From: Stentor roeselii
Taxonomy: Eukaryota; Ciliophora; Heterotrichea; Heterotrichida; Stentoridae
Length of the DNA: 64,000 bases
Direction of reading: 5' to 3'
NCBI GenBank assembly: GCA_006503475.1
Contig: RSEH01000114.1
Coordinates: forward strand, 81,452 to 145,451
A program made the translations under genes and the position numbers. The notes below the pieces were generated by a model. It ran no database searches. It saw nothing but the letters and a program-made list of their open reading frames with translations, and was not told the origin of the DNA. Below, in pieces: positions 1-64,000 of this stretch; position 1 is the stretch's first letter; every line of letters begins with the position of its first letter.

Positions 1-22
1 GCTAAGTAATAATAAACTTACA

Positions 23-1510
23 ATGTAAGGGTTAGTTAGGTCTCGCTCGACTAGTGTCAATTTTAAAAGTAGCTCGAATAGGAATAGGCAGATTGGGAAC
101 TATGTTTTAACGAAAACTATTGGAAAAGGAACTTTTGGAAAAGTCAAGCTTGGAACTCATAATTTGACTGCGATGAAAGTTGCTGTGAAAATTTTAGAAA
201 AGGAAAAAATCAAGGACAGCTCAGACACCGAAAGAGTATCAAGAGAAATCAAGATATTAAAGCTAGTGAAGCATCCAAACATCGTCCAACTCTACGAAAT
301 AATCGAGACCTCAAAAGAGCTCTACCTGATAATGGAGCTAGCAGAAGGTGGAGAGCTATTCGACTTCATAGTAGCCCGTTCAAGACTAAAAGAGCATGAA
401 GCCTGTAAATTCCTTTCACAGATCCTCCAAGGTGTTGAATATTTACAAAAAGTGATGGTTGTTCATCGAGACCTAAAACCTGAGAACCTTCTAATAGACT
501 CCAACAAGTCAATAAAAATCGTTGACTTCGGTCTAAGCAACACCTACAAATCAGGCGAAACTCTAAAAACCGCCTGTGGAAGTCCATGTTACGCAGCTCC
601 TGAAATGATCGCTGGAAAACGTTATCATGGATCGACTGTCGATGTCTGGAGTTGCGGAGTGATTTTATTCGCTATGATCTGCGGATACCTGCCCTTCGAA
701 GACCCGAACACTTCTCTTTTGTATAAAAAAATCCTCACAGCTGACTATAAATGTGCCAAGTGGGTCAGTAGTGAAGCGCAGGACCTTCTAAGAAAGATTT
801 TAAACACTGACCCTGAGAAAAGATTCACTATTGACATGATCCGAAGTCATCCTTGGTTCACTTCTCATTATTCTCGAAATGAAATCAGTGAAAACTTGAC
901 AATTGGAATTCAGGAAGATGTTGTTAAAGGTGTAGAAAGCTTGGGTGTTGATAGAGTCAACTTGATTGAAAGTCTTAATTCTGGAAAATTTAATCATGCC
1001 ACTGCTACTTATTGGCTCATGCAGAAGAAAATGACTGGAAGTAGGCCTAAAGTTCCTCATCCTCCTTCGAAAACTCCTGAGTTTTATATTCAGAAGATTA
1101 GGAAAAGTGATGGACATGAAAGTGAAGGGAATTCAGGAAAAGATCCTGAAGTTATTAGGATTTATGGAAATATTGTTAGGGAAATGAGACCGAAACAAGT
1201 TGCAAGGACCAGGATTTATGCGAAGTCTCAGTCGCCTCATCCTCCTAGTGAACCCAGACCTTCTACTTCTCTTGGGTATCAGGCCCCTAAACAGCCTGTC
1301 ACGGGAAAACCTATCAATGAATATCGAAATCTTCGTAAGGGTTATTTAGAAAGCAGAAGATATAAAGTCACTCATCGGGAACAACCTAGTAATAACGGAT
1401 TTTTGAACTCTTTCAATTTTAGCATGCATGAAAAACCGGCGAGGACTGGAACTTCTGTTTCAGCTACTAGAAGGAAAATTGAGAATTTTGAGAATTCTTT
1501 TAGGTTTTGA
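23..1510 (+). CDS. SNF1/AMPK-type Ser/Thr protein kinase (CAMKL group)
   Basis: This predicted cytosolic kinase has 490 residues after removal of a 15-nt intron at 25-39. The intron splits the start codon: AT at 23-24 and G at 40. Splicing gives a complete N-terminus with the glycine loop GKGTFGKV (about residues 29-36), the ATP-binding lysine in VAVK (K51), HRDLKPEN (from residue 143), DFGLSN (from 163), GSPCYAAPEM and the DVWSCGVILFAMICGYLPF helix. The activation loop threonine context (LKTACGSP) is that of AMPK/SNF1/MARK kinases. A UBA/autoinhibitory-like segment follows the catalytic domain, with the core GVDRVNLIESLNSGKFNHAT. The tail is basic and Pro/Ser-rich, and I see no KA1 domain. 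Role by family: energy or polarity signalling. It ends in TGA, with a TAA 11 codons further on. The kinase call is very secure; the exact subfamily is less so. Confidence 0.93.
25..39 (+). other. 15-nt intron splitting the start codon
   Basis: The sequence is GTAAGGGTTAGTTAG. Removing it joins AT to G and puts the kinase N-terminus, including the glycine-rich loop, in frame with the rest. Without removal the ATG is followed at once by TAA. Confidence 0.85.
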
Positions 1511-1613
1511 TGTAGATATGGTATATATAATATTTGTTAATAGCTTTAATCCTCGTGCTACCAAATGAGCCTTCAATAATCTAATTACACTCAGAATTAA
1601 TCCATAAAATATA

Positions 1614-2110
1614 ATGAAGAAATTACTCGTCGCCTTAAGACACGGTGAAAGAGCAGATCGTCACCGAACCGATCGTGCGAACCGAATAAAGGACGACCTT
1701 GCGTAACCAATAAAGGCCTTATCCAAGTACAGCATTCATCAGACAGTTTAAGATCAATGATTCCATAAACCAGTGCACATCATATTTCTCAATTTCTGAA
1801 ACAATTTAGAAGCATTAATCATGGCGAAGGTTTTTATAGTTCCAGTGCAAATTTAAAGTATTTCAATATCCAGAAGAAGTGCGAAAAGAAACCTGGTGGA
1901 ACATCATTGAAATCCAACACTAAATTTCGCCACTTTTCCTTAAAACTTCCGTGAGGGTTAAAAAGGGTAAGATAAAACTAAAGCAGGTACATTCCTAGTG
2001 TCCAAGAAGATATTTCCATTGTTATTCACATCTATACGTTATTGGAGCTGAAAAAGTCTTGCTTGAAGTCACTTCGAGAAATTTAATCAGAATTATATAA
2101 ATTCATATCT
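1614..2110 (+). pseudogene. Decayed histidine-phosphatase (phosphoglycerate-mutase superfamily) gene
   Basis: An ATG at 1614 opens a short frame beginning MKKLLVALRHGERADR, which carries the RHGE signature of histidine phosphatases. It hits TAA after about 31 codons. A shift of one base near 1695 (one base apparently lost) restores the next family motif, CVTNKGLIQVQHSSDSL, the counterpart of the xLTxxGxxQA helix. Further stops follow at about 1765 and 1950. Near 2020 a degraded IVIHIYT segment resembles the second catalytic VTHG strand. Three ordered family motifs in two frames with stops fit a recent pseudogene. No GT...AG intron of 15-16 nt fixes the break. The right boundary is approximate. 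A sequencing error could explain one lesion but not all of them. Confidence 0.6.
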
Positions 2111-2274
2111 CAAGTTACCATCAGGACATTAGAACACAAGTACTTTATACCTATTCTCATACAATCCAATAACTATCTCCCCTCTAAAAATAAATAAACT
2201 AACCCAGTTAATCACTCAAGAAATAATTTCCTAAATCATCTTCTCCAAACCATTACTAATAAAAGATAATCTAC

Positions 2275-3018
2275 TTAATTCCCTTCTTCAGAGGTCCAAA
2301 GCGAAAGATTATCCCTGATAAGCTGCAAAATCATTGTAGAGTCCTTATAAGCGCTTTCATCAGTCAAATTCTCTAAATTCTGAATAGCATCATCAAAAGC
2401 TTTCTGAGCCATAGTGCAAGCATCACTCTGCTGTTGCATGATTTCATAGTTAAAAACTGAGAAATTAAGCGCAAGTCCAAGTCTCGTCGGATGAGTGCTA
2501 TCCAAGTCGGCGACTGCTTTATCATAAGCCTGTTGATAACACTCCTGTGCACTTTTGCTACTTTCATCTCTATACTGCCCTTGAGCGAACTCACAGATAT
2601 ACCTATAATAATCCCCTTTCATCTTCAAATAAAATACTTTTCCCTCAGCGTCATTCGTGTGAGGCAACAAGTCCGAGTCAATCAGTCGAAGGATCTCGCG
2701 GCAGAAGCTTCTTAACTCGCCTTCAACTTTTTCCTTATAAGCCGAGGCTCTTGACTTGTTTTCTTCGTTTCCACGTCGAGCTTCTTTGGACTCGATTGAA
2801 TTCAGAACCCGCCAGGCTGTTCGTCGATTCCCGACCACGTTTTTATAAGCCACGGACAAAATGTTCCTTTCTTCGACGGACAGTTCTGAATGCTCTTTCG
2901 AGATAAAGGCCCTGACGAATTCGATCATTTCTTCGTATCGCTCTGATTGTTCTGACATTCGACAGAGAAGGAGAAGTTCGGGTTTTGAAAGGGAATTTAA
3001 ATTTTCAAGTTTCACCAT
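2275..3018 (-). CDS. 14-3-3 protein
   Basis: This is a 247-residue phosphoserine/phosphothreonine-binding adaptor of the 14-3-3 family, of normal family length (about 245). Both family signatures are present: RNILSVAYKNVVGNRRTAWR near residues 51-70 (basic groove lysine and arginine) and LGLALNFSVFNYEI near 180-195. The YYRY segment supplies the Arg-Tyr pair that contacts the phosphate. The acidic C-terminus is short (WTSEEGN). 14-3-3 dimers bind phosphorylated kinases and cytoskeletal or metabolic targets in the cytosol. No intron is needed. The next gene upstream on this strand, the small membrane protein, ends only 50 bp away. Confidence 0.97.
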   Translation of the reverse strand: MVKLENLNSLSKPELLLLCRMSEQSERYEEMIEFVRAFISKEHSELSVEERNILSVAYKNVVGNRRTAWRVLNSIESKEARRGNEENKSRASAYKEKVEGELRSFCREILRLIDSDLLPHTNDAEGKVFYLKMKGDYYRYICEFAQGQYRDESSKSAQECYQQAYDKAVADLDSTHPTRLGLALNFSVFNYEIMQQQSDACTMAQKAFDDAIQNLENLTDESAYKDSTMILQLIRDNLSLWTSEEGN

Positions 3019-3068
3019 TATTAGAAATGTTGGGATTATCGAATTAATCCCGGTTATGAAGGGTTTTT

Positions 3069-3710
3069 TTAGTGAGGGTTATTTGGAATTTTTTTGAAGT
3101 TTTTTAGGGTTTTTTGCATTTTTGAATAAAAGGCTACTGGGTCGACCTGATGGTAAAAAATTTGTCTTGCGAGGTCTTTGACTGGAGGACGAAAAACTTG
3201 AAAAATTATCTCGTTTGATGAGGTGACTTCTGGGTTTACTGTGAAGTTGAAGTGATCGAATCTTCTTGAAGCTAAAGCTAAATAATTAAATTCATGTTGT
3301 TTCCATACAAAAGTCCTCTCAATAATCTCTTTTCTCTCAGTCAGTTGTTCCAAGTCAGGTTTTATTCTTTTTATCCTTAAAAGGACATCATCTGAAATTT
3401 CCTGCAAAAATTTATCATCTAAAACACTCTTCACAATCAAATCACGAACAGTACTCTGAACCGACTGTGACCTGATAACATTCGCAGCGAATTCTTCAAA
3501 TTTACTTGCTCCAAAAGGATCTCTCAAGAACTTCCTAACTAAAACATTGACATAATCGTAAACTATTTCTTCAAGTCCCGGGTCATCAAGTACTTTATTC
3601 ACAAGTCTCGTGATGACCTCTTCACTTCTTTTTTCCAGATAATACCCGACGACGAAGGCAACTGTGAAAAGACCTGCACTTGCCGTGAATGCCTCTCGAA
3701 TGACTCCCAT
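3069..3710 (-). CDS. Small protein with one N-terminal membrane segment, unknown function
   Basis: I do not recognise this family. The best start is the ATG at 3710 (MGVIREAFTASAGLF...), giving 213 residues; a longer frame from 3767 would run through the start of the neighbouring HD-domain gene. A hydrophobic stretch near residues 10-25 (ASAGLFTVAFVVGYYL) is followed by a charged, probably helical region and a C-terminal half rich in aromatic and basic residues. A single N-terminal anchor followed by a soluble domain would fit an organelle inner-membrane or ER-anchored protein, but no targeting is proven. Its ATG lies only 6 bp from the ATG of the divergent gene, so both must share transcription and leader sequences or have overlapping transcripts. 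Confidence 0.75.
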   Translation of the reverse strand: MGVIREAFTASAGLFTVAFVVGYYLEKRSEEVITRLVNKVLDDPGLEEIVYDYVNVLVRKFLRDPFGASKFEEFAANVIRSQSVQSTVRDLIVKSVLDDKFLQEISDDVLLRIKRIKPDLEQLTERKEIIERTFVWKQHEFNYLALASRRFDHFNFTVNPEVTSSNEIIFQVFRPPVKDLARQIFYHQVDPVAFYSKMQKTLKNFKKIPNNPH

Positions 3711-3716
3711 AATATA

Positions 3717-4958
3717 ATGAAAAGAGAAAAGGGGGAAAGAATCGTTTACGACCCAATTCATGGACACTACTCATTGCCAAGAGAACTTTGGCAATTTATT
3801 GACAACCCTGTTTATCAACGACTTCGAGATCTGAAGCAGTTGGGAACCACTTGTTTTGTTTTTCCTGGCGGAAATCACAGCAGATTCGAACATTGCCTCG
3901 GGGTAGGCCACTTGTCACGTAAGTTTATTAAGAGTTTGGCGAAGAGGCAACCTGAATTAGAGATTTTGAACTCGGATATCAGGAATTTAACCCTTGCTGG
4001 ACTTTTACATGATTTGGGACATGGCCCCTTTTCTCATATTTTTGATACGGATGTTGTTCCCGCTTTGGGTATTTTTGGATGGAGTCATGAACAGGCTTCT
4101 GTTGATTTGTTGAAGTTTATGGTTGATCAGTTTAGAATTGATATTGAGGAGAATGATTTGAATAGAGTTTGTGATATGATTTTAGGAGATGGGCAAGGGT
4201 ATTTGTATCAGATTGTTAATAATAAACTGAATTCTATTGATGTTGACAAGTTTGATTATATTGAAAGGGATTGTCATTGTCTTGGGTTTAGGGAATTTCC
4301 TTTTGATACTCAGAGGATGATGAAGAGGTCACTAGTAATCAATGACACTATTTGCTTTGACGAGAAAGTTGTTCATAGTATATACAGTCTTTTCTCCAGT
4401 CGTTTTAACCTATTCCAACAGTGCTACTCACATCGAGTAGGCCAGGCGATCGGTTTAATGATCCGAGACGCGCTGGTAGCCGCAAAAGAACCATTAGACC
4501 TAGTAAACCGAATCGAAACCCCAAGTCTTTACTACAAACTGACAGATACCGTGATAGACGAAATTTCAAGTTCAACCAATCCGGAAATGGAAAAAGCTCA
4601 AAAGATAATCAACGACATTAAAAGCAGAAAAATTTACCGTCAGGCAGGGCAGATCATTTTCAGTAAAGACACTCCTCATGACCATATAAATGAAGAAAAA
4701 ATTGCAGGGTTCTCTTCAGGCCTCAGACCTGAAGATTTGATTGTGAAGAAGTTTAAATTGACTTATGGAAACCCTGCTGACCAGGTTTGGTTCTATGATG
4801 AATTTTCACAGATGCACTTGATTCCTCGGGAAAAAGTTAGTAGTTTGATACCTGCTAATTATTGTGATCGGTTTCTTAGGGTCTTTGTTAAGGAGGAGAG
4901 TAAGTTGGAAGATGCCAAAAATGCTTTTAAGGCATTTTGTAAGAAGGAGATGAATTAG
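3717..4958 (+). CDS. SAMHD1-like HD-domain (d)NTP triphosphohydrolase
   Basis: The 413-residue protein matches the SAMHD1 catalytic core: YDPIHGHYSLP at residues 11-21, NPVYQRLRDLKQLG at 30-43, HSRFEHCLGVGHLSR with metal ligand H59, the HD pair H98/D99 in LLHDLGHGPFSH, and the late aspartate in SIDVDKFDYIERD. SAMHD1 enzymes cleave dNTPs to deoxynucleoside plus triphosphate. The SAM domain of the human protein is absent, so this is a core-only form, as in many protists. No intron is needed. Synonymous base usage changes sharply near 4330-4400, from T/G-ending to A/C-ending codons, with no change in the protein family match. Confidence 0.93.
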   Translation: MKREKGERIVYDPIHGHYSLPRELWQFIDNPVYQRLRDLKQLGTTCFVFPGGNHSRFEHCLGVGHLSRKFIKSLAKRQPELEILNSDIRNLTLAGLLHDLGHGPFSHIFDTDVVPALGIFGWSHEQASVDLLKFMVDQFRIDIEENDLNRVCDMILGDGQGYLYQIVNNKLNSIDVDKFDYIERDCHCLGFREFPFDTQRMMKRSLVINDTICFDEKVVHSIYSLFSSRFNLFQQCYSHRVGQAIGLMIRDALVAAKEPLDLVNRIETPSLYYKLTDTVIDEISSSTNPEMEKAQKIINDIKSRKIYRQAGQIIFSKDTPHDHINEEKIAGFSSGLRPEDLIVKKFKLTYGNPADQVWFYDEFSQMHLIPREKVSSLIPANYCDRFLRVFVKEESKLEDAKNAFKAFCKKEMN

Positions 4959-5101
4959 ATGTGATAGTTTAATTTTTTATTGAGGATGAAGTATGGGTTT
5001 AAAGAGAATTTAGGAGATTTACTCTAAAAAATTAATCAATTCCAAACATTAAAAAAGCTATTTCTCAAAACTCCTACTTACATATCCTATCTTCATAAAA
5101 T

Positions 5102-7579
5102 TTATCTCCTTCCTCGCCTTCCTTTTAAATAATTAAAAGAACTTAACCCCAGTTCAATTTTCTTATCAAGAGTGACCTCAGGATTACAAAATCCGATTAA
5201 AATATCTTTATCAACATCCAAAGAGTCAGTCATATCACAAACTCTACAAAACGCTTCAATAAATTCAAAGAAGTTAGCGAGCATAAAAACATTGCTAGAA
5301 ATTTCATCAACTCTCGTAGTCAAAGCCAAATGAAAGCAAATATGTCCATATCTACTAGTGAACCTTTCATTAAAAAAGCCATGTTCCTGCATCACAAACA
5401 TAAAATCCTCTTCACAAAGTCCTCTTTTTTCCGAGTTTTTCGAGACTTTTCCCTTAGAACTTTCATAAACAGCATTTAAAAGTTCTTTATTTGCCGTGAG
5501 GACCAAGTCACATTCTTCATTAAACAGTCTGTTGACCCTCCATTCATTTGGCAGAACATTCATAAAAACATTACTAGTGAAAAACACTGAAAGTGCCTCA
5601 GCTTCACTTTTACTTGCCCCATTTCTCAAGAACTTGTCAAAAGCGAGTCTGATTTGAAGTTCAAGAAATTCATGTCTGACGACGCTGAAGTTATTATTGA
5701 AATGAGTGCTTGTGCTTGAAGTCGTGCAAGCTTTGATGTTCAGGTCAAGGTCAGATAACTTGAAAAACTTATCAAAAATGCCTTTTTTTTGATACAGGTC
5801 CGTCAAGTTGTTTAGACTTACACTGAATAAAGTATTGTTTCCGCTTAGACCTGCCAAAAACTTGTAAGTGAAGTAGCTGATTTTTTATTACATTTTTTGG
5901 TACTCTTGGCGAATTATTTCTTTGCAATCATTACGAATCTGCTCGTTTTTTAGAAATTTTGAGATTTTTGAGTTTGTCCAGTCGGCCTCGAAACAACGGT
6001 TGAAGAAGTCTGGACCTTGTTGAGAAAAATTTGAGAAGATTGAGGATTCAGGGGTCCAGGGAGGTATTTCGGGCTCAGGGATGTCACCAGGGGGAGGAAG
6101 GTATTCGCCTAGGACTGGCCTGGGTACAGCATTACATTCTTTTCCATCATTAATGATGAAGTTGACAACAACAGCCATGACTTCTTTGTTAAAATCCGCG
6201 TAAAAGTGGCATGTCTGTTTGACAGGTGGTTCACTCACTTCAAAAGGATACTCATTAGAGATCTGCGCGACGCCTCTATACGTGAAAAAAAATCGATTTT
6301 TCCCCTTCGGAAGAGCTCTTACTCCGGAATAAACCCCATCAGTCGACCTGAGAAGAAAAGGTTTAAAATCATCGACTTCCAAATGAATATAAACAGGTTC
6401 CTCCTGCTGATTCAATTTATTCAACGCAAAATGTTGAAGCCTTCTATTCCAAACCACCCTGTAAGGGTCCCACTCAATGAAAAAGTCTTTCCAATCATTA
6501 CAAATCCAGCAGTTTTCATAACATCTTCCCAAACCCGCACAAATCCTTATTTTTTTCCTAATATTTTTATCCCCCATCAAAAACGGAAGAGGATTTAAAA
6601 ACCCAAGAGCATCAATAATTCCATAATTTCCATCAAAATGCAATCCCCTTATTTTTTGGTTATTTTTTAAAAGACCTGCAATGATTTCTGTGTCATTTAC
6701 TGAAAAATTGTTATTCGATAAGTCAAGATGAATTAAACTTTCACTAGTGAACAGGTTTTTAAATAGTTTCAAAGCACTTTCATGGATCCTGTCATGACCC
6801 ATCGAGTTCCAAGACAGGTCTAAGGTCTGAAGTCGGTTGTTATTTTTAATAGCCTGAGTTAAAACGATGATATCAGGGCCTCTGATGAAGTTCCATTGAA
6901 GGTCCAGTATTTCAATGGAGTTGTTGTAGTCCAGCATGTCAGCCAGAAGTGCCCCAGAGCCCAGTCCAATTGCGTTATTCGCCAAATTCAATTTTTTCAG
7001 AGTCTTGTTAGACTTAAGCGCCGTGCACACATCAGTAAGTCCAGCTAAACTAATCTTCGTGTTTTCCAAGTTCAGTTCTTCCAGACAACAGCGAAAACTC
7101 GTTAAAATCTCGCATAAAGATACCATCGCCGAGTTACCTAAAGAGTTACTTGACAAGTCGATGATCTTAATATTTTCCTTGTTTATCGAGTGAAGAATGC
7201 TCGAAACTCCTTTTTCCTTCATCCCGTTACCTTTCATGTTAAGTGACTGAAGTCTTTCTATACTTTTTATTGTTTTTGATAGAAGCTGTGCTCGACTGTC
7301 GCCCAGGCCGTAGTTGTTGATGTTCAAGTTCTGAATGTCAAGCTTGGGGACTTGAATTGTTGACTTTGGAAGAGGATTCAAAAACTTGGATCGAGATTTA
7401 GTTCTTTGGAAAGAGTCTTTGAAAGACGTGAAAAGATCCACCTTGCTTTTGACTAGAATCGCACTTTCTGGTGATGGGGTTCGCACTGGTTTACGGTTTG
7501 ATGATAGCTTTAAAGGAGTCTTTGAACGATTTGCCTCGAAAATGATGATTCGTGAGTTTCTGAATTTTTTTGAGGACAT
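5102..7579 (-). CDS. Leucine-rich-repeat (RNI-like) protein with C-terminal extension
   Basis: The gene is two exons joined by a 15-nt intron at 5877-5891, giving 820 residues. The N-terminus is basic and low in complexity. Residues about 85-330 hold ribonuclease-inhibitor-type LRRs (for example LQTLDLSWNSMGHD, LIHLDLSNNNFSVND, IEILDLQWNFIRG). A middle region (about 340-560) starts with Cys-rich GRCYENCWICNDW and continues with a beta-rich segment containing FFFTYRGVAQIS and a Pro-rich linker. The last 260 residues are helical and unassigned; their boundary is open across the intron, which is why a standard reading sees two separate proteins. RNI-type LRRs usually bind proteins; no enzyme motif is seen. 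The downstream part could be an EF-hand-like or armadillo-like helical domain, but I cannot assign it. Confidence 0.85.
5877..5891 (-). other. 15-nt intron in the LRR gene
   Basis: On the minus strand it reads GTAATAAAAAATCAG and contains an in-frame TAA. Removal fuses QEYQK to IYFTYKFLAGLSG and keeps the frame open for another 257 residues. Confidence 0.85.
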
Positions 7580-7837
7580 TTATGGCAGATGATGCCTCTG
7601 CTTCGCATTTTGTTGGATTTTTTTACTCTGGATTGTCAACGGTGGGTGGATAGAGGTGATGTTTGACTGGATTACTTAAAATCTTGAAATTCATTAATGT
7701 CCATTCAATATGTGATCACGCTATAGTTAAAATTCGTCTTCCTAAACTGATTACGGTCTAACCCCCACCTTCAAATTGAAGACCCACCATGATGAAAGTC
7801 GAAGATATTAATTCTTCACCTTTAAATTCCTTTATAA

Positions 7838-8375
7838 ATGCCAAACAAGTGCAGAATTTATATTGGAAGACTTAGTCGAAGAACCCGAGTTCGTGACCTC
7901 GAAAAAGAGTTCGCAAGATATGGAAGGATCCGAGACTTAGAGATTAAGCACGACTACGCATTCATTGTAGGCTGAGACGCAGGAGTATTCTGACCCGCGT
8001 GACGCGGAGGACGCAATTTACCACATGGACAACCGCAACTTCGACGGTTCACGTATCATTGTGGAATACGCAGGGATTCGAAGGGAAAGAAGAAAAGGGC
8101 CGAGCAGCGAGGATCTCTGCTACAATTGTCACAATCCTGGTCACTGGTAAACTCTATTTAGGGCGAACGAGTGCAAAGAAGAAGACTGCAGAGGCAAATG
8201 CTACCGCTGCGGAGCGACAGGGCACATCAAGCGCGACTGCAAAGCATCGAGATCCAGGTCTCGCTCGCCGAAACCTTCTCCTAAGGAAAAATCCCCGACG
8301 CGTGAACGAAGTCCTTATAGTTCTGAAGGTCATTCAAAGTATAGTGTAGTTAGCAACCAAGAATACGAGGCCTAG
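7838..8375 (+). CDS. SR splicing factor, RS2Z/SRSF7-like (RRM, two CCHC knuckles, RS tail)
   Basis: Three exons (7838-7966, 7983-8146, 8162-8375) give 168 residues. An RRM starts at residue 4 with RNP2 (RIYIGRLS) and RNP1-like [15 protein letters not shown]; the intron at 7967-7982 lies inside that motif. Two CCHC zinc knuckles follow, [14 protein letters not shown] and [14 protein letters not shown]; the second intron falls in the Trp codon of the first. A short RS/SP tail ([15 protein letters not shown]) comes next. The order RRM, two knuckles, RS is that of plant RS2Z and animal SRSF7 proteins, which bind exons and help splice-site choice in the nucleus. The stop (TAG) is 10 bp from the convergent CFAP410 stop. 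Confidence 0.93.
7967..7982 (+). other. 16-nt intron in the SR-protein gene
   Basis: It reads GTAGGCTGAGACGCAG, the only 16-nt intron I find here. Removing exactly 16 nt restores the RRM RNP1 motif (AFI joined to EYSDPRD). Confidence 0.85.
8147..8161 (+). other. 15-nt intron in the SR-protein gene
   Basis: It reads GTAAACTCTATTTAG. Removal completes the Trp codon of the first zinc knuckle (GHW joined to ANEC). Confidence 0.9.
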
Positions 8376-8385
8376 TTTAGTTAAT

Positions 8386-9051
8386 TTACCGATTATTCAA
8401 CTCTGTGAGTCTTTTGTTGATGTCTCGTCGGACCAGTTCTAAGCTTCCGTCGTCTAGTTCTTTAATGAGTGCCAAGACTGCAATTAAAACATTGTCATTC
8501 TTATTCTCCGGTTCCTTCCTCTGACGACTTCTAGGAATTTCCTTAACAGCAGGAGACATTTCTTTTTCCCTTCGAGCAGGTTCTTCCCTAATCTCAGGTT
8601 CCTTTCGTTCCTCCCTTCGATTCCTCGAAGCAGGAGGTGCATTACTTGCACTTTGTGCTCTTTCCTCAGTAGTAACCGCCTGATTATCCAACTTGACCAA
8701 ATTAGGAAGGGCGGCTAAAACAGTTTCCCTATAATTCGGGACTTCAGCACAAGGATTATCCCACAACCAAAGCACTTTTAATCCAGGAAGTCCTTGAATA
8801 TATCTAATTTCCGAAAGGTCAGCAATCAAATTCTTCCTAAGATAAAGTTCAGTGAGTTTTTTGCAATATTGAAAAGGTTTCAGCGATGAAATTTTATTCA
8901 CACTCAAAGAAAGGACTTCAATGTTCGGCATTTCTTTTAAAATGCGAACGTCGTCGATGTCGTTGCCCCAAAGGTTCAGGTTTTTGACTGAGTCGAGACT
9001 ATTCGCTTTGGTCCTTTGAAGGATGAGGTCTGCGGTGAGAGGTTTAGACAT
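8386..9051 (-). CDS. CFAP410: CFAP410 (C21orf2) ciliary LRR protein
   Basis: The 221-residue protein follows the CFAP410 layout. The N-terminus has an LRR block with the family phrases LDSVKNLNLWGNDIDDVRIL, EVLSLSVNKISSL, LTELYLRKN, LPGLKVLWLWDNPC and LPNLVKLDNQAVT. A charged disordered linker follows (about 130-185). The C-terminal helix (VLIAVLALIKELDDGSLELVRRDINKRL) matches the short oligomerising helix of CFAP410. Known role: a basal-body/ciliary-base protein needed for cilium formation that partners NEK1 in animals. The length is close to that of the animal protein (about 256), with a shorter linker. No intron. A ciliate would be expected to keep it. Confidence 0.93.
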   Translation of the reverse strand: MSKPLTADLILQRTKANSLDSVKNLNLWGNDIDDVRILKEMPNIEVLSLSVNKISSLKPFQYCKKLTELYLRKNLIADLSEIRYIQGLPGLKVLWLWDNPCAEVPNYRETVLAALPNLVKLDNQAVTTEERAQSASNAPPASRNRREERKEPEIREEPARREKEMSPAVKEIPRSRQRKEPENKNDNVLIAVLALIKELDDGSLELVRRDINKRLTELNNR

Positions 9052-9090
9052 TTAAATTTATGGAAACTTGATGAATAGCTTTTAGATGAT

Positions 9091-10257
9091 TTAAGTGTAT
9101 TGGACTGAGGAGAGGTTTGCAAGTGACTCGTTGGGGGATGAAAGGGAAATGGAAGGTGGAAAGTTGTTGACGAGTTTTTCAGAACTTTCGTTTGAGTCTT
9201 CGAAATAAGACCCTTCTTTACTGCTTGTTTCTAATGGAATGAATTTTTCAGGAGTTAGGTTCAGTTTGAAGATTTTACTGTTGTCGTAGTCTACTAGAAA
9301 AAGAATGTTTTTGTAAATTACTGGAGATTGCTGCATCCATTCTAAACTTAAGTTGATTGCTAGGATTGAATGAAAATTCTCAGATTTACAGATAATGCAA
9401 GTTTCTTGAAGAATGAACAAGTTTTTAGAGAAAGTGGCTAAAGCTGATATTTTTCCGTATTTTTCAGGAACTTTGAATGAATTGAGTGGTGAGCAGTCAG
9501 GTCGAATGACTTTTAAATCAAAGTCTCCTGAGTTATAACAGATGTTCCCTTGAAAAGCCACTGTTGAAATAACCTTGCCTTTGCATTCTTCGATTTGAAT
9601 AGTTCTAAGAGAATTGGTTATCAAGTTGATGATTTGAATGCAGGTAAGTTTTTGATTTTTTGTTGATTTTCCACCTATGACGAAAAGTTCATCTTGTAGC
9701 ACGACAGAAGCCGGCATGTAACAAGGAAACTTTAAGCCACACAAGCGTCGGTAAGAGTGTTTTTCCAAGTTAAGCTCATAAACATCACTGACTGGAATGA
9801 ACCTTGAAATACTTGTTCCACCCACCATGTAAACCTTATTCAAAGACGTGCAGATTGAGACATAAGAAAGAAGTTCAAAGCCAGGGTTGATTGAAATAAT
9901 TTTCTTCTTTTCCAGATCGAATCTTTTCACTAACTTTTCCTTGAAAAAGAAAAGATTCACGAATTCTTCAAGAATAAGAGGTTTAGGTTCGATATTTTTT
10001 AATACTTTTAAGATTTCTGGGTTGAGTTCAACTGAACTCTTAGGAATTTCTTGAATAAGATTCGAAATCATGTCGAAAAGAAAATTTGTCTTGATAAGTT
10101 TTTTTTGTTTCAAATAATCTTTTCGGTCTTTCCAAGAAAAGCATTTAGTCGGGTTGCAAGGCGGTTTTAAATGATTTTTCAAGGAATGTTTGCAGAACTT
10201 ACCAGAACTACAGACGCATTTATACATCAAGACACAATAAAAGCACTCGTCACCCAT
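9091..10257 (-). CDS. Kelch-like beta-propeller protein with Cys-rich N-terminus
   Basis: The protein has 388 residues. The first 45 are rich in Cys and His (C6, C9, C14, C16, C22, C34 and C39, with the phrases CFYCVLMYKCVCSSGKFCKH), suggesting a small zinc-binding module. Residues about 130-350 contain degenerate kelch strands: NKVYMVGGTSISRFIPVSDV, DELFVIGGKSTKNQK, then weaker repeats. The C-terminus is Ser-rich. Kelch propellers are protein-binding platforms. B-box or zf-MYND type zinc binding at the N-terminus is a guess from cysteine spacing. The protein might belong to a family of protist zinc-finger/kelch proteins, but I cannot name a partner. No intron is needed. Confidence 0.8.
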   Translation of the reverse strand: MGDECFYCVLMYKCVCSSGKFCKHSLKNHLKPPCNPTKCFSWKDRKDYLKQKKLIKTNFLFDMISNLIQEIPKSSVELNPEILKVLKNIEPKPLILEEFVNLFFFKEKLVKRFDLEKKKIISINPGFELLSYVSICTSLNKVYMVGGTSISRFIPVSDVYELNLEKHSYRRLCGLKFPCYMPASVVLQDELFVIGGKSTKNQKLTCIQIINLITNSLRTIQIEECKGKVISTVAFQGNICYNSGDFDLKVIRPDCSPLNSFKVPEKYGKISALATFSKNLFILQETCIICKSENFHSILAINLSLEWMQQSPVIYKNILFLVDYDNSKIFKLNLTPEKFIPLETSSKEGSYFEDSNESSEKLVNNFPPSISLSSPNESLANLSSVQYT

Positions 10258-10307
10258 AATTAAAGAATAATTACCCTATGATAGTCCATACAAGACCTGG
10301 AGAATAC

Positions 10308-11195
10308 TTAACTATTGACTTTCAGCTTGAAACTAAACTGAACATGCATCGCGTCTAAAACATTCAACTGGCCCGTTGTCAACACCCGAACCATGTCATT
10401 AATTCGACTGGAAATGCAAAGAGCTGCTCGTCCATCATCACAAAATCTAAACTTCACACTTCTTCCATCATCTCCAAAGACTTGAGCAGCAAAGGCAGAC
10501 TGCGGAATTTTTTCTTCTAATCCAATTTTGCAAAATGCAGAAATAAAAAAGTTTTCTCGAGGCTGAAACCAGAAAGATGACTGAAGAATCCCTGAACGAA
10601 AGCCTTTTTTTTCATTGTTTGAAAAGGTCACTACTGCTCTTTGGTCAGGCTTTAAGTACCAAAGTCTCAGATTTCTAGATAAAAACTCTTTTGAATCAAA
10701 GGAATAAGTCATGTCCACCCCTCCTCCGAAGGTCTTAGTTGAAGAAAAGGCAAAAACTGAGGATAATGACAGTGATTTTTTACTGGATAGGGAAAGATCA
10801 AAGTTAATATTTTCGAAAGTCTGCTCGAGTTTCAATGTTTTTGAAGAAGTTCCTTCGAATTTGTTGGAGAATAGGTCGAGTGTTAACTTTTGAATTGGAA
10901 GGGATTTTGGAGTGATTTTTAGAGTTGAGGTGGATTCTTTTGTTGTTGAGACTGAATGTTTTAATGAGAAATTCAGTGATTCGTAGCAAAGGGATGCCTG
11001 GGATTGTGTGGAAAGAGTATCGTCTTGGGATTGAAGGTGAGTGAATGATGACTTGAAAAACTTTGGATGATTTGCAAGGCTTGAGGTTATGCTTATTGAA
11101 CTTAACTGATTTAAACAAAAACCTTTGGAAAAAAGGTCTTCTTGAAGTTTTGGTAATTGGGAATACTGAGGAAGAGTCGTTTTTGGGTTTGACAT
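10308..11195 (-). CDS. Porin/VDAC-like mitochondrial outer-membrane beta-barrel (tentative)
   Basis: The protein has 295 residues, close to the usual 280-300 of VDAC. It starts with a short Pro/Gln-containing segment, then alternating polar/hydrophobic strands rich in Ser, Thr and Phe. The C-terminal third is most suggestive: repeated amphipathic strands separated by tight turns (SVKFRFCDDGRAALCISSRI, LNVLDAMHVQFSFKLKVNS) ending with a hydrophobic beta strand resembling the beta-signal of mitochondrial porins and Tom40. There are no helices or signal peptide. VDAC would exchange metabolites across the mitochondrial outer membrane. Ciliate porins are very divergent, so this rests on fold-like pattern and length only. 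Confidence 0.55.
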   Translation of the reverse strand: MSNPKTTLPQYSQLPKLQEDLFSKGFCLNQLSSISITSSLANHPKFFKSSFTHLQSQDDTLSTQSQASLCYESLNFSLKHSVSTTKESTSTLKITPKSLPIQKLTLDLFSNKFEGTSSKTLKLEQTFENINFDLSLSSKKSLSLSSVFAFSSTKTFGGGVDMTYSFDSKEFLSRNLRLWYLKPDQRAVVTFSNNEKKGFRSGILQSSFWFQPRENFFISAFCKIGLEEKIPQSAFAAQVFGDDGRSVKFRFCDDGRAALCISSRINDMVRVLTTGQLNVLDAMHVQFSFKLKVNS

Positions 11196-11359
11196 ATTGG
11201 ATAGTATAGGGAAAAAGTAAGAATTTTCATTTGGGTCTAGGATTTTTTTATTTTTTGGAGAAGGTTGAAGGATTTTTTATAGTTTTAGAATGGCTCTATC
11301 ATTATTTATTCTAAAACTCTCTTAACTATAGCAAGGTTATTATTTAATTATTTCATGCA

Positions 11360-12343
11360 TTAATTCGATAAAAATTCTCGAATTCTTAAAATCTTTCTAG
11401 AAACTTCATCATTAGTATTCAAAAACGCTTTACATTTAACACAACAGCTTTCTTTCTCTTTATTTTCCAGCTGAAGTTTCAAAGCATTGAATTCCTGCAT
11501 TAATTCCGAGTATTTTGTCAAGTACTTATTTCCAGTAAGATTTTTATCATTAACATAACTAGCAGCATCTAGTTTTGCCTGAAGTTCAATGATTTTCCCC
11601 CTCAAACTTTCATTTTCCTTCCTGATCTTAACATTTTCCTGATTGCTATTCATGATTTTCCTTTCAAACTCTCCAGTTTTACTATCTAATACAAGTTTCA
11701 ACCGATACTCCAATTCCATCTGTTCACTTTTATCCTTATCAGTCTTTAAAAACTGTTCAAAATTATGAGAATCTTGAGATTTACTTTCAACAAGTTCTTT
11801 AAACTTCCTTTCAAAATTTTTTTTACTTTCTTCTCTGATTTTAAATCCTTCAATTTCAAGTTTTTCTTTAAATTTCAACTCGAAGCTTTCTTCTGCAGCA
11901 GAAAGTTTAGAAATGTAAAATTTTGTCAAATTTGCTATTTCAAGTTGTTTGTCTTGTTCAACCTGATTCCTGATCTGAATGATTAACATGTCGTAGTCTT
12001 TCTTTATTGAAGAAAGCTTTTGTTTTAATTCAAAATTTTCAGCTCGTAGGTTTTTCAAGTCTTCTTCGAGGTAGTAAAGCTCTGGAGACTTTAACCCGTA
12101 TTCGATGTTCGTGTTGCTGATGTCTGGACGTGATAAAAGCTGGTTTTGACTGTAGTCTATGTGCATTGATCGTGATTTTGAGTGAGTTTTTCCTTTTTTT
12201 ATTTTTGGACTTCGAGAATTTCGAGAGACTTGTAAGGCTTTTACTTTTGTTTCGTACTAGGTTTTTGTTACCTTTTTTATTGCGAGTTTCAACTCTGATG
12301 CAGAACTTTTACGTCGGTTGGAGATTTTTGTCTTGGAATTCAT
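11360..12343 (-). CDS. Coiled-coil protein
   Basis: Two exons (12343-12272 and 12256-11360) give 322 residues. The true start is the ATG at 12343: a 15-nt intron at 12257-12271 joins a basic Ser/Arg/Lys-rich head (MNSKTKISNRRKSS...) to the main frame, which itself continues upstream of the first internal Met. Residues from about 85 to 290 form a long coiled coil with heptads rich in Glu, Lys and Leu (for example EEDLKNLRAENFELKQKLSS). CVKCKAFLNTN near the end has a CxxC pair. There is no catalytic motif. Likely a cytoskeletal or scaffold protein; the family is not recognised. Confidence 0.85.
12257..12271 (-). other. 15-nt intron in the coiled-coil gene
   Basis: On the minus strand it reads GTAACAAAAACCTAG. 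Removal joins LAIKK to YETKVKALQ and keeps the frame. Confidence 0.8.
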
Positions 12344-12665
12344 TTTATTTTGTTTACTAGAGGGTCTGCTGGTTGTATTATGATGTGAACAGAGGTGAAT
12401 AGAATAATTTGGAAAATAATTGGGTTTTTTATTCATGTGGATATTGGGTTGATTTAGAAAAGAGGATTAAATATTATTTAATTTTAAGGAATTAGTTTGG
12501 AGTGTGATTTGATCTTTGGCGGTATTTTTGGATTTAAGTTGGATGTGATTGGATTAAGCAAATTGAGGACTGTTATCACATCAAAAAGTTCCAAAATAAT
12601 CCTTCCCCAAAACCCTCAACCCGAAATCTCCCAACTTAAACCCAAAGAATTCATAATTTAAATAA
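12344..12665. promoter_or_regulatory. Divergent intergenic region between two coiled-coil genes
   Basis: These 322 bp separate two outward-facing starts. No gene is seen. Base composition flips sharply near 12575: the left part is G/T-rich on the plus strand and the right part A/C-rich, so each gene has an A/C-rich coding-strand 5' flank. No TATA box or other element can be named with confidence. Confidence 0.5.
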
Positions 12666-13565
12666 ATGTCCAAGGCCCTCGAAAAGAAAATAATTGACAT
12701 CTGCGTCTTCCTCCACACAGAACTCTCCTCAATGCAGACTCAGCTTGACGACTCAATAATGGACTTATCAGAAGTTCTTCGCTTAGAAGTGAACCAAGCA
12801 CTCGAGTTGATCTGTGGAAACATAAAAGACCTTCTAAAGCTAAAAAGAAGTTTCATCCAAATGGACGACTACAGGAACTACAAAGCTCATGAACAATACC
12901 AAAAAGCTCTTCAAAAACTAGAATGCGAGGTAAGAAACCACATCAAAATCGAACAACAAATGAAACTTCACATCGACTCCACCCAGGCAAAGCTGGAAGA
13001 ACTGGAAAAGTTTAAAGACGACAGAAATTCCGGAAATTCTGAAAGTTTAAGAAAGGAAAATTTGAAACTTTCAGAAAAAATCAAGATTTTAGAGAAACAG
13101 ATGGAAAATAATGAAGAAAAAAATAGACTTTTGAAGGAAATTAGTTTATTGAAAAATTTGAATCAGAAAGAATCTTTGAAGAATAATGAACTGGTTAAAG
13201 TTAATCATCAGATGGAAATTGAACTCGCTTATTTGAAGAGAAAAGTTGAGATGCTTACTCGTGAAATCGTTTTAAACAGAGGGTCTAAAGAAAATCGCCC
13301 TGAATCTGGCAGTAAGAGGAAGTCTTACGAGGATCATCAGGATGAAATCAGGGTGGTTTCTTCACAGCTAACAGAAAGATGCAGAAATGACGGAAGGACT
13401 TTAAATAAACATTCTGAGAAAAAACATGTGTCCAAGTCACCGATTTCAAGAGCGGATCTAAAAAGGACTGAAAGTCAGTTTCTCTCATCAAGCAGAGGGA
13501 TTAAAAAGTGCAGTACGATAAATGACAGAATAAGAAAACAGTCACACGCAAGTTCATCTAATTAA
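12666..13565 (+). CDS. Coiled-coil protein
   Basis: The protein has 299 residues and starts at an ATG in an A-rich context. Residues about 1-210 are predominantly helical; from about 75 to 205 there is a continuous coiled coil (for example KLSEKIKILEKQMENNEEKN and NHQMEIELAYLKRKVEMLT). The last 90 residues are basic and Ser-rich, probably disordered. No catalytic or membrane motif is seen. It is divergent to the other coiled-coil gene (322 bp apart) and convergent with the 7TM gene, whose stop is 17 bp away. I do not recognise the family; a basal-body or cytoskeletal role would be a guess. Confidence 0.8.
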   Translation: MSKALEKKIIDICVFLHTELSSMQTQLDDSIMDLSEVLRLEVNQALELICGNIKDLLKLKRSFIQMDDYRNYKAHEQYQKALQKLECEVRNHIKIEQQMKLHIDSTQAKLEELEKFKDDRNSGNSESLRKENLKLSEKIKILEKQMENNEEKNRLLKEISLLKNLNQKESLKNNELVKVNHQMEIELAYLKRKVEMLTREIVLNRGSKENRPESGSKRKSYEDHQDEIRVVSSQLTERCRNDGRTLNKHSEKKHVSKSPISRADLKRTESQFLSSSRGIKKCSTINDRIRKQSHASSSN

Positions 13566-13582
13566 TTTTAATAAATTAGAAA

Positions 13583-14824
13583 TCATTTAAGAGTCCCCAT
13601 GGGAAGAACACTTTTAGATAAAGTACTCAACTGGTAAAATTCACTTTTTTCACTAAGTAGATACTGTGTATAAAAGAAAATGATGATTTGCATCAAGTTA
13701 TTCAGAACAAAAATAACAAGTTTTCTACTCCAAGGCTCAAAAACCCAAGAAAAAATCACAATAAAAGGAAGAGACAAGAAGTAAAAACTAACGCAAATCA
13801 TGAAGTTGAATAAAAAGTTCCGTAATCGAATCGCTGCGAATTTTTCGAGTTGCTTTTCAAGGAAGAGGAACCAGGCCCAAGAAAGAATCCTCAACAAAAT
13901 GATGAAAAATCCAGAAAAACCTTCATAGTCTGAGTACTTGTCGTAAGCATCGTCACCGATTTTTCCTATTGCGACAATGATCAGGTTTATTGCTATTATT
14001 AACATTGATATTGGAATGTAAATATCTGCTTCTGGAAAACCTTTGTATTTTAAGGTCCATCCACTTGCTATTAGGATGAAAAGAACTGAGATTAGAATTG
14101 TTGAAATCACTTCTAAGGCTTGGCTGATGATGTCGATGAAAAATAATCCTCTTCCGTTGTACCAGAAGACCCATAGATGGACTATTTTGAAGAGGATTCC
14201 TGCGAATTGGGTTAGAATTGAACCGTTTAGAATGAACATGCTCAAAGGCACATCATCATTTTTTTCATAGCTCACAATAATCCGAAACATATTTCTCGAA
14301 AGAAAGAAAAAGTAAACAATCAAAATAAAAATATGAGCATATTCCAACCCCATATCCTCAGCAGAAAACTCCGATCCATTAGAATTGATTAAATTCAATT
14401 CAACCCTAACTTTAACCTTTTCCTTAATCTGACAAGATGCAACAGTATGAAACCAAAATCTTGCCAAATTTTTTTGATTTAAACTTCCAATAACTTCTCG
14501 ACTCCAACTTCCATTATTCGGCATTTCAATGATAAAATAAGTACTAGCTCCTTTTAGTTTCTGTTTGCATTCAGTAGTTTCAAGAGCATCATTCCATGTC
14601 CGGTCCATATAAACATTAGAAATAACTTTTATCACTTCCTGGTCATCACTTCTCGAAGCGACGAGTTGGAATCTTGCCTTGAAAGAGCCTCTTCCATTGA
14701 TCATAGCGAACTTCGTCAAGTATTTCCAAGGGTCGCTGGGTGAAAGAGTGACAACTGTCGTGAGTTGCTTTGAAGAGGTTTGGATAAAAAAGAAAGAAGA
14801 GGCAAGAATAACGAGCCAAAACAT
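13583..14824 (-). CDS. GPR180/TMEM145-type seven-transmembrane protein
   Basis: The protein has 413 residues. A signal peptide (MFWLVILASSFFFIQTSS) precedes an ectodomain of about 150 residues with two Cys and phrases like ARFWFHTVASC. Seven hydrophobic spans follow, including HIFILIVYFFFLS, MFILNGSILTQFAGILFKIV, EVISTILISVLFILIASGW, SMLIIAINLIIVAIG, FFIILLRILSWAWFLF, MICVSFYFLSLPFIVIF and FVLNNLMQIIIFFYTQYLL. The layout (signal peptide, beta-rich ectodomain, 7TM with Lys/Arg/Glu loops and LASGWTL-like loop) is that of the GpcrRhopsn4/intimal-thickness-receptor family (GPR180, TMEM145), whose biochemical function is still unclear. The stop is TGA, with a TAA five codons later. Confidence 0.82.
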   Translation of the reverse strand: MFWLVILASSFFFIQTSSKQLTTVVTLSPSDPWKYLTKFAMINGRGSFKARFQLVASRSDDQEVIKVISNVYMDRTWNDALETTECKQKLKGASTYFIIEMPNNGSWSREVIGSLNQKNLARFWFHTVASCQIKEKVKVRVELNLINSNGSEFSAEDMGLEYAHIFILIVYFFFLSRNMFRIIVSYEKNDDVPLSMFILNGSILTQFAGILFKIVHLWVFWYNGRGLFFIDIISQALEVISTILISVLFILIASGWTLKYKGFPEADIYIPISMLIIAINLIIVAIGKIGDDAYDKYSDYEGFSGFFIILLRILSWAWFLFLEKQLEKFAAIRLRNFLFNFMICVSFYFLSLPFIVIFSWVFEPWSRKLVIFVLNNLMQIIIFFYTQYLLSEKSEFYQLSTLSKSVLPMGTLK

Positions 14825-14867
14825 TTATTATAAATTGTAGTGAATATTGAATTATTAAGAAAGATTA

Positions 14868-17800
14868 TTACTTACCTAGGGACATGTTGGTTCTAGACCT
14901 GTAAAGAGTCGCTTCTTCATTAAAAGACTCACTTCTGCTATCTTTTGGAGTAAATGGAAAGCTTTTAGCCCCGTAGTTATTCGCGAAAGTGTTATCCTGG
15001 TAAATCATCGCCATGATTCTTCGAACTCTTCGAAAGTAATACTTGAGGACATTCTTGTGGTAAAACCAGGCACTTACATATTCGTAGTACTTTTCTGAGT
15101 AGTTCATCAGGCCTCCTATTGAGCTTAAAATACCGAAAACTGTTCCGATCAAAGCAGAAAACAACTCAACTTGACTTGTTTTGTCGTCGCGGCTGATGTG
15201 AAGACAGGTGTTAAGCACCTGAAGATTCACTTGCACCTTAACACCTGAACCGTATGAAAAACTTTCAGATTTGTATTGAGAACCTTTCACAACTGGAGTG
15301 TCTTTTGAGATATGAAAACCTGAATTCGATTTTGAAAGACTTTTAAATAAAGTTGGAATCAAACTAAAGGTAAAGATTGAAGGGTTTATTCCTTTGAAGT
15401 AAGTTGAACTGTCACTTGCTGTTAAAATTTTAGCAGAACTGGTTTTTCCAGGAATTGAAGAAGTGGAGGTTAAATTGACTGAGATGTAAGAACAGAAACT
15501 GAATTCTTCTGAAAATTCTAAAAGGATTGAGTTAGAAGTGCCGAGTTCACAATTTGTGCAGGTCATTTTTACTTTGCAGATTTGGTTATCTTTGAAACAA
15601 GAGGATTTTAGAGGTCCTTTAATGCCGAAAGGGGTGATTTTTGAATTGACGCATTGTCCTTCACTTTCACAGAGTCCTCCATAGTAATAAAGTTCAACAT
15701 CAAAGTTAAAATCCGCTTGAAAGTCTTCAGTGATAGTGACAAGCGGTACCAAAGTCCTGACTTCAACAGTGTTCAAGATATTATACCTAACAATAGTCAA
15801 AACAATAAAAGAAAATGCAGAAACTACAAAGATCATAGAGCAACACCCTCCAAGGTTAGTTTTTTTGATATACATTGGAACAAGTTGTTTATGATTATGC
15901 AGATTGGTATAAATATCCAAAAGATACAGTTTTTGCCTGACTTTAGTCAAAAAAATCACAGTGATAAGTCCAATCGCGAATAAAGCTGCGATTAAAGAGA
16001 TTATCAAGGTACTGTAATAAGAGTACTCCTTTGATTTGTCCTTGAATCCTTCAGGTTGAATCGTGTCATCTTCTCCAAGGATTTCGAATTCACTGGGATA
16101 CGCGCTGCCGTAGGGACAGTAATAGTTACTTGGGCAGTCTCGGCAGAAACTCTGACCTGTTTGGTTGTTCCAAGTCCCTGAGTTGCAAGGAATGCACTGC
16201 TGCTGAGAACTTGCTGCTGATATCTTGTTATATGTCCCTTTTGGACAGTCTTCACAGGACTTCATGTTCACTGCCAGGCTGTATTTTCCACTTTCACAAG
16301 GGAAACAAGAGTCGTTTTTTAAATAACACCCTGAAGAACAGAAGGTTTTTCCCAAGATACTCTTTAAGTCAAGTTCCAGAAGAGAATTTGTGGCTTTTGA
16401 GGAGAAGAAAAAGTTACCTTTCATGGTGACTCCTCCGAAAATAAACAAACTACTGCCGTGATGACTGATTGAAGACGCATAAAACGAGTGATTCACTTTA
16501 AAGTTCTGTGATTTGTGACTCTCCAAATCATAAACCATCAAATTTTTCTTAGAATGCGAATTCCAAGTGGTTCCTCCTAAAGTCACTAAAAAGTTATTCA
16601 CTCTAAAATCAGCTGAATTCGCACCTCGAACAACTTGATTCAAATGGTCAGTCCAAACAAGACTCTCGATATCAAAACTTGAAATCATCTTCAAACAATT
16701 AGTCTTAGGAGTCGAGACAATCCAAATTTTCGACTTTTCTTTATCAAGACTGCAAAAATGTTTAACACCCGTCGCAGTTCCAGAGCCTATAAGCGAATAT
16801 TCATTAGTTTTCAAATTAAATCTCCACATTTCATTGAAAACTTGCAGGTCTTTAACTCCTCCATATATAAAAATACTGTCTTGATGATAAACAATACAAG
16901 CGCCTTCACGAGGAGAAGGTTTTTCTTCTAAGGCTAAGTCTAACTGTCTCCAGGTATTTGCGAAGCCGTTGAATTCGAACAAGTCGTTGAAGTACTCGTC
17001 GCCTTTTCCTGAAAAGATGAAAATTCGGAAGCCTTCACTTGTGAAGCCGAAATTGCATCGGCCTTGAGGAGGGACTCCTGATGGGGAAAGTTTTGACCAG
17101 GACTTGGAAGGGATGCTGAAGGACCAGAGGTCGTTGAAGTAAATATTTTTCATGCACCCTCCGAACATGAATAAACTTGTTTCCATCGGAACGAGACTTG
17201 ATGATGACCTGCTTGGTGGAGAGATTGAATTGGATGAGAGAAGGACTGTTGAGAGATTTGAAGATATTTGGAAGAAATCGTTGTGGAAGGAAATGTTGTC
17301 TTGACCTCCAAAGATGTAAGATGAGGAGGATGAATAGGTACTTGATGAGTAGATGGCTTTTAGGCTCAAATGGATATCTTGGATTTTGCAGGAATTTAAG
17401 GTAATTAATTGGCTCTCTTGAAAATTTTTGTTCTCGTCGATTCCTGGAAAGATCAGGAGATTTGATTGGTTCAAAAAAACAGCTGAAGTATGAAGCCTCT
17501 TTTTAACTGTTCCATTTAAAAGTACTTCTTCAACTTGGTACTTAGAAAGATCAACTCTCAACAATTTCTGATTAAAAACCGGCGAATCTCCATCTAAATA
17601 ATACCCTCCAACAATCCACAAACTTTCATTGAAGCATATCAAAAAAGGGTAAATCATTCCACTTAACTCACTGATCTTAATTTGATAAACAAAAAGTTGA
17701 TCCAATTCAAATCTGCTCATCTCTTACACATAAAGATCTTCATTAGTTTCACTTTCAGACTCCCCTCCAATAACATAAAGAAAATTACCTTCTTCATATC

Positions 17801-18233
17801 TTTTCGCAAAGCCCATTGCAAAAAGTCCAGGAATACTTCCTGAGTACTTAAGTAGTTCCCACTAATTAAAACTCACTGATTTTAAATCCAAGTCAAGTTT
17901 CCATAGTTCACTTGATATTCCTGAATCGGTAAATCCTCCAAAAATGTAAAAAAACTTTTCGTCTTTTGATAGAGTTGAAGCCATGCTATGACGAGCTGAT
18001 GGGGTTGGTCCTTCGAATGTTTCAACTTCCCACATTGAAGTTGATAAGTCAAAAACTGAAAACTCGGAAGTGACTCCTGAGGAATCTTGACCTCCGAAGA
18101 TAATCACTTGATTTGAACTTTGAAGATACTCGATTGAGGATAAGGAACGAGGAGTTGGGGATACTTTTGTTGAAGGATAGTAATTGAATTCTAGAGATGA
18201 AGAGTGAAAGATGAGGAGGGAAAGGATAAACAT
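14868..18233 (-). CDS. Kelch / GCC2-GCC3 multi-span surface protein
   Basis: Three exons (18233-17877, 17861-17728, 17712-14868) give 1111 residues. A signal peptide is followed by about ten kelch repeats (such as QVIIFGGQDSSG, FFYIFGGFTDSG, LFMFGGCMKNIYFNDLWSF, SIFIYGGVKDLQVFNEMW), probably two propellers. Next comes a Cys-rich GCC2/GCC3 (ephrin-receptor-like) module (CPKGTYNKISAASSQQQCIPC, CRDCPSNYYCPYGSAYP). Three membrane spans follow: after GFKDKSKEYSYYSTL, at CCSMIFVVSAFSFIVLTIV, and at SALIGTVFGILSSIGGLM. The region between the last two is a Cys-containing domain of about 230 residues; the tail is basic. Kelch plus GCC2/GCC3 proteins are common in ciliates and presumably act in adhesion or sensing. 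Without rejoining, the N-terminal 120 residues look like a separate gene. Confidence 0.88.
17713..17727 (-). other. 15-nt intron (second) in the kelch/GCC2-GCC3 gene
   Basis: It reads GTAAGAGATGAGCAG on the minus strand. Removal joins NEDLYV to FELDQLFVY, a normal kelch blade strand. Confidence 0.88.
17862..17876 (-). other. 15-nt intron (first) in the kelch/GCC2-GCC3 gene
   Basis: It reads GTGAGTTTTAATTAG on the minus strand, with a GTGAG donor rather than the usual GTAA. Removal joins LDLKS to WELLKYSGSIPG and removes an in-frame TAG. Confidence 0.88.
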
Positions 18234-18591
18234 TATGGTTTATTTGAGTTTTTTGTTAGGGTTTTAAGAGATTTGATAGATGATGATGAATTTGAGGTTT
18301 TTTGGGTTGGATAAGGATTATTAATTTTGAATGCAATATTTTGTATATTCATCAATAATCTTTTCATTGAAATTAGTATTTTATTTCATTAATTAGATAT
18401 AATATAACTTGTCTTAATAAATATCCCGAAAAATATTTAGTCTAAGATAAATCTATCTAAATAATAAGTAAGGCTTTATACTCAGCTATTCAATCAGGAA
18501 TAAGCCAAACCTCAAATAATTTATTTCAGCTCCTCAATCCAACTTAAAACATTATATTTCCTTCATAGTTCTGTTGTAAAATTTAATAAAA
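18234..18591. promoter_or_regulatory. Divergent intergenic region, kelch receptor / WD40 gene
   Basis: These 358 bp are AT-rich and hold no open frame of note. They must contain the start regions of both outward-facing genes. No specific element is identifiable. Confidence 0.4.
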
Positions 18592-19533
18592 ATGAAGAAC
18601 ACTTTTAATCAAGAGGCGTTCAAAAAAGCTTTTGTGATTAATACTATCAATCAAAACCCAAATGAAGAAAACCAAAAATTCGAAACTTACGCTCTCCAAT
18701 CAATTCAAGCACAAGACCCGCATAAAAAAAGATACTCCTTCGAGCCAAGCTTTTTTGACATAAGAAATGAAATAGAAACAAGACTCAAGCAATACCAGCA
18801 ACTTCGAAATTTCATAGTAAAAGAAACCAAAACCTTCATCTCGAAAATCCAAGAGAGCTGCAATGAAAAATTAAGAAAAATCGATTCTGAAATAGCAAAT
18901 TTCAATTTTTATCTCTTAAATCAAGAATATTTAATGAATTCTGAACATTTCACCACTATGGCAAAGAAAAAATTAGAGATTAATTTCCACAGCTTGAAAA
19001 AGCCAGCTTTGTTCTACAATTACTCATTTACTATAGAAAAATTCAAAATCCCAAACGATATAACTCAAGCCAAGAACTTCGTTTTTTCAATTTTTCCTAA
19101 TTTTCAAGAGACAACATCAAGTATCACTGCTTTGGAGATTTCTCTAAATGGTTATTACATTGTTGTTGGAAGGGCTGATGCTAAGGTAAGGGTTTTTAAA
19201 AGTGAGAGTGGTGAAATGATTCAACAGTACACTGACCTCAAGGCAACAGTTGTTTCAGTTGGTATTTCTAATGATTGTCAATTTATTATGGCAGGATTAT
19301 TTGATCAGAATGTTTTTATTTGGGGTTTGAACTCGACTTCTGTTTTGAAAGTTTTTAAATCTCGGTATCTTCAATTGAAAAAAGTTTGCTTTACTAATGA
19401 TTTGAAGTATATTGCTTGTGTCGGTGAAGGAAATGTGGTGGAAGTGAGGAGAATGAAAGGCTTTGAAGAAGCTTTTAAGAATGGAATTGTTCCTGATAAA
19501 TGGCTTGAAAGACATCAAGAAGTTCATTTATAG
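18592..19533 (+). CDS. WD40-repeat protein, short
   Basis: The protein has 313 residues. Residues about 50-130 are helical and charged. The C-terminal half has about four WD40-like blades (ITALEISLNGYYIVVGRADA, VVSVGISNDCQFIMAGLFDQ, VFIWGLNSTSVLKVFKS, LKKVCFTNDLKYIACVGEGN). Four blades are too few for a closed seven-blade propeller, so either the N-terminal part supplies divergent blades, or the protein completes a propeller with a partner, or it is truncated. It ends with TAG; no 15-nt intron extends it. The function is unknown. Plain WD40 scaffolds of this sort are abundant in ciliates. Confidence 0.75.
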   Translation: MKNTFNQEAFKKAFVINTINQNPNEENQKFETYALQSIQAQDPHKKRYSFEPSFFDIRNEIETRLKQYQQLRNFIVKETKTFISKIQESCNEKLRKIDSEIANFNFYLLNQEYLMNSEHFTTMAKKKLEINFHSLKKPALFYNYSFTIEKFKIPNDITQAKNFVFSIFPNFQETTSSITALEISLNGYYIVVGRADAKVRVFKSESGEMIQQYTDLKATVVSVGISNDCQFIMAGLFDQNVFIWGLNSTSVLKVFKSRYLQLKKVCFTNDLKYIACVGEGNVVEVRRMKGFEEAFKNGIVPDKWLERHQEVHL

Positions 19534-19763
19534 AAGCTAGTTAGTAATTAGGAAATTTTTCAAAGTTTATTAGTAGGATTTTTTAATTATATTCAATATT
19601 GAAGCTTAATATTGATTCATTATATTATTTAGATGTAAGTATATCATTCAGAACTAGTGTTTGTATATAATTAGTCTTTTTGTTGCAAAATTTGATAATT
19701 GTTAAGACATCTTTAATTATCAATAATATAATTGAGCTTTATTAAGTATCTATTCTAATTACT

Positions 19764-20972
19764 CTATCCGCTTAAATCTAAAAAATTTATTTCTATTTGT
19801 TTTGGGTTATCTCGATATTTCCTTAGTTTTACACAAACAAAGTAGCCAATCATAAAAATAAGAATTCCATAAACTACAAAATAGAAATCATCACATGGTT
19901 GATAAATAAAATTCAAAAAGTAAATCCCAGAACTGCATTCACATAAACTTTGAATGCACTTCTTACACGACAGAGGACAAGGTACACATTCATATTTTGT
20001 ATTTAGCATATATCCTTCAGTGCAGCCGGTGCAAATATTTGATTCATCACATCGAAGACATCCAACTGGACAACATCTGGAATTTTTTAAATTTTTCCCT
20101 GAGGTGCAGCTCGTACATGAATCACTGGAATTCGAACAACTTAAGCAATTTTCTGAACACTTAGAACATGATTTTGAACAATTTATGCAACTGGAATTCG
20201 TTAAATAAAAGCCTAAATTACAAGACAAACAAGTCTCAAATGGAGAGATCTTGCATGTCTTGCAACCTAGTTGATAGCAAGTTATCGGTTTTCCATCACT
20301 TATGTAGTACTCGTCTGATGTTGTAGCAAAACAAATAGAGTCACTTGAACAATTAGAACAGTGATCAGGACAACATTTGTTTTCCATAAGGTTCAATGGA
20401 TATTCACAAGAAGTGCAAGTTAGATTTTGTGCATCTCCTTGACAACTATTGCAGTTTTTTCCGCAAGGAACACATCGAACTCCTAATCCATTTTTACCAA
20501 TTACAGTTGCATGTTTTGGTTTACAGGTGCAAGTATTATTCTGGCATGATGAACAGGTTTGAAGATCGCACTTTTCACATTCAGCCGATTCTGAGTTATC
20601 ATTATAAACTAGCTGGTATCCAGTTTCACATTTTTGACATCCAGAGCCTGATGAAATAGTACTGATGCATTCAATGCATCCTCTACTACATTCAATGCAG
20701 GCTCTTCGTTTAGAACTCCAAGTATATCCCTTTTTGCATGCTTTACAACTAAAACTATTTGAGCAAACTTCACAATCTGAACTGCATGGATAGCATGCTA
20801 ATCCAGATAAATAGGAATTGCTATCACATTTCAGACATTGATAGGAAGTGCAGTCTAAGCAATTTTCGTACAAAAGTTTGCAATCTCTGCAACTGTTGGT
20901 TCCTGTCAAATAACTTCCATATGGACAGTATCCAGATGCTGATACACAAGTCAGAATAAATAAAATCAGCAT
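19764..20972 (-). CDS. Cys-rich (furin/GCC-like CxxC repeats) single-span surface protein
   Basis: The protein has 402 residues. A signal peptide (MLILFILTCVSASG) is followed by about 330 residues of CxxC-type repeats with 5-10 residue loops (for example CTSYQCLKCDSNSYLSGLAC, CDLQTCSSCQNNTCTCKPKH), ending at CSSGIYFLNFIYQPC. A single membrane span follows (FYFVVYGILIFMIGYFVCV) with a short basic tail. It is the shortest member of a local family (genes at 22975, 32849, 36596 and 37980-40058). The C-terminal phrase CSSGIYF.NF.YQPC recurs in the 32849 gene, proving common descent. Likely a plasma-membrane protein with a disulfide-rich rod; ligand unknown. Confidence 0.88.
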   Translation of the reverse strand: MLILFILTCVSASGYCPYGSYLTGTNSCRDCKLLYENCLDCTSYQCLKCDSNSYLSGLACYPCSSDCEVCSNSFSCKACKKGYTWSSKRRACIECSRGCIECISTISSGSGCQKCETGYQLVYNDNSESAECEKCDLQTCSSCQNNTCTCKPKHATVIGKNGLGVRCVPCGKNCNSCQGDAQNLTCTSCEYPLNLMENKCCPDHCSNCSSDSICFATTSDEYYISDGKPITCYQLGCKTCKISPFETCLSCNLGFYLTNSSCINCSKSCSKCSENCLSCSNSSDSCTSCTSGKNLKNSRCCPVGCLRCDESNICTGCTEGYMLNTKYECVPCPLSCKKCIQSLCECSSGIYFLNFIYQPCDDFYFVVYGILIFMIGYFVCVKLRKYRDNPKQIEINFLDLSG

Positions 20973-22974
20973 TATTTATAGTTATTTTTAGTTTTATTGG
21001 ATCTTAAGTGAATAGAAAATACTTTGATTTTGGCTGCATAAGTTTCAAGGTTTATATATTTTGGATAATTTGGAAACTTTAAATAAACTGGCTTTGAATT
21101 ATAATGGTTCGGAATGGCTAGACTATGATTTAACAGTCTCTGACATAACACTTAATATATTGGATTCCAAACATCTTCAAATAATATTTCAACAGAGATT
21201 ATTAATTATTTTAAGAATTTATATATAAAAAATGAGCCTAGTTCTAATAATCATTAGTTTTTCTCTCCTATATTTTATCTTAGTGTTACCAGAATTAAAA
21301 TTTGGTTACTGCCTATCTTGTGTTTAACTCTCAAATTTCATATATAAACATAGATATCAATCTGGAAATAGTGATCTAATGTGATGAAATGATAGAGCTT
21401 ATTTGAGCATAATTATTTAAAAGTAGCATATATATACTAATCTCTTATAACAAGTATCCAAATCAATACTTGAAATAGGTTTAATTTTCAAAGATTAGAA
21501 TTAATTAAAGGTAATTTTTATATCAAAAAGAATTCTTATTGGATATATACTTAAAAAATCAAAAAAAAGTAGAGAAACACTAATCAAAGATTAAATTTAT
21601 CGAAATATTTTAAAATACTTCACATACCTTAAAAAAAAATTAATGAAACCATCTGTTTTATGGTTTTTTAAGATGAATCATTCAAATTTAGTGAATCCTT
21701 ACTTTTTAATTATTTAAAATATTAGAACTACTTAATTAAAAAAATTGTAATTTACTTAAAATTTTGTTTTCAAAGTTAGATCTTGAAACAAACGTATTTT
21801 CTTAATAACATTTACAAAAAAAATTTTTTAATTGGAGCACAATGAATTATGATCTGTTATGATGATTCTAGAAAATTTTTATAGTATTTTGAAGAAATCA
21901 AGTTTCATTTCATAATTAGTTTGAAAAGATATTCAACTGAGACTTTAGAAAAAATTTAGTGTATACAAGGGCTAAATTAATACGTCACTTGATCATAAAC
22001 CAGAGTTTTTGTGTAATTAACAGTTTTATTAAAAGGAGCAGATTTATAAAACCTTCTTATAATTATCTCAGACTTCTTTAATCAGGAAAATTTATCTTAA
22101 ACCACTCATATTAACCTGAGAACATCGCAATAGTATTTTCAACTAACATTAAGTAATAAATATTAAGTTAAACTACTTATATTAAAAATCTTTCTACAAG
22201 TAAGATAGATCTGCATTATTTAATTTTATTATTTCGATAAAGGCTTATTCGAGCGTCAATTTTTATATTCATATTACCTCAAATAACTTTTATCAAATAA
22301 AAATTCTCTAAAAATCTTACCAAAACATTAAATACTTTAGTTCATCTTGATTAAAATACCAAATGAAATCAAAACTCCCTATCTTCAAGAAAACATTTGA
22401 ATAAATACTGATATTCTTGATAAAGAATCATATTCAAGCGCTTATTCAAAACTTATAAAAAACTTTCTTAATCTAATTAATCACTTGCACTCATCTTTAA
22501 ATTCTAAGCTTTAATTTCGAAGTCTTCTATGTAAATATTCTGACTCTAATAAAATACTTAATAATTCCAAAATAAAGAAGTTCGCCCATCGAAATCTTAG
22601 CTAGTCCTCAACACATAAAATTCATAATTTTCTTCTATGAAATTTGAATTCTTATAAATAATCTAAGCTTAATAAAACTCCCTAAACAGGACATAGACAA
22701 GCAATCGATACTCAGAGTAAACCTAAAAGTAAATCTCAAGGATCACCACACTTGAAGCAACCAAAACTACCTTTATACAGATAAAACCATCACAAAACTA
22801 AAAGTCCTGAAATCATCTCGCATCAATAAGTTCTCAAAAAAATCCAAAAAAAATCACGATCGTCTAAATTCAAAACCAAGTCAACCTCACTTAATCCCAC
22901 CCTCTAATAAAAAACCCCAAACAATTAATTCACCAGGTCTGAAAATATATCCTCCATTGTTCTTCCAATATAAA
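20973..22974. other. 2-kb AT-rich spacer between divergent Cys-rich genes
   Basis: No open frame, RNA gene or gene remnant is recognised. It is far longer than the 5-350 bp spacers in the rest of the window. The last 280 bp before the next start are A/C-rich on the plus strand, as in other 5' flanks here. Confidence 0.5.
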
Positions 22975-25900
22975 ATGCTCCTAGCACTGCTTTTTTTTCT
23001 TTCGCTCGGCGAAAAAATTGTTGAATATCGTTTCGGTTATAACTTCGGTGAAATCTTTCGAGATTTTTCCAACAATGGTCGACATGCAGTGAATGGTGAC
23101 TCTCATCTGACATTTGAGAAAAACGTCAAGTCCACTGACCGAGGCGTTTATTTTAACGGTCAAAGAGATCAAGTCATAGTCTTTCCAAGAAATAGTTTTG
23201 TTGATCATGATCTGGCCTTGGCTCAACCATTCACGATTGTTTGTTGGTCAATGATGGAAGATGAAAGTGGACAGTTGATAAAAAGGTTTAAAACAAATGA
23301 TGAAAATAATGAATATTTTTGGATTAAAAGGGAAAGAAATGGAAAAAGGATTCAATTTAAAGCAAAATTACTTGGAAGTGAATCTGGGTTAATAGAAGGG
23401 AATAATGATTCTTATTTACATAGTAATTTTCAGGCAGACGTTTGGGTAATGATCTCAATGATTGTATCTGGAAAGATGTTCAAATTGTTTAAAAACACTC
23501 AAGAGGTTATTAGTTATCAATTTCCGGGAGATTATACAGAAAATGGGTCTTTTTCTATGGTTTTAGGCGATTTTAGTGTGAATTCGGTTAAAGGATTCAT
23601 CTGGAATTTTATTTTACTTGACAGTTCTAATGGTCACATGGATTTTTTTTCTACAAGTTCGAGCACAACTTGCTTAACTCAAATGTGTAACTCTTGTGCA
23701 TACTCTGTGGTTGATACTTATAATCAAGGTTGCATCTCAACTATACTTGATCACAATAAAAACTCAAATGATCAAAAATGCCTTGGAAAAGACGGAAAAA
23801 AAAACAAAAAAGGTGAAGACTATGGATGCTCCACTTATGGGCCACTGGACTGTGACGATTGCCAATCAAACTCATGTTATCAAAATCAATCTAATAATTA
23901 TTGCTTATGTCCCCCTGAGGTTTCTATACCTTCTAACAGTTCTTGCGAATGTCCTGTAGGCTTTCGTTTTTCATTTGATCTTTGCTGTGAAAGTTCCTGT
24001 GCCACTTGCAATAGATCTTCATATTCAACTTGTTTGTCCTGCATAGCTTTAAATGCAGTTCCTGATGGAAATTTGGGGTGCAAATGTAATGATGGATACT
24101 TCGGAGATAAGCCACTTTCAAACATCAATTCTTGCACCGCATGTCATAGTGAATGCTTGACTTGTATAAATTCAAATAAATGCTTGAAATGTAAAAGCTT
24201 GAATGCCAGTCCAGATGTAAATTCAGGCTGCAAGTGTAACCCTGGTTACTTCGGAAGTTCTCTTGTACTTTTAAATAGTTGTCAACCTTGTAACGAACAA
24301 TGTTTTACTTGTTTAAATCCTGATCAGTGCTTAACATGCAAAAGTTTGAATGCCAGTCCAGATGTCACTAGAGGATGCAAGTGTAACTCTGAGTACTTCG
24401 GAAGTTCTCTTGTACTTTTAAATAGTTGTCAACCTTGTAACGAACAATGCTCTACTTGTTTAAATTCAACTCAGTGCTTAACATGCAAAAGCTTGAATGC
24501 CAGTCCAAATGATACCACAGGATGCAAGTGTAACCCTGGGTATTTTGGAAGTAATTTACTTGCTTTACATAGCTGCCAGCCATGTAATCTGGAATGTGCA
24601 ACTTGCTTGAATTCTAATCAGTGTTTATCATGTAAAAGTTTAAACGCTAGTCCAGATAAAACATCTGGCTGCAAATGCAATGCTGGGTATTTCGGAAGTT
24701 CCCTTCAATCACCAAATAGTTGCCAGCCTTGTGGAAAAGACTGCTTAACCTGCTTGAATTCTCTGGAATGCCTGACATGTAAAAGTCCGCACGCGGTTCC
24801 AGATAAAACATCAGGATGCAGATGCGACTTAGGCTTTTTCAGAAGTTTTCTTGAACCAGTAATTCATTGCGAGCCATGCAACGATGAATGCCAGACGTGC
24901 CAAGAAGCAGGTAAATGTTTATCATGTAAGAACTCGAAAAAAATTCCTAATAATTTAATCTCCACGGAGCTCTGCATATGTAAGAAAGGCTTTTATCTTG
25001 ACTTCCTCTCTGATGACTGTCAAGAGTGCCCAGTGAAATGTTCAGCTTGCTCCTCTAATGAAAAGTGCTCTGAATGTAAGTCAACTAGCATGACTGGAGA
25101 CCTCTGCTCCTCATGCCATTCATCCTGTAAGACTTGCGAAGGCAGCTTAGAGTCAAACTGCTTATCATGCAGCGAAGGCTTTTTACTTCTAGGATATTGT
25201 TTAAATGACTGCCCTTTAGGCTTTAAACCTGTAAAAAACACTTGTGTCGCTTTAAATGAAAAAAATTTAGTACTTCAGCTAAGTTTTCAGTCATTCGGTA
25301 AAACTTTTTACGATTCTGTGAATTTTTTACCCTTAGAAGTTGAAAATATTCAAGAATCTGTCATTCCTGGGATTTTTTCTTCTTGGCTACGAGGAATTTA
25401 CTGCAAAGGAACAGGAGTTTTAAAGATGGAGATTGAAAAATCTTTACTTTTTACAAGTTTTCTTTATTCTTTTTGGACATACCCGATTTCTGAGAATGGC
25501 CTGGTTTTCGCAAGGTATGTTTTAACTGGAAGACACTTGAATAGCGAGTCAGAACTTCAAAGACTTGAGATAGTTTCACTTAGGGTAAGGTTTTCACTTG
25601 AGATACTTGGAAAAATTTCAGAAGTTACCAGTTCAGATTCGCTTTCGATAAATCAATGGAATCACATAACCCTTCTCCTTGAAAATATCAACTCAAATCA
25701 AATCACAGTATCAGTGAACAACATTTCCACGATATTTATTCTAGAATCAAATGAAACTTACCAGGAAGATTTCAGTTCTTTACTAGTTCTAGCCAATGAC
25801 CTAGCAGGTACTTCTCCATTTAAAGGCTTTATTTACCTATTTGAAATTTATTCATCTTCTTCCTCTTTACCAGAAATTCAAACTTTTTCATCAAAATGCG

Positions 25901-27841
25901 ACTCAAATTGCACTTTTTGTCCTGTTTCAGGATCTTGCATTCCTTCCTGCAGGTATGACGAGTACTTCGACGAAACTAGTAATTCTTGCATCAAGTGCAA
26001 TAAAAAATGCAGAACTGGGTGTAAAGGGCTAAAGTCTTGTGTCTTGTGCGATGATGAAAACTGTTTAATTTGTCAAAGTTTTCTGAAGGCTGCTTGTAAT
26101 GAGTGTGCCACAGGCTTCCAGATGATTAACGGGTCTTGCTTTGAATGCCTTCCACCAACCTTTTATCAACTTTCTTCGAAAACTTGCAGTCCTTGTCCTG
26201 AACTCTGCTTAACTTGTGATCAGACCACTTGTCTTAAATGCCAGAAAAACAGTGAGTTAAAGAAAAATATTTGTCAATGTCTCAAAGGTTATAAAAAAAT
26301 CGCTGAAAATTGCATCAGAGAGTTTTTTTCTGTGAAGTTTTGGATGGATTCGGAAAATAATGTTTTTATTGTCTTTGAGAATCAACTTAAAATGGATTTA
26401 AAGGAGGATCAAATCGAGGTTTTTCAGGATTTTAAAAAAATTTCATTTAAAATGGAGAAAGTAGAGAAAAAAACTTTTAGGGTTTCACCGGAGTTTAGGG
26501 AAATTGAAGGGAAAAGTGTTATTTTAGTCAATTTTACAGAAGAGATAGTTTCTGTAGATAATAAAATATTAGAAAAAGCGAGTTTTTTCGATGAAATTTC
26601 AGTCAAGGTTACTCAAGAAGAGATAGAAACGTGGGAAAAAGCGAATAATTCAAAAGTAATGGGAAGAAATGCTCTTGTTGGGCAGGCTGCTGCAGTTGTG
26701 ACTTTTAGTTTAATGACTTTAGACCCTTCAAGTTTTTTTGATTTTTTGAATACAGCTGAGATGTTTTACTCAGTTTACTTGTTTAATTTGAAACTTCATC
26801 CAGTTTTAGTAGAGTTCCTCCTGGCCTATCGAATCCAAGGATACATTCCGAACTTATTCGATTATATCATCGACAAGTCAAAAGGAGTGGAATTATCAGA
26901 AAAACTAAAAAAATACGGATTCGAAGTAAATTTTGTGCTGATAAACTTAGGTCCTCATATTCAAACTTTCGCTTTTTTCCTGATTTTTTTGATATTTGTG
27001 CAAATTTTTTCATGTTTTAAAAAATGTTCAAAGAGATTAAAAGGACTTAGAAAAAAATTCAAGTTTGAGGTTTTTTTGAGATTTTGGATTCAGACTTTTT
27101 TCGAATCTGTTGTGACTTGTTACTTTAGTTTAAATGCGATGAAACTTGAGAATTCTTATCAAATCATGGATTTTGTAGTAATAGTTCTGATAACTGTAAT
27201 AACAATTCAGCTATTTCAGATTTTAGGAATCTGTTTTTTTTCATATCTGCTCTTCAAAAGTACTAAAACCAGAACAGAAGAAGAAAAAAAAGAGTTTCTT
27301 TCAAAATTTGGTACCTTTTTCGAAGAGTTTAAAGATAAAAGTCTTATGTTTAAACTATTTTACCTGTTGTATCTGATGAGAAGACTGACTCTTCTGGTGT
27401 GTTATTGCTTTATAGACCATGGTATTCTTCAAATAAGCTGCTCGATTTTCTTTTCAGCGCTTGTAATGATTATTTAGATTCCATTTTATGTGATCACTTT
27501 GAGAGTTTTCAACAAAACTAACCAAAACATCTTTCATTTGATTAATGAGTTGTTGATTCTTGCATTCAATTTCTTGATTTTCAGTTCTTTTTTGAATGGG
27601 CAGATCAGAACAATCTGAAAGGTTAGGACGAGCTTGTTCTTATTTAATCATTGCAGCTTTGATTTTAAATATTTTTTTCAGTGCTCTTGAAACAGTCACT
27701 AAAACAATCATGAGAATAAAGGATTACTTAAACAAGAGAAAAAACACAAGAATCACTGTTTATAGATTAAATGAAACTGTTTGTGTCAGTCAGACATTTC
27801 CTAAAAATAACGAAGATCCTCAAGTTAAAGGTTTAGAATAA
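22975..27841 (+). CDS. Giant Cys-rich multi-span surface protein (LamG-like, CxxC repeats), with apparent frame change near its end
   Basis: The start is the ATG at 22975 (MLLALLFFLSLGEKIVEY), which gives a clean signal peptide. Domains: LamG/concanavalin-like (about residues 20-210), Cys-rich repeats (215-765) including five 49-residue units, a second LamG-like domain (about 770-980), more CxxC modules to about 1110, a soluble beta-rich domain, then several membrane spans from about 1240. An intron at 27463-27477 joins ...IFFSAL to IPFYVITLRVF. The frame then stops at TGA 27616-27618 (1542 residues). A +1 step there leads straight into ERLGRACSYLIIAALILNIF, ending at TAA 27841 (1616 residues in all). 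That region continues the membrane domain and is conserved at synonymous sites only, so I annotate to 27841. Paralogue of the neighbouring Cys-rich genes. Confidence 0.8.
24142..24876 (+). repeat. Five tandem 147-bp (49-residue) Cys-rich repeats
   Basis: Each unit runs from one CN(E/L)xC to the next, with the core CLTCKSLNASPD, then GCKCNPGYFGS and NSCQP. Units 1-3 are very similar in DNA (the phrase aatgccagtccagatg recurs), so expansion or conversion is recent. Confidence 0.9.
27463..27477 (+). other. 15-nt intron in the giant Cys-rich gene
   Basis: It reads GTAATGATTATTTAG and contains the apparent stop TAG. Removal opens another 46 codons. The same intron is conserved in the duplicated copy at 30491-30505. 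Confidence 0.85.
27596..27618 (+). other. Candidate +1 frameshift/recoding site at a TGA
   Basis: The upstream frame reads ...CAG ATC AGA ACA ATC TGA. The downstream conserved frame is entered if one base (the T of TGA) is skipped, giving GAA AGG TTA. No 15- or 16-nt GT...AG intron can make this join. An alternative is an overlapping small gene starting at the ATG 27596 (81 residues). Present unchanged in the duplicate at 30624-30646. Confidence 0.5.
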
Positions 27842-28219
27842 TTAAATAGAGATTTTATAAAAGTTTTGATTTAATAGTGTTGTTTTTGGAATTGCTAGAT
27901 TTTTATAACAGGAATCTTTTAAATATAATGAATTATATCACAAGCAGCCCTAGCCGAATTTTTGAATAATTACAGTTGTTCAAACTGTTTAAAGATTAAT
28001 AGGGAGAGAGTAGCTATCTACTGAGATCAGACTAGATTAATTCAATATATCATAAAATAATTAGCCAATTGAAAATATCTAACTAATTCAAATAATCTAA
28101 AGCTAGCACTTGAAATGATGAATTTTCATATAAAATATCTCTGATTATGAACTTGTATATTTATTATATACTAAAATAAACTGCAAAGACTTCGGAAATT
28201 ATTACCATTTTATTAATAA
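27842..28219. other. Spacer within the duplicated block, copy A
   Basis: These 378 bp are noncoding and AT-rich, and match 30870-31290 over most of their length. No promoter element can be named. Confidence 0.5.
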
Positions 28220-28666
28220 ATGCTAATCTCATCTATCAAGCAGCCAGAGAAGCCAACTCAAAAGATTCAAAAATCGATGCCGACTAGAGCGAGAAAAAAA
28301 TACAATAAGTGCATAAAACAACACAATTTCGTTTTTCCGCTTAACTGTAAGGATTCAAATCCTTTTATATTAAGGCCATTTAATCATTTCAAGAGTCAAG
28401 AAAGATATAACAATTACCTTATCAATAGAAATTATATTATTCAAATTTTGAGCATGGCATATAAGAAAAACTTTAACAAGTTAAATTTGCAACAAGAGGA
28501 AATTCCAGCTGTTGAAGACGTTTTGATTGACACGAAAAATATTTTGAGGAAAAAGAAATTTGGAGAGATGTACAGGTTTACAAAGAGAGAGAAAACAGAA
28601 AGAAAATTTGAAAATTTTAAATTTCTATCATGTGATCAAGGAATTTACAATAGTTTATTTAGTTAA
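28220..28666 (+). CDS. Small basic protein, duplicated family, copy A
   Basis: The protein has 148 residues and matches no family I know. Its composition is basic, with many Lys, Asn and aromatic residues; there is no signal peptide or membrane span. It is intact in both copies of the local duplication (the other at 31291). The two share their first 22 and last 20 or so residues almost exactly (ends KFENFKFLSCDQGIYNSLFS) but differ at about 34 of 148 positions, mostly in the middle. Two open copies with conserved ends argue that it is a real gene. It follows the giant Cys-rich gene by 378 bp on the same strand. Confidence 0.6.
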   Translation: MLISSIKQPEKPTQKIQKSMPTRARKKYNKCIKQHNFVFPLNCKDSNPFILRPFNHFKSQERYNNYLINRNYIIQILSMAYKKNFNKLNLQQEEIPAVEDVLIDTKNILRKKKFGEMYRFTKREKTERKFENFKFLSCDQGIYNSLFS

Positions 28667-29564
28667 TAAAGAGATTTGAAAAGTTATATGATTATTAATG
28701 ATATTTGGTAAATTTATGTTAATTTGAATACAGAATTGAAATCTTCTCAATTTTCACTAATTATTTACCTTTACAAGAAAATTATTAGATAAAATTAGTA
28801 TTTTCCATCATTTTCCAAGTTAATTAAACTCAAATATAATAAAAATATTACGTATCTTGGATTAAAGGTTATATATTTATCATAAAATGTTTATATATCA
28901 TTAGGACGATTCAAATATAGTAAAAATCAATAATAAGCAATATTTTATGATTCATTCGAAAATAGTACTATTGATCTGTACTAATTAAAATATTGTTTAT
29001 TAATAGCGAAAATGTTATCTTGACAATTGAAAAAAAATTGCAATCATACGATTTTTAGTCCTTCTAAAATTTCATTCCGATGATTTAATGGAGAAGGAGA
29101 ATTTCAAGATAATAAAAAGTAGAGATACATCTGGCGATTGAAGGCTAGATCGAAGATTAAATTTGAGGTTAACCTGCAACTTAAGGTCCTGCTAGATTCG
29201 ACTTTCCTGAATTTTTGAATCTTTTCTTAGTAAATTATATGATAAACTCATATTATTGGTCAATCATATCGATTTCTTTATAAATTGCTATACTCCTTTA
29301 AAATTTTTCTATCAGAGCTTTGATTATATTGAAGTATTTCACTAAGTGGTTTCAAAATATTATCAAAAAGTCTTTTTTTGTTTAAATAGTAAAGATTTGG
29401 TTTAAGATTCTTTTATGTCTTTTAAAAAATAGAATTGGAGAGTAAATATTTATTAGATCCAAGGTTATGGCGTGTCAAGGCAAAACTTTTAAAACTGGGT
29501 TTGGAATTTATCGTTTTGCTGATAGATATGATGCTTTGAGATATTGATATTATTAATTTTTGAG
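28667..29564. other. AT-rich spacer, copy A of duplicated noncoding sequence
   Basis: No gene is seen. The part from about 29170 to 29560 aligns clearly with about 31820-32220 (shared phrases such as cctgcaactta and tatgataaactcatatta), so it belongs to the tandem duplication. Confidence 0.6.
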
Positions 29565-30869
29565 TTGTCAACCTTGTAACGAGTAATGTTCTACTTGTTT
29601 AAATTCAACTCAATGCTTAACATGATAAGCTTAAATGCAAGTCAAGATAAAAATTTAGGATGCAAGTGTAACTCTGGGTACTTCGGAAGTTCTCTTGTAC
29701 TTTTTAATAGTTGTCAACCTTGTAACGAACAATGTTCTACTTGTTTAAATTCAACAAAGTGCTTAACATGCAAAAGCTTGAATGCAAGTCCTGATGATAC
29801 TGGTGGATGCAAGTGTAATCCTGGATTTTTTGGAAGTAATTTAATTGGTTTACATAGCTGCCAATCATGCAATCTGCAATGTGCTACTTGTTTGAATTCA
29901 AATGAGTGTTTATCATGTAAAAGTTTAAATGCTGTGTTTAAATTATTGATTCTTTGTCTTTATTTTTAGATTGAGATGATTATTTTAGGATATGTTTTAA
30001 TTGAGGGCATTAGGATTAATAAAATCTTTGAATAATGAGATAGTTAGTTATTTATTTAAAGTTTAATTATATAAGTATTTTCAATAAATGCCTTTAAATC
30101 TAACTACTTGCAGATGTAAGGTATTAGAAAAGGATTCGTTCTATTACTTAGTTCATTTTTTAGGAACATTTAATTATGAAATAATAATTTATATCTTACA
30201 TTCACGATTCAGTTCTGATAACAGTAATAAAAATTCAGCTATTTCAAATTTTAGGAATTTGTTTTTTTGGATATCTGCTCTTTAAAAGCACTAAAACCAG
30301 AAAAGAAGAAGAAAAAAAAGAGTTTCTTTCAAAGTTTGGTACTTTTTTCGAAGAGTTTAAAGATAAAAGTCTTATGTTTAAACTATTTTACCTGTTGTAT
30401 GTGATGAGAAAACTGACTCTTCTGGTATATTATTGCTTTATAGACCATGGTATTCTTCAAATAAGCTGTTCGATATTCTTTTTAGCGCTTGTAATGATTA
30501 TTTAGATTCCATTTTATGTGATCACTTTGAGAGTTTTCAACAAAACTAACCAAAACATCTTTCATTTGATTAATGAGTTGTTGATTCTTGCATTCAATTT
30601 CTTGATTTTCAGTTCTTTTTTGAATGGGGAGATCAGAACAATCTGAAAGGTTAGGAAGAGCTTGTTCTTATTTAATCATTGCAGCTTTGATTTTAAATAT
30701 TTTTTTCAGTGCTCTTGAAACAGTCACTAAAACAATCATGAGAATAAAGGATTATTTAAATAAGAGAAAAAATACAAGAATCACTGTTTATAGATTAAAT
30801 GAAACTGTTTGTGTCAGTCAGACATTTCCTAAGAATAATGAAGATCCTCAGGTTAAAGGTTTAGAATAA
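29565..30869 (+). pseudogene. Decayed partial copy of the giant Cys-rich gene
   Basis: Two pieces of the 22975 gene survive. Piece one (29565-29966) holds about two and a half 49-residue Cys repeats, broken by a TAA (CAA to TAA after AACGAG) and a one-base loss near 29622. Piece two (about 30205-30869) holds the last membrane spans, with the intron at 30491-30505 and the same TGA/+1 arrangement (TGA 30644-30646). About 2.2 kb of the parent is missing between them. The first piece is clearly dead. The last 81 codons (30624-30869) are identical in protein to the parent, with eight synonymous changes only, so that part was under selection until recently or is still expressed. Confidence 0.75.
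30491..30505 (+). other. Conserved 15-nt intron in the pseudogene copy
   Basis: It is identical to the intron at 27463-27477 (offset 3028 bp). Confidence 0.7.
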
Positions 30870-31290
30870 GTAAATAGATATTTATAAAGTCTTGATTAAT
30901 AGTGTTGTTTTCGGAATTACTAGATTTTTTCAATCAGGAATCTTTTAAATATAATGAATTATATCACAAGTAGACCCGACTTTTTGAATAATTACAGTTA
31001 TTCAAACTGTTTAAAGATTAATAGGGACAGAGTAGCTATCTACTGAGATCAGACTAGATTAATCCAATATATTATAAGATTATTAGAGAATTGAAAATAT
31101 CTAACGATTGAAATAATCTAACGATTGAAATAATCTAACGATTGAAATAATCTAACGATTGAAATAATCTAAATAGAGCGACACTTGAAATGATGATTTT
31201 CATATAAATATCTCTTATTATATACTTATATATTTCATATAAACTAAAATAAACTGCAAAGACTTAAGATTATCACCATTTTGTTTATAA
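30870..31290. other. Spacer within the duplicated block, copy B
   Basis: These 421 bp match 27842-28219, with the extra length mainly due to a 17-bp repeat expansion. No gene is seen. Confidence 0.5.
31102..31169 (+). repeat. 17-bp tandem repeat, four copies
   Basis: The unit is taacgattgaaataatc. Copy A of the duplicated block has one related unit (near 28090), so three units were added after duplication. Confidence 0.85.
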
Positions 31291-31737
31291 ATGCTAATCT
31301 CATCTATCAAGCAACCTGAGAAACCAACTCAAAAGATTCAAAAATCGATGCCGACTTTTGCAAGAAAAAAATACAAGAAGTACTTAAAACATCACAGATG
31401 GTATCTTCCACTTAACAGTAAAGATTCAAATCCTTTTAATTTAAGACCACTTAATGATTTCAAAAGTCAAGAAAAATATAATGATTACCTTATCAAAAGA
31501 AATTATATTATTGATATTTTAAGTGTGGCATCTAAGAAAAACTTTAGCAAGTTTAATTTGAAAAAAGTGGAAGTTGCTCCTGCTGAAGATGCTTTGATTG
31601 ACACGAAAAATATTTTAAGGAAAAAGAAATTTGGAGAGATGTGCAGGATTATAAAAGAAGAGAAAACAGTAAGAAAATTTGAAAATTTTAAATTTCTATC
31701 GTGTGATCAAGGAATTTACAATAGTTTATTTAGTTAA
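31291..31737 (+). CDS. Small basic protein, duplicated family, copy B
   Basis: The protein has 148 residues and is the paralogue of 28220-28666 with the same length and no indels, at about 77% identity. The start MLISSIKQPEKPTQKIQKSM and the end (SCDQGIYNSLFS) are unchanged. Changes cluster in residues 23-135 and are largely non-conservative. The absence of any stop or length change over that many substitutions suggests both copies make protein. No domain, signal or membrane segment is visible, and the function is unknown. Confidence 0.6.
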   Translation: MLISSIKQPEKPTQKIQKSMPTFARKKYKKYLKHHRWYLPLNSKDSNPFNLRPLNDFKSQEKYNDYLIKRNYIIDILSVASKKNFSKFNLKKVEVAPAEDALIDTKNILRKKKFGEMCRIIKEEKTVRKFENFKFLSCDQGIYNSLFS

Positions 31738-32848
31738 TAAAGAGATTTGAAAAGTTATATGATTCAATTCAGTAGAAGTCCGAGGATTGAATATTAGATT
31801 AATGATTGAAATTTCAGGTTAATCTGCAACTTAATGTCCTGCAATAATTCTACTTTCCTGAATTTTAGAATCTTTTGTATAGAAAATATATGATAAACTC
31901 ATATTATTAGTTGATTCATTTCGATTTCTTTATGAGTTGTTAACAACCTTTAAAATTTTCTATTAGAGCTGCGATAACATCGAAATATTTTACAAAGTGG
32001 GTTTCAAAATATTCTAAAATGTCTTTTTTTTCAAAGAGTTAGGATTTTGGTTTAGATTCTTTTATGTCTTTTTGAAATAGTAGAATTAGAGAGTAAATAT
32101 TTTTAGATCCAAGGTGTATGGCTTGTTCAGGCAGTACTTTTAAAACTGGGCTTTGGAATCTATGGTTTGTAGATGGGTTTGATGCTCTAAGATATTTATT
32201 ATTGATTATGAACTTTTGAGTTTCTGAGATAGGTAAAGAGTTGATTTGTCACTACTTTGATGTAAAATTAACTAGTTTCAATTAAATTGATTGGAAATTT
32301 AAGTCTAATATTATGCAACTTTTCTTCGTTAAAATCTAAGGAATTTGAAATTTCAGAAAGTAATCCAACAAAAATATAAAGAATAAAGTCTTCATTATAA
32401 TACTGAAGATAAGAAGCATCAGAATTTTTAAATATCCAGATTATGCTAATTTCGTAATCATATCTTAAAATGTTTAGAAAATAATTGATAAGTTTTTATA
32501 TTAGAATATATACAGACAAGTGAAGGGTCAAGTAAACAATTGAAAATTCAGTTTCAAATTAATTAAATAATAATCAACTCAAAGGCCAAAAAAACTACAA
32601 ATTAGAATTTTTTTATTCAAATCTATGATTCTTTTAAAAGATTATGAACTGTCGTTAATCCATAATTTCAAATTCACAATCACTCTATGTTAATAAAACT
32701 ATTATCGATTATTTTACTGATTTTTAATTAATCCTGAAATGATCGATATTCTTTAAATTGATTTTGTTCAAATTTCTTATAAAAACAATTTAGCTAATGA
32801 TGCTTCTATTATCTATATTTCTAAAAAGTAAATGTAAATAATTTAAGA
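31738..32848. other. AT-rich spacer; first part duplicated
   Basis: From about 31800 to 32225 it is the second copy of the sequence at about 29150-29565. The rest (32226-32848) is unique AT-rich DNA with no gene recognised. Confidence 0.55.
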
Positions 32849-34861
32849 ATGTCGTGGTTCTATTTAACTTTGAATCTCGCATATACTTCAGACTATAATT
32901 GTGAATACGGTACTTTTTACTTAATCGCTGGTGATGGATGCTTCTCATGCCAGAAATACTTTGGAAATTGCTTGGATTGCACTTTTAATAGATGTATTAT
33001 ATGCAATGAGAGCTATTATTGGAATGAAATAAAATATTCTTGCTTACCTTGCGAAGTAGGATGTAAATCATGTTTATCCTCAGAAGGAAAAGGTTGCGAT
33101 TCCTGTTTTAATGGAAACTATCTAATTTATGATGAAACCTTGAAAAAAAACAGGTGTGAATCTTGCAATCTATGTGAAAAATGCATCGATAGTAAATGTG
33201 TATGCAAACCAGGTCACTCAACTGTTCAATTAGTAACAGGGGTTCTATGTGTTCCTTGTATGCCTAATTGTAAGAGTTGTCTTGGAGATGGTAAAAATCA
33301 ATATTGCCTCTCTTGTGAAAGCCCATATTCCTTGATAAATGGTCACTGTTGTCCTCCAGGTTATTTCTTAAATCTTAAAAACTCAATCTGCCTTCCCTGC
33401 AAGTCAAATTGCAAAAGTTGCATTTTAGAAGGTGATCAACAATATTGCCTCTCTTGTGAGTCTTCCTTCTCCTTGATAAATGGTCACTGTTGTCCTTCAG
33501 GTTTTTTCTTAAATCTTAAAAACTCAACTTGCCTTCCCTGCATGCCAAACTGCAAAAGTTGCATCGAAGAAGGTGAAGAACAATATTGTCTCTCTTGTGA
33601 GTCTTCATTTACTTTGATAAATGGACACTGTTGTCCTCCAGGGTGTTTCTTATGTCTTAAGAACTCAACTTGCGTTCACTGCATGCCAAACTGCAAAAGT
33701 TGCATCGGAGAAGGTGAACAACAATATTGTCTCTCTTGTGAAAGCCCATTTTCCTTGATGAATGGGTATTGCTGTCCTCCAGGATATTTTTTATATGTTA
33801 AGAATTCAACTTGCCTTCCCTGCATGCCAAACTGCAAAAGTTGCATTTTAGAAGGTGATCAACAATATTGTCTCTCTTGTGAGTCTTCCTTCACCTTGAT
33901 AAATGGACACTGTTGTCCTTCAGGGTTTTTCTTATATGTTAAAAACTCAACTTGCCTTCCATGCATGCCAAACTGCAAAAGTTGCATCGGAGAAGGTGAG
34001 GAACAATATTGTCTCTCTTGTGAGTCTTCATTTACTTTGATAAATGGACACTGTTGTCCTCCAGGGTGTTTCTTATGTCTTAAAAATTCAACCTGCGTTC
34101 CCTGCATGCCAAACTGCAAAAGCTGCATTGGAGAAGGTGAGCAACAATTATGTCTTAATTGTGAGGAAAATTTTTCTTTGATAAACGGGTATTGCTGCTA
34201 TCCTAATTGTATTAAATGCTTCCAGAACTCGACTTGTGTATCGACAGTATCAGATGAATACTACATAAATGGCAGTACCCCTGCCTCTTGCAATAAGAAT
34301 GGATGTAAAACCTGTAAAAGTTCCTTCCCAAATCACTGCCTCTCTTGTTACTCAGGTTATTATTTAACAAACTCTAATTGTGAGAATTGCTCAAATTCAT
34401 GCGAGACATGTTCAGACAACTGTCTTACTTGCTCAAAAATAAAAACCAATTGCACTTCATGTAAACCTAAATTTTACTTAATTGACTCGAAATGTTGTTC
34501 TGAAGGAGATGTATTGATTAACTCTTTATGCTGCCCAAGAGGGTGTCTTAGATGTGATGAATCTAAAAAATGTTCAGGGTGTGCTGAAGGGTTTATTTTG
34601 AATACGAAATATCAGTGTATTGATTGTCCAAAATTCTGCAAGAGCTGTGTGAAAAGTGAATGTGAATGCTCTTCAGGGATTTACTTTAAAAACTTTTATT
34701 ATCAGCCTTGTGAAGGACTTTTTTATGGTGTTTATTTTATTATGGGGTTGATTGCGCTGGGATATTTACTAGTTATTTATGTGTGTAAAGATAAATCGAG
34801 AGAAGAAGGAAAAGGACGTTCAAATAGTGTTAGCATACTAGAATTTATCTTAATTAAGTAG
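32849..34861 (+). CDS. Cys-rich repeat single-span surface protein
   Basis: The protein has 670 residues. A hydrophobic start (MSWFYLTLNLAYTSD) acts as a weak signal peptide. CxxC modules follow, then seven tandem 47-residue repeats (33251-34237) with the core PCMPNCKSCIGEGEQQYCLSC and LINGHCCPPG. More CxxC loops follow, then CSSGIYFKNFYYQPC, one membrane span (VYFIMGLIALGYLLVIYVC) and a basic tail. Two Asn-Ser-Thr type glycosylation sites per repeat are possible (KNSTC). The ends match the 19764 gene, so the repeats are an insertion or expansion in a shared scaffold. Likely a cell-surface rod protein; partner unknown. No intron. Confidence 0.88.
   Translation: MSWFYLTLNLAYTSDYNCEYGTFYLIAGDGCFSCQKYFGNCLDCTFNRCIICNESYYWNEIKYSCLPCEVGCKSCLSSEGKGCDSCFNGNYLIYDETLKKNRCESCNLCEKCIDSKCVCKPGHSTVQLVTGVLCVPCMPNCKSCLGDGKNQYCLSCESPYSLINGHCCPPGYFLNLKNSICLPCKSNCKSCILEGDQQYCLSCESSFSLINGHCCPSGFFLNLKNSTCLPCMPNCKSCIEEGEEQYCLSCESSFTLINGHCCPPGCFLCLKNSTCVHCMPNCKSCIGEGEQQYCLSCESPFSLMNGYCCPPGYFLYVKNSTCLPCMPNCKSCILEGDQQYCLSCESSFTLINGHCCPSGFFLYVKNSTCLPCMPNCKSCIGEGEEQYCLSCESSFTLINGHCCPPGCFLCLKNSTCVPCMPNCKSCIGEGEQQLCLNCEENFSLINGYCCYPNCIKCFQNSTCVSTVSDEYYINGSTPASCNKNGCKTCKSSFPNHCLSCYSGYYLTNSNCENCSNSCETCSDNCLTCSKIKTNCTSCKPKFYLIDSKCCSEGDVLINSLCCPRGCLRCDESKKCSGCAEGFILNTKYQCIDCPKFCKSCVKSECECSSGIYFKNFYYQPCEGLFYGVYFIMGLIALGYLLVIYVCKDKSREEGKGRSNSVSILEFILIK
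33251..34237 (+). repeat. Seven tandem 141-bp units with three-unit higher-order pattern
   Basis: Each unit encodes 47 residues. Units 2 and 5 share ILEGDQQ and PSGFF, units 3 and 6 share EGEEQ and PPGCFLCLKNSTCV, and units 4 and 7 share GEGEQQ and NGYCC. This means a 423-bp block of three units was duplicated after the single-unit array formed. Confidence 0.85.
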
Positions 34862-36595
34862 TTTAAAATAGTTGAGAGAATACTAGGTTAGTTTCTACCT
34901 TGGATAAATGCTATCTTTACAATTATTTGTATTAAGTAATTTATAAGATCTGCATACAAGTTTATAATTATTTTAAAGAATATGGAAATAATGAAAAGTT
35001 GAAAGTATCTTAGTTCTTGATATTATATAAAATAATATGGAATTTTAGTTAAACGAACATAAAATTTATGAATCTCATTTTAATCTATCCAGGTTCAAAA
35101 GATTTAAATTATTTATTCATAATTTTCGATAGTTTAAATCATGATTCTTACTTGTGAATAGGATTTAACTCGTATTTCGGAATGAGTTGTTGTTTTAAAT
35201 AATTCATTGCTAGATTGATAGCTGATAAATTTAGTATATTTGTATAAACCTCGAATTGAACTTGCATCACAACTACTTGGTAAAACCACCGATTTAGCTA
35301 ATTCATGAATGTTACAATTTTCAAATTGAAGTAGAAATTTTATAGACCTCTAGAGTCTTCAATACCGGAGTTTCTTGTTTATAAAACTTTATTTTTTTTA
35401 ATGAATTTCTTGGGCAGTCGTTAATAACACTTTGAATTACTTAAATTAATCCTCAGTAAAGTATACAGTAAACTTGATTATATCTAAACACTGAAAGATT
35501 ACAATATTGAGCAATCATAACCAATAATTTTCTTAATTTTAAATAAAATTATTTAAGAAAATTGATAAATTTTAGTAGATTTTTTATATGACTATAAATT
35601 TTATCAGAGTGCTAAAATGGAAATGTTATCTTCAAAAACTTGAAATTTACCCAAAATAGTATACATCTTTTATGATAAACCTTTTGGTTCAAATCAATCC
35701 CTTTAGTATTTAGGATTAACAGAGGAATCAAAAATAAGGATTATAACAATAAATATATTTTCTAAATGATCTCTTTGTATTACAATACTTGCTAATTTTC
35801 TCAAGAATAATCGGGTTGATAGTCATTAAATAAGCATCTTAGATATTGCTGCTTTATTTTAAAACAGCTACAAATCCAGTTGCCCAATAAACTAAGAGAG
35901 TTCTCGAAATTATTAAATATGTAAAATTCCAGTAATCAATTAGTAATTACTAATATTTCATGTAATTTAAAATTTTTATTATTTAAAATTTTAAATGAAG
36001 TCTTAACTTGAAATAAATCTATATGAAATTCATATTTCTTGACTTAAAATTTTCAATAGACTTTTTGATTAGCACTGATATGATGAGTGATTAAGAAAAA
36101 TTTCAATAGAATGACTTTCTTATTCATTTATAATTAATACTAAAGCAGGATTTTTTCATAAAATTTATTTTCATTATAAAGTAATTTTAAAACAGTAAAG
36201 ATGAACTGCTCTTTAAAAATTTCTATTTCCAATTGACTGAAAAGTCATTGAGTAAGTTCAAGATTTCATTTAAATTCTGATATTTCTTGGTAAATAATCC
36301 TTTATTTAAACAAAGTAAAAAACTCAAAAAATTCCAAAATTTTAAAAAATCACTAAATTCCTACATCTAAATCTTCCATATCACAATTTCTAAGAGAATG
36401 GATTCAACTCAAAAGACAATTTCAATAATTTGCAGAAAATGACTTTAAAAAATACATCTAATGTACCAAATTAATAACTAAATAAACGATTCCATTATCA
36501 ACCGATATTAAAATCCTTTAAATCCTTTCTGATATAACTCCATAATTTCCAACTAATCTTAAACCCTTTTAAACCATTCCAATTATCTACCTAAA
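34862..36595. other. 1.7-kb AT-rich spacer between convergent Cys-rich genes
   Basis: No open frame, RNA gene or gene remnant is recognised. It is unusually long for convergent genes here, which elsewhere are 5-230 bp apart. Confidence 0.5.
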
Positions 36596-37801
36596 CTAAT
36601 AAAAAGTCCTTTGATCTCTAATCCAAACTTTCCTAACTCCAAAAGCTGCGACTGCCACAATTCCAAGAACAACCATTCCAGCAGTCGAAACAGAATTTTC
36701 ACTGACAATCGGAGTTTCTTTCTTCAACGCTGTCGGCTGTGGGCATGTTTTAGTAGAAAAGTCTGAACTGAGTTTACAAACACAAAGTCCATAAGCGCAA
36801 TGACTGCATGTTGAAGGACACTCGTTACACTTATCATCTTGATACAGGTACCCGACTTTACAACCCAAGCAAGAATTTATCTTATCACAGGAAGTGCAGA
36901 ATTTTCCACAACAGCTTCCGTCTATCAAGTATTTTCCGGTTGGACAAGTACTGCAAACTCCTGGAACTTGACAACTTCCACAGCTGGTAGGACAGACGAT
37001 GCAGGTACCGTTGAGTAGTTGGTAACCTGTTGAACAGACGTCGCAAGTGTTGGAGTTACTGCATTTGGAACATCCTTCGATACATTTTGAACAAATCGGG
37101 CCATCAAGCCAAAAACCATCATTACAGGTGGCACAGACTCCTTCTTTACAACTAGAACAATCACCTGGGCAACTCTCGCAAGCACCTTGAGAAAGGAATT
37201 TTCCATCAGGGCAATTAGTGCAGGTCTTATCAGATAAGCAACCCTTACATGAGGCAGGACAGCACTGTGCTCCATCAAAAACCAGGTCATCCTTGCATTG
37301 ATTACAGGCTCCAGGGCCTGAGCAAGAATTGCAATTATCAATGCACTGTGTACAGTTTCCATTAGTCTCGAGATATAGCCCAGAATTGCAAGAAGTGCAA
37401 GAAATTGGTGAAGAGCAAACATCACAACCTTCTCCACAGTCTTGACAAACTTTACTTTGATCGAGATACAATCCTGAAGCACAGCTTTGGCAAAAGTTTG
37501 ACTTGCATAGAGTGCAATCACTTGGACAAGGTTCACATGATTTTTTGGAGTTTAAAATGAAGTTATCTTGGCAAGTATTGCATCCTAAAGTCGAGCAATC
37601 GATGCATGATGTGCAAGGCCTGCAAATCAACTTGACTTTGTCCCATTTGAGTCCCGGCTTACACTCACTACAAGTTTTTGATGAAGTGCAGGAATTGCAG
37701 TCTGTAGCACAAGGACTGCAGGTTCCTTTAGAATTAGTATAATACCCTGGTTTACATGCAGAGAGTGCAGCAGGGATGAGAAAGGCTAGTACAAATAACA
37801 T
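36596..37801 (-). CDS. Cys-rich (CxxC repeat) single-span surface protein
   Basis: The protein has 401 residues. A signal peptide (MLFVLAFLIPAALSA) precedes about 340 residues of CxxC loops (for example CSSPISCTSCNSGLYLETNGNC, shorter spacing than a classic EGF). A membrane span (VSTAGMVVLGIVAVAAFGV) follows, then a very short basic tail (RKVWIRDQRTFY). Its repeats are less alike in DNA than those of the 22975 and 32849 genes, and the GC content is higher, so it looks older or better conserved. It is downstream of the 37980-40058 gene by 178 bp on the same strand. The family resembles furin-like/GCC cysteine-rich domains; a protease-resistant surface coat or receptor role is inference. Confidence 0.87.
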   Translation of the reverse strand: MLFVLAFLIPAALSACKPGYYTNSKGTCSPCATDCNSCTSSKTCSECKPGLKWDKVKLICRPCTSCIDCSTLGCNTCQDNFILNSKKSCEPCPSDCTLCKSNFCQSCASGLYLDQSKVCQDCGEGCDVCSSPISCTSCNSGLYLETNGNCTQCIDNCNSCSGPGACNQCKDDLVFDGAQCCPASCKGCLSDKTCTNCPDGKFLSQGACESCPGDCSSCKEGVCATCNDGFWLDGPICSKCIEGCSKCSNSNTCDVCSTGYQLLNGTCIVCPTSCGSCQVPGVCSTCPTGKYLIDGSCCGKFCTSCDKINSCLGCKVGYLYQDDKCNECPSTCSHCAYGLCVCKLSSDFSTKTCPQPTALKKETPIVSENSVSTAGMVVLGIVAVAAFGVRKVWIRDQRTFY

Positions 37802-37979
37802 TTATAATCGAATTCGTCCACAGAAAAATGGTTGGCTAACTTTCAATCAAATAGAAATCCATCTAGACTTAGAAAGAATATTTTTAAATGATCTATGACC
37901 ATTAGATGTGTGGATATACTATTCATTAGGTCTTTCATTTTTTACCTTTAATTTTACTTCAAATCTTTAACTAACTAAA

Positions 37980-40058
37980 CTAGTTGCTTTTCAGCAAACC
38001 AGTTCTCATTGAGCTTTCACCTAGAAGTACTTGTTGACCAGATTTTCTTGAGAATATCGTTGAAAACACTAAAATTGCACTTATAGCAATTAACGCGTAA
38101 ATCAAAATATTCGAGTCATTTTGAGAACCATCTTTATCCTCAAAAGTAAAGGTTTGATCTTTATTCATCTCTAACGGTTCGAACTTGCTCGAAACTAAGC
38201 CAGTTGTATTTGTGGCTTGATTAGGATCACAGATACATAGGCCATATTCACAACTTTTACAAAGTGCAGGACATGTGATGCATCTACCTTCAAAAAAGAA
38301 AAAACCTTTATTGCAGCCTGTGCAAGTTTGGTCTTCGGTGCAAGAATTACAGTTGGCAGAACAACACTTTCCATTTATCAAATTCATTCCTTCTGCACAA
38401 GTTTCACAAATATCATAAGAAGCAGGGCAAGTTTTACACCTATTTATGCATTTATCACATAAATTAGATGTTAAAGCAAACCCATCGTAGCATTTAGAAC
38501 ATGCTGTATTATCAGTGCATTTGTCGCATCCTTCTAAACAAGGTTTGCATAAGTTATTTGAAAGGTAGAAACCTGACTTACACTGACAAACACCTCCGTT
38601 GCAGCTATCACAGAAACTCGGACAGGTAATACACTCAGAATTGCTCAAGTAAAACGTATCTTTGCAACTAAGACACTCTCCTGAATCCGTACAAGAACTG
38701 CAGCTAGTTTTACAACATTTAGACCCGATTAATTCTAATCCAGACGCACAACTTCCACAGGTTAACAACGTACCTGAACAAGTCAGGCAGTTCCCTTGAC
38801 AAGGTTCACAAGCTCCGTTGATCATAGCGTAACCAGCAGCACATGTGGAGCAGCTGTTTCCATTTGTGCAGGTGGCGCATTTAGATTGACAAGAATTACA
38901 AGTAAAGCTCTGATAATAAAACCCATCTTTGCATTCGCATAGGCCGTTTGAACACTTTTTGCATGTTGATGGGCAGGTTACACAGGCGGATTCACTGTTT
39001 AGTAAATAGGTCTCTTCACATCCAGAACATTTACCAATATCATCGCAACCAGTGCAAGTTGTTGAACAGCATTTATCATTGATCAACTTCTTATCACTAT
39101 TACATGCTGTGCATTTTGTTGCTGAATTCGAACACGTTTTGCAGTTACCTGAACAATTTTCACAAGTTCTTTGACAAGTTTGGCAGTCTGGGTTGGTTAG
39201 GAATTGATTTCCAGCGCAACCAGTGCAAGATAAGACTGGTGAAGTTTGACATGTATGGCACCCAATATTAGAGCAAGGTGTGCATAGTCCATTAGATACG
39301 TAGTATGAGCTCGAAACACAGCTAACACATTTATAGTTTTGACATTGACTGCACTCATTATTAGGGCATTGATAGCATGCTCCGTTACCTCCTAGATAAT
39401 AGCCAGTTGAAGATTGACAAACTGTGCATTTTGCGGAAGTATCACATTCTACACAATTAAAGCTGGTAGGGCAGCATCTATTGTTAATAAGATTATATCC
39501 AGAGGAGCACAAATTACAAACTTGATTGACACCTTCGCCTGCGCACTGATAACAGCCAGCCATACAAGGAACACACCTTGAATATGGGCTATTTCCTATC
39601 TGAGTATGTCCCTGTTTACAAGTGCATACACCATTTTGACAATAAGCACAAACAGTCAAATCACACTCTTTACATTGTATATTTCAATAATAGTTATCAT
39701 AAGCCAGCATGTACCCATACAAGCACATTCTACAGTTAGTTCCACGCACATCACAATCAGAGCACCCAGTTTTGCAAGTTTGACATGATCTAAAATTGTG
39801 ACTAAAAGTAGTACCAGCATAACATTCAGAGCAGCCATCAGGACTAATACAACTGCTGCACTGATAAGGGCAAGCCAAGCAATTAGCCCCAACAACAGCA
39901 TAACCTCGATCACACTGAATACAAGCGTCAATTCTGCAATCGGCACAATTGCTGTACCTACTTCTGCATAACTCACAATTCCCACTCCATGTATAATACC
40001 CGGAAGGGCAGTTCGAGTCAGAAGCTAAGGCAAAATTCAGAATTAATGTTAGCCACAT
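37980..40058 (-). CDS. Cys-rich single-span surface protein interrupted by one in-frame TGA
   Basis: A single frame of 693 codons runs from the ATG at 40058 to TAG at 37980, broken only by TGA at 39684-39686 (codon 125). A signal peptide (MWLTLILNFALAS), about 590 residues of CxxC modules, a membrane span (SNILIYALIAISAILVFSTIF) and a short tail give the same architecture as its neighbours. Around the break the protein reads AYDNYY, stop, NIQCKECDLTVCAYC. The gene at 19764 has YNDNSESAECEKCDLQTCSSC in the same register with Glu at the stop position, and the 32849 gene has Lys. No 15- or 16-nt intron covers the codon. Either readthrough, a very recent nonsense mutation, or a sequence error. 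Confidence 0.75.
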
Positions 40059-41166
40059 TTATTATAAGGTTATTCAAAAATTTGATAGAAATTTAAAATA
40101 ATTTAATGGATTTTGATTAAGGTTTTCGCAGGTAAGATTCAAAGATAATTTTTTTTTTTGGGTTGGTAGATGGAGGGGAATTGACCTTTGTGGAATTTTT
40201 TTAGTTTTATGATTCAATCGGTTTGGAATTTGGATCAGATTGTGAGTTTTATACTGGAATCGTCGGAAGATAGCTAAGAGACCATATTTTTAATGGTATA
40301 AATTTGGGGAATCTTAGGGAAGAGAGTTTATAATATCAGTTATTTAGAGTAGAGTTGATCAGAATTTTTTTGGAAAATTTTATGATTTGTGTTTCTTTTA
40401 TTATATATTTGAAATTTTTACAAAAAGTGAGTATGATTTTTATAAACCTATTTTATCGAGAGTTTAGTATGTATTAGATGATTTTAAAATTTTCAGCACT
40501 GAAGGAATATATGGGCTTAATCGGGCATTCAGTAATATGAAGACTTCGGAGATTAATTTTTAATATTAGAAGCTGTAAATACTCAATTCCTATTCTAGTT
40601 TATCACCTAAAAGACATTTTCTTTCAGAATATATATATCGACATAATTTTTCAAAGGATTATAAAACCTTTTAAAATTGTCTAAGTAGCAGTACTCATTA
40701 AAAGTATTTAGATATCATCTTCAGCAGTAAAATCTAAAATTTCAAAATCCGAATCCATTATTCATGCGAAAAAAAAAATGATCCTACTCATCATTCATTG
40801 TATATGCCTAGCTATTTAAGCATAATTTTTTCATAAGCTTTTAAACTTTCCACAAATAACCCTCGTAATTTAACTTATGGTACCTTACTTGCCATTTAAA
40901 ATTCTAATTTCTCTATTCAATATTTAAGAAAATGAAAAACCTCCAATATACCTAACAAAAATTAATTCAACCCCAAGCTACTCATTTCCATCAGCCAATA
41001 CCCTTATTCCCCAAATTAAACTTCACCTTCTTCAAAATCCCAAAATTCCAGTTTTCAAAATCTGATAATTCTAAAATTAACCCTCCTCAATCCGCAAAAA
41101 ACCCTTTTCTCCAAAACTTCAAACAATTTTTCTAAAATTCCCAAAAAATTCACTAAAACTAATCAT
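40059..41166. promoter_or_regulatory. 1.1-kb divergent spacer with composition switch
   Basis: No gene is seen. The left flank (about 40080-40400) is G/T-rich on the plus strand and the right flank (about 40850-41166) strongly A/C-rich and G-poor, so both outward genes have A/C-rich coding-strand leaders. Confidence 0.5.
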
Positions 41167-42654
41167 ATGAAAATCCAAACAAGTACCTCCAAACTTTCCT
41201 TACCAACCCTTCCAACTCAGCCAATAAAAGCAAGAGCCCTTCCAAGCCACAGCATCTCAAAGCCATCAATCTCGACCCTTACGGAGAAAGCGCGTATTCG
41301 AAACTACATCTCTCTCTACTCCTCAACCACTTTAAAGCCATTCTCAAAACAAGCCGACCGAAGCGACCAAGACTTAGAAGAAGTGTCAACACAAGGAAAG
41401 TCTCTGATAAAGCTAAACTCAAAAATCAAGAACATTTCAGAAGTCTCATCAAAGCCAGCAGATGCAACACTTCAAAGGAAATCAAATGACCTTCTTTACG
41501 AAATCCAAAAAGCGAAAAGTGACAAATTAGAGCTAATGCGAGATGTATCGACTTATGAATACGAGTTCAGCGGACAACCTTTTGTATTAGAAAAACTTTC
41601 AGAGATAAAAGACCTGGCTTTTGAAATTCCTGACATTGACTTAAATTCACAGTCTTTGGACCTGTTGTTTGAAAAGGCTTTGAAAGACTGTCTGGATCTC
41701 TCTGAAGTTCGAGGAAAGTTTTCACCGGAAGGTGAAAGTTTTGACGTGAAGCGGTCAGCGTATTCTAAAGCGAAGACGACTTTGTTGAAATGCTCTGTTA
41801 GGATCTCGGAGATTCCATGTGTCGCTCATGTTTTTGGAACTAAATGGTTGGAAGAACTGGAAGTTTCAATCCTGGCACAGTCAAGTTTCGCATTTAAAAA
41901 ATCGATAAAACACAGTATTTTGTCTCTTTATACAACGCAGAAGGAACTTTCAGATATTTTAATCAATGAGGTGCTTTCTAGATTTTACTTTAAATTCTAC
42001 AACTCAGAGAAAACTTTTGAATTGATTTATGACCCTGAACATGGAGAAAGCTTTAAAGTGATTTTTTTTTTCATTAGAGGATTTGGGAAGTGCTTTTTGT
42101 CACTTTCAGTGATTCATGGAAAACTTTACATAGAAGTCATTGAACAAAAGGAAATTTTAGAAGTACCTGTCGAGGTCCTCCAGGTGAAAAATTTGAAAAC
42201 TTTGAAACTTTCAGTCGTGAAGCAAATCGTGAAAGATTTCATCTACTTCGACAAATACACCCGGAGTTTCTACTGGCAAGACGGAAAAGAACTGGAAAAT
42301 GTTTTCAGCTTCAAAGAATCTTCTTCAAACCTACTGAAAGAAGACTACTTGAAAGAACTTCTCACTATGAAAAGCTTTAAAATCATTCAGTCCTTTACAG
42401 TAGAAGTCAACGAGACACAGTTCACAATAGAGCTTCATATCTACAAACAACAGTTAAAACTTGTTTTTTTTTATCTTAATGAAGCTGTCGAAATCCCGCA
42501 AGAGTCTCGGCACTTTAAATTCTTGAATGATTTGCAGTGGTTTGAGTTGAAATCGAGTCCTAAAACGTTTTCGAGAAGTCTTGAATTGAAACAACTCATT
42601 TTTAAGCTGTTCTCGAAACAGATGGGCTCAAAGTTCACTAATGTAAAGTCTTAA
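41167..42654 (+). CDS. Unknown protein, 495 residues
   Basis: I do not recognise this protein. Residues 1-65 are Ser/Thr/Pro-rich and basic, likely disordered. The middle (about 105-250) is helical. The C-terminal half has two similar beta-rich stretches: FYFKFYNSEKTFELIYD... with LSLSVIHGKLYIEVIEQK (about 280-345), and FTVEVNETQFTIELHIYKQQ (about 415-440), possibly a duplicated C2-like or beta-sandwich fold. There is no signal peptide or membrane span. Its stop lies 10 bp before the start of the GBP-like gene on the same strand, with no intron that would fuse them. The first 400 bp are strongly A/C-rich and the rest drifts to G/T. Confidence 0.75.
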   Translation: MKIQTSTSKLSLPTLPTQPIKARALPSHSISKPSISTLTEKARIRNYISLYSSTTLKPFSKQADRSDQDLEEVSTQGKSLIKLNSKIKNISEVSSKPADATLQRKSNDLLYEIQKAKSDKLELMRDVSTYEYEFSGQPFVLEKLSEIKDLAFEIPDIDLNSQSLDLLFEKALKDCLDLSEVRGKFSPEGESFDVKRSAYSKAKTTLLKCSVRISEIPCVAHVFGTKWLEELEVSILAQSSFAFKKSIKHSILSLYTTQKELSDILINEVLSRFYFKFYNSEKTFELIYDPEHGESFKVIFFFIRGFGKCFLSLSVIHGKLYIEVIEQKEILEVPVEVLQVKNLKTLKLSVVKQIVKDFIYFDKYTRSFYWQDGKELENVFSFKESSSNLLKEDYLKELLTMKSFKIIQSFTVEVNETQFTIELHIYKQQLKLVFFYLNEAVEIPQESRHFKFLNDLQWFELKSSPKTFSRSLELKQLIFKLFSKQMGSKFTNVKS

Positions 42655-42664
42655 GGTAAATAAA

Positions 42665-45600
42665 ATGAAAAAAGACTCCTCTTTTCAAAGTCGTGAAGAA
42701 GATCCGATCTCATCGAGGACGGATAGTCCGCTTTCGCTCATAAGCGTCCCTGCGGCTTTTGAGTATGTCGACGAGGCGATTTCACTGCTTTCTTACAATC
42801 CGGTGTCGAAAATATTCACACTCAATGCAGAAGCGCTGGAGTTTTTGAAGTCTCTGGGCAGTCCAGTGTCAGTAATAAGCGTTGCAGGTCTATACAGAAC
42901 AGGAAAATCCTACCTGCTGAACCGTGTCCTACTGAACCGTAAGTCTGGTTTCGGTGTAGGTCCAACAATAAACCCTTGCACGAAAGGAATCTGGCTTTGG
43001 GGCCGTCCTCTAAACGGCAGTCTTCCAGACGGTTCACCCTGCAGCGTAGTGATCGTCGACACTGAAGGTCTAGGTGCTTTAGACCAAGACAGCGACTACG
43101 ACACTCGTGTTTTCAGCCTGGCTGTTCTCATCTCTTCAAGTTTCCTTTACAACTCCGTCGGAACCATCGACGAAGACGCGATTCAGAAGCTGTCACTCGT
43201 CGTCAACCTCACAAAGCACATTCAACTCAAAGCCCGGAATAATGAAGAAGCAGGGTCCGAAGAATACGCGCCTTTTTTCCCTAAGTTCGTTTGGGTCTTA
43301 AGAGACTTTACCTTGAAACTCGTCGATGAAGACGGAGAACCTATCAGTGCAAAGGAATATCTTGAAATCGCTTTAAAGGTGCAAAAAGGATATTCTGATG
43401 TTGCTGAGGAAAAAAATCGAATTCGAAGACTTTTAAAAGAATTCTTCGTTGATCGTGAATGTTTCATGATGGTTCGCCCTGTGAAAGGAGAGGAAAGTCT
43501 TCAGAACTTGGAGAGTAAAGAGTTTGAAGAGCTGAGATATGAATTTGTGGAACAGGTCTTGGCACTTCGAAAAAAAATGCTTACTGGAATCAGCCCGAAG
43601 TGTATGAATGGACGTCCTTTGACGGGGGAAATGCTTGCAACGCTTATTGAAACTTATGTAAATGCCATGAATAAAGGAGCGGTTCCTAGCATTGAAAGCG
43701 CATGGAGCTATATTTGTAAGACTGAATGCGCAAGAGCTCTGCAGGATGCTCAGGAAGTTTATGAAAAAGTTGTCATGAACTCGGTTTCTGCTAAATTTCC
43801 TATGCATGAAGAGGAGCTAAGACTTTTGCATCAGGAAGCGAAAAAACAGGCTTTTGAAGTGTTTAAGGGGAAAGCTGTTGGTGATGATGTTAATTTGGTT
43901 AGGCAGAAGTTGAAGGATATACTTGTGGAAAAGTATGCGAATATTAAAGCTGATAATGAAAGTGAATCGGAAAAAAAATCTTCGATGTTTTTGAGTAATG
44001 CTTATGGGACTATTGATCATAAACTTAGGAATAATGAATACAAAAACTTCTTAGACTTCGAAAAAGACATAAAAAAACTCCAACGTTTCTTCAGAGAGCG
44101 TGGTCCAGAAGGTCCATTCCGCGAAGAAATCCTTCTCGAGTTCTGCCAAAAAAAAATCCTCGACACAGCCGACTACTTCTTAAAAGAGTCCCAAGGAGAG
44201 TTATCCTACCTGGAAGACACCTTCACCGAAAAAGTAAAACTTCTCGAAAGCGATTTAAAAGATTGCAAAGACGAAATGTCTAAAGAAAGAGCCGACTGGC
44301 AACGACGTCTAACATCAGCAGAAAGCGAAAAAACTGAATTTTCCGCAAAAGAAAACAGTCTCAGAGAACAGCTAGCTTCCTTGAAATTCGAAAAAGAAAA
44401 AAACGAAGCCGATTCCCGAAATGCTTTAAAAACCATCAGGACTGAACTCGGAGCACAACTCGAGACTGCAAATTCGAAAGCCTGGGAATTTGAGGAAAAA
44501 ATGAAGGAAATTGAAAGACTTAGTTTACAGAAAGATTCAGAGTTTCAGGAAAAAGCAGCACTTATGGAGCAGAAGGTTAAGTACTTGGAAAGCAACTTGG
44601 AAGAAAGCAGGAGACGTGAAAAAGAGTATTTGAATGAAAGTAGAAATCAGAAAAAAGATCATAGTAGCAGCTTGAAAGATATTCAGGCTAGGTTTGAAGG
44701 ACAGATTAAAACTTTGCAGAGTCGACTTGAAGCTGAAACTGATAGAGTCACTGAACTTGAAAGGGAAATTGAGGAAAAGGATAGAAATTATGAAAGGGAT
44801 AAAAGCTTTTGGGAAGAAAGTGAAGTTAAGTTTAAAACTACTATTGAGGAGAAGACCAATCAGCTCAATTCTTTAACACAGGAGTCGAAGAAGAGAGATA
44901 AAGAGTACTCCAAACAAGAACGAAAAGACCGAAAAGAAGCCGAAGCAAACTCTTCAAAACTTTCAACTCGAATCGAAGACCTCGAAAAAAAGTTAAAATC
45001 TCAAGAAGACTCATCCAAAAAAGAAATCCAAAGACTAAACCAAGAAACCGCAATCCTAACCCAAAAGTTAGAATTTTCAGATCAATACCTTCAAGAAACC
45101 CGTGCACAGCTAGACGAAGAAAGAAAGCAGCACGAAAACATGTTAAAGTCTCTTCACGGTTCATCAGGTCTTTCAACTGACGACCTCGAAGGGCAGTTAG
45201 AAAAGGTCCGACAGCACTACGCAGACGAAACGCGTCTTTTAGAAGAAAAATCAGACTCAACCCGCCGAGATCTCTCTAAACAAATCGAGTCCCTCAGTCA
45301 AAAAAACACTGAACTCGAACTAGAACTTAAATGTCAGACCTCTGAACTTTCTCATAAATTAAACGACTGCCAAACTCAATTATCAGAAGTCACTGAAGAA
45401 CGAAACAAGTTGAAAGACTCTTTAAATGACTTCAAAGGAAAACTTGAAAATTCTTTCACTGAAGCTGAAGCGAAATTAAAGAAAAAAATTAATCAACTTG
45501 AAAGAGAAGTCGAGTCTGAAAAAGGAAAACATGCGGAAGAGGTTAAAACTTTAAATGATCGAAGTGAAAGTTCTTATGCACAGTTGAAAGAGTTTTACGA

Positions 45601-47614
45601 GGCTGAAAAGAAAAGACTTGAAACAAGACTTCAAGATGAGAAGGACAGGGCTGAGAAAAAGTTTAACTTGATGGTTGAGGAATATGATGATAAAATCAGA
45701 AGAGAAGCTGAAGAGTTCGAAGAGGAAATCATGGCAAAAGATGAAGAACTTAGAGATATGGACGCTTATTACAATGATGAAATCAACTCTTTAAGGCATC
45801 AAGCTGGACTTGACTTACAGAAAATAGAATCACTTGAAAAGTACTTGAAAGATAACAAGGATCAAGTCGAAGCTCTTACCAAGGCTCATGCCTTGGCACT
45901 TGAACAGGCTCAAGAAAGAATGAACAGTGAACGTGCCAGTCTCGTTGAAAAAATCGAAAAACTTGCAAATGACTTGGCTGTGAAAGAAAGAGAAGCTGCA
46001 GCTCTTGTCTATAAAAAAGAACAAATAGAAAATCAACTTTCTCATAAAGAATCAGAATTAGAAGACTTGAAGTCTCAGTCAGATAGAGAAAAATCTACAT
46101 TGACAGAAAGAGCTGAGTCGTTAAAACAGCAACTTACACAGGTTTCTGATGAATACATGCAAAAAAGAAATGATTTTAAACGGGAAATGGCTCTAGCACA
46201 ACAAGAAATCGAATTCAAAAATAGAAGCCTTGCTGATCTTGAAAGATCTCTTCATGATACTGAAGATAAGTACAATGAAGCACTTAAAAGTCTTAGAGAT
46301 GAAAGTGGACAAGAACTTTCAGCGACTATTCAGAAGTTGAGTTTAGATAAGGAAAACCTTGAACAAAAGCTAGAACAGAAAAAGAAAGAATTGAAAGACT
46401 TGTCTATTAGTTCTAGTAAACAAATTGGAGCACTTGAAAAGGAAAAAGCTGTTCTTGCTGAGAAGTTGATGTATACTGAGAATAAAGTTAATGATGTTGA
46501 ATCTAGGTATAAACAGGAAATTGAGAATTTGAATGAAAAGCTGAAGGAAAAGAAAGATGCTGAAAGTAGTGATAAGATGTCTGTTCATCTTGAGAATGAA
46601 AGGCTTAAAACTTTAATGCAGGAAATGGAAAAAGAAGTCAATGAAAGAAATTCTGCTAATGAACGTGAAAGACTTTTGTGGGAAAATAAATATAATTTCC
46701 TTATGCAGCAGAGAGATTCAGCTAAGACTGACCTCGCTGAAGCACAGAAGAAGTTTGATATCACTTTGGAACAGATTCAGAAAAAAGGAGCAATTGAAAA
46801 AGAAAAATTGGAGACTAATACTAATACTTTGATTTCATCTATTGAGTCTAGATATACTAATCAAATCAAGGACTTGCAAGAAAACTTCCAAAACCAGATC
46901 TCATCCCTAAACCTAAAAAACAAATCCCTCGACAAAGAACTTCGAACAGTAAAAGAAGAACTAGAACTAGAACGTCGAGGTCGAAACGCGAATTCAGGCA
47001 ACACAGAAAAAAAAATCCAAGAGTTGCAAGATACCGAAAATCGTTTATTAAGCGAAATCGACCTTCTAAAAAAAGACCGTGAGAAGAAAATCGAAGAGCT
47101 TCAAGACACATTAACCTACGAAAAAGAACAACTGAAGGTAAAAATCACAGACCTCGAAAAAAGGGCAAAAGAAGCAGAGCACTTAAAAGGCATGATGTTC
47201 ATCGAGCATGAGAAAGAAAAAGCGAAATGGAACTCAGAACGTGATCATCTCATGTCACAGAAAAATGAAGCTTTGGAAAACCTGGAAAGAGTTGAAAAGA
47301 AAAAAGAAACTCTTCTCAGGGAAAATGAAAAACTTAGAGTTGAAAGGGGAAAAAATCGAAGTCAGGCTGCGGCTTTTATGAGAAGGGGAGAAGCTACTGC
47401 TCAGCAGGAAAAACAAGGAGTTAGTAAGTTGTTTTCACAGGCTGGGATTTCTTTTGAGGACTTTGCTAAGGAGAGGAATGAGGAGGAACAGTCTGGAAGG
47501 GATGCTAATATGGTTAGTCCTGGAATTGGACGACGTGGTACTACTCCGCTTAACTTTAAAGATCGCAAACGAAGCGGACTCGGTTTCGAGAAGTTAGACC
47601 CAAGTAACAATTAG
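42665..47614 (+). CDS. Guanylate-binding-protein-like large GTPase with very long coiled coil
   Basis: The protein has 1649 residues. The N-terminal GB1/RHD3-type GTPase has the P-loop GLYRTGKS (75-82), a switch segment PTINPCTKGIWLWG with the conserved Thr, DTEG (G3) and the GBP-type RD motif (WVLRDF) in place of NKxD. A helical middle domain follows to about 530. Residues about 530-1560 are one almost unbroken Glu/Lys/Arg-rich coiled coil, then a short tail (RRGEATAQQEKQGVSKLFSQAGISFEDFAKER). Animal GBPs are about 600 residues; plant GBPL3 and protist forms also carry extended coils. Family role: GTP-driven assembly on membranes or condensates. No CaaX box. Synonymous composition resets abruptly near 44040, 44895 and 46865. 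Confidence 0.92.
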   Translation: MKKDSSFQSREEDPISSRTDSPLSLISVPAAFEYVDEAISLLSYNPVSKIFTLNAEALEFLKSLGSPVSVISVAGLYRTGKSYLLNRVLLNRKSGFGVGPTINPCTKGIWLWGRPLNGSLPDGSPCSVVIVDTEGLGALDQDSDYDTRVFSLAVLISSSFLYNSVGTIDEDAIQKLSLVVNLTKHIQLKARNNEEAGSEEYAPFFPKFVWVLRDFTLKLVDEDGEPISAKEYLEIALKVQKGYSDVAEEKNRIRRLLKEFFVDRECFMMVRPVKGEESLQNLESKEFEELRYEFVEQVLALRKKMLTGISPKCMNGRPLTGEMLATLIETYVNAMNKGAVPSIESAWSYICKTECARALQDAQEVYEKVVMNSVSAKFPMHEEELRLLHQEAKKQAFEVFKGKAVGDDVNLVRQKLKDILVEKYANIKADNESESEKKSSMFLSNAYGTIDHKLRNNEYKNFLDFEKDIKKLQRFFRERGPEGPFREEILLEFCQKKILDTADYFLKESQGELSYLEDTFTEKVKLLESDLKDCKDEMSKERADWQRRLTSAESEKTEFSAKENSLREQLASLKFEKEKNEADSRNALKTIRTELGAQLETANSKAWEFEEKMKEIERLSLQKDSEFQEKAALMEQKVKYLESNLEESRRREKEYLNESRNQKKDHSSSLKDIQARFEGQIKTLQSRLEAETDRVTELEREIEEKDRNYERDKSFWEESEVKFKTTIEEKTNQLNSLTQESKKRDKEYSKQERKDRKEAEANSSKLSTRIEDLEKKLKSQEDSSKKEIQRLNQETAILTQKLEFSDQYLQETRAQLDEERKQHENMLKSLHGSSGLSTDDLEGQLEKVRQHYADETRLLEEKSDSTRRDLSKQIESLSQKNTELELELKCQTSELSHKLNDCQTQLSEVTEERNKLKDSLNDFKGKLENSFTEAEAKLKKKINQLEREVESEKGKHAEEVKTLNDRSESSYAQLKEFYEAEKKRLETRLQDEKDRAEKKFNLMVEEYDDKIRREAEEFEEEIMAKDEELRDMDAYYNDEINSLRHQAGLDLQKIESLEKYLKDNKDQVEALTKAHALALEQAQERMNSERASLVEKIEKLANDLAVKEREAAALVYKKEQIENQLSHKESELEDLKSQSDREKSTLTERAESLKQQLTQVSDEYMQKRNDFKREMALAQQEIEFKNRSLADLERSLHDTEDKYNEALKSLRDESGQELSATIQKLSLDKENLEQKLEQKKKELKDLSISSSKQIGALEKEKAVLAEKLMYTENKVNDVESRYKQEIENLNEKLKEKKDAESSDKMSVHLENERLKTLMQEMEKEVNERNSANERERLLWENKYNFLMQQRDSAKTDLAEAQKKFDITLEQIQKKGAIEKEKLETNTNTLISSIESRYTNQIKDLQENFQNQISSLNLKNKSLDKELRTVKEELELERRGRNANSGNTEKKIQELQDTENRLLSEIDLLKKDREKKIEELQDTLTYEKEQLKVKITDLEKRAKEAEHLKGMMFIEHEKEKAKWNSERDHLMSQKNEALENLERVEKKKETLLRENEKLRVERGKNRSQAAAFMRRGEATAQQEKQGVSKLFSQAGISFEDFAKERNEEEQSGRDANMVSPGIGRRGTTPLNFKDRKRSGLGFEKLDPSNN

Positions 47615-47619
47615 TTAAA

Positions 47620-48765
47620 TTAAAAGGAATCCAGATTATCCACCTTCACCTCATCACTTAAACCCTGTTCAGACCTACTCCCCTCAATCTCCGCTTCATC
47701 CAAAGGAACAACAGGGATTTCCTCAATTTTAAGATAAACCTTTTGCGGATTTCCGACAATTTCTCCATTTTCCCAATACCCAACTAAACTTTTCCCACTA
47801 GGCCAAATGATACTTCCATATCCTTTGATAGCTCCATCTGCGAACTCGCCTTTATAAATTCTTCCATCATCAAACCGAATGATTCCATTTCCATGTTGTT
47901 TTCCAAGTTTCCAAGACCCTTCATATCTCGCTTCTTTCCTTTTCAAAATACCAAAGCCGGACTCAGTGCCGAATTCGAATTCTCCTGAATAAACAGAAGT
48001 TTTCTTTACAAGAGTCCCGAAGCCTGAGTATTCATCGTTGACCCAGTACCCGGTGTAGACCTTTGAACTTGTCACTTGACGGCCGAGACCTTGTTTCACT
48101 CCATTTTCGAAGTAGCCTTCATAAAGTTGTGATTTATTTAAAAGGACTCCTCTGCCATCGGGTTGGCCATTTTTCATCTCACCTCTGAAAAAATTATCTT
48201 CTTTCAATTCTAACCAGTTAAGTTCTAGAGAAACGTCTTCAGATATCTGCATGTCAGGCTCGAAGTAGTTAAAATTTAGTAATTCTGAACGTTTTGTTAG
48301 GATTTTAATGAATTTTTTTAATATTTCGTCGTCGAAGGTGTTTAGAAGGTCTGAGATTTTTTTACAGTCTTCGGAAAAGCCTTCTTTTCTGAATGGCTTT
48401 CGAAATTTAGTCCAGTTTTTAGAGGAAATTAAAATTTTTGATTGCATTTTTTTGTTGTATCTCTCGATTTTCTCTTTTTCGTATTTGATTTGTTGTAGTT
48501 TTTCTGATTTTTTAAAGTTTTTCATTACTTTAGAGTAGTCTTTTGGGTGAGATTGAAGTGCCAGTTGTTTCTTGATTTCTTGAACTTTTAACTCGAGTTC
48601 TCGCACTGACTCGCAGATTTTAGATGATTTGAATGGCTTTGATTTTTTGGGCTTGCTTGCTTTTGTTGATGTGTTTGCTTCGGGGGATTGGCTGTGGGAA
48701 TGCGGGTTTTGGGTTAGGTCGTATACTTCATTAGAACCTTTCGATGACGATTTTTGTTTTTCCAT
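47620..48765 (-). CDS. MORN-repeat protein
   Basis: The protein has 381 residues. The first 60 are Ser/Lys-rich and disordered; residues about 50-110 form a helix (ELKVQEIKKQLALQ). At least six MORN repeats follow from about 185 (GQPDGRGVLLNKSQLYEGYF, NGVKQGLGRQV, YTGYWVNDEYSGFGTLV, YSGEFEFGTESGFGILK, YEGSWKLGKQHGNGIIRF, YKGEFADGAIKGYGSIIWPSG). The tail is acidic. MORN proteins shape or anchor membranes and cytoskeleton (basal bodies, cortex) in protists. Its stop is 5 bp from the convergent GBP-like stop, so the transcripts must overlap or end within a few bases. Confidence 0.9.
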   Translation of the reverse strand: MEKQKSSSKGSNEVYDLTQNPHSHSQSPEANTSTKASKPKKSKPFKSSKICESVRELELKVQEIKKQLALQSHPKDYSKVMKNFKKSEKLQQIKYEKEKIERYNKKMQSKILISSKNWTKFRKPFRKEGFSEDCKKISDLLNTFDDEILKKFIKILTKRSELLNFNYFEPDMQISEDVSLELNWLELKEDNFFRGEMKNGQPDGRGVLLNKSQLYEGYFENGVKQGLGRQVTSSKVYTGYWVNDEYSGFGTLVKKTSVYSGEFEFGTESGFGILKRKEARYEGSWKLGKQHGNGIIRFDDGRIYKGEFADGAIKGYGSIIWPSGKSLVGYWENGEIVGNPQKVYLKIEEIPVVPLDEAEIEGSRSEQGLSDEVKVDNLDSF

Positions 48766-49039
48766 TTAATGATTATAGGTAGGGTAAGAATAGTAATAAT
48801 GAACTTTTGATTGAAGGATATTATTGAAATTTTAGAGGATTTAAAATGAATCGTTAAAAATAGCTTTAAATTTTCATGTAAACCTCTTTTCTATATTATA
48901 TTGAATAATAAATAAATATAAATAAAAAAGATTTCATCAAAGTGACAAGATTTGTAAACCTTAATAATGATAACCTATTATTATTCCAAATAAATTTCTC
49001 TCTGAATAACCCATCTATTCATCTAGCATTTCAACAAAT

Positions 49040-51955
49040 ATGGGAAACTGCACATCCAAGCCAAACTCTTCCGAAATCAACCCAAAAGGAGGTATTCCAG
49101 ATTTCATTTACCTAAGTCGTTCAAAAGGTAAGTTACTTTTAATAAAATCAAATAAAGTTCAAAAGCTCTCCCTTCCCTCATCTCTCTTTTACTCAAAAGA
49201 CTCAGCCATATCCCTTCTTTCAAAGCAACGCTTGATCCTAATAGGTGGAACATTCAACTCATCCTTAGTCTCCACATGCAGCATCTTTTCTCTCTCAACA
49301 AAAGAAGTGAAAATAATGCCAGAAGTTCCTTTTCAATGCAAAGGGGGTCAAATCCACGAAATAGGTGAATGGATCTACTATCTAGGCGGGCAGACCTCAG
49401 AAAACAACGAACTGGTCCAAGCCTCAATTGCGAGACTTAGCCAAAAACAGAACATTTGGCAAGAAATCAAAGAACCTCAAAGAACCAGCTCGACTTTCAA
49501 GTTTTCGTCGTTGATGAACTTCGGCTCTTGTGTCATGGACAAAAAAATCTTTATATTTGGAGGGAAAAGGTTTAACAAACTAGGAAATCTTAAAGCGAGT
49601 GACTTGATCTTGTCTTTAACTGTTGATCAAGGGTTTTTATTGAAAACTGAAGCGAAAATGCCTTTTAAAGTTTGTAGTCCTTTAGTGGCTTCTGGGGATA
49701 AACATGGGATTGTCGTTGGTGGCACTGACCCGAAAGATGGGAGTTTTAACAAGGCTTGCTTTTATGTTGTTTTGAAGGATAATGTTCTTAAGCCTCGATT
49801 GATTGAACCACTCAATATGGAGTTTAAAGAATCGTATCCTCCTTTGTATACTCAGGATTATTCCGTTTTTGTTAGTTATCCGAATGTCGCTGTCAGGTTT
49901 AAGGATAAGAATTTTTGGAAAACTTTTCATATTAAACCGAAAAAAAATATCAAACCTAGAAGACCTAGAATTGATTTAAGGGTCAGTGTTGAACCTGTTC
50001 AGGTTGTTGTTAATGAAAAAAATGAAGAGATTTTTGAAGAGAGAGATAAAAAGGATGAAAATTTTGAAGTGAATAAGGATTATTTTGAGAAAAATAAAGG
50101 GAAAAGGTCTAAATCGAACTCGTCTAAATCATCTAGATCTTCTAAGTCATCCAAGCCAGCTTCATCTAAACTCTCTAAAACTTCATCAAAAGTATCTAAA
50201 TCCTCATCAAAATCCTCTAAAATCTCATCAAAATCTGCTAAAAGCTCATTAAACCCTTCTAAATCCTCATCAAAAAGTTCAAGATCTTCCTTAAAAAGTT
50301 CAAAATCATCAATTTCTGATACTAACTCACTTAAAAACCATAAAGAAAAGTCTAAAATGCTTCTTGAAGATTCAATGCGCTCCAATTCATCTTTAAACTT
50401 ATCAATATCGACAGGCAATAAAGCTCTTTCAATGCAATCAGGTCTAAGCATCTCAAACTCGAGTTCAGCCTTTCCTCACGTCAATAATCCAGAGACTCCA
50501 AAAGACCGAGTTTTGCTTAAAACAAAGACCCCAGATTTGAAACAAATTCAAACTGGTGAAAATCTTGCTCACAAAATCACTGTTTTAAAGGAAAACGAAG
50601 GCAACCAGTCATCGCGATTCAAGAATAAAAAAATAGTGATCATTGAAAAAAATGATCATAAAAGTTCAAATAATGAGTCTTCATCATCATCAAGTAGCTC
50701 TCAAAAAAGCAGGTCTTCTTCAATTGGAAAGTCGAGTAGTTCGTCTTCGAAATCTAGTAAAAGTAGCCAAAGGAAAGGAAATATTGCTTCTTTTTTAAAT
50801 ATTGATAGTCAAAATTTGGATAGGCGAGAAAGTCAGGAAAAGATTAATAATTCGAGTGGGTTTGGCTCAGGTATTGAAGAGCAGATGAAGGCTTATAAGG
50901 AATCTGTCAATCAAAACATGAAATACCGACCGACGTCCCCAGCGATCCCAATAAATTCCCTTGGAATAGACTTGAAGCTTCCAGTGATCAGCACACCTAA
51001 AAGTTCAGTGATTCGATCAGAATCATCTAGTTTATTAGAAGACTACAAGACATACGATAGCCTCGAGAGAAAAAAATCTGATAGCTTGAAAATGAGTGAA
51101 CCACAACATCCATCCACTGATCGGCCATCTGATATATACAAACCGAATTCAAGGTTTATTGTAAAAAATGTGATCAGGTCTGAGAAGAACTCAATTCGAT
51201 TAACCCCGAAGTCAAGTACAGTTAAAGTCACAAAATCATCTAGCTCGTCATCAAGTGAAGATTCAGGACCTGAAACTCCTACCAAAGTAACTGGTCTTTA
51301 CGTGATGCCCGAAGACCATGCCCAGATCCTTTCACCAGTCCCTGAGTTTCAAATAGAAGATTCAATCTGTGTCCACGAAAATCAAGAAAACCCTAAATCC
51401 GAAAAAAATGAAGATTCAGAATCAGGACTAATAATCCAATCCGACAGTTACAGTAATTCAGACTCAAGTTCCTCTGAAGATTCAGATTCCTCAAATTCCA
51501 GCTCTTCAAGTTCTTTGAACAGAAAACGAATGGAAAACAAGGCAAAAAGACTGAAGTCAAGTGTGAGGTCAGTCGACTCATCCGACGTGTCAGACACTGA
51601 AAACGACGAGTCCATTTCATTCGAATTCGCTCAAGGTCAGAAATTTTTGCAACTTGTAAGCAAGTCCTTGAAAATAAACCCGTTTTTTTCTGTTCCTAGC
51701 AGTCTTAACTGCTCAGATATGCAGAAATATCTTAGAAGCTTTGTACCGAATAGGGAATATCAACTTCATGGAGAACTTTTTGAGGTTTTTAAGGAAATTC
51801 ATGAGGTTGCTGGGAAAAAGCCTTTAAAGGAGAAGGAAAAGTGGAATATTGTCATGGCTTCGAAGTTGTTACCTGAGATTCAAGAGGTTTCTGCGGAAGA
51901 ACTCGCTTTTGCATTGGGAAGAGCTTTTAAATATATCTTGATGAGGGAAGCTTAG
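49040..51955 (+). CDS. Kelch-like / Ser-rich protein with N-myristoylation signal
   Basis: The protein has 971 residues. The start MGNCTSKPNSS fits a Gly2 myristoylation site with a Cys4 palmitoylation site, so membrane-inner-face location is likely. Residues about 20-290 have kelch-like strands (QRLILIGGTFNSSLV, EWIYYLGGQTSEN, KKIFIFGGKRFNKLG, HGIVVGGTDPKDGS). A long low-complexity region of Ser and Lys follows (about 340-860: SSKSSKISSKSAK and similar, then acidic Ser-Asp/Glu runs), probably heavily phosphorylated. The last 100 residues are an ordered helical domain (FLQLVSKSLKINPFF...FALGRAFKYILMREA), not recognised. No intron. Composition resets near 50100 and 50925. Confidence 0.82.
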   Translation: MGNCTSKPNSSEINPKGGIPDFIYLSRSKGKLLLIKSNKVQKLSLPSSLFYSKDSAISLLSKQRLILIGGTFNSSLVSTCSIFSLSTKEVKIMPEVPFQCKGGQIHEIGEWIYYLGGQTSENNELVQASIARLSQKQNIWQEIKEPQRTSSTFKFSSLMNFGSCVMDKKIFIFGGKRFNKLGNLKASDLILSLTVDQGFLLKTEAKMPFKVCSPLVASGDKHGIVVGGTDPKDGSFNKACFYVVLKDNVLKPRLIEPLNMEFKESYPPLYTQDYSVFVSYPNVAVRFKDKNFWKTFHIKPKKNIKPRRPRIDLRVSVEPVQVVVNEKNEEIFEERDKKDENFEVNKDYFEKNKGKRSKSNSSKSSRSSKSSKPASSKLSKTSSKVSKSSSKSSKISSKSAKSSLNPSKSSSKSSRSSLKSSKSSISDTNSLKNHKEKSKMLLEDSMRSNSSLNLSISTGNKALSMQSGLSISNSSSAFPHVNNPETPKDRVLLKTKTPDLKQIQTGENLAHKITVLKENEGNQSSRFKNKKIVIIEKNDHKSSNNESSSSSSSSQKSRSSSIGKSSSSSSKSSKSSQRKGNIASFLNIDSQNLDRRESQEKINNSSGFGSGIEEQMKAYKESVNQNMKYRPTSPAIPINSLGIDLKLPVISTPKSSVIRSESSSLLEDYKTYDSLERKKSDSLKMSEPQHPSTDRPSDIYKPNSRFIVKNVIRSEKNSIRLTPKSSTVKVTKSSSSSSSEDSGPETPTKVTGLYVMPEDHAQILSPVPEFQIEDSICVHENQENPKSEKNEDSESGLIIQSDSYSNSDSSSSEDSDSSNSSSSSSLNRKRMENKAKRLKSSVRSVDSSDVSDTENDESISFEFAQGQKFLQLVSKSLKINPFFSVPSSLNCSDMQKYLRSFVPNREYQLHGELFEVFKEIHEVAGKKPLKEKEKWNIVMASKLLPEIQEVSAEELAFALGRAFKYILMREA

Positions 51956-52141
51956 AGGTTAAGGAAGGTTAATTATTTATAACTTCAAAGTAAATAATAG
52001 AGTTTATGATTTTTAAGTAATTATCAAGTATCTAAGAAACATCATGAAAAGGGTGAAGATTAATCCTCTTAATTTTAAATACCATTCAAAATTCTAATGA
52101 AAATAAAATTATGATGTTCTCAGATCCATACTACAAAAACA

Positions 52142-53719
52142 TTATTTTATAAGCTTCCACTTCATAAAGCTCTTATTCTCCTCAGGTGCTTCTTCCCCTT
52201 CAAAGCTGATAGTTTTCGGAGGTACGAAATACCCAGTGCAATTCAAAGACCTTTTCTGTTTAACCTCAATTCGACTACCAACTCTTTTCGGAACAGGTAA
52301 AGGTTTAAATACAAACTGATCCTCTTTCTTCTTCAAACAACTCTGCGACTTAGACTTACTTAAAATTTCCAATTTCCTCCTCAATCTAGGCACAATGCCT
52401 CTTTTCTTAACAGAAACCCTAACAACACATTCCTCTTCTTCATCAAGATGAACCTTAGAAACCGTATTTCTATTCCAAATCTGATTAGCAACTTCAAGTA
52501 CCTTAGCAAAACTCTGTCTATAATCAGGATAAATCTTAACAAATCCCGTTTCTTGTTGTTGTTCAAACAAATCTCTTTTAAACTTCCATTTCGCAAGTTG
52601 TTTTTCTTTCCACTTTTTAAATTCCTTCATTTTCAGCGAGTTGCGATCACGAAGTCTTTCTTTGACACTATTCGAAATGACTTGTTTGTTCATCGTATTA
52701 AGGTCGAGTAATGTGAGTGCATGTGAAATGACTGATTTTTTCACTTGGTAGTCGAGGTCAGAGTCAGTTGAAAAAGACGGCGTGTGATTCACTTCTAAAA
52801 GCCAAGGCTTCAAGTCACTGTCAAGCAGAATGTCGAAGCCGAGGACTTCGAAGCACATGCTATTTGAAGGGTCGTCAGGATGTGTGGCGCGGTAGAGATG
52901 AGACATCAGAGGAGTCCCGCTCATTATCGTTTTTATCACAATTCCACTTATTTCTCGCCATAGTCCACTCACGTTGTAACCCTTTGAGTCCAGGTATGTC
53001 AAAAGCCAGGTGAAACGACGCTTGTGGCCTAAAAATCCTTCTGATGCATCTTGTTGGTACTTCGGGTTGTTTTTGTTTATCGCGTAGTTTGTCAGGTGGA
53101 TAAAAGAGTCTTCAAGGCTGTTTCGAGGCTCTCGGTATTCTTCAGTTGCGAAACGCACAAGGCCTTCTTGGTGAAGGAAAATCCTTAAAGGGTCGCAACC
53201 TGTGATCAGCACGTAAAGTCTTAAGTCGAACTTAAGATTATCAATCAAAAAAGGCCTTGACAGGTATCGTTGTGCTACACATCTTTCAGGAAGATCCTCA
53301 ATTTTTCGAACTAATAAAATTCCTTTTCCTTGACAAGAACTCTCAGGTTTCACTATTAAAACAGTGAATTTTGCACGATTTTTTAAGTCAAAGTAATCTT
53401 TTGGTAGGACCCAGGTTTCAGGAAAAAAGTTGTAGTCGTCTGGAAGGGCTTTTTGCATTGTGTTCAAGTTTTGGGCTAAGGTGTTTTTTCTTGATAAGGT
53501 GTACATGCCTGGAAAGTGGTTTATTTTTTGGAAGACTTCCATTTGGGAAAACTTTTCGGGGGATAATGCACCGTCTTGCCAACATAGGTCCCAGTTTGGG
53601 TCTTGGTCGTTGTAAGAAAGTTCATAGCCTTGGTCTTTGGAGACACTTTTTACTATGTCATATTGGGTGTTTGAGACATTTATTATGATTTTCGTCTTGT
53701 CTTGATTCGTCTTTTCCAT
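52142..53719 (-). CDS. Tubulin tyrosine ligase-like protein (TTLL6/13-type polyglutamylase)
   Basis: The protein has 525 residues. An ATP-grasp TTL domain covers about residues 40-345: VLIVKPESSCQGKGI (ATP-binding lysine and glycine loop), CVAQRYLSRPFLIDNLKFDLRLYVLITG, GLVRFATEEY, HLTNYAINK, and the metal-binding end LLEVNHTPSFSTDSDLD. NHTPSF-TDS-LD and KPESSCQGKGI are typical of TTLL6/TTLL13/TTLL4 polyglutamylases rather than TTL itself. A basic C-terminal extension (from about 350, KERLRDRNSLKMKEFKKWKEK) is the kind that binds microtubules. It would add glutamate chains to tubulin in cilia or cortical microtubules. No intron. Confidence 0.93.
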   Translation of the reverse strand: MEKTNQDKTKIIINVSNTQYDIVKSVSKDQGYELSYNDQDPNWDLCWQDGALSPEKFSQMEVFQKINHFPGMYTLSRKNTLAQNLNTMQKALPDDYNFFPETWVLPKDYFDLKNRAKFTVLIVKPESSCQGKGILLVRKIEDLPERCVAQRYLSRPFLIDNLKFDLRLYVLITGCDPLRIFLHQEGLVRFATEEYREPRNSLEDSFIHLTNYAINKNNPKYQQDASEGFLGHKRRFTWLLTYLDSKGYNVSGLWREISGIVIKTIMSGTPLMSHLYRATHPDDPSNSMCFEVLGFDILLDSDLKPWLLEVNHTPSFSTDSDLDYQVKKSVISHALTLLDLNTMNKQVISNSVKERLRDRNSLKMKEFKKWKEKQLAKWKFKRDLFEQQQETGFVKIYPDYRQSFAKVLEVANQIWNRNTVSKVHLDEEEECVVRVSVKKRGIVPRLRRKLEILSKSKSQSCLKKKEDQFVFKPLPVPKRVGSRIEVKQKRSLNCTGYFVPPKTISFEGEEAPEENKSFMKWKLIK

Positions 53720-54205
53720 TAGAATGAATTACATTTTTGTTTATTCTAAGGGTTTGAATTGATTTTATGAGAGGGTTGTCATTTTTTTTACTTTTTAGAA
53801 GTTTTTTGGGTTTGGTGGATTGGGTTTTTTTGGGAGAAGATTAGAGGTTTAAGGGGTTTTTTAATTAGGACTTGATTTTAAAAAATAGAAAGAACAATTG
53901 TTAAAAATTGGTTTAATAAGCGGATTATAGAAAATTTTATTTTTCTGGCGAAGGAAGTTAAGGGTATTATTTAAAAATAAAACTTTGAGTATTCAAAATT
54001 TTGTTTAGACTAAAAGTAGCTAATGTGGTGCCACTCAAGAAGGTTATAGTTCTTTGTTTGGCTTCATATACCATAGTGAAATCAATCAAAAACTTAAAAT
54101 AAACTCAATAAACATTCAATCTTTATTCTAAAATCCTTTCTAATCTCAACAATAAACCAGTCCGAAAATCCTTCAACTCAAACAAATCAAATAAGAAAAT
54201 TTTAA
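53720..54205. promoter_or_regulatory. Divergent spacer with composition switch
   Basis: No gene is seen in these 486 bp. From 53760 to about 53970 the plus strand is G/T-rich; from about 54060 on it is A/C-rich and G-poor. Both outward genes therefore have A/C-rich coding-strand 5' flanks. Confidence 0.5.
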
Positions 54206-54697
54206 ATGGCCGAAGACGGAATGAACATAAAACTACGCAACTTAATCATCCGAGATGCCTACAAAGAACGTTACCTAAAAGAAAAAGCTCTAGAAAAAGA
54301 AAAAGAACGTAAAAACCGCGATGAAATCATGCAAAGATCAGCAGCCCGGTTTTCAGGTTCTCCATTCCGAGTGAATTTTATAGGATTAGAAGAAATCAGC
54401 GAACTGAAACGAAAACACGAAAAAAAGCCTTCAAAGGTGAAAAAGTCTTCAAAGTTCAAGCGAAAAATCTCAGAGACCCGTGACCAGAAGTTTTTATCAA
54501 AGCTTAGAAATGAAGTCCGTCAGATAGAAAACAGTATTTTTTACTTAGACGAGAAAAAGTTAGAAGCGGCCTTGACTGAAAAAAAAGTCTTGTCAACAAC
54601 TTATGATCTAAACAGCAGGGCAAGGCATAAATCGAAGGAAAGTGAAAGTTTTCACTCGAGAGGCGGAAACCTTGTTGATTCTTCCAGTTTTATTTAA
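54206..54697 (+). CDS. Small basic helical protein, unknown
   Basis: The protein has 163 residues and I do not recognise it. It is highly charged: YKERYLKEKALEKEKERKNR near residue 20 is a helix, then a short patch SAARFSGSPFRVNFIGLEEI, a Lys/Ser-rich stretch (KKPSKVKKSSKFKRK) and a second helix (LSKLRNEVRQIENSIFYLDE). There is no membrane or signal segment. It could be a nuclear or ciliary microtubule-inner protein by composition, but nothing specific supports that. It is followed by the RPS29 gene 51 bp downstream on the same strand. Confidence 0.7.
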   Translation: MAEDGMNIKLRNLIIRDAYKERYLKEKALEKEKERKNRDEIMQRSAARFSGSPFRVNFIGLEEISELKRKHEKKPSKVKKSSKFKRKISETRDQKFLSKLRNEVRQIENSIFYLDEKKLEAALTEKKVLSTTYDLNSRARHKSKESESFHSRGGNLVDSSSFI

Positions 54698-54748
54698 TTG
54701 GTGTAAGAGTGTAAAATTTTCTGAAATACCATTTTCATGGATATAAAA

Positions 54749-54916
54749 ATGACGAACCATCTCTGGAATACACATCCTAAAGATCACTCGAAAGGAGGAA
54801 GAGCTTGCAGGGTGTGCAATGGCAGGAATGGACTTATAAGGAAATATGACTTGATGGTCTGCAGAAGATGCTTCAGGGAACAGGCTGATCAAATTGGTTT
54901 CAAGAAGTACAGATAA
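54749..54916 (+). CDS. RPS29: 40S ribosomal protein S29 (uS14)
   Basis: The protein has 55 residues, short enough to be overlooked. It has the zinc-binding cysteines of eukaryotic uS14: CRVCNGRNGLIRKYDLMVCRRC, here given in parts as CRVCNGRNGLIRKYD (C20, C23) and MVCRRCFREQADQIGF (C38, C41). Phrases HLWNTHPKDHSKGGRAC and the end FKKYR match the eukaryotic family (usually 56 residues). It sits in the small-subunit head. I chose the ATG at 54749; an in-frame ATG at 54737 would add four residues (MDIK), less like the family. No intron. Confidence 0.96.
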   Translation: MTNHLWNTHPKDHSKGGRACRVCNGRNGLIRKYDLMVCRRCFREQADQIGFKKYR

Positions 54917-55042
54917 CCTTAATTTAGTAAAGATTTTGGGAAGTTGATTGGAATGATAAGTTTATTGATTGTATTCACTAAATTTGATGACATCTTTACC
55001 CACAAGACCTCTGAGAGTTCTTCTTATAATCAACTTCTATAA

Positions 55043-58000
55043 ATGTTTGAGCAGAAGTTTAAAGCCTTAATCTTAGGTTTCTTAGGAGAATTTGTCGAAG
55101 AGTTCGACGACAGCAGTCTTCGAGTAGACAACTGGAGTGGTCAAGTGACACAGACGCGTTTACGACTATTACCAGGAAGTCTAAGATTTTTAAGCATGAT
55201 GCTCGGAATCGACATTCGAGTAGTTCGAGGAATAATCGGTACCCTGCAACTGAGCTTCAACTGGCGAGCCTTATGGAAAGAGCCAATAAAACTAACACTA
55301 GAAGACCTTTACATCGTCTGCAAGCCAAGCGACACTCCAGACGCATCAATCTTCACCGCCTCTCAAAGAAGTAAAAAACGTGCAAAAGTGGAAGACAAAC
55401 AACTAAAAACAAAACTAATCAACCCAAACAAGACCTACTTCCAACAACTTGAATCAACAATAGTCGACAACCTGTGCGTGTCAGTCAAAAACGTGCATAT
55501 TCGCTATGAAGACACTACTTCCAACCCGTTCAAACCCTTTGTGATCGGATTTACTTTAGATAAACTGAACTACTCCCCAGCAGACTCTAGTTGGAAGAAG
55601 AGTTTCGTGACATTAGAAGCGAAAAAACAAGCGCAAAAGAGTTTCATGTTGTTGGAATTGGCGCAGTTCAGTATTTATCATATTTCTAAGAGTTCTGATC
55701 TGTTTACCTCGAAAGTTGACTGGTTGCAAGCGATTTCAAATGATAAGTTCGCGAGTGTTATGTATCAGTTTATTGCCCATCGTGATTCAGTTTCGCCTAT
55801 TTCGGACTTTTACCTCCTGCGCCCTGTGAATGCGGAGATTCGGGTGAGAAGAAGTTTAAAGCCACCTTTAGAAGCAGATATTCCTAAGCTGTCAGTCTCG
55901 ATATTAGTGGAAGAAATGGCCTGTGCACTTGATAATAACCAGTATCAGGACCTTTTAATGCTTGGATCTGTGCTTTCTTTGCATAAAGCTGTCGGAATTT
56001 ATATCAATTTACGACCTTCACAACGGCCGAGGTATAAGACGAGGGACTGGTGGATTTATGTTTTAACTCGCATTAAGGATAAAGTCACAAGGAAACTTAG
56101 AAGTCGCACTAAAGAGTTTTTGGAAGAGAGAAGGACAAGAAAAGCGAAATATGTCAGTCTTTATAAACATTTTCTTGTCAAGGAGTATGAAAGTGAGTAT
56201 AACAGGACTATTGCTAACTTTTTAAAACTCCCGAATTACTCAAGTTTGAGAATTGAAGATTTGAATAAAGAATTACTTCAGATTGAAGATTTGCTTAATG
56301 TTGAAGAAATTTATCTTTTTAGGTGTATTGCTGAAAGGGAACTTTCAGCTGTTAAGGAAAAGAAAAAAGGATGGTTTGAGTGGGGAAGGGGATGGTTTAC
56401 TTCTAACTCGGCTGAAGAGGAGAATTTTTTGAAAAGTCTTGTTGAGTACTCTGAACTTATTAGCAGTGATCAGCAGGTAACGACAAAATACACAAAATCC
56501 TTCATCTACTTCTTCTTAAACAAATGTTCAATATCGCTAGACAGCCGCCATATAAACAATTCCAGAGTCTCTCTATTAAAACTATCCCTTTACCAAGCAA
56601 CAGTTCACCGGACAATAACCCCATCCCTAACAAAAACCTTCGCAGCCCTTTCAAGTCTAAAAATAATCGACCCATTCACTCCAATCGAAAAGTTCCGAAA
56701 GCTATTCACCCCAAAAGGAATCGACGAGAGTTACTTCGAAGGAAACCCATCCTTCGAGATCGAAGAAGAAATCTTTCCAGAAGAAAACGACGGCTTTCCA
56801 GAATTTTCCTGCACAGATTTCAAACAAGAGCCATTATTCAAACTCGAGTTCAACTCAGTAGAAGCCGAAGAAATGTCTTTGCGAGCATCTTTAAAGCCTT
56901 TAGAAATCGTTTACAACAAGTACTGCATTGAAAGAATTACAAGTTTCTTTAAAGTCCCTGAAGCCCTCGCCTTATACGAGTCGATTGAGATCCAAACAAT
57001 GAGTCAGCTTTCAAAGCTTAAGACTCGGACACAAGCCCGACTTGACCTGCTGATGAAAAATCGTTTAAACATTGACATTGACGTGACAGTCTCAGCCCCT
57101 TTGATAATAGTCCCTGAGAACACTTTGAATGAAGACACGAGTTTGATTCTTCTTAATACAGGCGACTTGAGGATCACCAGCAAGCCTCGACTTTACAACA
57201 TCTCGCTGCTGACGTCAAGAAAGAACTCAGACATCGATGACAACACTTATTATGACGACTTTGAAATTCAAATCACTGATATCAATGTGGCCTTGATGCC
57301 TGCAGAAAGTTCAATCGCTGAAAATATTGTCGAAAAGTTTAATATTCGTATGCAGGTCTCGAAAAGTGTCATTCCGAAAGACCCTTTTCTTACTACTCTG
57401 AAGGTTTCAGGAGAAATCCAAGAGCTTACTGCAAAGTTGTCAAAATTGCAGTATATGACATTAAGACAGTACTCCAACAGTCAACAGAACCATCCTCCTC
57501 CAGAGCCCCTTGTCGAGTACAAACCACCTGTCATCATCGAAGACCCAGACGATGAAGAGTTTTTTGACCTTCCTGATAATTTCGATAGTTCAATAAGTGA
57601 AAATATAAAATTTCCATTTGAAAAAGAACACTTTCGTGCTAACTTCTCGATTAAATCAGTCAGTGTCGCTGTAGTTGATGAAAGTTTCAAAGAAGTTCTT
57701 ACTTTTAATGCGAAAGACCTGATGTTAGGTCATTCAAACCAAGAGGCTAAAAATATTTTCGCTTTGCGATTAGGATATATTCAGGTGCATGACTGGGTGG
57801 AAAATAGAGATGTCGTCAACTCGAACTCAGAAGCTTCTGACCTGGTAAACATTGAATTGACCAGGTACCTCGAATGTCATCCTGAGTACAACATTCAAGA
57901 ATTTCATTCACATTTCTGGATGGCAATCACTGATCTACACATCAACTACTACGAAGGTAAATCCTAGACAGAACTTTTCAACTTCGCAGTGAACTCTATT

Positions 58001-61000
58001 CAAATACCTAATAAATCAGTGCTTAAAGTTAATTCAAATTATGAAGCGAAAGTCAATTTAACTAATGTCTCTTGCAAGTTAACTGATAACGGAAAAGATT
58101 TAACTGAACTTCATTTGGCCAGTTCTGAGATTGAGTTCAATTCTTTAAAAAATTTTTCATGTGTTTTAGGACAACTTACTGTAAAGGATTTCATTCAAAA
58201 TAGCTTGTTTTTTGAAACTTTGGACTCGAGGCTCTTGCAGCTGAAGATCGAGCAGGGGAACAACGGAAGAGAATTTCACTGCTCGATGAATTCTTTTAAA
58301 ATCATCATGGCTACTGGGTTGATACTCACTTTACATGGACTTTATCAGAAGTCTTCTGTTAAGGGGATGTTAAAATTGCGTGATTCGCCTTCTAAACAGG
58401 AGTTTTCGAAGATTTCTGTTAAGGTGGAAAATCCGCTTTTTGAGTTTAGAGACTTGAGTCCTGCCTTGAATACTTGTGATGTCGATTTTGGAGCTTTGGA
58501 ATTTCATAAGGATGATGAAAGGGTCCAGGTTAGAATGAAAAATAGCGCAATTTATACTTTGGTATTGAAAGATTATGAGTATGTCAAGGAATTTTTAATT
58601 TGTGATTTTTCGTTGAATCTTCAAACTGATATGCCTGTAGTTGATTGTGTCATTCCTTCTATTAGAGTTTCAAGCTCGCTTGAACAAGTTAAATTTGTAC
58701 AGCAGGTTATTAGTGACTACAAAGAACAATTCTCTAAATTCGAAATAATCTCTAAAGAACCCCAGATTCCTCGACCAAAGCAAGCACCTTCAAAGTTCTC
58801 AGTAGAAAACATGATATACGGACAAGAAGAAGATTCAGAACTTCTCAATATTAAAGTTCTGCTTGAATCTGCCAGTTTTAAATGGAGTTTACAAACATCA
58901 TCAAAGCCGAAGTCCCTGATTGAATCTGAAGTTGAAAAAGTTGATTTTAACTATGTGAAAAAAGCTACCTCAACTTGGATCATGGTAAAAATCAATCAAC
59001 TCTCAGTTGAAAGCTCTAATCATGAGAGTTTAAAAGTTTTTTTCCCGCTTTGCCCTAACTTTTTACAGGTAAGTCTTCAGGATTTACCTAAAAAACAAAT
59101 TGTTGATTTAAAACTCAACTCTTCGAGAATCATTGTCACTCCTCTTGTGGTAAGACTTGCTGATGAACTGTTGCAAGAACTTTCTCAAGTTTTACCTTTA
59201 GCGAAAAGTGGAAAGATTGAAAGGTGCATCAACGGAGAATTCCAAGACATCCAGCTAGTCCTAACAAGCGACACAATAATAACCCAAGACGAAGAGCACT
59301 TCCAATACTCCGACCAAGAAAGCAAGCGTTTTATCCTCATTCAAATGAGTGGAGAGTTCCAAGGTGCAAAAGTAAAAAGCGAAGATTTTTTCGTATCACT
59401 AGGAAAATCCTCTAATTTCCAAGAAGAAATTCCAGGAAAAAACCTGATCCACCCTCTGAAATTCGAAATAATCTATTCAGACTCACTTCACCTAAACTGT
59501 TCAGAGATAAACATAGACTTTTCAATGAGCCACATCCACTTCTTCAAAGAACTCCTGAACAACTTTTCCTTTCCCTCAAGCCAAAGTGCAGGATCAATGA
59601 ATCCAAGTCTAGAAGTCTGCAAAATTCCTCTAAAACTAAAAATGCAACAACTTCTCTTAAGCATTTCACACGACAGTTCAATGCTAGCCTCATCAAACTC
59701 AAACACATTCTTCATAATCCAACTAGACACCCCATCAGCGACCTTTCATCAAAAAATTTCCTTTTCCACCCAATTCGCGATTTTTTACTTCAACCAGCAG
59801 TACATGGAATGGGAGCCTTTATTAGAAAAATCAGCGATTTCTTTAAAATTCTCTCCGAAAGAAAAACCGAAAAAAGTTGAATTCGAGTCAACAGGAAGCT
59901 TCAACGTGAATATTTCATCAGCGCTTCTTTCTTGTATAAGCAACTTTTACTCAGGGATTCAGGATTACAACTTACTTGAAATTTCAACCCCGACGCTTAA
60001 AGCAACAAGTCGTATTCAGTCCGGTTTCACCATCCGGAATGAAACAGGACAAAGGATTCGATACGCGATTGACAAAAAATCTTATATTCTCGCAAATCTC
60101 GAGGAAAATTCTTTAGAATTCGATGAAGTTGAAGAAGAACAGCAACTCGCTCCAGTCATCATGTTTAAAACTAACATGAAAGCTCGAAAAGCATATAAAG
60201 CGAAAAAAGTGACTATAAAACTAGCGGAAAGGTTAGAAATAACTGATATTTGTATTGATAAGTTGGGGTCGAAAGTTTATAGTCTTTCGAATAAAGGGTC
60301 GAATTATCAGGTGATCTGTGAAGTGACTTCGCGCCATGGAAATAATATTTTGACAATAAAGTCTCCGATATTTTTAAAGAATTCTTTGAAGGAATCAATT
60401 GATATCAGGTTGATTTTTTCGATGTCTCAGGCCAGGTCGAACGAGTCGCAGTACTCAAACAACATTCCTCTTTCCCCCATGAGCCAAATGCCCCTGCCCA
60501 TTGATTTCTTGGGCTTCACCGAGTTTCAACTAAAGATCAAAGGATACAGCTGGTCCCAGCACAAGTCAATCAAAATCACTGAAGGCACAGTCATTGAGTG
60601 CACCCAAGTTTCACTTAATTCTTTTGATAGAAACTCTATTTCAAATAGAGATCTTCATAAAACCGCTTCAGCTGTCTTGAAAGTCCTTCATGATGAAATC
60701 AAAGACGATAATGAAAAGTTTATAGCGAAAGTCTTTAACTTCGAAGCACCTTTTGTCATTGAAAATTGCCTTTGCTGTGATTTGGAGTATTTTTGTATTG
60801 TTGAAGGAAGTGACATCCGCCCTAAAGGCCTTCTTACCCGAGGCGAGCAGTTCAACTGTCTAGAAATTCACCCGTCGTCTGAAGTGTCTTTAGCCCTGCG
60901 CATCCCGGGTTACGACAAGACAAGTTTTTTAACAATCGAAAAAGAAACAAAGCAAATTTTTCAATTCAGTAAAAAACATTGCGAACAAGTCAATGTCATT

Positions 61001-63736
61001 TTAGAGTCTTCTGTGAGAGAAGGGATGTTTAAAGTCGTGCTTTATTCTGAGTTCTGGCTTGAAAACCACACTGGAATGCCCTTGCTCTTCAAGTACATGG
61101 AAAATAATCAGGAATACGACGTGATTTCTCTTCCTTTCGTTGTTGAAGGTGTTCATTTTGATGGACTTGACAGGAAAAAAAAAATGGGAACTTCTTCAAT
61201 GTTTTCAGTTTTTGGAGAAAAAATCGAGGTTGAAGAAGAAACTGTTAAACCTTGGATGAAATACTCGGAGTCGAAAAAATTAGGACTTAGTTCATTGGTT
61301 GATGATGAAGAAACTCATGATGAAGGGCAAGGAACTATTCGAATGTTTTCTAGTGACTCGGCAAATATGCAGAAAGCTTTTGTTGCTATTAAATTGGCGA
61401 ATTCTCATTGGTCTAAATCTTTTAAACTTGCGACGGCGAAAGCGAAAAATGAGTTGCTTACTTCTTCGGAACAAAGTATTAAAGCACTTGAAAATTGTAA
61501 CTCGAAGAGAAAATGTCTTTATGAAGTTGCTATGATGATAAGTATTGCCCAGCAGCCGTTTTCTAGGACGAAAATTATTCGGTTTATTCCTAGATTCGTG
61601 TTAATCAATAAGATGCCGAATTCGATTCTCATCTCGCAGTACCCGCCTGATGATGATTTAGGAAGTGTCTGCCGTTTGGTGTCAAATGAAAGATCTGCTT
61701 TTCACTGGCCGAACTACCAGACAGGCCGAAGCGTCTGCATCCGAATCGACCAATACGGTTGGAAATGGTCAGGAAATTTCAACATCGACTTTCCAGATGA
61801 CTTCGTGATAAGAGTGATAAACTCTCACAGTCACGAAGAAACTCTTGTTCATATAACAATAGCCTTAGAGGAAAACACCTTACATGTAATTTTCCAAGAC
61901 ATCTCACATATGCCTCCTTATCGTGTCGAAAACCTTTCAATGGAAACTTTAGTCTTTTCCCAAATCGACTCTGAAACCACTGAAAAAATTTTAAAACCTT
62001 TTGAAGCCTGCGGGTATGCCTGGGACAGGCCTCTTTATAAAAAAGTTTTAAAAGTCTCTATCTTGGCAGCTGACGCTTCTCCTGCTTTACACTTGGGAAG
62101 GTTCAAGTTTTACAAAAAGGAAGAATCGAAGACTATTGAATTAAAAGCTCATGGTTCACATAAAGCTCATCCGTTGTTTGTTGATATTTCGAACTCGGGT
62201 AGTACGAAAGTTCTTTGCTTTCGACATGAACAAAGTGATGAGGAAGGCGTGAAAAATGAAAGAAATGCAGTTGCAGATGATTTAAGTGTTGTGGTAAAAT
62301 TAGAGAGTTTCGCGATTTCTGTGATTAACATGACTCCAGAAGAGATAATATTTGCCAGTTTTAACGAATTAAACTGCCAGTTTACTAGAAGTTGTAATGA
62401 AAGTTCATGTGACCTGCACCTTAGAACAGGGCAGATCGACAACCAGATCTATCGAGCCTTTCATCCAGTTCTCGTCAGCATGATCGATAAAACAAATCGT
62501 CTCTTTTCTCTTGAGTTTAAAAAGCGGCATAGTCTGGTAAAGCCTAAGCAGTACTCAACACATGAAGTCGACTATTTCAAGTACTTTAAATTAAAAATCG
62601 CACCTCTTGATATAAAAGTTGACGGGTGGATCCTGGAAAGTGCTTTCGACTTTATAACAACCGCAAATGAACTTTTATCTCCAGTAATAAAAATTTAGAT
62701 CCTTTCAAAAGAATCAGACCCTGAGCTGAAAATAATTCAAAAGTTTTACTTCGACAAACTTCTTGTAGGAAGCTCAAAACTCAACATTTCATTCGTATCA
62801 ATGCCTTACATGTACAAAAAAATCGAACTTTTCAATTCCCTAGGAATTCTCTTCAAGATCTTCGGAAACATCGGGAACGTGCCTCTTTCATTTTCAACAT
62901 TAAAGTTAGAACATCGTCATTTGAACAAGGCTCAGCTTTCAAAGGAATTTTCTTCATTTTACTTCAACCAATGCAAAAGTCAAATGATAAACATTTTAGC
63001 GAGTTCTGACATCATCGGCAACCCAAACGAGTTAATCACTCATTTTCAGTCAGGGCTTTTAGACCTGCTGACATTTTCAGGAGAACTTTCTTTTTCAGGC
63101 TTTTTCCGCGGGTTGAACTCGTTTTTTAATCATTCAGTCTTCGGGGCTTCGAACTCGATGTACAAGTTGTTCGACTCTTTTAAAAACGGGATGAATTCAA
63201 TGTACTTGACGGAGCAAAAAGATAAAAGTTTAGTTTCAAATTTGTTTATGTCAACTTTGAAGCTTGGGCTCTTGTTTCCTAACCTCGCTGCCAGTTTTGC
63301 TAGTTCAACAGCGAATAGTATTCGAGATGCGGTACAGGAACCTACTCGGTTAAGGAGAAAAAGACCGCCTAGACCTTTTCAGACAAGTAGTATTTTAACG
63401 GTTTACTCGTTTGCTGATAGTGTCGGACAGTATGTGCTTAGTGTTGTTGAACAGGGAAAGTATTTCAATGAAGGGATTAAAAGTCACTCGACTGTTGGAG
63501 AACTTGTTGTTGTTGTTACTTCTAGAAGGGTTTTATGTGCGGTGGTTGAGGAAAGTAGGTGCACTTGGCATGTTTTGATTAATAGAATCACTTGTATTAG
63601 AGTTGATGAACAGAGACTTGTGATTTATTTTGTTACGGATGAACTTGGGTTTAGACAGGAAAAGGTGGAATTGAAGGGAGATGTTGAAGAGTTGAGGAAA
63701 CTGGAGAGTTCTGTTAATAGTTTAAGGATGGAGTGA
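55043..63736 (+). CDS. VPS13: VPS13-family bridge-type lipid transfer protein
   Basis: Three exons (55043-57956, 57972-62683, 62699-63736) give 2887 residues, normal VPS13 size. The chorein N-terminus (FEQKFKALILGFLGEFVEEF, then DNWSGQVTQTRLRLLPGSLR and LTLEDLYIVCKP) starts at residue 1. A long extended repeating-beta-groove region follows. The VAB (adaptor-binding) domain is in the region of residues about 1640-2350, with NKMPNSILISQYP and WKWSGNFNIDFPDDF. The C-terminal part has the ATG2_C/VPS13_C phrase ASSDIIGNPNELITHFQSG, then helices and a PH-like end. VPS13 moves phospholipids between organelles at membrane contacts. Read without splicing it looks like three genes. It ends in TGA followed by a tandem repeat of its own 3' end. 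Confidence 0.95.
57957..57971 (+). other. 15-nt intron (first) in VPS13
   Basis: It reads GTAAATCCTAGACAG and carries an in-frame TAG. Removal joins HINYYE to ELFNFAVNSIQIP. Confidence 0.92.
62684..62698 (+). other. 15-nt intron (second) in VPS13
   Basis: It reads GTAATAAAAATTTAG. Removal joins ANELLSP to ILSKESDPELKIIQKFYF and removes the TAG. Confidence 0.92.
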
Positions 63737-63940
63737 TTTTAGTAGTACTGTTGATGGTTTAAGAATGGAGTGATTTATAGTACTGTTAATAGTTTAACAA
63801 TAGAGCGATTTTAGTATTAATAAGAAGTTCTTTTAATAGTTTAAGAATAGAGTGATTTTAGTAGAACTGTTAATATTTTAAGAATAAAGTGATTTTAGTA
63901 GTTCTGTTAATATTTTAAGAATTAAGTGATTTTAGTATTT
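63711..63940 (+). repeat. About 37-bp tandem repeat grown from the VPS13 3' end
   Basis: Six copies start at 63711, 63748, 63783, 63830, 63867 and 63904. The first copy is the coding end (ctgttaatagtttaagg, atggagtga). The later, more diverged copies lie beyond the stop and repeat the codons and stop. Confidence 0.88.
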
Positions 63941-64000
63941 CAAAAATTGTGTTGTAACCTTTACTGGAATCTCTAGAATAATGATTGATATCAAAATTCA

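Follow-up and report, generated by a model that had tools for sequence, protein, structure and literature searches.

A compositional sawtooth with sharp resets in Stentor roeselii DNA, possibly a long-term footprint of recurrent germline breaks

Through most of 204 kb of Stentor roeselii DNA, one strand drifts from A/C-rich to G/T-rich over ~1 kb and then resets sharply, giving a sawtooth of base composition. The 204 kb include the 64-kb window (the whole stretch of DNA analysed here), the adjoining 80 kb on its left and six other contigs. We tentatively read the sawtooth as a trace left over the long term by germline double-strand breaks that recur and are resected, a reading to which we give somewhat less than an even chance. 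Strand-skew jumps as such are already known, and what we describe is a variant of them; an earlier note on this DNA, which knew of no described equivalent, overstated the case, since skew jumps at origins and strand-asymmetric mutation at meiotic breaks are on record (PMC3459929, PMC7615360, both from excerpted text).

Base axis of the signal

The earlier note had described the pattern first of all within a single gene:

55043..63736, + strand: VPS13-like gene, one frame with two 15-nt introns, bearing the sawtooth (Pfam VPS13_N 6.3e-93, VPS13_VAB 1e-52, VPS13_C 2.1e-12)

When synonymous codons of this gene are shuffled with the amino acids fixed, its block variance on the A+C/G+T axis stands in a ratio of 4.74 to that of the shuffles (z 21.9), compared with a ratio of 1.77 on the G+C/A+T axis (z 5.4) and a flat purine/pyrimidine axis (ratio 0.90, z -0.6). 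The sawtooth is thus real and, as had been proposed, mostly synonymous; of the two outcomes named in advance as refuting it, change points no sharper than in codon-shuffled genes and resets explained by amino-acid composition, neither held when we looked. The hand counts first reported are exact on recomputation (C 12 and G 34 in 56341-56460; C 37 and G 11 in 56521-56640), and A+C at third codon positions climbs from 0.23 to 0.83 across 56483 (90-bp windows each side). Comparison genomes (E. coli, phage G, T4) have variance ratios of 1.00-1.08, versus 3.37 in this DNA.

At fourfold sites, passing from the G/T-rich to the A/C-rich quintile, A rises from 0.22 to 0.38 and C from 0.10 to 0.23, while G falls from 0.19 to 0.10 and T from 0.49 to 0.29. 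The loss of C before G is strand-specific: in C/T-ending codons followed by G, C goes from 0.11 to 0.60 across the quintiles, the biggest swing among the four next bases. A/G-ending codons before C have no such swing in A (0.64 to 0.61 across the same quintiles). Codon positions 1 and 2 move in the same direction as the synonymous signal (r 0.23 and 0.30), and the signal correlates weakly with GC content (Spearman 0.29, p 0.013, n = 74 ORFs). One part of the window stands apart:

19700..40000, unstranded: low-GC block with tandem and duplicated repeats, where the sawtooth is weak

Its five ORFs of at least 250 aa have variance ratios of 0.89-1.94, the sd of D300 is 0.123 versus 0.191 and 0.181 in the flanking parts, and GC is 0.314. 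We counted the weak signal of this repeat-rich block in favour of germline breaks.

Abrupt rises and slow falls

The teeth are directional, rising abruptly and falling slowly. At 150 bp, the step statistic has a skewness of 0.28 over the left 80 kb and of 0.30 over the window (block t 3.46), with 0.34 for the six other contigs (t 2.84). Five of these contigs are positive; the sixth, L013, is negative and so runs in the opposite direction. Over all 204 kb, large steps (at least 0.4) number 75 up versus 32 down (p 3.9e-5). With only synonymous variation considered in 64 ORFs, skewness is 0.29, 0.41, 0.45 and 0.31 at 30, 40, 50 and 70 codons, versus 0.01, 0.00, -0.08 and 0.10 in the shuffled counterpart. 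Base-level steps at 0.36 within genes are hardly asymmetric (38 up, 34 down), and detection on half of the bases gives 82 up and 75 down.

The pattern had been framed as one of the coding strand. A sharp rise followed by a slow fall is identical under reverse complement, so direction alone cannot tie the sawtooth to that strand, and the equal skewness of + and - genes (0.21 and 0.27) does not decide on a link to gene orientation. Because the shape survives reverse complement and resets also occur between genes, the framing is unneeded, although a rise at ORF starts does exist, where the coding strand climbs from about -0.04 upstream to about +0.09. This climb would be expected if mutation were linked to transcription from numerous sense and cryptic start sites, against which the equal skewness of + and - genes is no argument; yet 35 of 59 resets lie inside ORFs, generally not at ORF starts. 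Exposure of the non-template strand would moreover make the coding strand G/T-rich past a start, a sign opposite to that seen here, and we consider transcription an improbable cause.

Resets in VPS13 and other genes

To judge individual resets, we compared their synonymous residuals with the gene-wide maximum statistic of 400 shuffles, at a cut-off of P < 0.05. In the VPS13-like gene, we resolve the following steps and introns:

56448..56490, unstranded: strongest VPS13 reset (best codon split 56477, base-level 56448; D over 30 codons 1.22; matched gene-wide by 0 of 400 shuffles)
59200..59240, unstranded: VPS13 reset (best split 59228; D 1.04; gene-wide P 0.010)
58700..58730 (58715), unstranded: probable VPS13 reset (base-level D150 0.49; synonymous D 0.73, gene-wide P 0.79)
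60430..60470 (60452), unstranded: possible VPS13 reset (D 0.80; gene-wide P 0.44)
61680..61720 (61700), unstranded: possible VPS13 reset (D 0.81; gene-wide P 0.37)
60220..60260 (60242), unstranded: downward step, contrary to a pure sawtooth (D 1.01, above the 95% gene-wide downward threshold)
57957..57971, + strand: 15-nt intron, away from resets, A at position 10
62684..62698, + strand: 15-nt intron, away from resets, A at position 10

Other features of the window that bear on the resets are:

42647..47614, + strand: GBP-like gene (Pfam GBP 6.2e-66) with resets at 44039 (P 0.010), 44906 (P 0.003) and 46883 (P 0.003)
49010..51955, + strand: kelch-like gene with a reset at 50906 (P 0.013) and a non-significant step at 50147 (P 0.18)
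3543..4958, + strand: HD-domain (SAMHD1-like) gene (HD domain 9.3e-10) with a reset at 4329 (gene-wide P 0.020)
12550..12600, unstranded: biggest of the resets listed for the window, lying between two divergent ORFs (D150 0.79; flanked by 11360..12256 on the - strand and 12666..13565 on the + strand)
54040..54080, unstranded: reset between divergent ORFs (D150 0.51; flanked by 52142..53728 on the - strand and 54206..54697 on the + strand)

Seven of the twelve resets named in the earlier note pass the gene-wide test (those it placed at 56490, 59222, 44040, 44895, 46865, 50925 and 4330-4400), four are visible yet unproven (58720, 60430, 61690 and 50100, at P 0.79, 0.44, 0.37 and 0.18), and 62400 has no support, with a step of just 0.38 (P 1.0). 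The recurrence in other genes accordingly stands for all three resets in the GBP-like gene, for the one in the SAMHD1-like gene and for one of two in the kelch-like gene, whose family assignment is marginal (Kelch_1 0.00025, barely past its cut-off, with the larger Kelch model under its own). At the strongest reset, the third-position string flips over a few codons, and the surrounding 56000-57200 is single copy in the assembly. The step at 60242 is the sole downward one to pass in the four genes. As had been noted, splicing in VPS13 does not coincide with resets, both introns found there lying elsewhere. All seven 15-nt introns have A at position 10, and Stentor introns are likewise described as 15 nt with A at this position (PMC9505925). 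Introns of this length suggest the somatic genome of a heterotrich.

Shape, spacing and placement of resets

The two arms of a reset are equal, with means of 0.108 and 0.111 at 150-400 bp, and vanish by ~600 bp (72 resets). Between resets, held-out bases drop near-linearly from +0.125 to -0.124, with a negative slope in 85 of 102 segments. Step width was read against a simulation-calibrated fit: the contrast at 25-50 bp from the step is 0.455 (s.e. 0.036, 57 resets), which agrees with simulated widths of at most 60 bp (0.46-0.49), whereas transitions of 100 bp (0.40) and 200 bp (0.342) fit worse, by ~1.6 and ~3 s.e. Spacing has a median of 1.36 kb and extends from 0.43 to 3.1 kb (5th to 90th percentile), which disfavours the nucleosome array suggested in the earlier note. 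The class of explanation that fares best is the broader one it had also offered, mutation that is biased by strand and has internal reset points.

Of the 59 resets placed relative to ORFs, 24 fall outside. By simple counts, divergent genes have 1.15 resets per kb between them (11 resets, 22 gaps), as against 0.60-0.76 for the remaining gaps and 0.40 deep inside genes. The nominal excess between divergent genes was counted in favour of breaks, in comparison with the promoter-associated hotspots described in yeasts, flowering plants and some vertebrates (PMC13186367, excerpt). No motif reaches significance at 95 reset sites (the best 6-mer of 2019 tests has p 7.9e-5), and the signal of inverted repeats is negligible, with the arms of a reset sharing 2.7 8-mers on average versus 2.2 between different resets (79 resets). 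Left and right arm strengths show no correlation at 150-400 bp, which is clear of the selection zone (r -0.03); the correlation of -0.37 at 20-300 bp comes from a range where selecting on the sum pushes r down. Arm-strength correlation cannot separate breaks from barriers.

Such barriers, at which forks would stall from both directions at fixed points and expose the adjacent lagging-strand template, would be expected to match a break in sign and arms. The sharp steps suit them, as do the equal arms if forks come equally from both sides. They would have to number in the thousands, act in both directions and, in more than half of cases (35/59), lie in ORFs, and no motif is found; we hold them to be unlikely, if the likeliest of the alternatives.

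Junctions of internal eliminated sequences (IESs) come next in our ranking, again as an unlikely source. Resets would then mark where germline-limited segments left the somatic genome, with germline breakage or stalling there having mutated both flanks. A junction is expected to be point-sharp, paralogs differ in reset position, and the 15-nt introns with A at position 10 (7/7) are as in Stentor (PMC9505925); Blepharisma, also a heterotrich, has ~40,000 IESs, ~70% of them in genes (PMC9942856), a density that resembles that of the resets. Against this, somatic removal is not heritable, so an extra germline process is required, and TA at the step shows no clear excess over other G/T-to-A/C pairs (0.342 vs 0.316), although the 80% location sets are too wide for this purpose (median 34 bp). 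A search for a PiggyBac transposase domain gave no match, as did the controls.

The near-linear fall and the greater frequency of resets between divergent genes would also suit replication origins every 1-2 kb with a yeast-like, A/C-rich leading strand, the fall being a fork-direction gradient in a miniature N-domain. We know of no origins of such density and efficiency. In excerpted accounts, human N-domains and yeast origins (PMC3459929, PMC3320577) combine a jump with a linear return, as here, and the leading strand is A- and C-rich in S. cerevisiae, K. lactis and C. albicans, which is the same sign (PMC3459929). The GC-skew jump at yeast origins is, however, ~9%, extends over tens of kb and reaches the average ~20 kb out, while the human jump has the opposite sign (both PMC3459929, excerpt); here the scale is ~1 kb, the arms are gone by ~600 bp and the change is very large (A+C 0.23 to 0.83). 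We place origins third among the alternatives, as a rather unlikely one.

Paralogs

Resets are placed differently in paralogs. Neither of two paralogs (67% and 52% amino-acid identity) has a profile that matches that of the window gene (r 0.10 each with 20-codon smoothing, within the shift null). The L3 pair has a gradual profile common to both members, and its differing synonymous sites do not cluster by sign (P 0.93). In a GBP trio such sites do cluster (z -3.1, -3.4 and -1.7); in the purine/pyrimidine control, one pair also clusters (z -3.0) and the others give -1.4 and 0.5. The profile shared by the L3 pair is the nearest thing to support for selection on codons, RNA structure or translation, which has nothing direct in its favour. 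Coding selection is disfavoured by the 24 of 59 resets outside ORFs, the mismatch of paralog profiles and the flat purine/pyrimidine axis, and we regard it as very improbable.

Recurrent germline breaks as the preferred reading

We prefer germline breaks with resection because A and C are depleted on the very strand that resection would expose. Each reset would be a germline point that has been broken again and again in the course of evolution. Resection of 5' ends would then bare a few hundred bases on each side, of the + strand leftward of the break and of the - strand rightward, and in this single-stranded DNA A and C would be more mutable than G and T (C to T foremost, A to G or T as well). 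On the + strand, G and T would come to prevail on the left side and A and C on the right; the bias would switch sharply at the break itself and fade with distance, and sites one or two kb apart would line up as a sawtooth. Composition, which is what we observe in place of mutations, is G/T-rich on the left and A/C-rich on the right, the sign predicted for 5' resection. From this pattern we infer the breaks, their resection, meiosis and the micronucleus, and the most likely source would be meiotic (SPO11) breaks in the micronucleus. The assembly contains one SPO11-type domain (TP6A_N, 3.9e-18, at C316). On the other side, we counted the sharp switch, unlike the asymmetry-free centre of human hotspots, the near-symmetric step counts within genes, the reversed contig, the lack of an A swing before C, the lack of a motif, the uncorrelated arm strengths and the yeast origins of the same sign. 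To our knowledge, breaks that dominate mutation at one detectable site per 2-3 kb would be beyond any known density.

Among known systems, nucleotide skew reportedly changes polarity at mouse hotspot centres (Smagulova et al., 2011), and at the resets, too, it flips at a point. In the excerpted text of Hinch et al. 2023 (PMC7615360), C and A are lost from one strand at the flanks of human meiotic hotspots and the complement from the other, as seen here; these flanks span from hundreds of bases up to 2 kb. Leftward of the break it is the forward strand that resection exposes, and the off-centre peaks have raised C-to-T in CpG. That excerpt concerns de novo and rare variants, with no asymmetry within 100 bp on either side of the centre, whereas here the signal is long-term composition at sites 1.36 kb apart at the median and the step is narrow (contrast 0.455 at 25-50 bp). 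Candida albicans centromeres have a local and very large GC-skew jump (74%), judged non-replicative in the excerpted source (PMC3459929); it is restricted to centromeres, and its sign is apparently opposite to that of the resets. Ciliate nanochromosomes (PMC2633312, excerpt) likewise carry a strand bias in a somatic genome, although it lies on the purine/pyrimidine axis and is subtelomeric, at its strongest within ~130 nt of the chromosome ends.

The germline mutation rate of T. thermophila is very low, at 7.61e-12 per division (PMC5585995, excerpt), and with a ciliate rate so low, mutation at breaks could dominate. A bolder claim, possible and rather doubtful, is that most germline base changes arise in single-stranded arms at thousands of fixed break points, making the somatic genome a fine-scale, long-term break map within and between genes. 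Extrapolation gives ~16,000 such points if 75 up-steps per 204 kb hold genome-wide, or ~9,000 after discounting up-steps equal in number to the down-steps. If true, sites of breakage or single-strand exposure in the germline nucleus would be readable from a somatic assembly to a few tens of bases, and their turnover could be traced over paralogs and species. Codon-choice analyses in such genomes would need correcting for position within the tooth, and this ciliate would be an example of an organism whose mutation spectrum is set by one local process rather than by general replication.

Sequence setting

The window occupies the right-hand end of a contig of 145 kb, within an assembly of 44.4 Mb and 522 contigs; its gene density is high, and it reads by the standard code. 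A frame-keeping search of 144 kb for short introns returned seven of 15 nt and at most two of every other length from 10 to 59 nt, and all seven start with GTA, end with AG and carry an A at position 10. In Stentor coeruleus, 8173 of 8806 introns are reported to be 15 nt long, with the branch-point A mostly at position 10 (PMC9505925), and for Blepharisma introns chiefly of 15–16 bp and UGA as tryptophan are described (PMC9942806). Judging from sequence features, the assembly probably represents a heterotrich ciliate's somatic (macronuclear) genome, one that uses the standard code. Ribosomal protein L3 gave no aid in placing it: among solved structures its top match is 5xxb, and 4v8p, taken to be the Tetrahymena entry, comes much further down the ranking.

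3543..4958 (+), HD-domain (SAMHD1-like) gene
42647..47614 (+), GBP-like gene
49010..51955 (+), kelch-like gene
55043..63736 (+), VPS13-like gene
63707..63937, degenerate 35–37-bp tandem repeat directly after the VPS13-like gene, near the contig end

Parts of 13 phage records (Listeria 8, Staphylococcus 2, Klebsiella 2, Enterococcus 1) resemble the HD-domain gene; five of the 13 are 29–31% identical to it over 55–64% of its length.

Strand composition within genes

Within these genes a sawtooth is present: one strand drifts from A/C-rich to G/T-rich over about 1 kb and then returns abruptly, at what we call a reset. As a control for amino-acid content, synonymous codons were shuffled within each gene and the variance of A+C minus G+T was compared between 40-codon blocks. 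In the VPS13-like gene this variance amounts to 4.74 times that of the shuffled codons (z 21.9), and under the same control the profile along the purine/pyrimidine axis is flat (ratio 0.90); with amino acids thus fixed, the pattern exceeds that of codon-shuffled genes and is not a product of amino-acid composition, the two objections that the earlier note had raised against itself. The ratio ranges from 0.72 to 6.57 across 20 of the 24 listed ORFs (the four below 300 codons were left out) and from 0.87 to 7.45 across the 74 ORFs that reach 250 aa. The 66 open frames of 300 aa or more in 204 kb give 3.37, compared with 1.08 for E. coli K-12 (28 frames), 1.04 for Bacillus phage G (14) and 1.00 for T4 (14), at 50 kb each. 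These 204 kb are a non-random sample, 144 kb being a single contig (the window and the 80 kb to its left) and the six 10-kb pieces of other contigs having been picked by contig number alone.

The earlier note had placed twelve resets in the four genes, and its base counts at the first VPS13 reset are exact on recount. Seven of the twelve are significant gene-wide (56490, 59222, 44040, 44895, 46865, 50925 and 4330–4400); at 58720, 60430, 61690 and 50100 a step is visible that is singly non-significant in this test, and the reset proposed at 62400 finds no support in it. A 21/42-bp tandem repeat at 50162–50275, inside the kelch-like gene, adjoins the 50100 step and may contribute to it.

When the most A/C-rich fifth of codons is compared with the most G/T-rich one, A at fourfold sites is up from 0.22 to 0.38 and C from 0.10 to 0.23, and G is down from 0.19 to 0.10 and T from 0.49 to 0.29; we therefore infer that A and C are lost jointly from one strand, through transitions and some A/T exchange. 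From the G/T-rich to the A/C-rich of these fifths, the share of C in C/T-ending codons changes most when G follows (0.11 to 0.60). In A/G-ending codons, that of A changes strongly when C precedes (0.48 to 0.87) and shows no swing when C follows (0.64 to 0.61). The first two changes look like a loss of CpG C confined to a single strand. Codon positions 1 and 2 track the same shift (r 0.23 and 0.30), as would be expected for mutation pressure.

Sawtooth or plain waves

The skewness of the step statistic is positive when slow falls alternate with abrupt rises and is the same after reverse complementation. Measured at 150 bp, the left 80 kb, outside the view of the earlier note, gives 0.28 and the window 0.30 (block t 3.46), with purine/pyrimidine values of -0.07 and -0.04; the six other pieces give 0.34 (five positive, the piece L013 negative). 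Against 0.31 for this DNA at 150 bp, phage G gives -0.08 and T4 -0.03, and E. coli is slightly positive (0.12, rising to 0.16 when measured at 300 bp). Steps of at least 0.4 number 75 up versus 32 down in all 204 kb. In 64 ORFs, synonymous-residual skewness is 0.41 at 40 codons and 0.45 at 50, versus 0.00 and -0.08 after shuffling (0/2000 gene-level bootstraps at or below zero for both), and 0.29 and 0.31 at 30 and 70 codons (bootstrap 0.0005 and 0.0035). When resets were located with one half of the bases and the trend was read on the other, the held-out half fell near-linearly from +0.125 to -0.124 between resets, with a negative slope in 85/102 segments. Counter to a sawtooth, half-base detection yields 82 steps up versus 75 down, and one downward VPS13 step is also significant gene-wide; well inside genes, steps at a lower threshold of 0.36 show almost no asymmetry (38 up versus 34 down).

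Anatomy and placement of resets

Contrast near the step matches simulated transitions of at most 60 bp (57 resets), wider ones fitting worse (100 bp about 1.6 and 200 bp about 3 standard errors off), and the 80% location set of a reset spans 34 bp at the median (96 resets). Their arms are of equal strength and vanish by about 600 bp (72 resets), and from one detected reset to the next the median distance is 1.36 kb (99 intervals). Sites where germline-limited DNA (IES) is excised would have the right density and are expected to be sharp (PMC9942856), but the removal is somatic; they are a rather unlikely source, and a search for PiggyBac domains found none, its controls being equally silent.

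In the left 80 kb and window, 35/59 resets lie inside ORFs, which make up 73–77% of the sequence. Densities per kb are 1.15 in divergent, 0.76 in convergent and 0.60–0.71 in tandem gaps and 0.40 well inside ORFs, a descriptive contrast given the small gap counts (divergent, 11 resets in 22 gaps), and the average profile rises at ORF starts from about -0.04 to about +0.09. Neither a motif search nor inverted repeats gave anything prominent at resets.

Five more paralogs of the GBP-like protein (1655 aa) occur in the genome at nearly full length (67, 52, 44, 41 and 36% identity; 19 matches listed, including its own). For the two full-length ones that share 67% and 52% of their amino acids with it, the profiles do not match that of the window gene (smoothed over 20 codons, r is 0.10 in both cases, inside the shift null), so the internal pattern appears not to be dictated by the protein. 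These two paralogs are slightly closer to each other (r 0.24, again inside the null). Judged by eye, the rises are mostly placed differently in the three genes, one near the last quarter being common to all. Two intact L3 ribosomal protein genes (C357 and C130; L010 and L011), with 86% DNA identity along 1208 bp, have in common a gentle fall from start to end, and on this one pair teeth at gene starts may last longer than internal ones.

Little sawtooth signal is seen in a 20-kb low-GC block, as would be expected if young or homogenised DNA had had too little time to record it:

19700..40000, low-GC block
near 24152..24935 and 29585..29932, 147-bp tandem units inside open frames of the block
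33252..34155, 141-bp tandem units inside open frames of the block
27183..28497, duplicated stretch, pieces again at 30211..31568 (85–94% alike)

Possible origin

Any explanation has four facts to account for: an anchor at a single point, arms of equal strength that reach a few hundred bases, a strand-specific depletion of A and C, and an effect strong enough to determine base composition. The strand depleted of A and C is the plus strand left of a reset and the minus strand right of it. The sawtooth has an identical shape on both strands, a shape compatible with a link to transcription, but transcription-linked mutation is expected to have the opposite sign, and we regard this link as very improbable. 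Replication fork barriers would give the strand sign observed and are an unlikely cause. Replication origins would do so if their leading strand were A/C-rich, as described for yeasts, where the skew is weak and spread over about 20 kb (PMC3459929), and are quite unlikely here.

We tentatively favor recurrent germline double-strand breaks with 5' resection, most likely meiotic (SPO11) and micronuclear, which would satisfy all four facts and have not quite an even chance of being the overall explanation. Resection after a break would expose the forward strand to the left and the reverse strand to the right; flanks of human meiotic hotspots are reported to carry changes from C and from A (C>N, A>N) on one strand and the complementary changes on its partner (PMC7615360). 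The genome encodes a SPO11-type domain. Because the ciliate germline mutation rate is reported to be low (PMC5585995), break-linked mutation could dominate.

The earlier note knew of no described equivalent. Jumps in skew have been described at origins and at hotspots, and nothing similar appeared among the open-licence papers listed for ciliate strand asymmetry, for a sawtooth or compositional asymmetry inside genes, and for skew at recombination hotspots; compared with known skew jumps, the sawtooth is unusual in density, amplitude and place.
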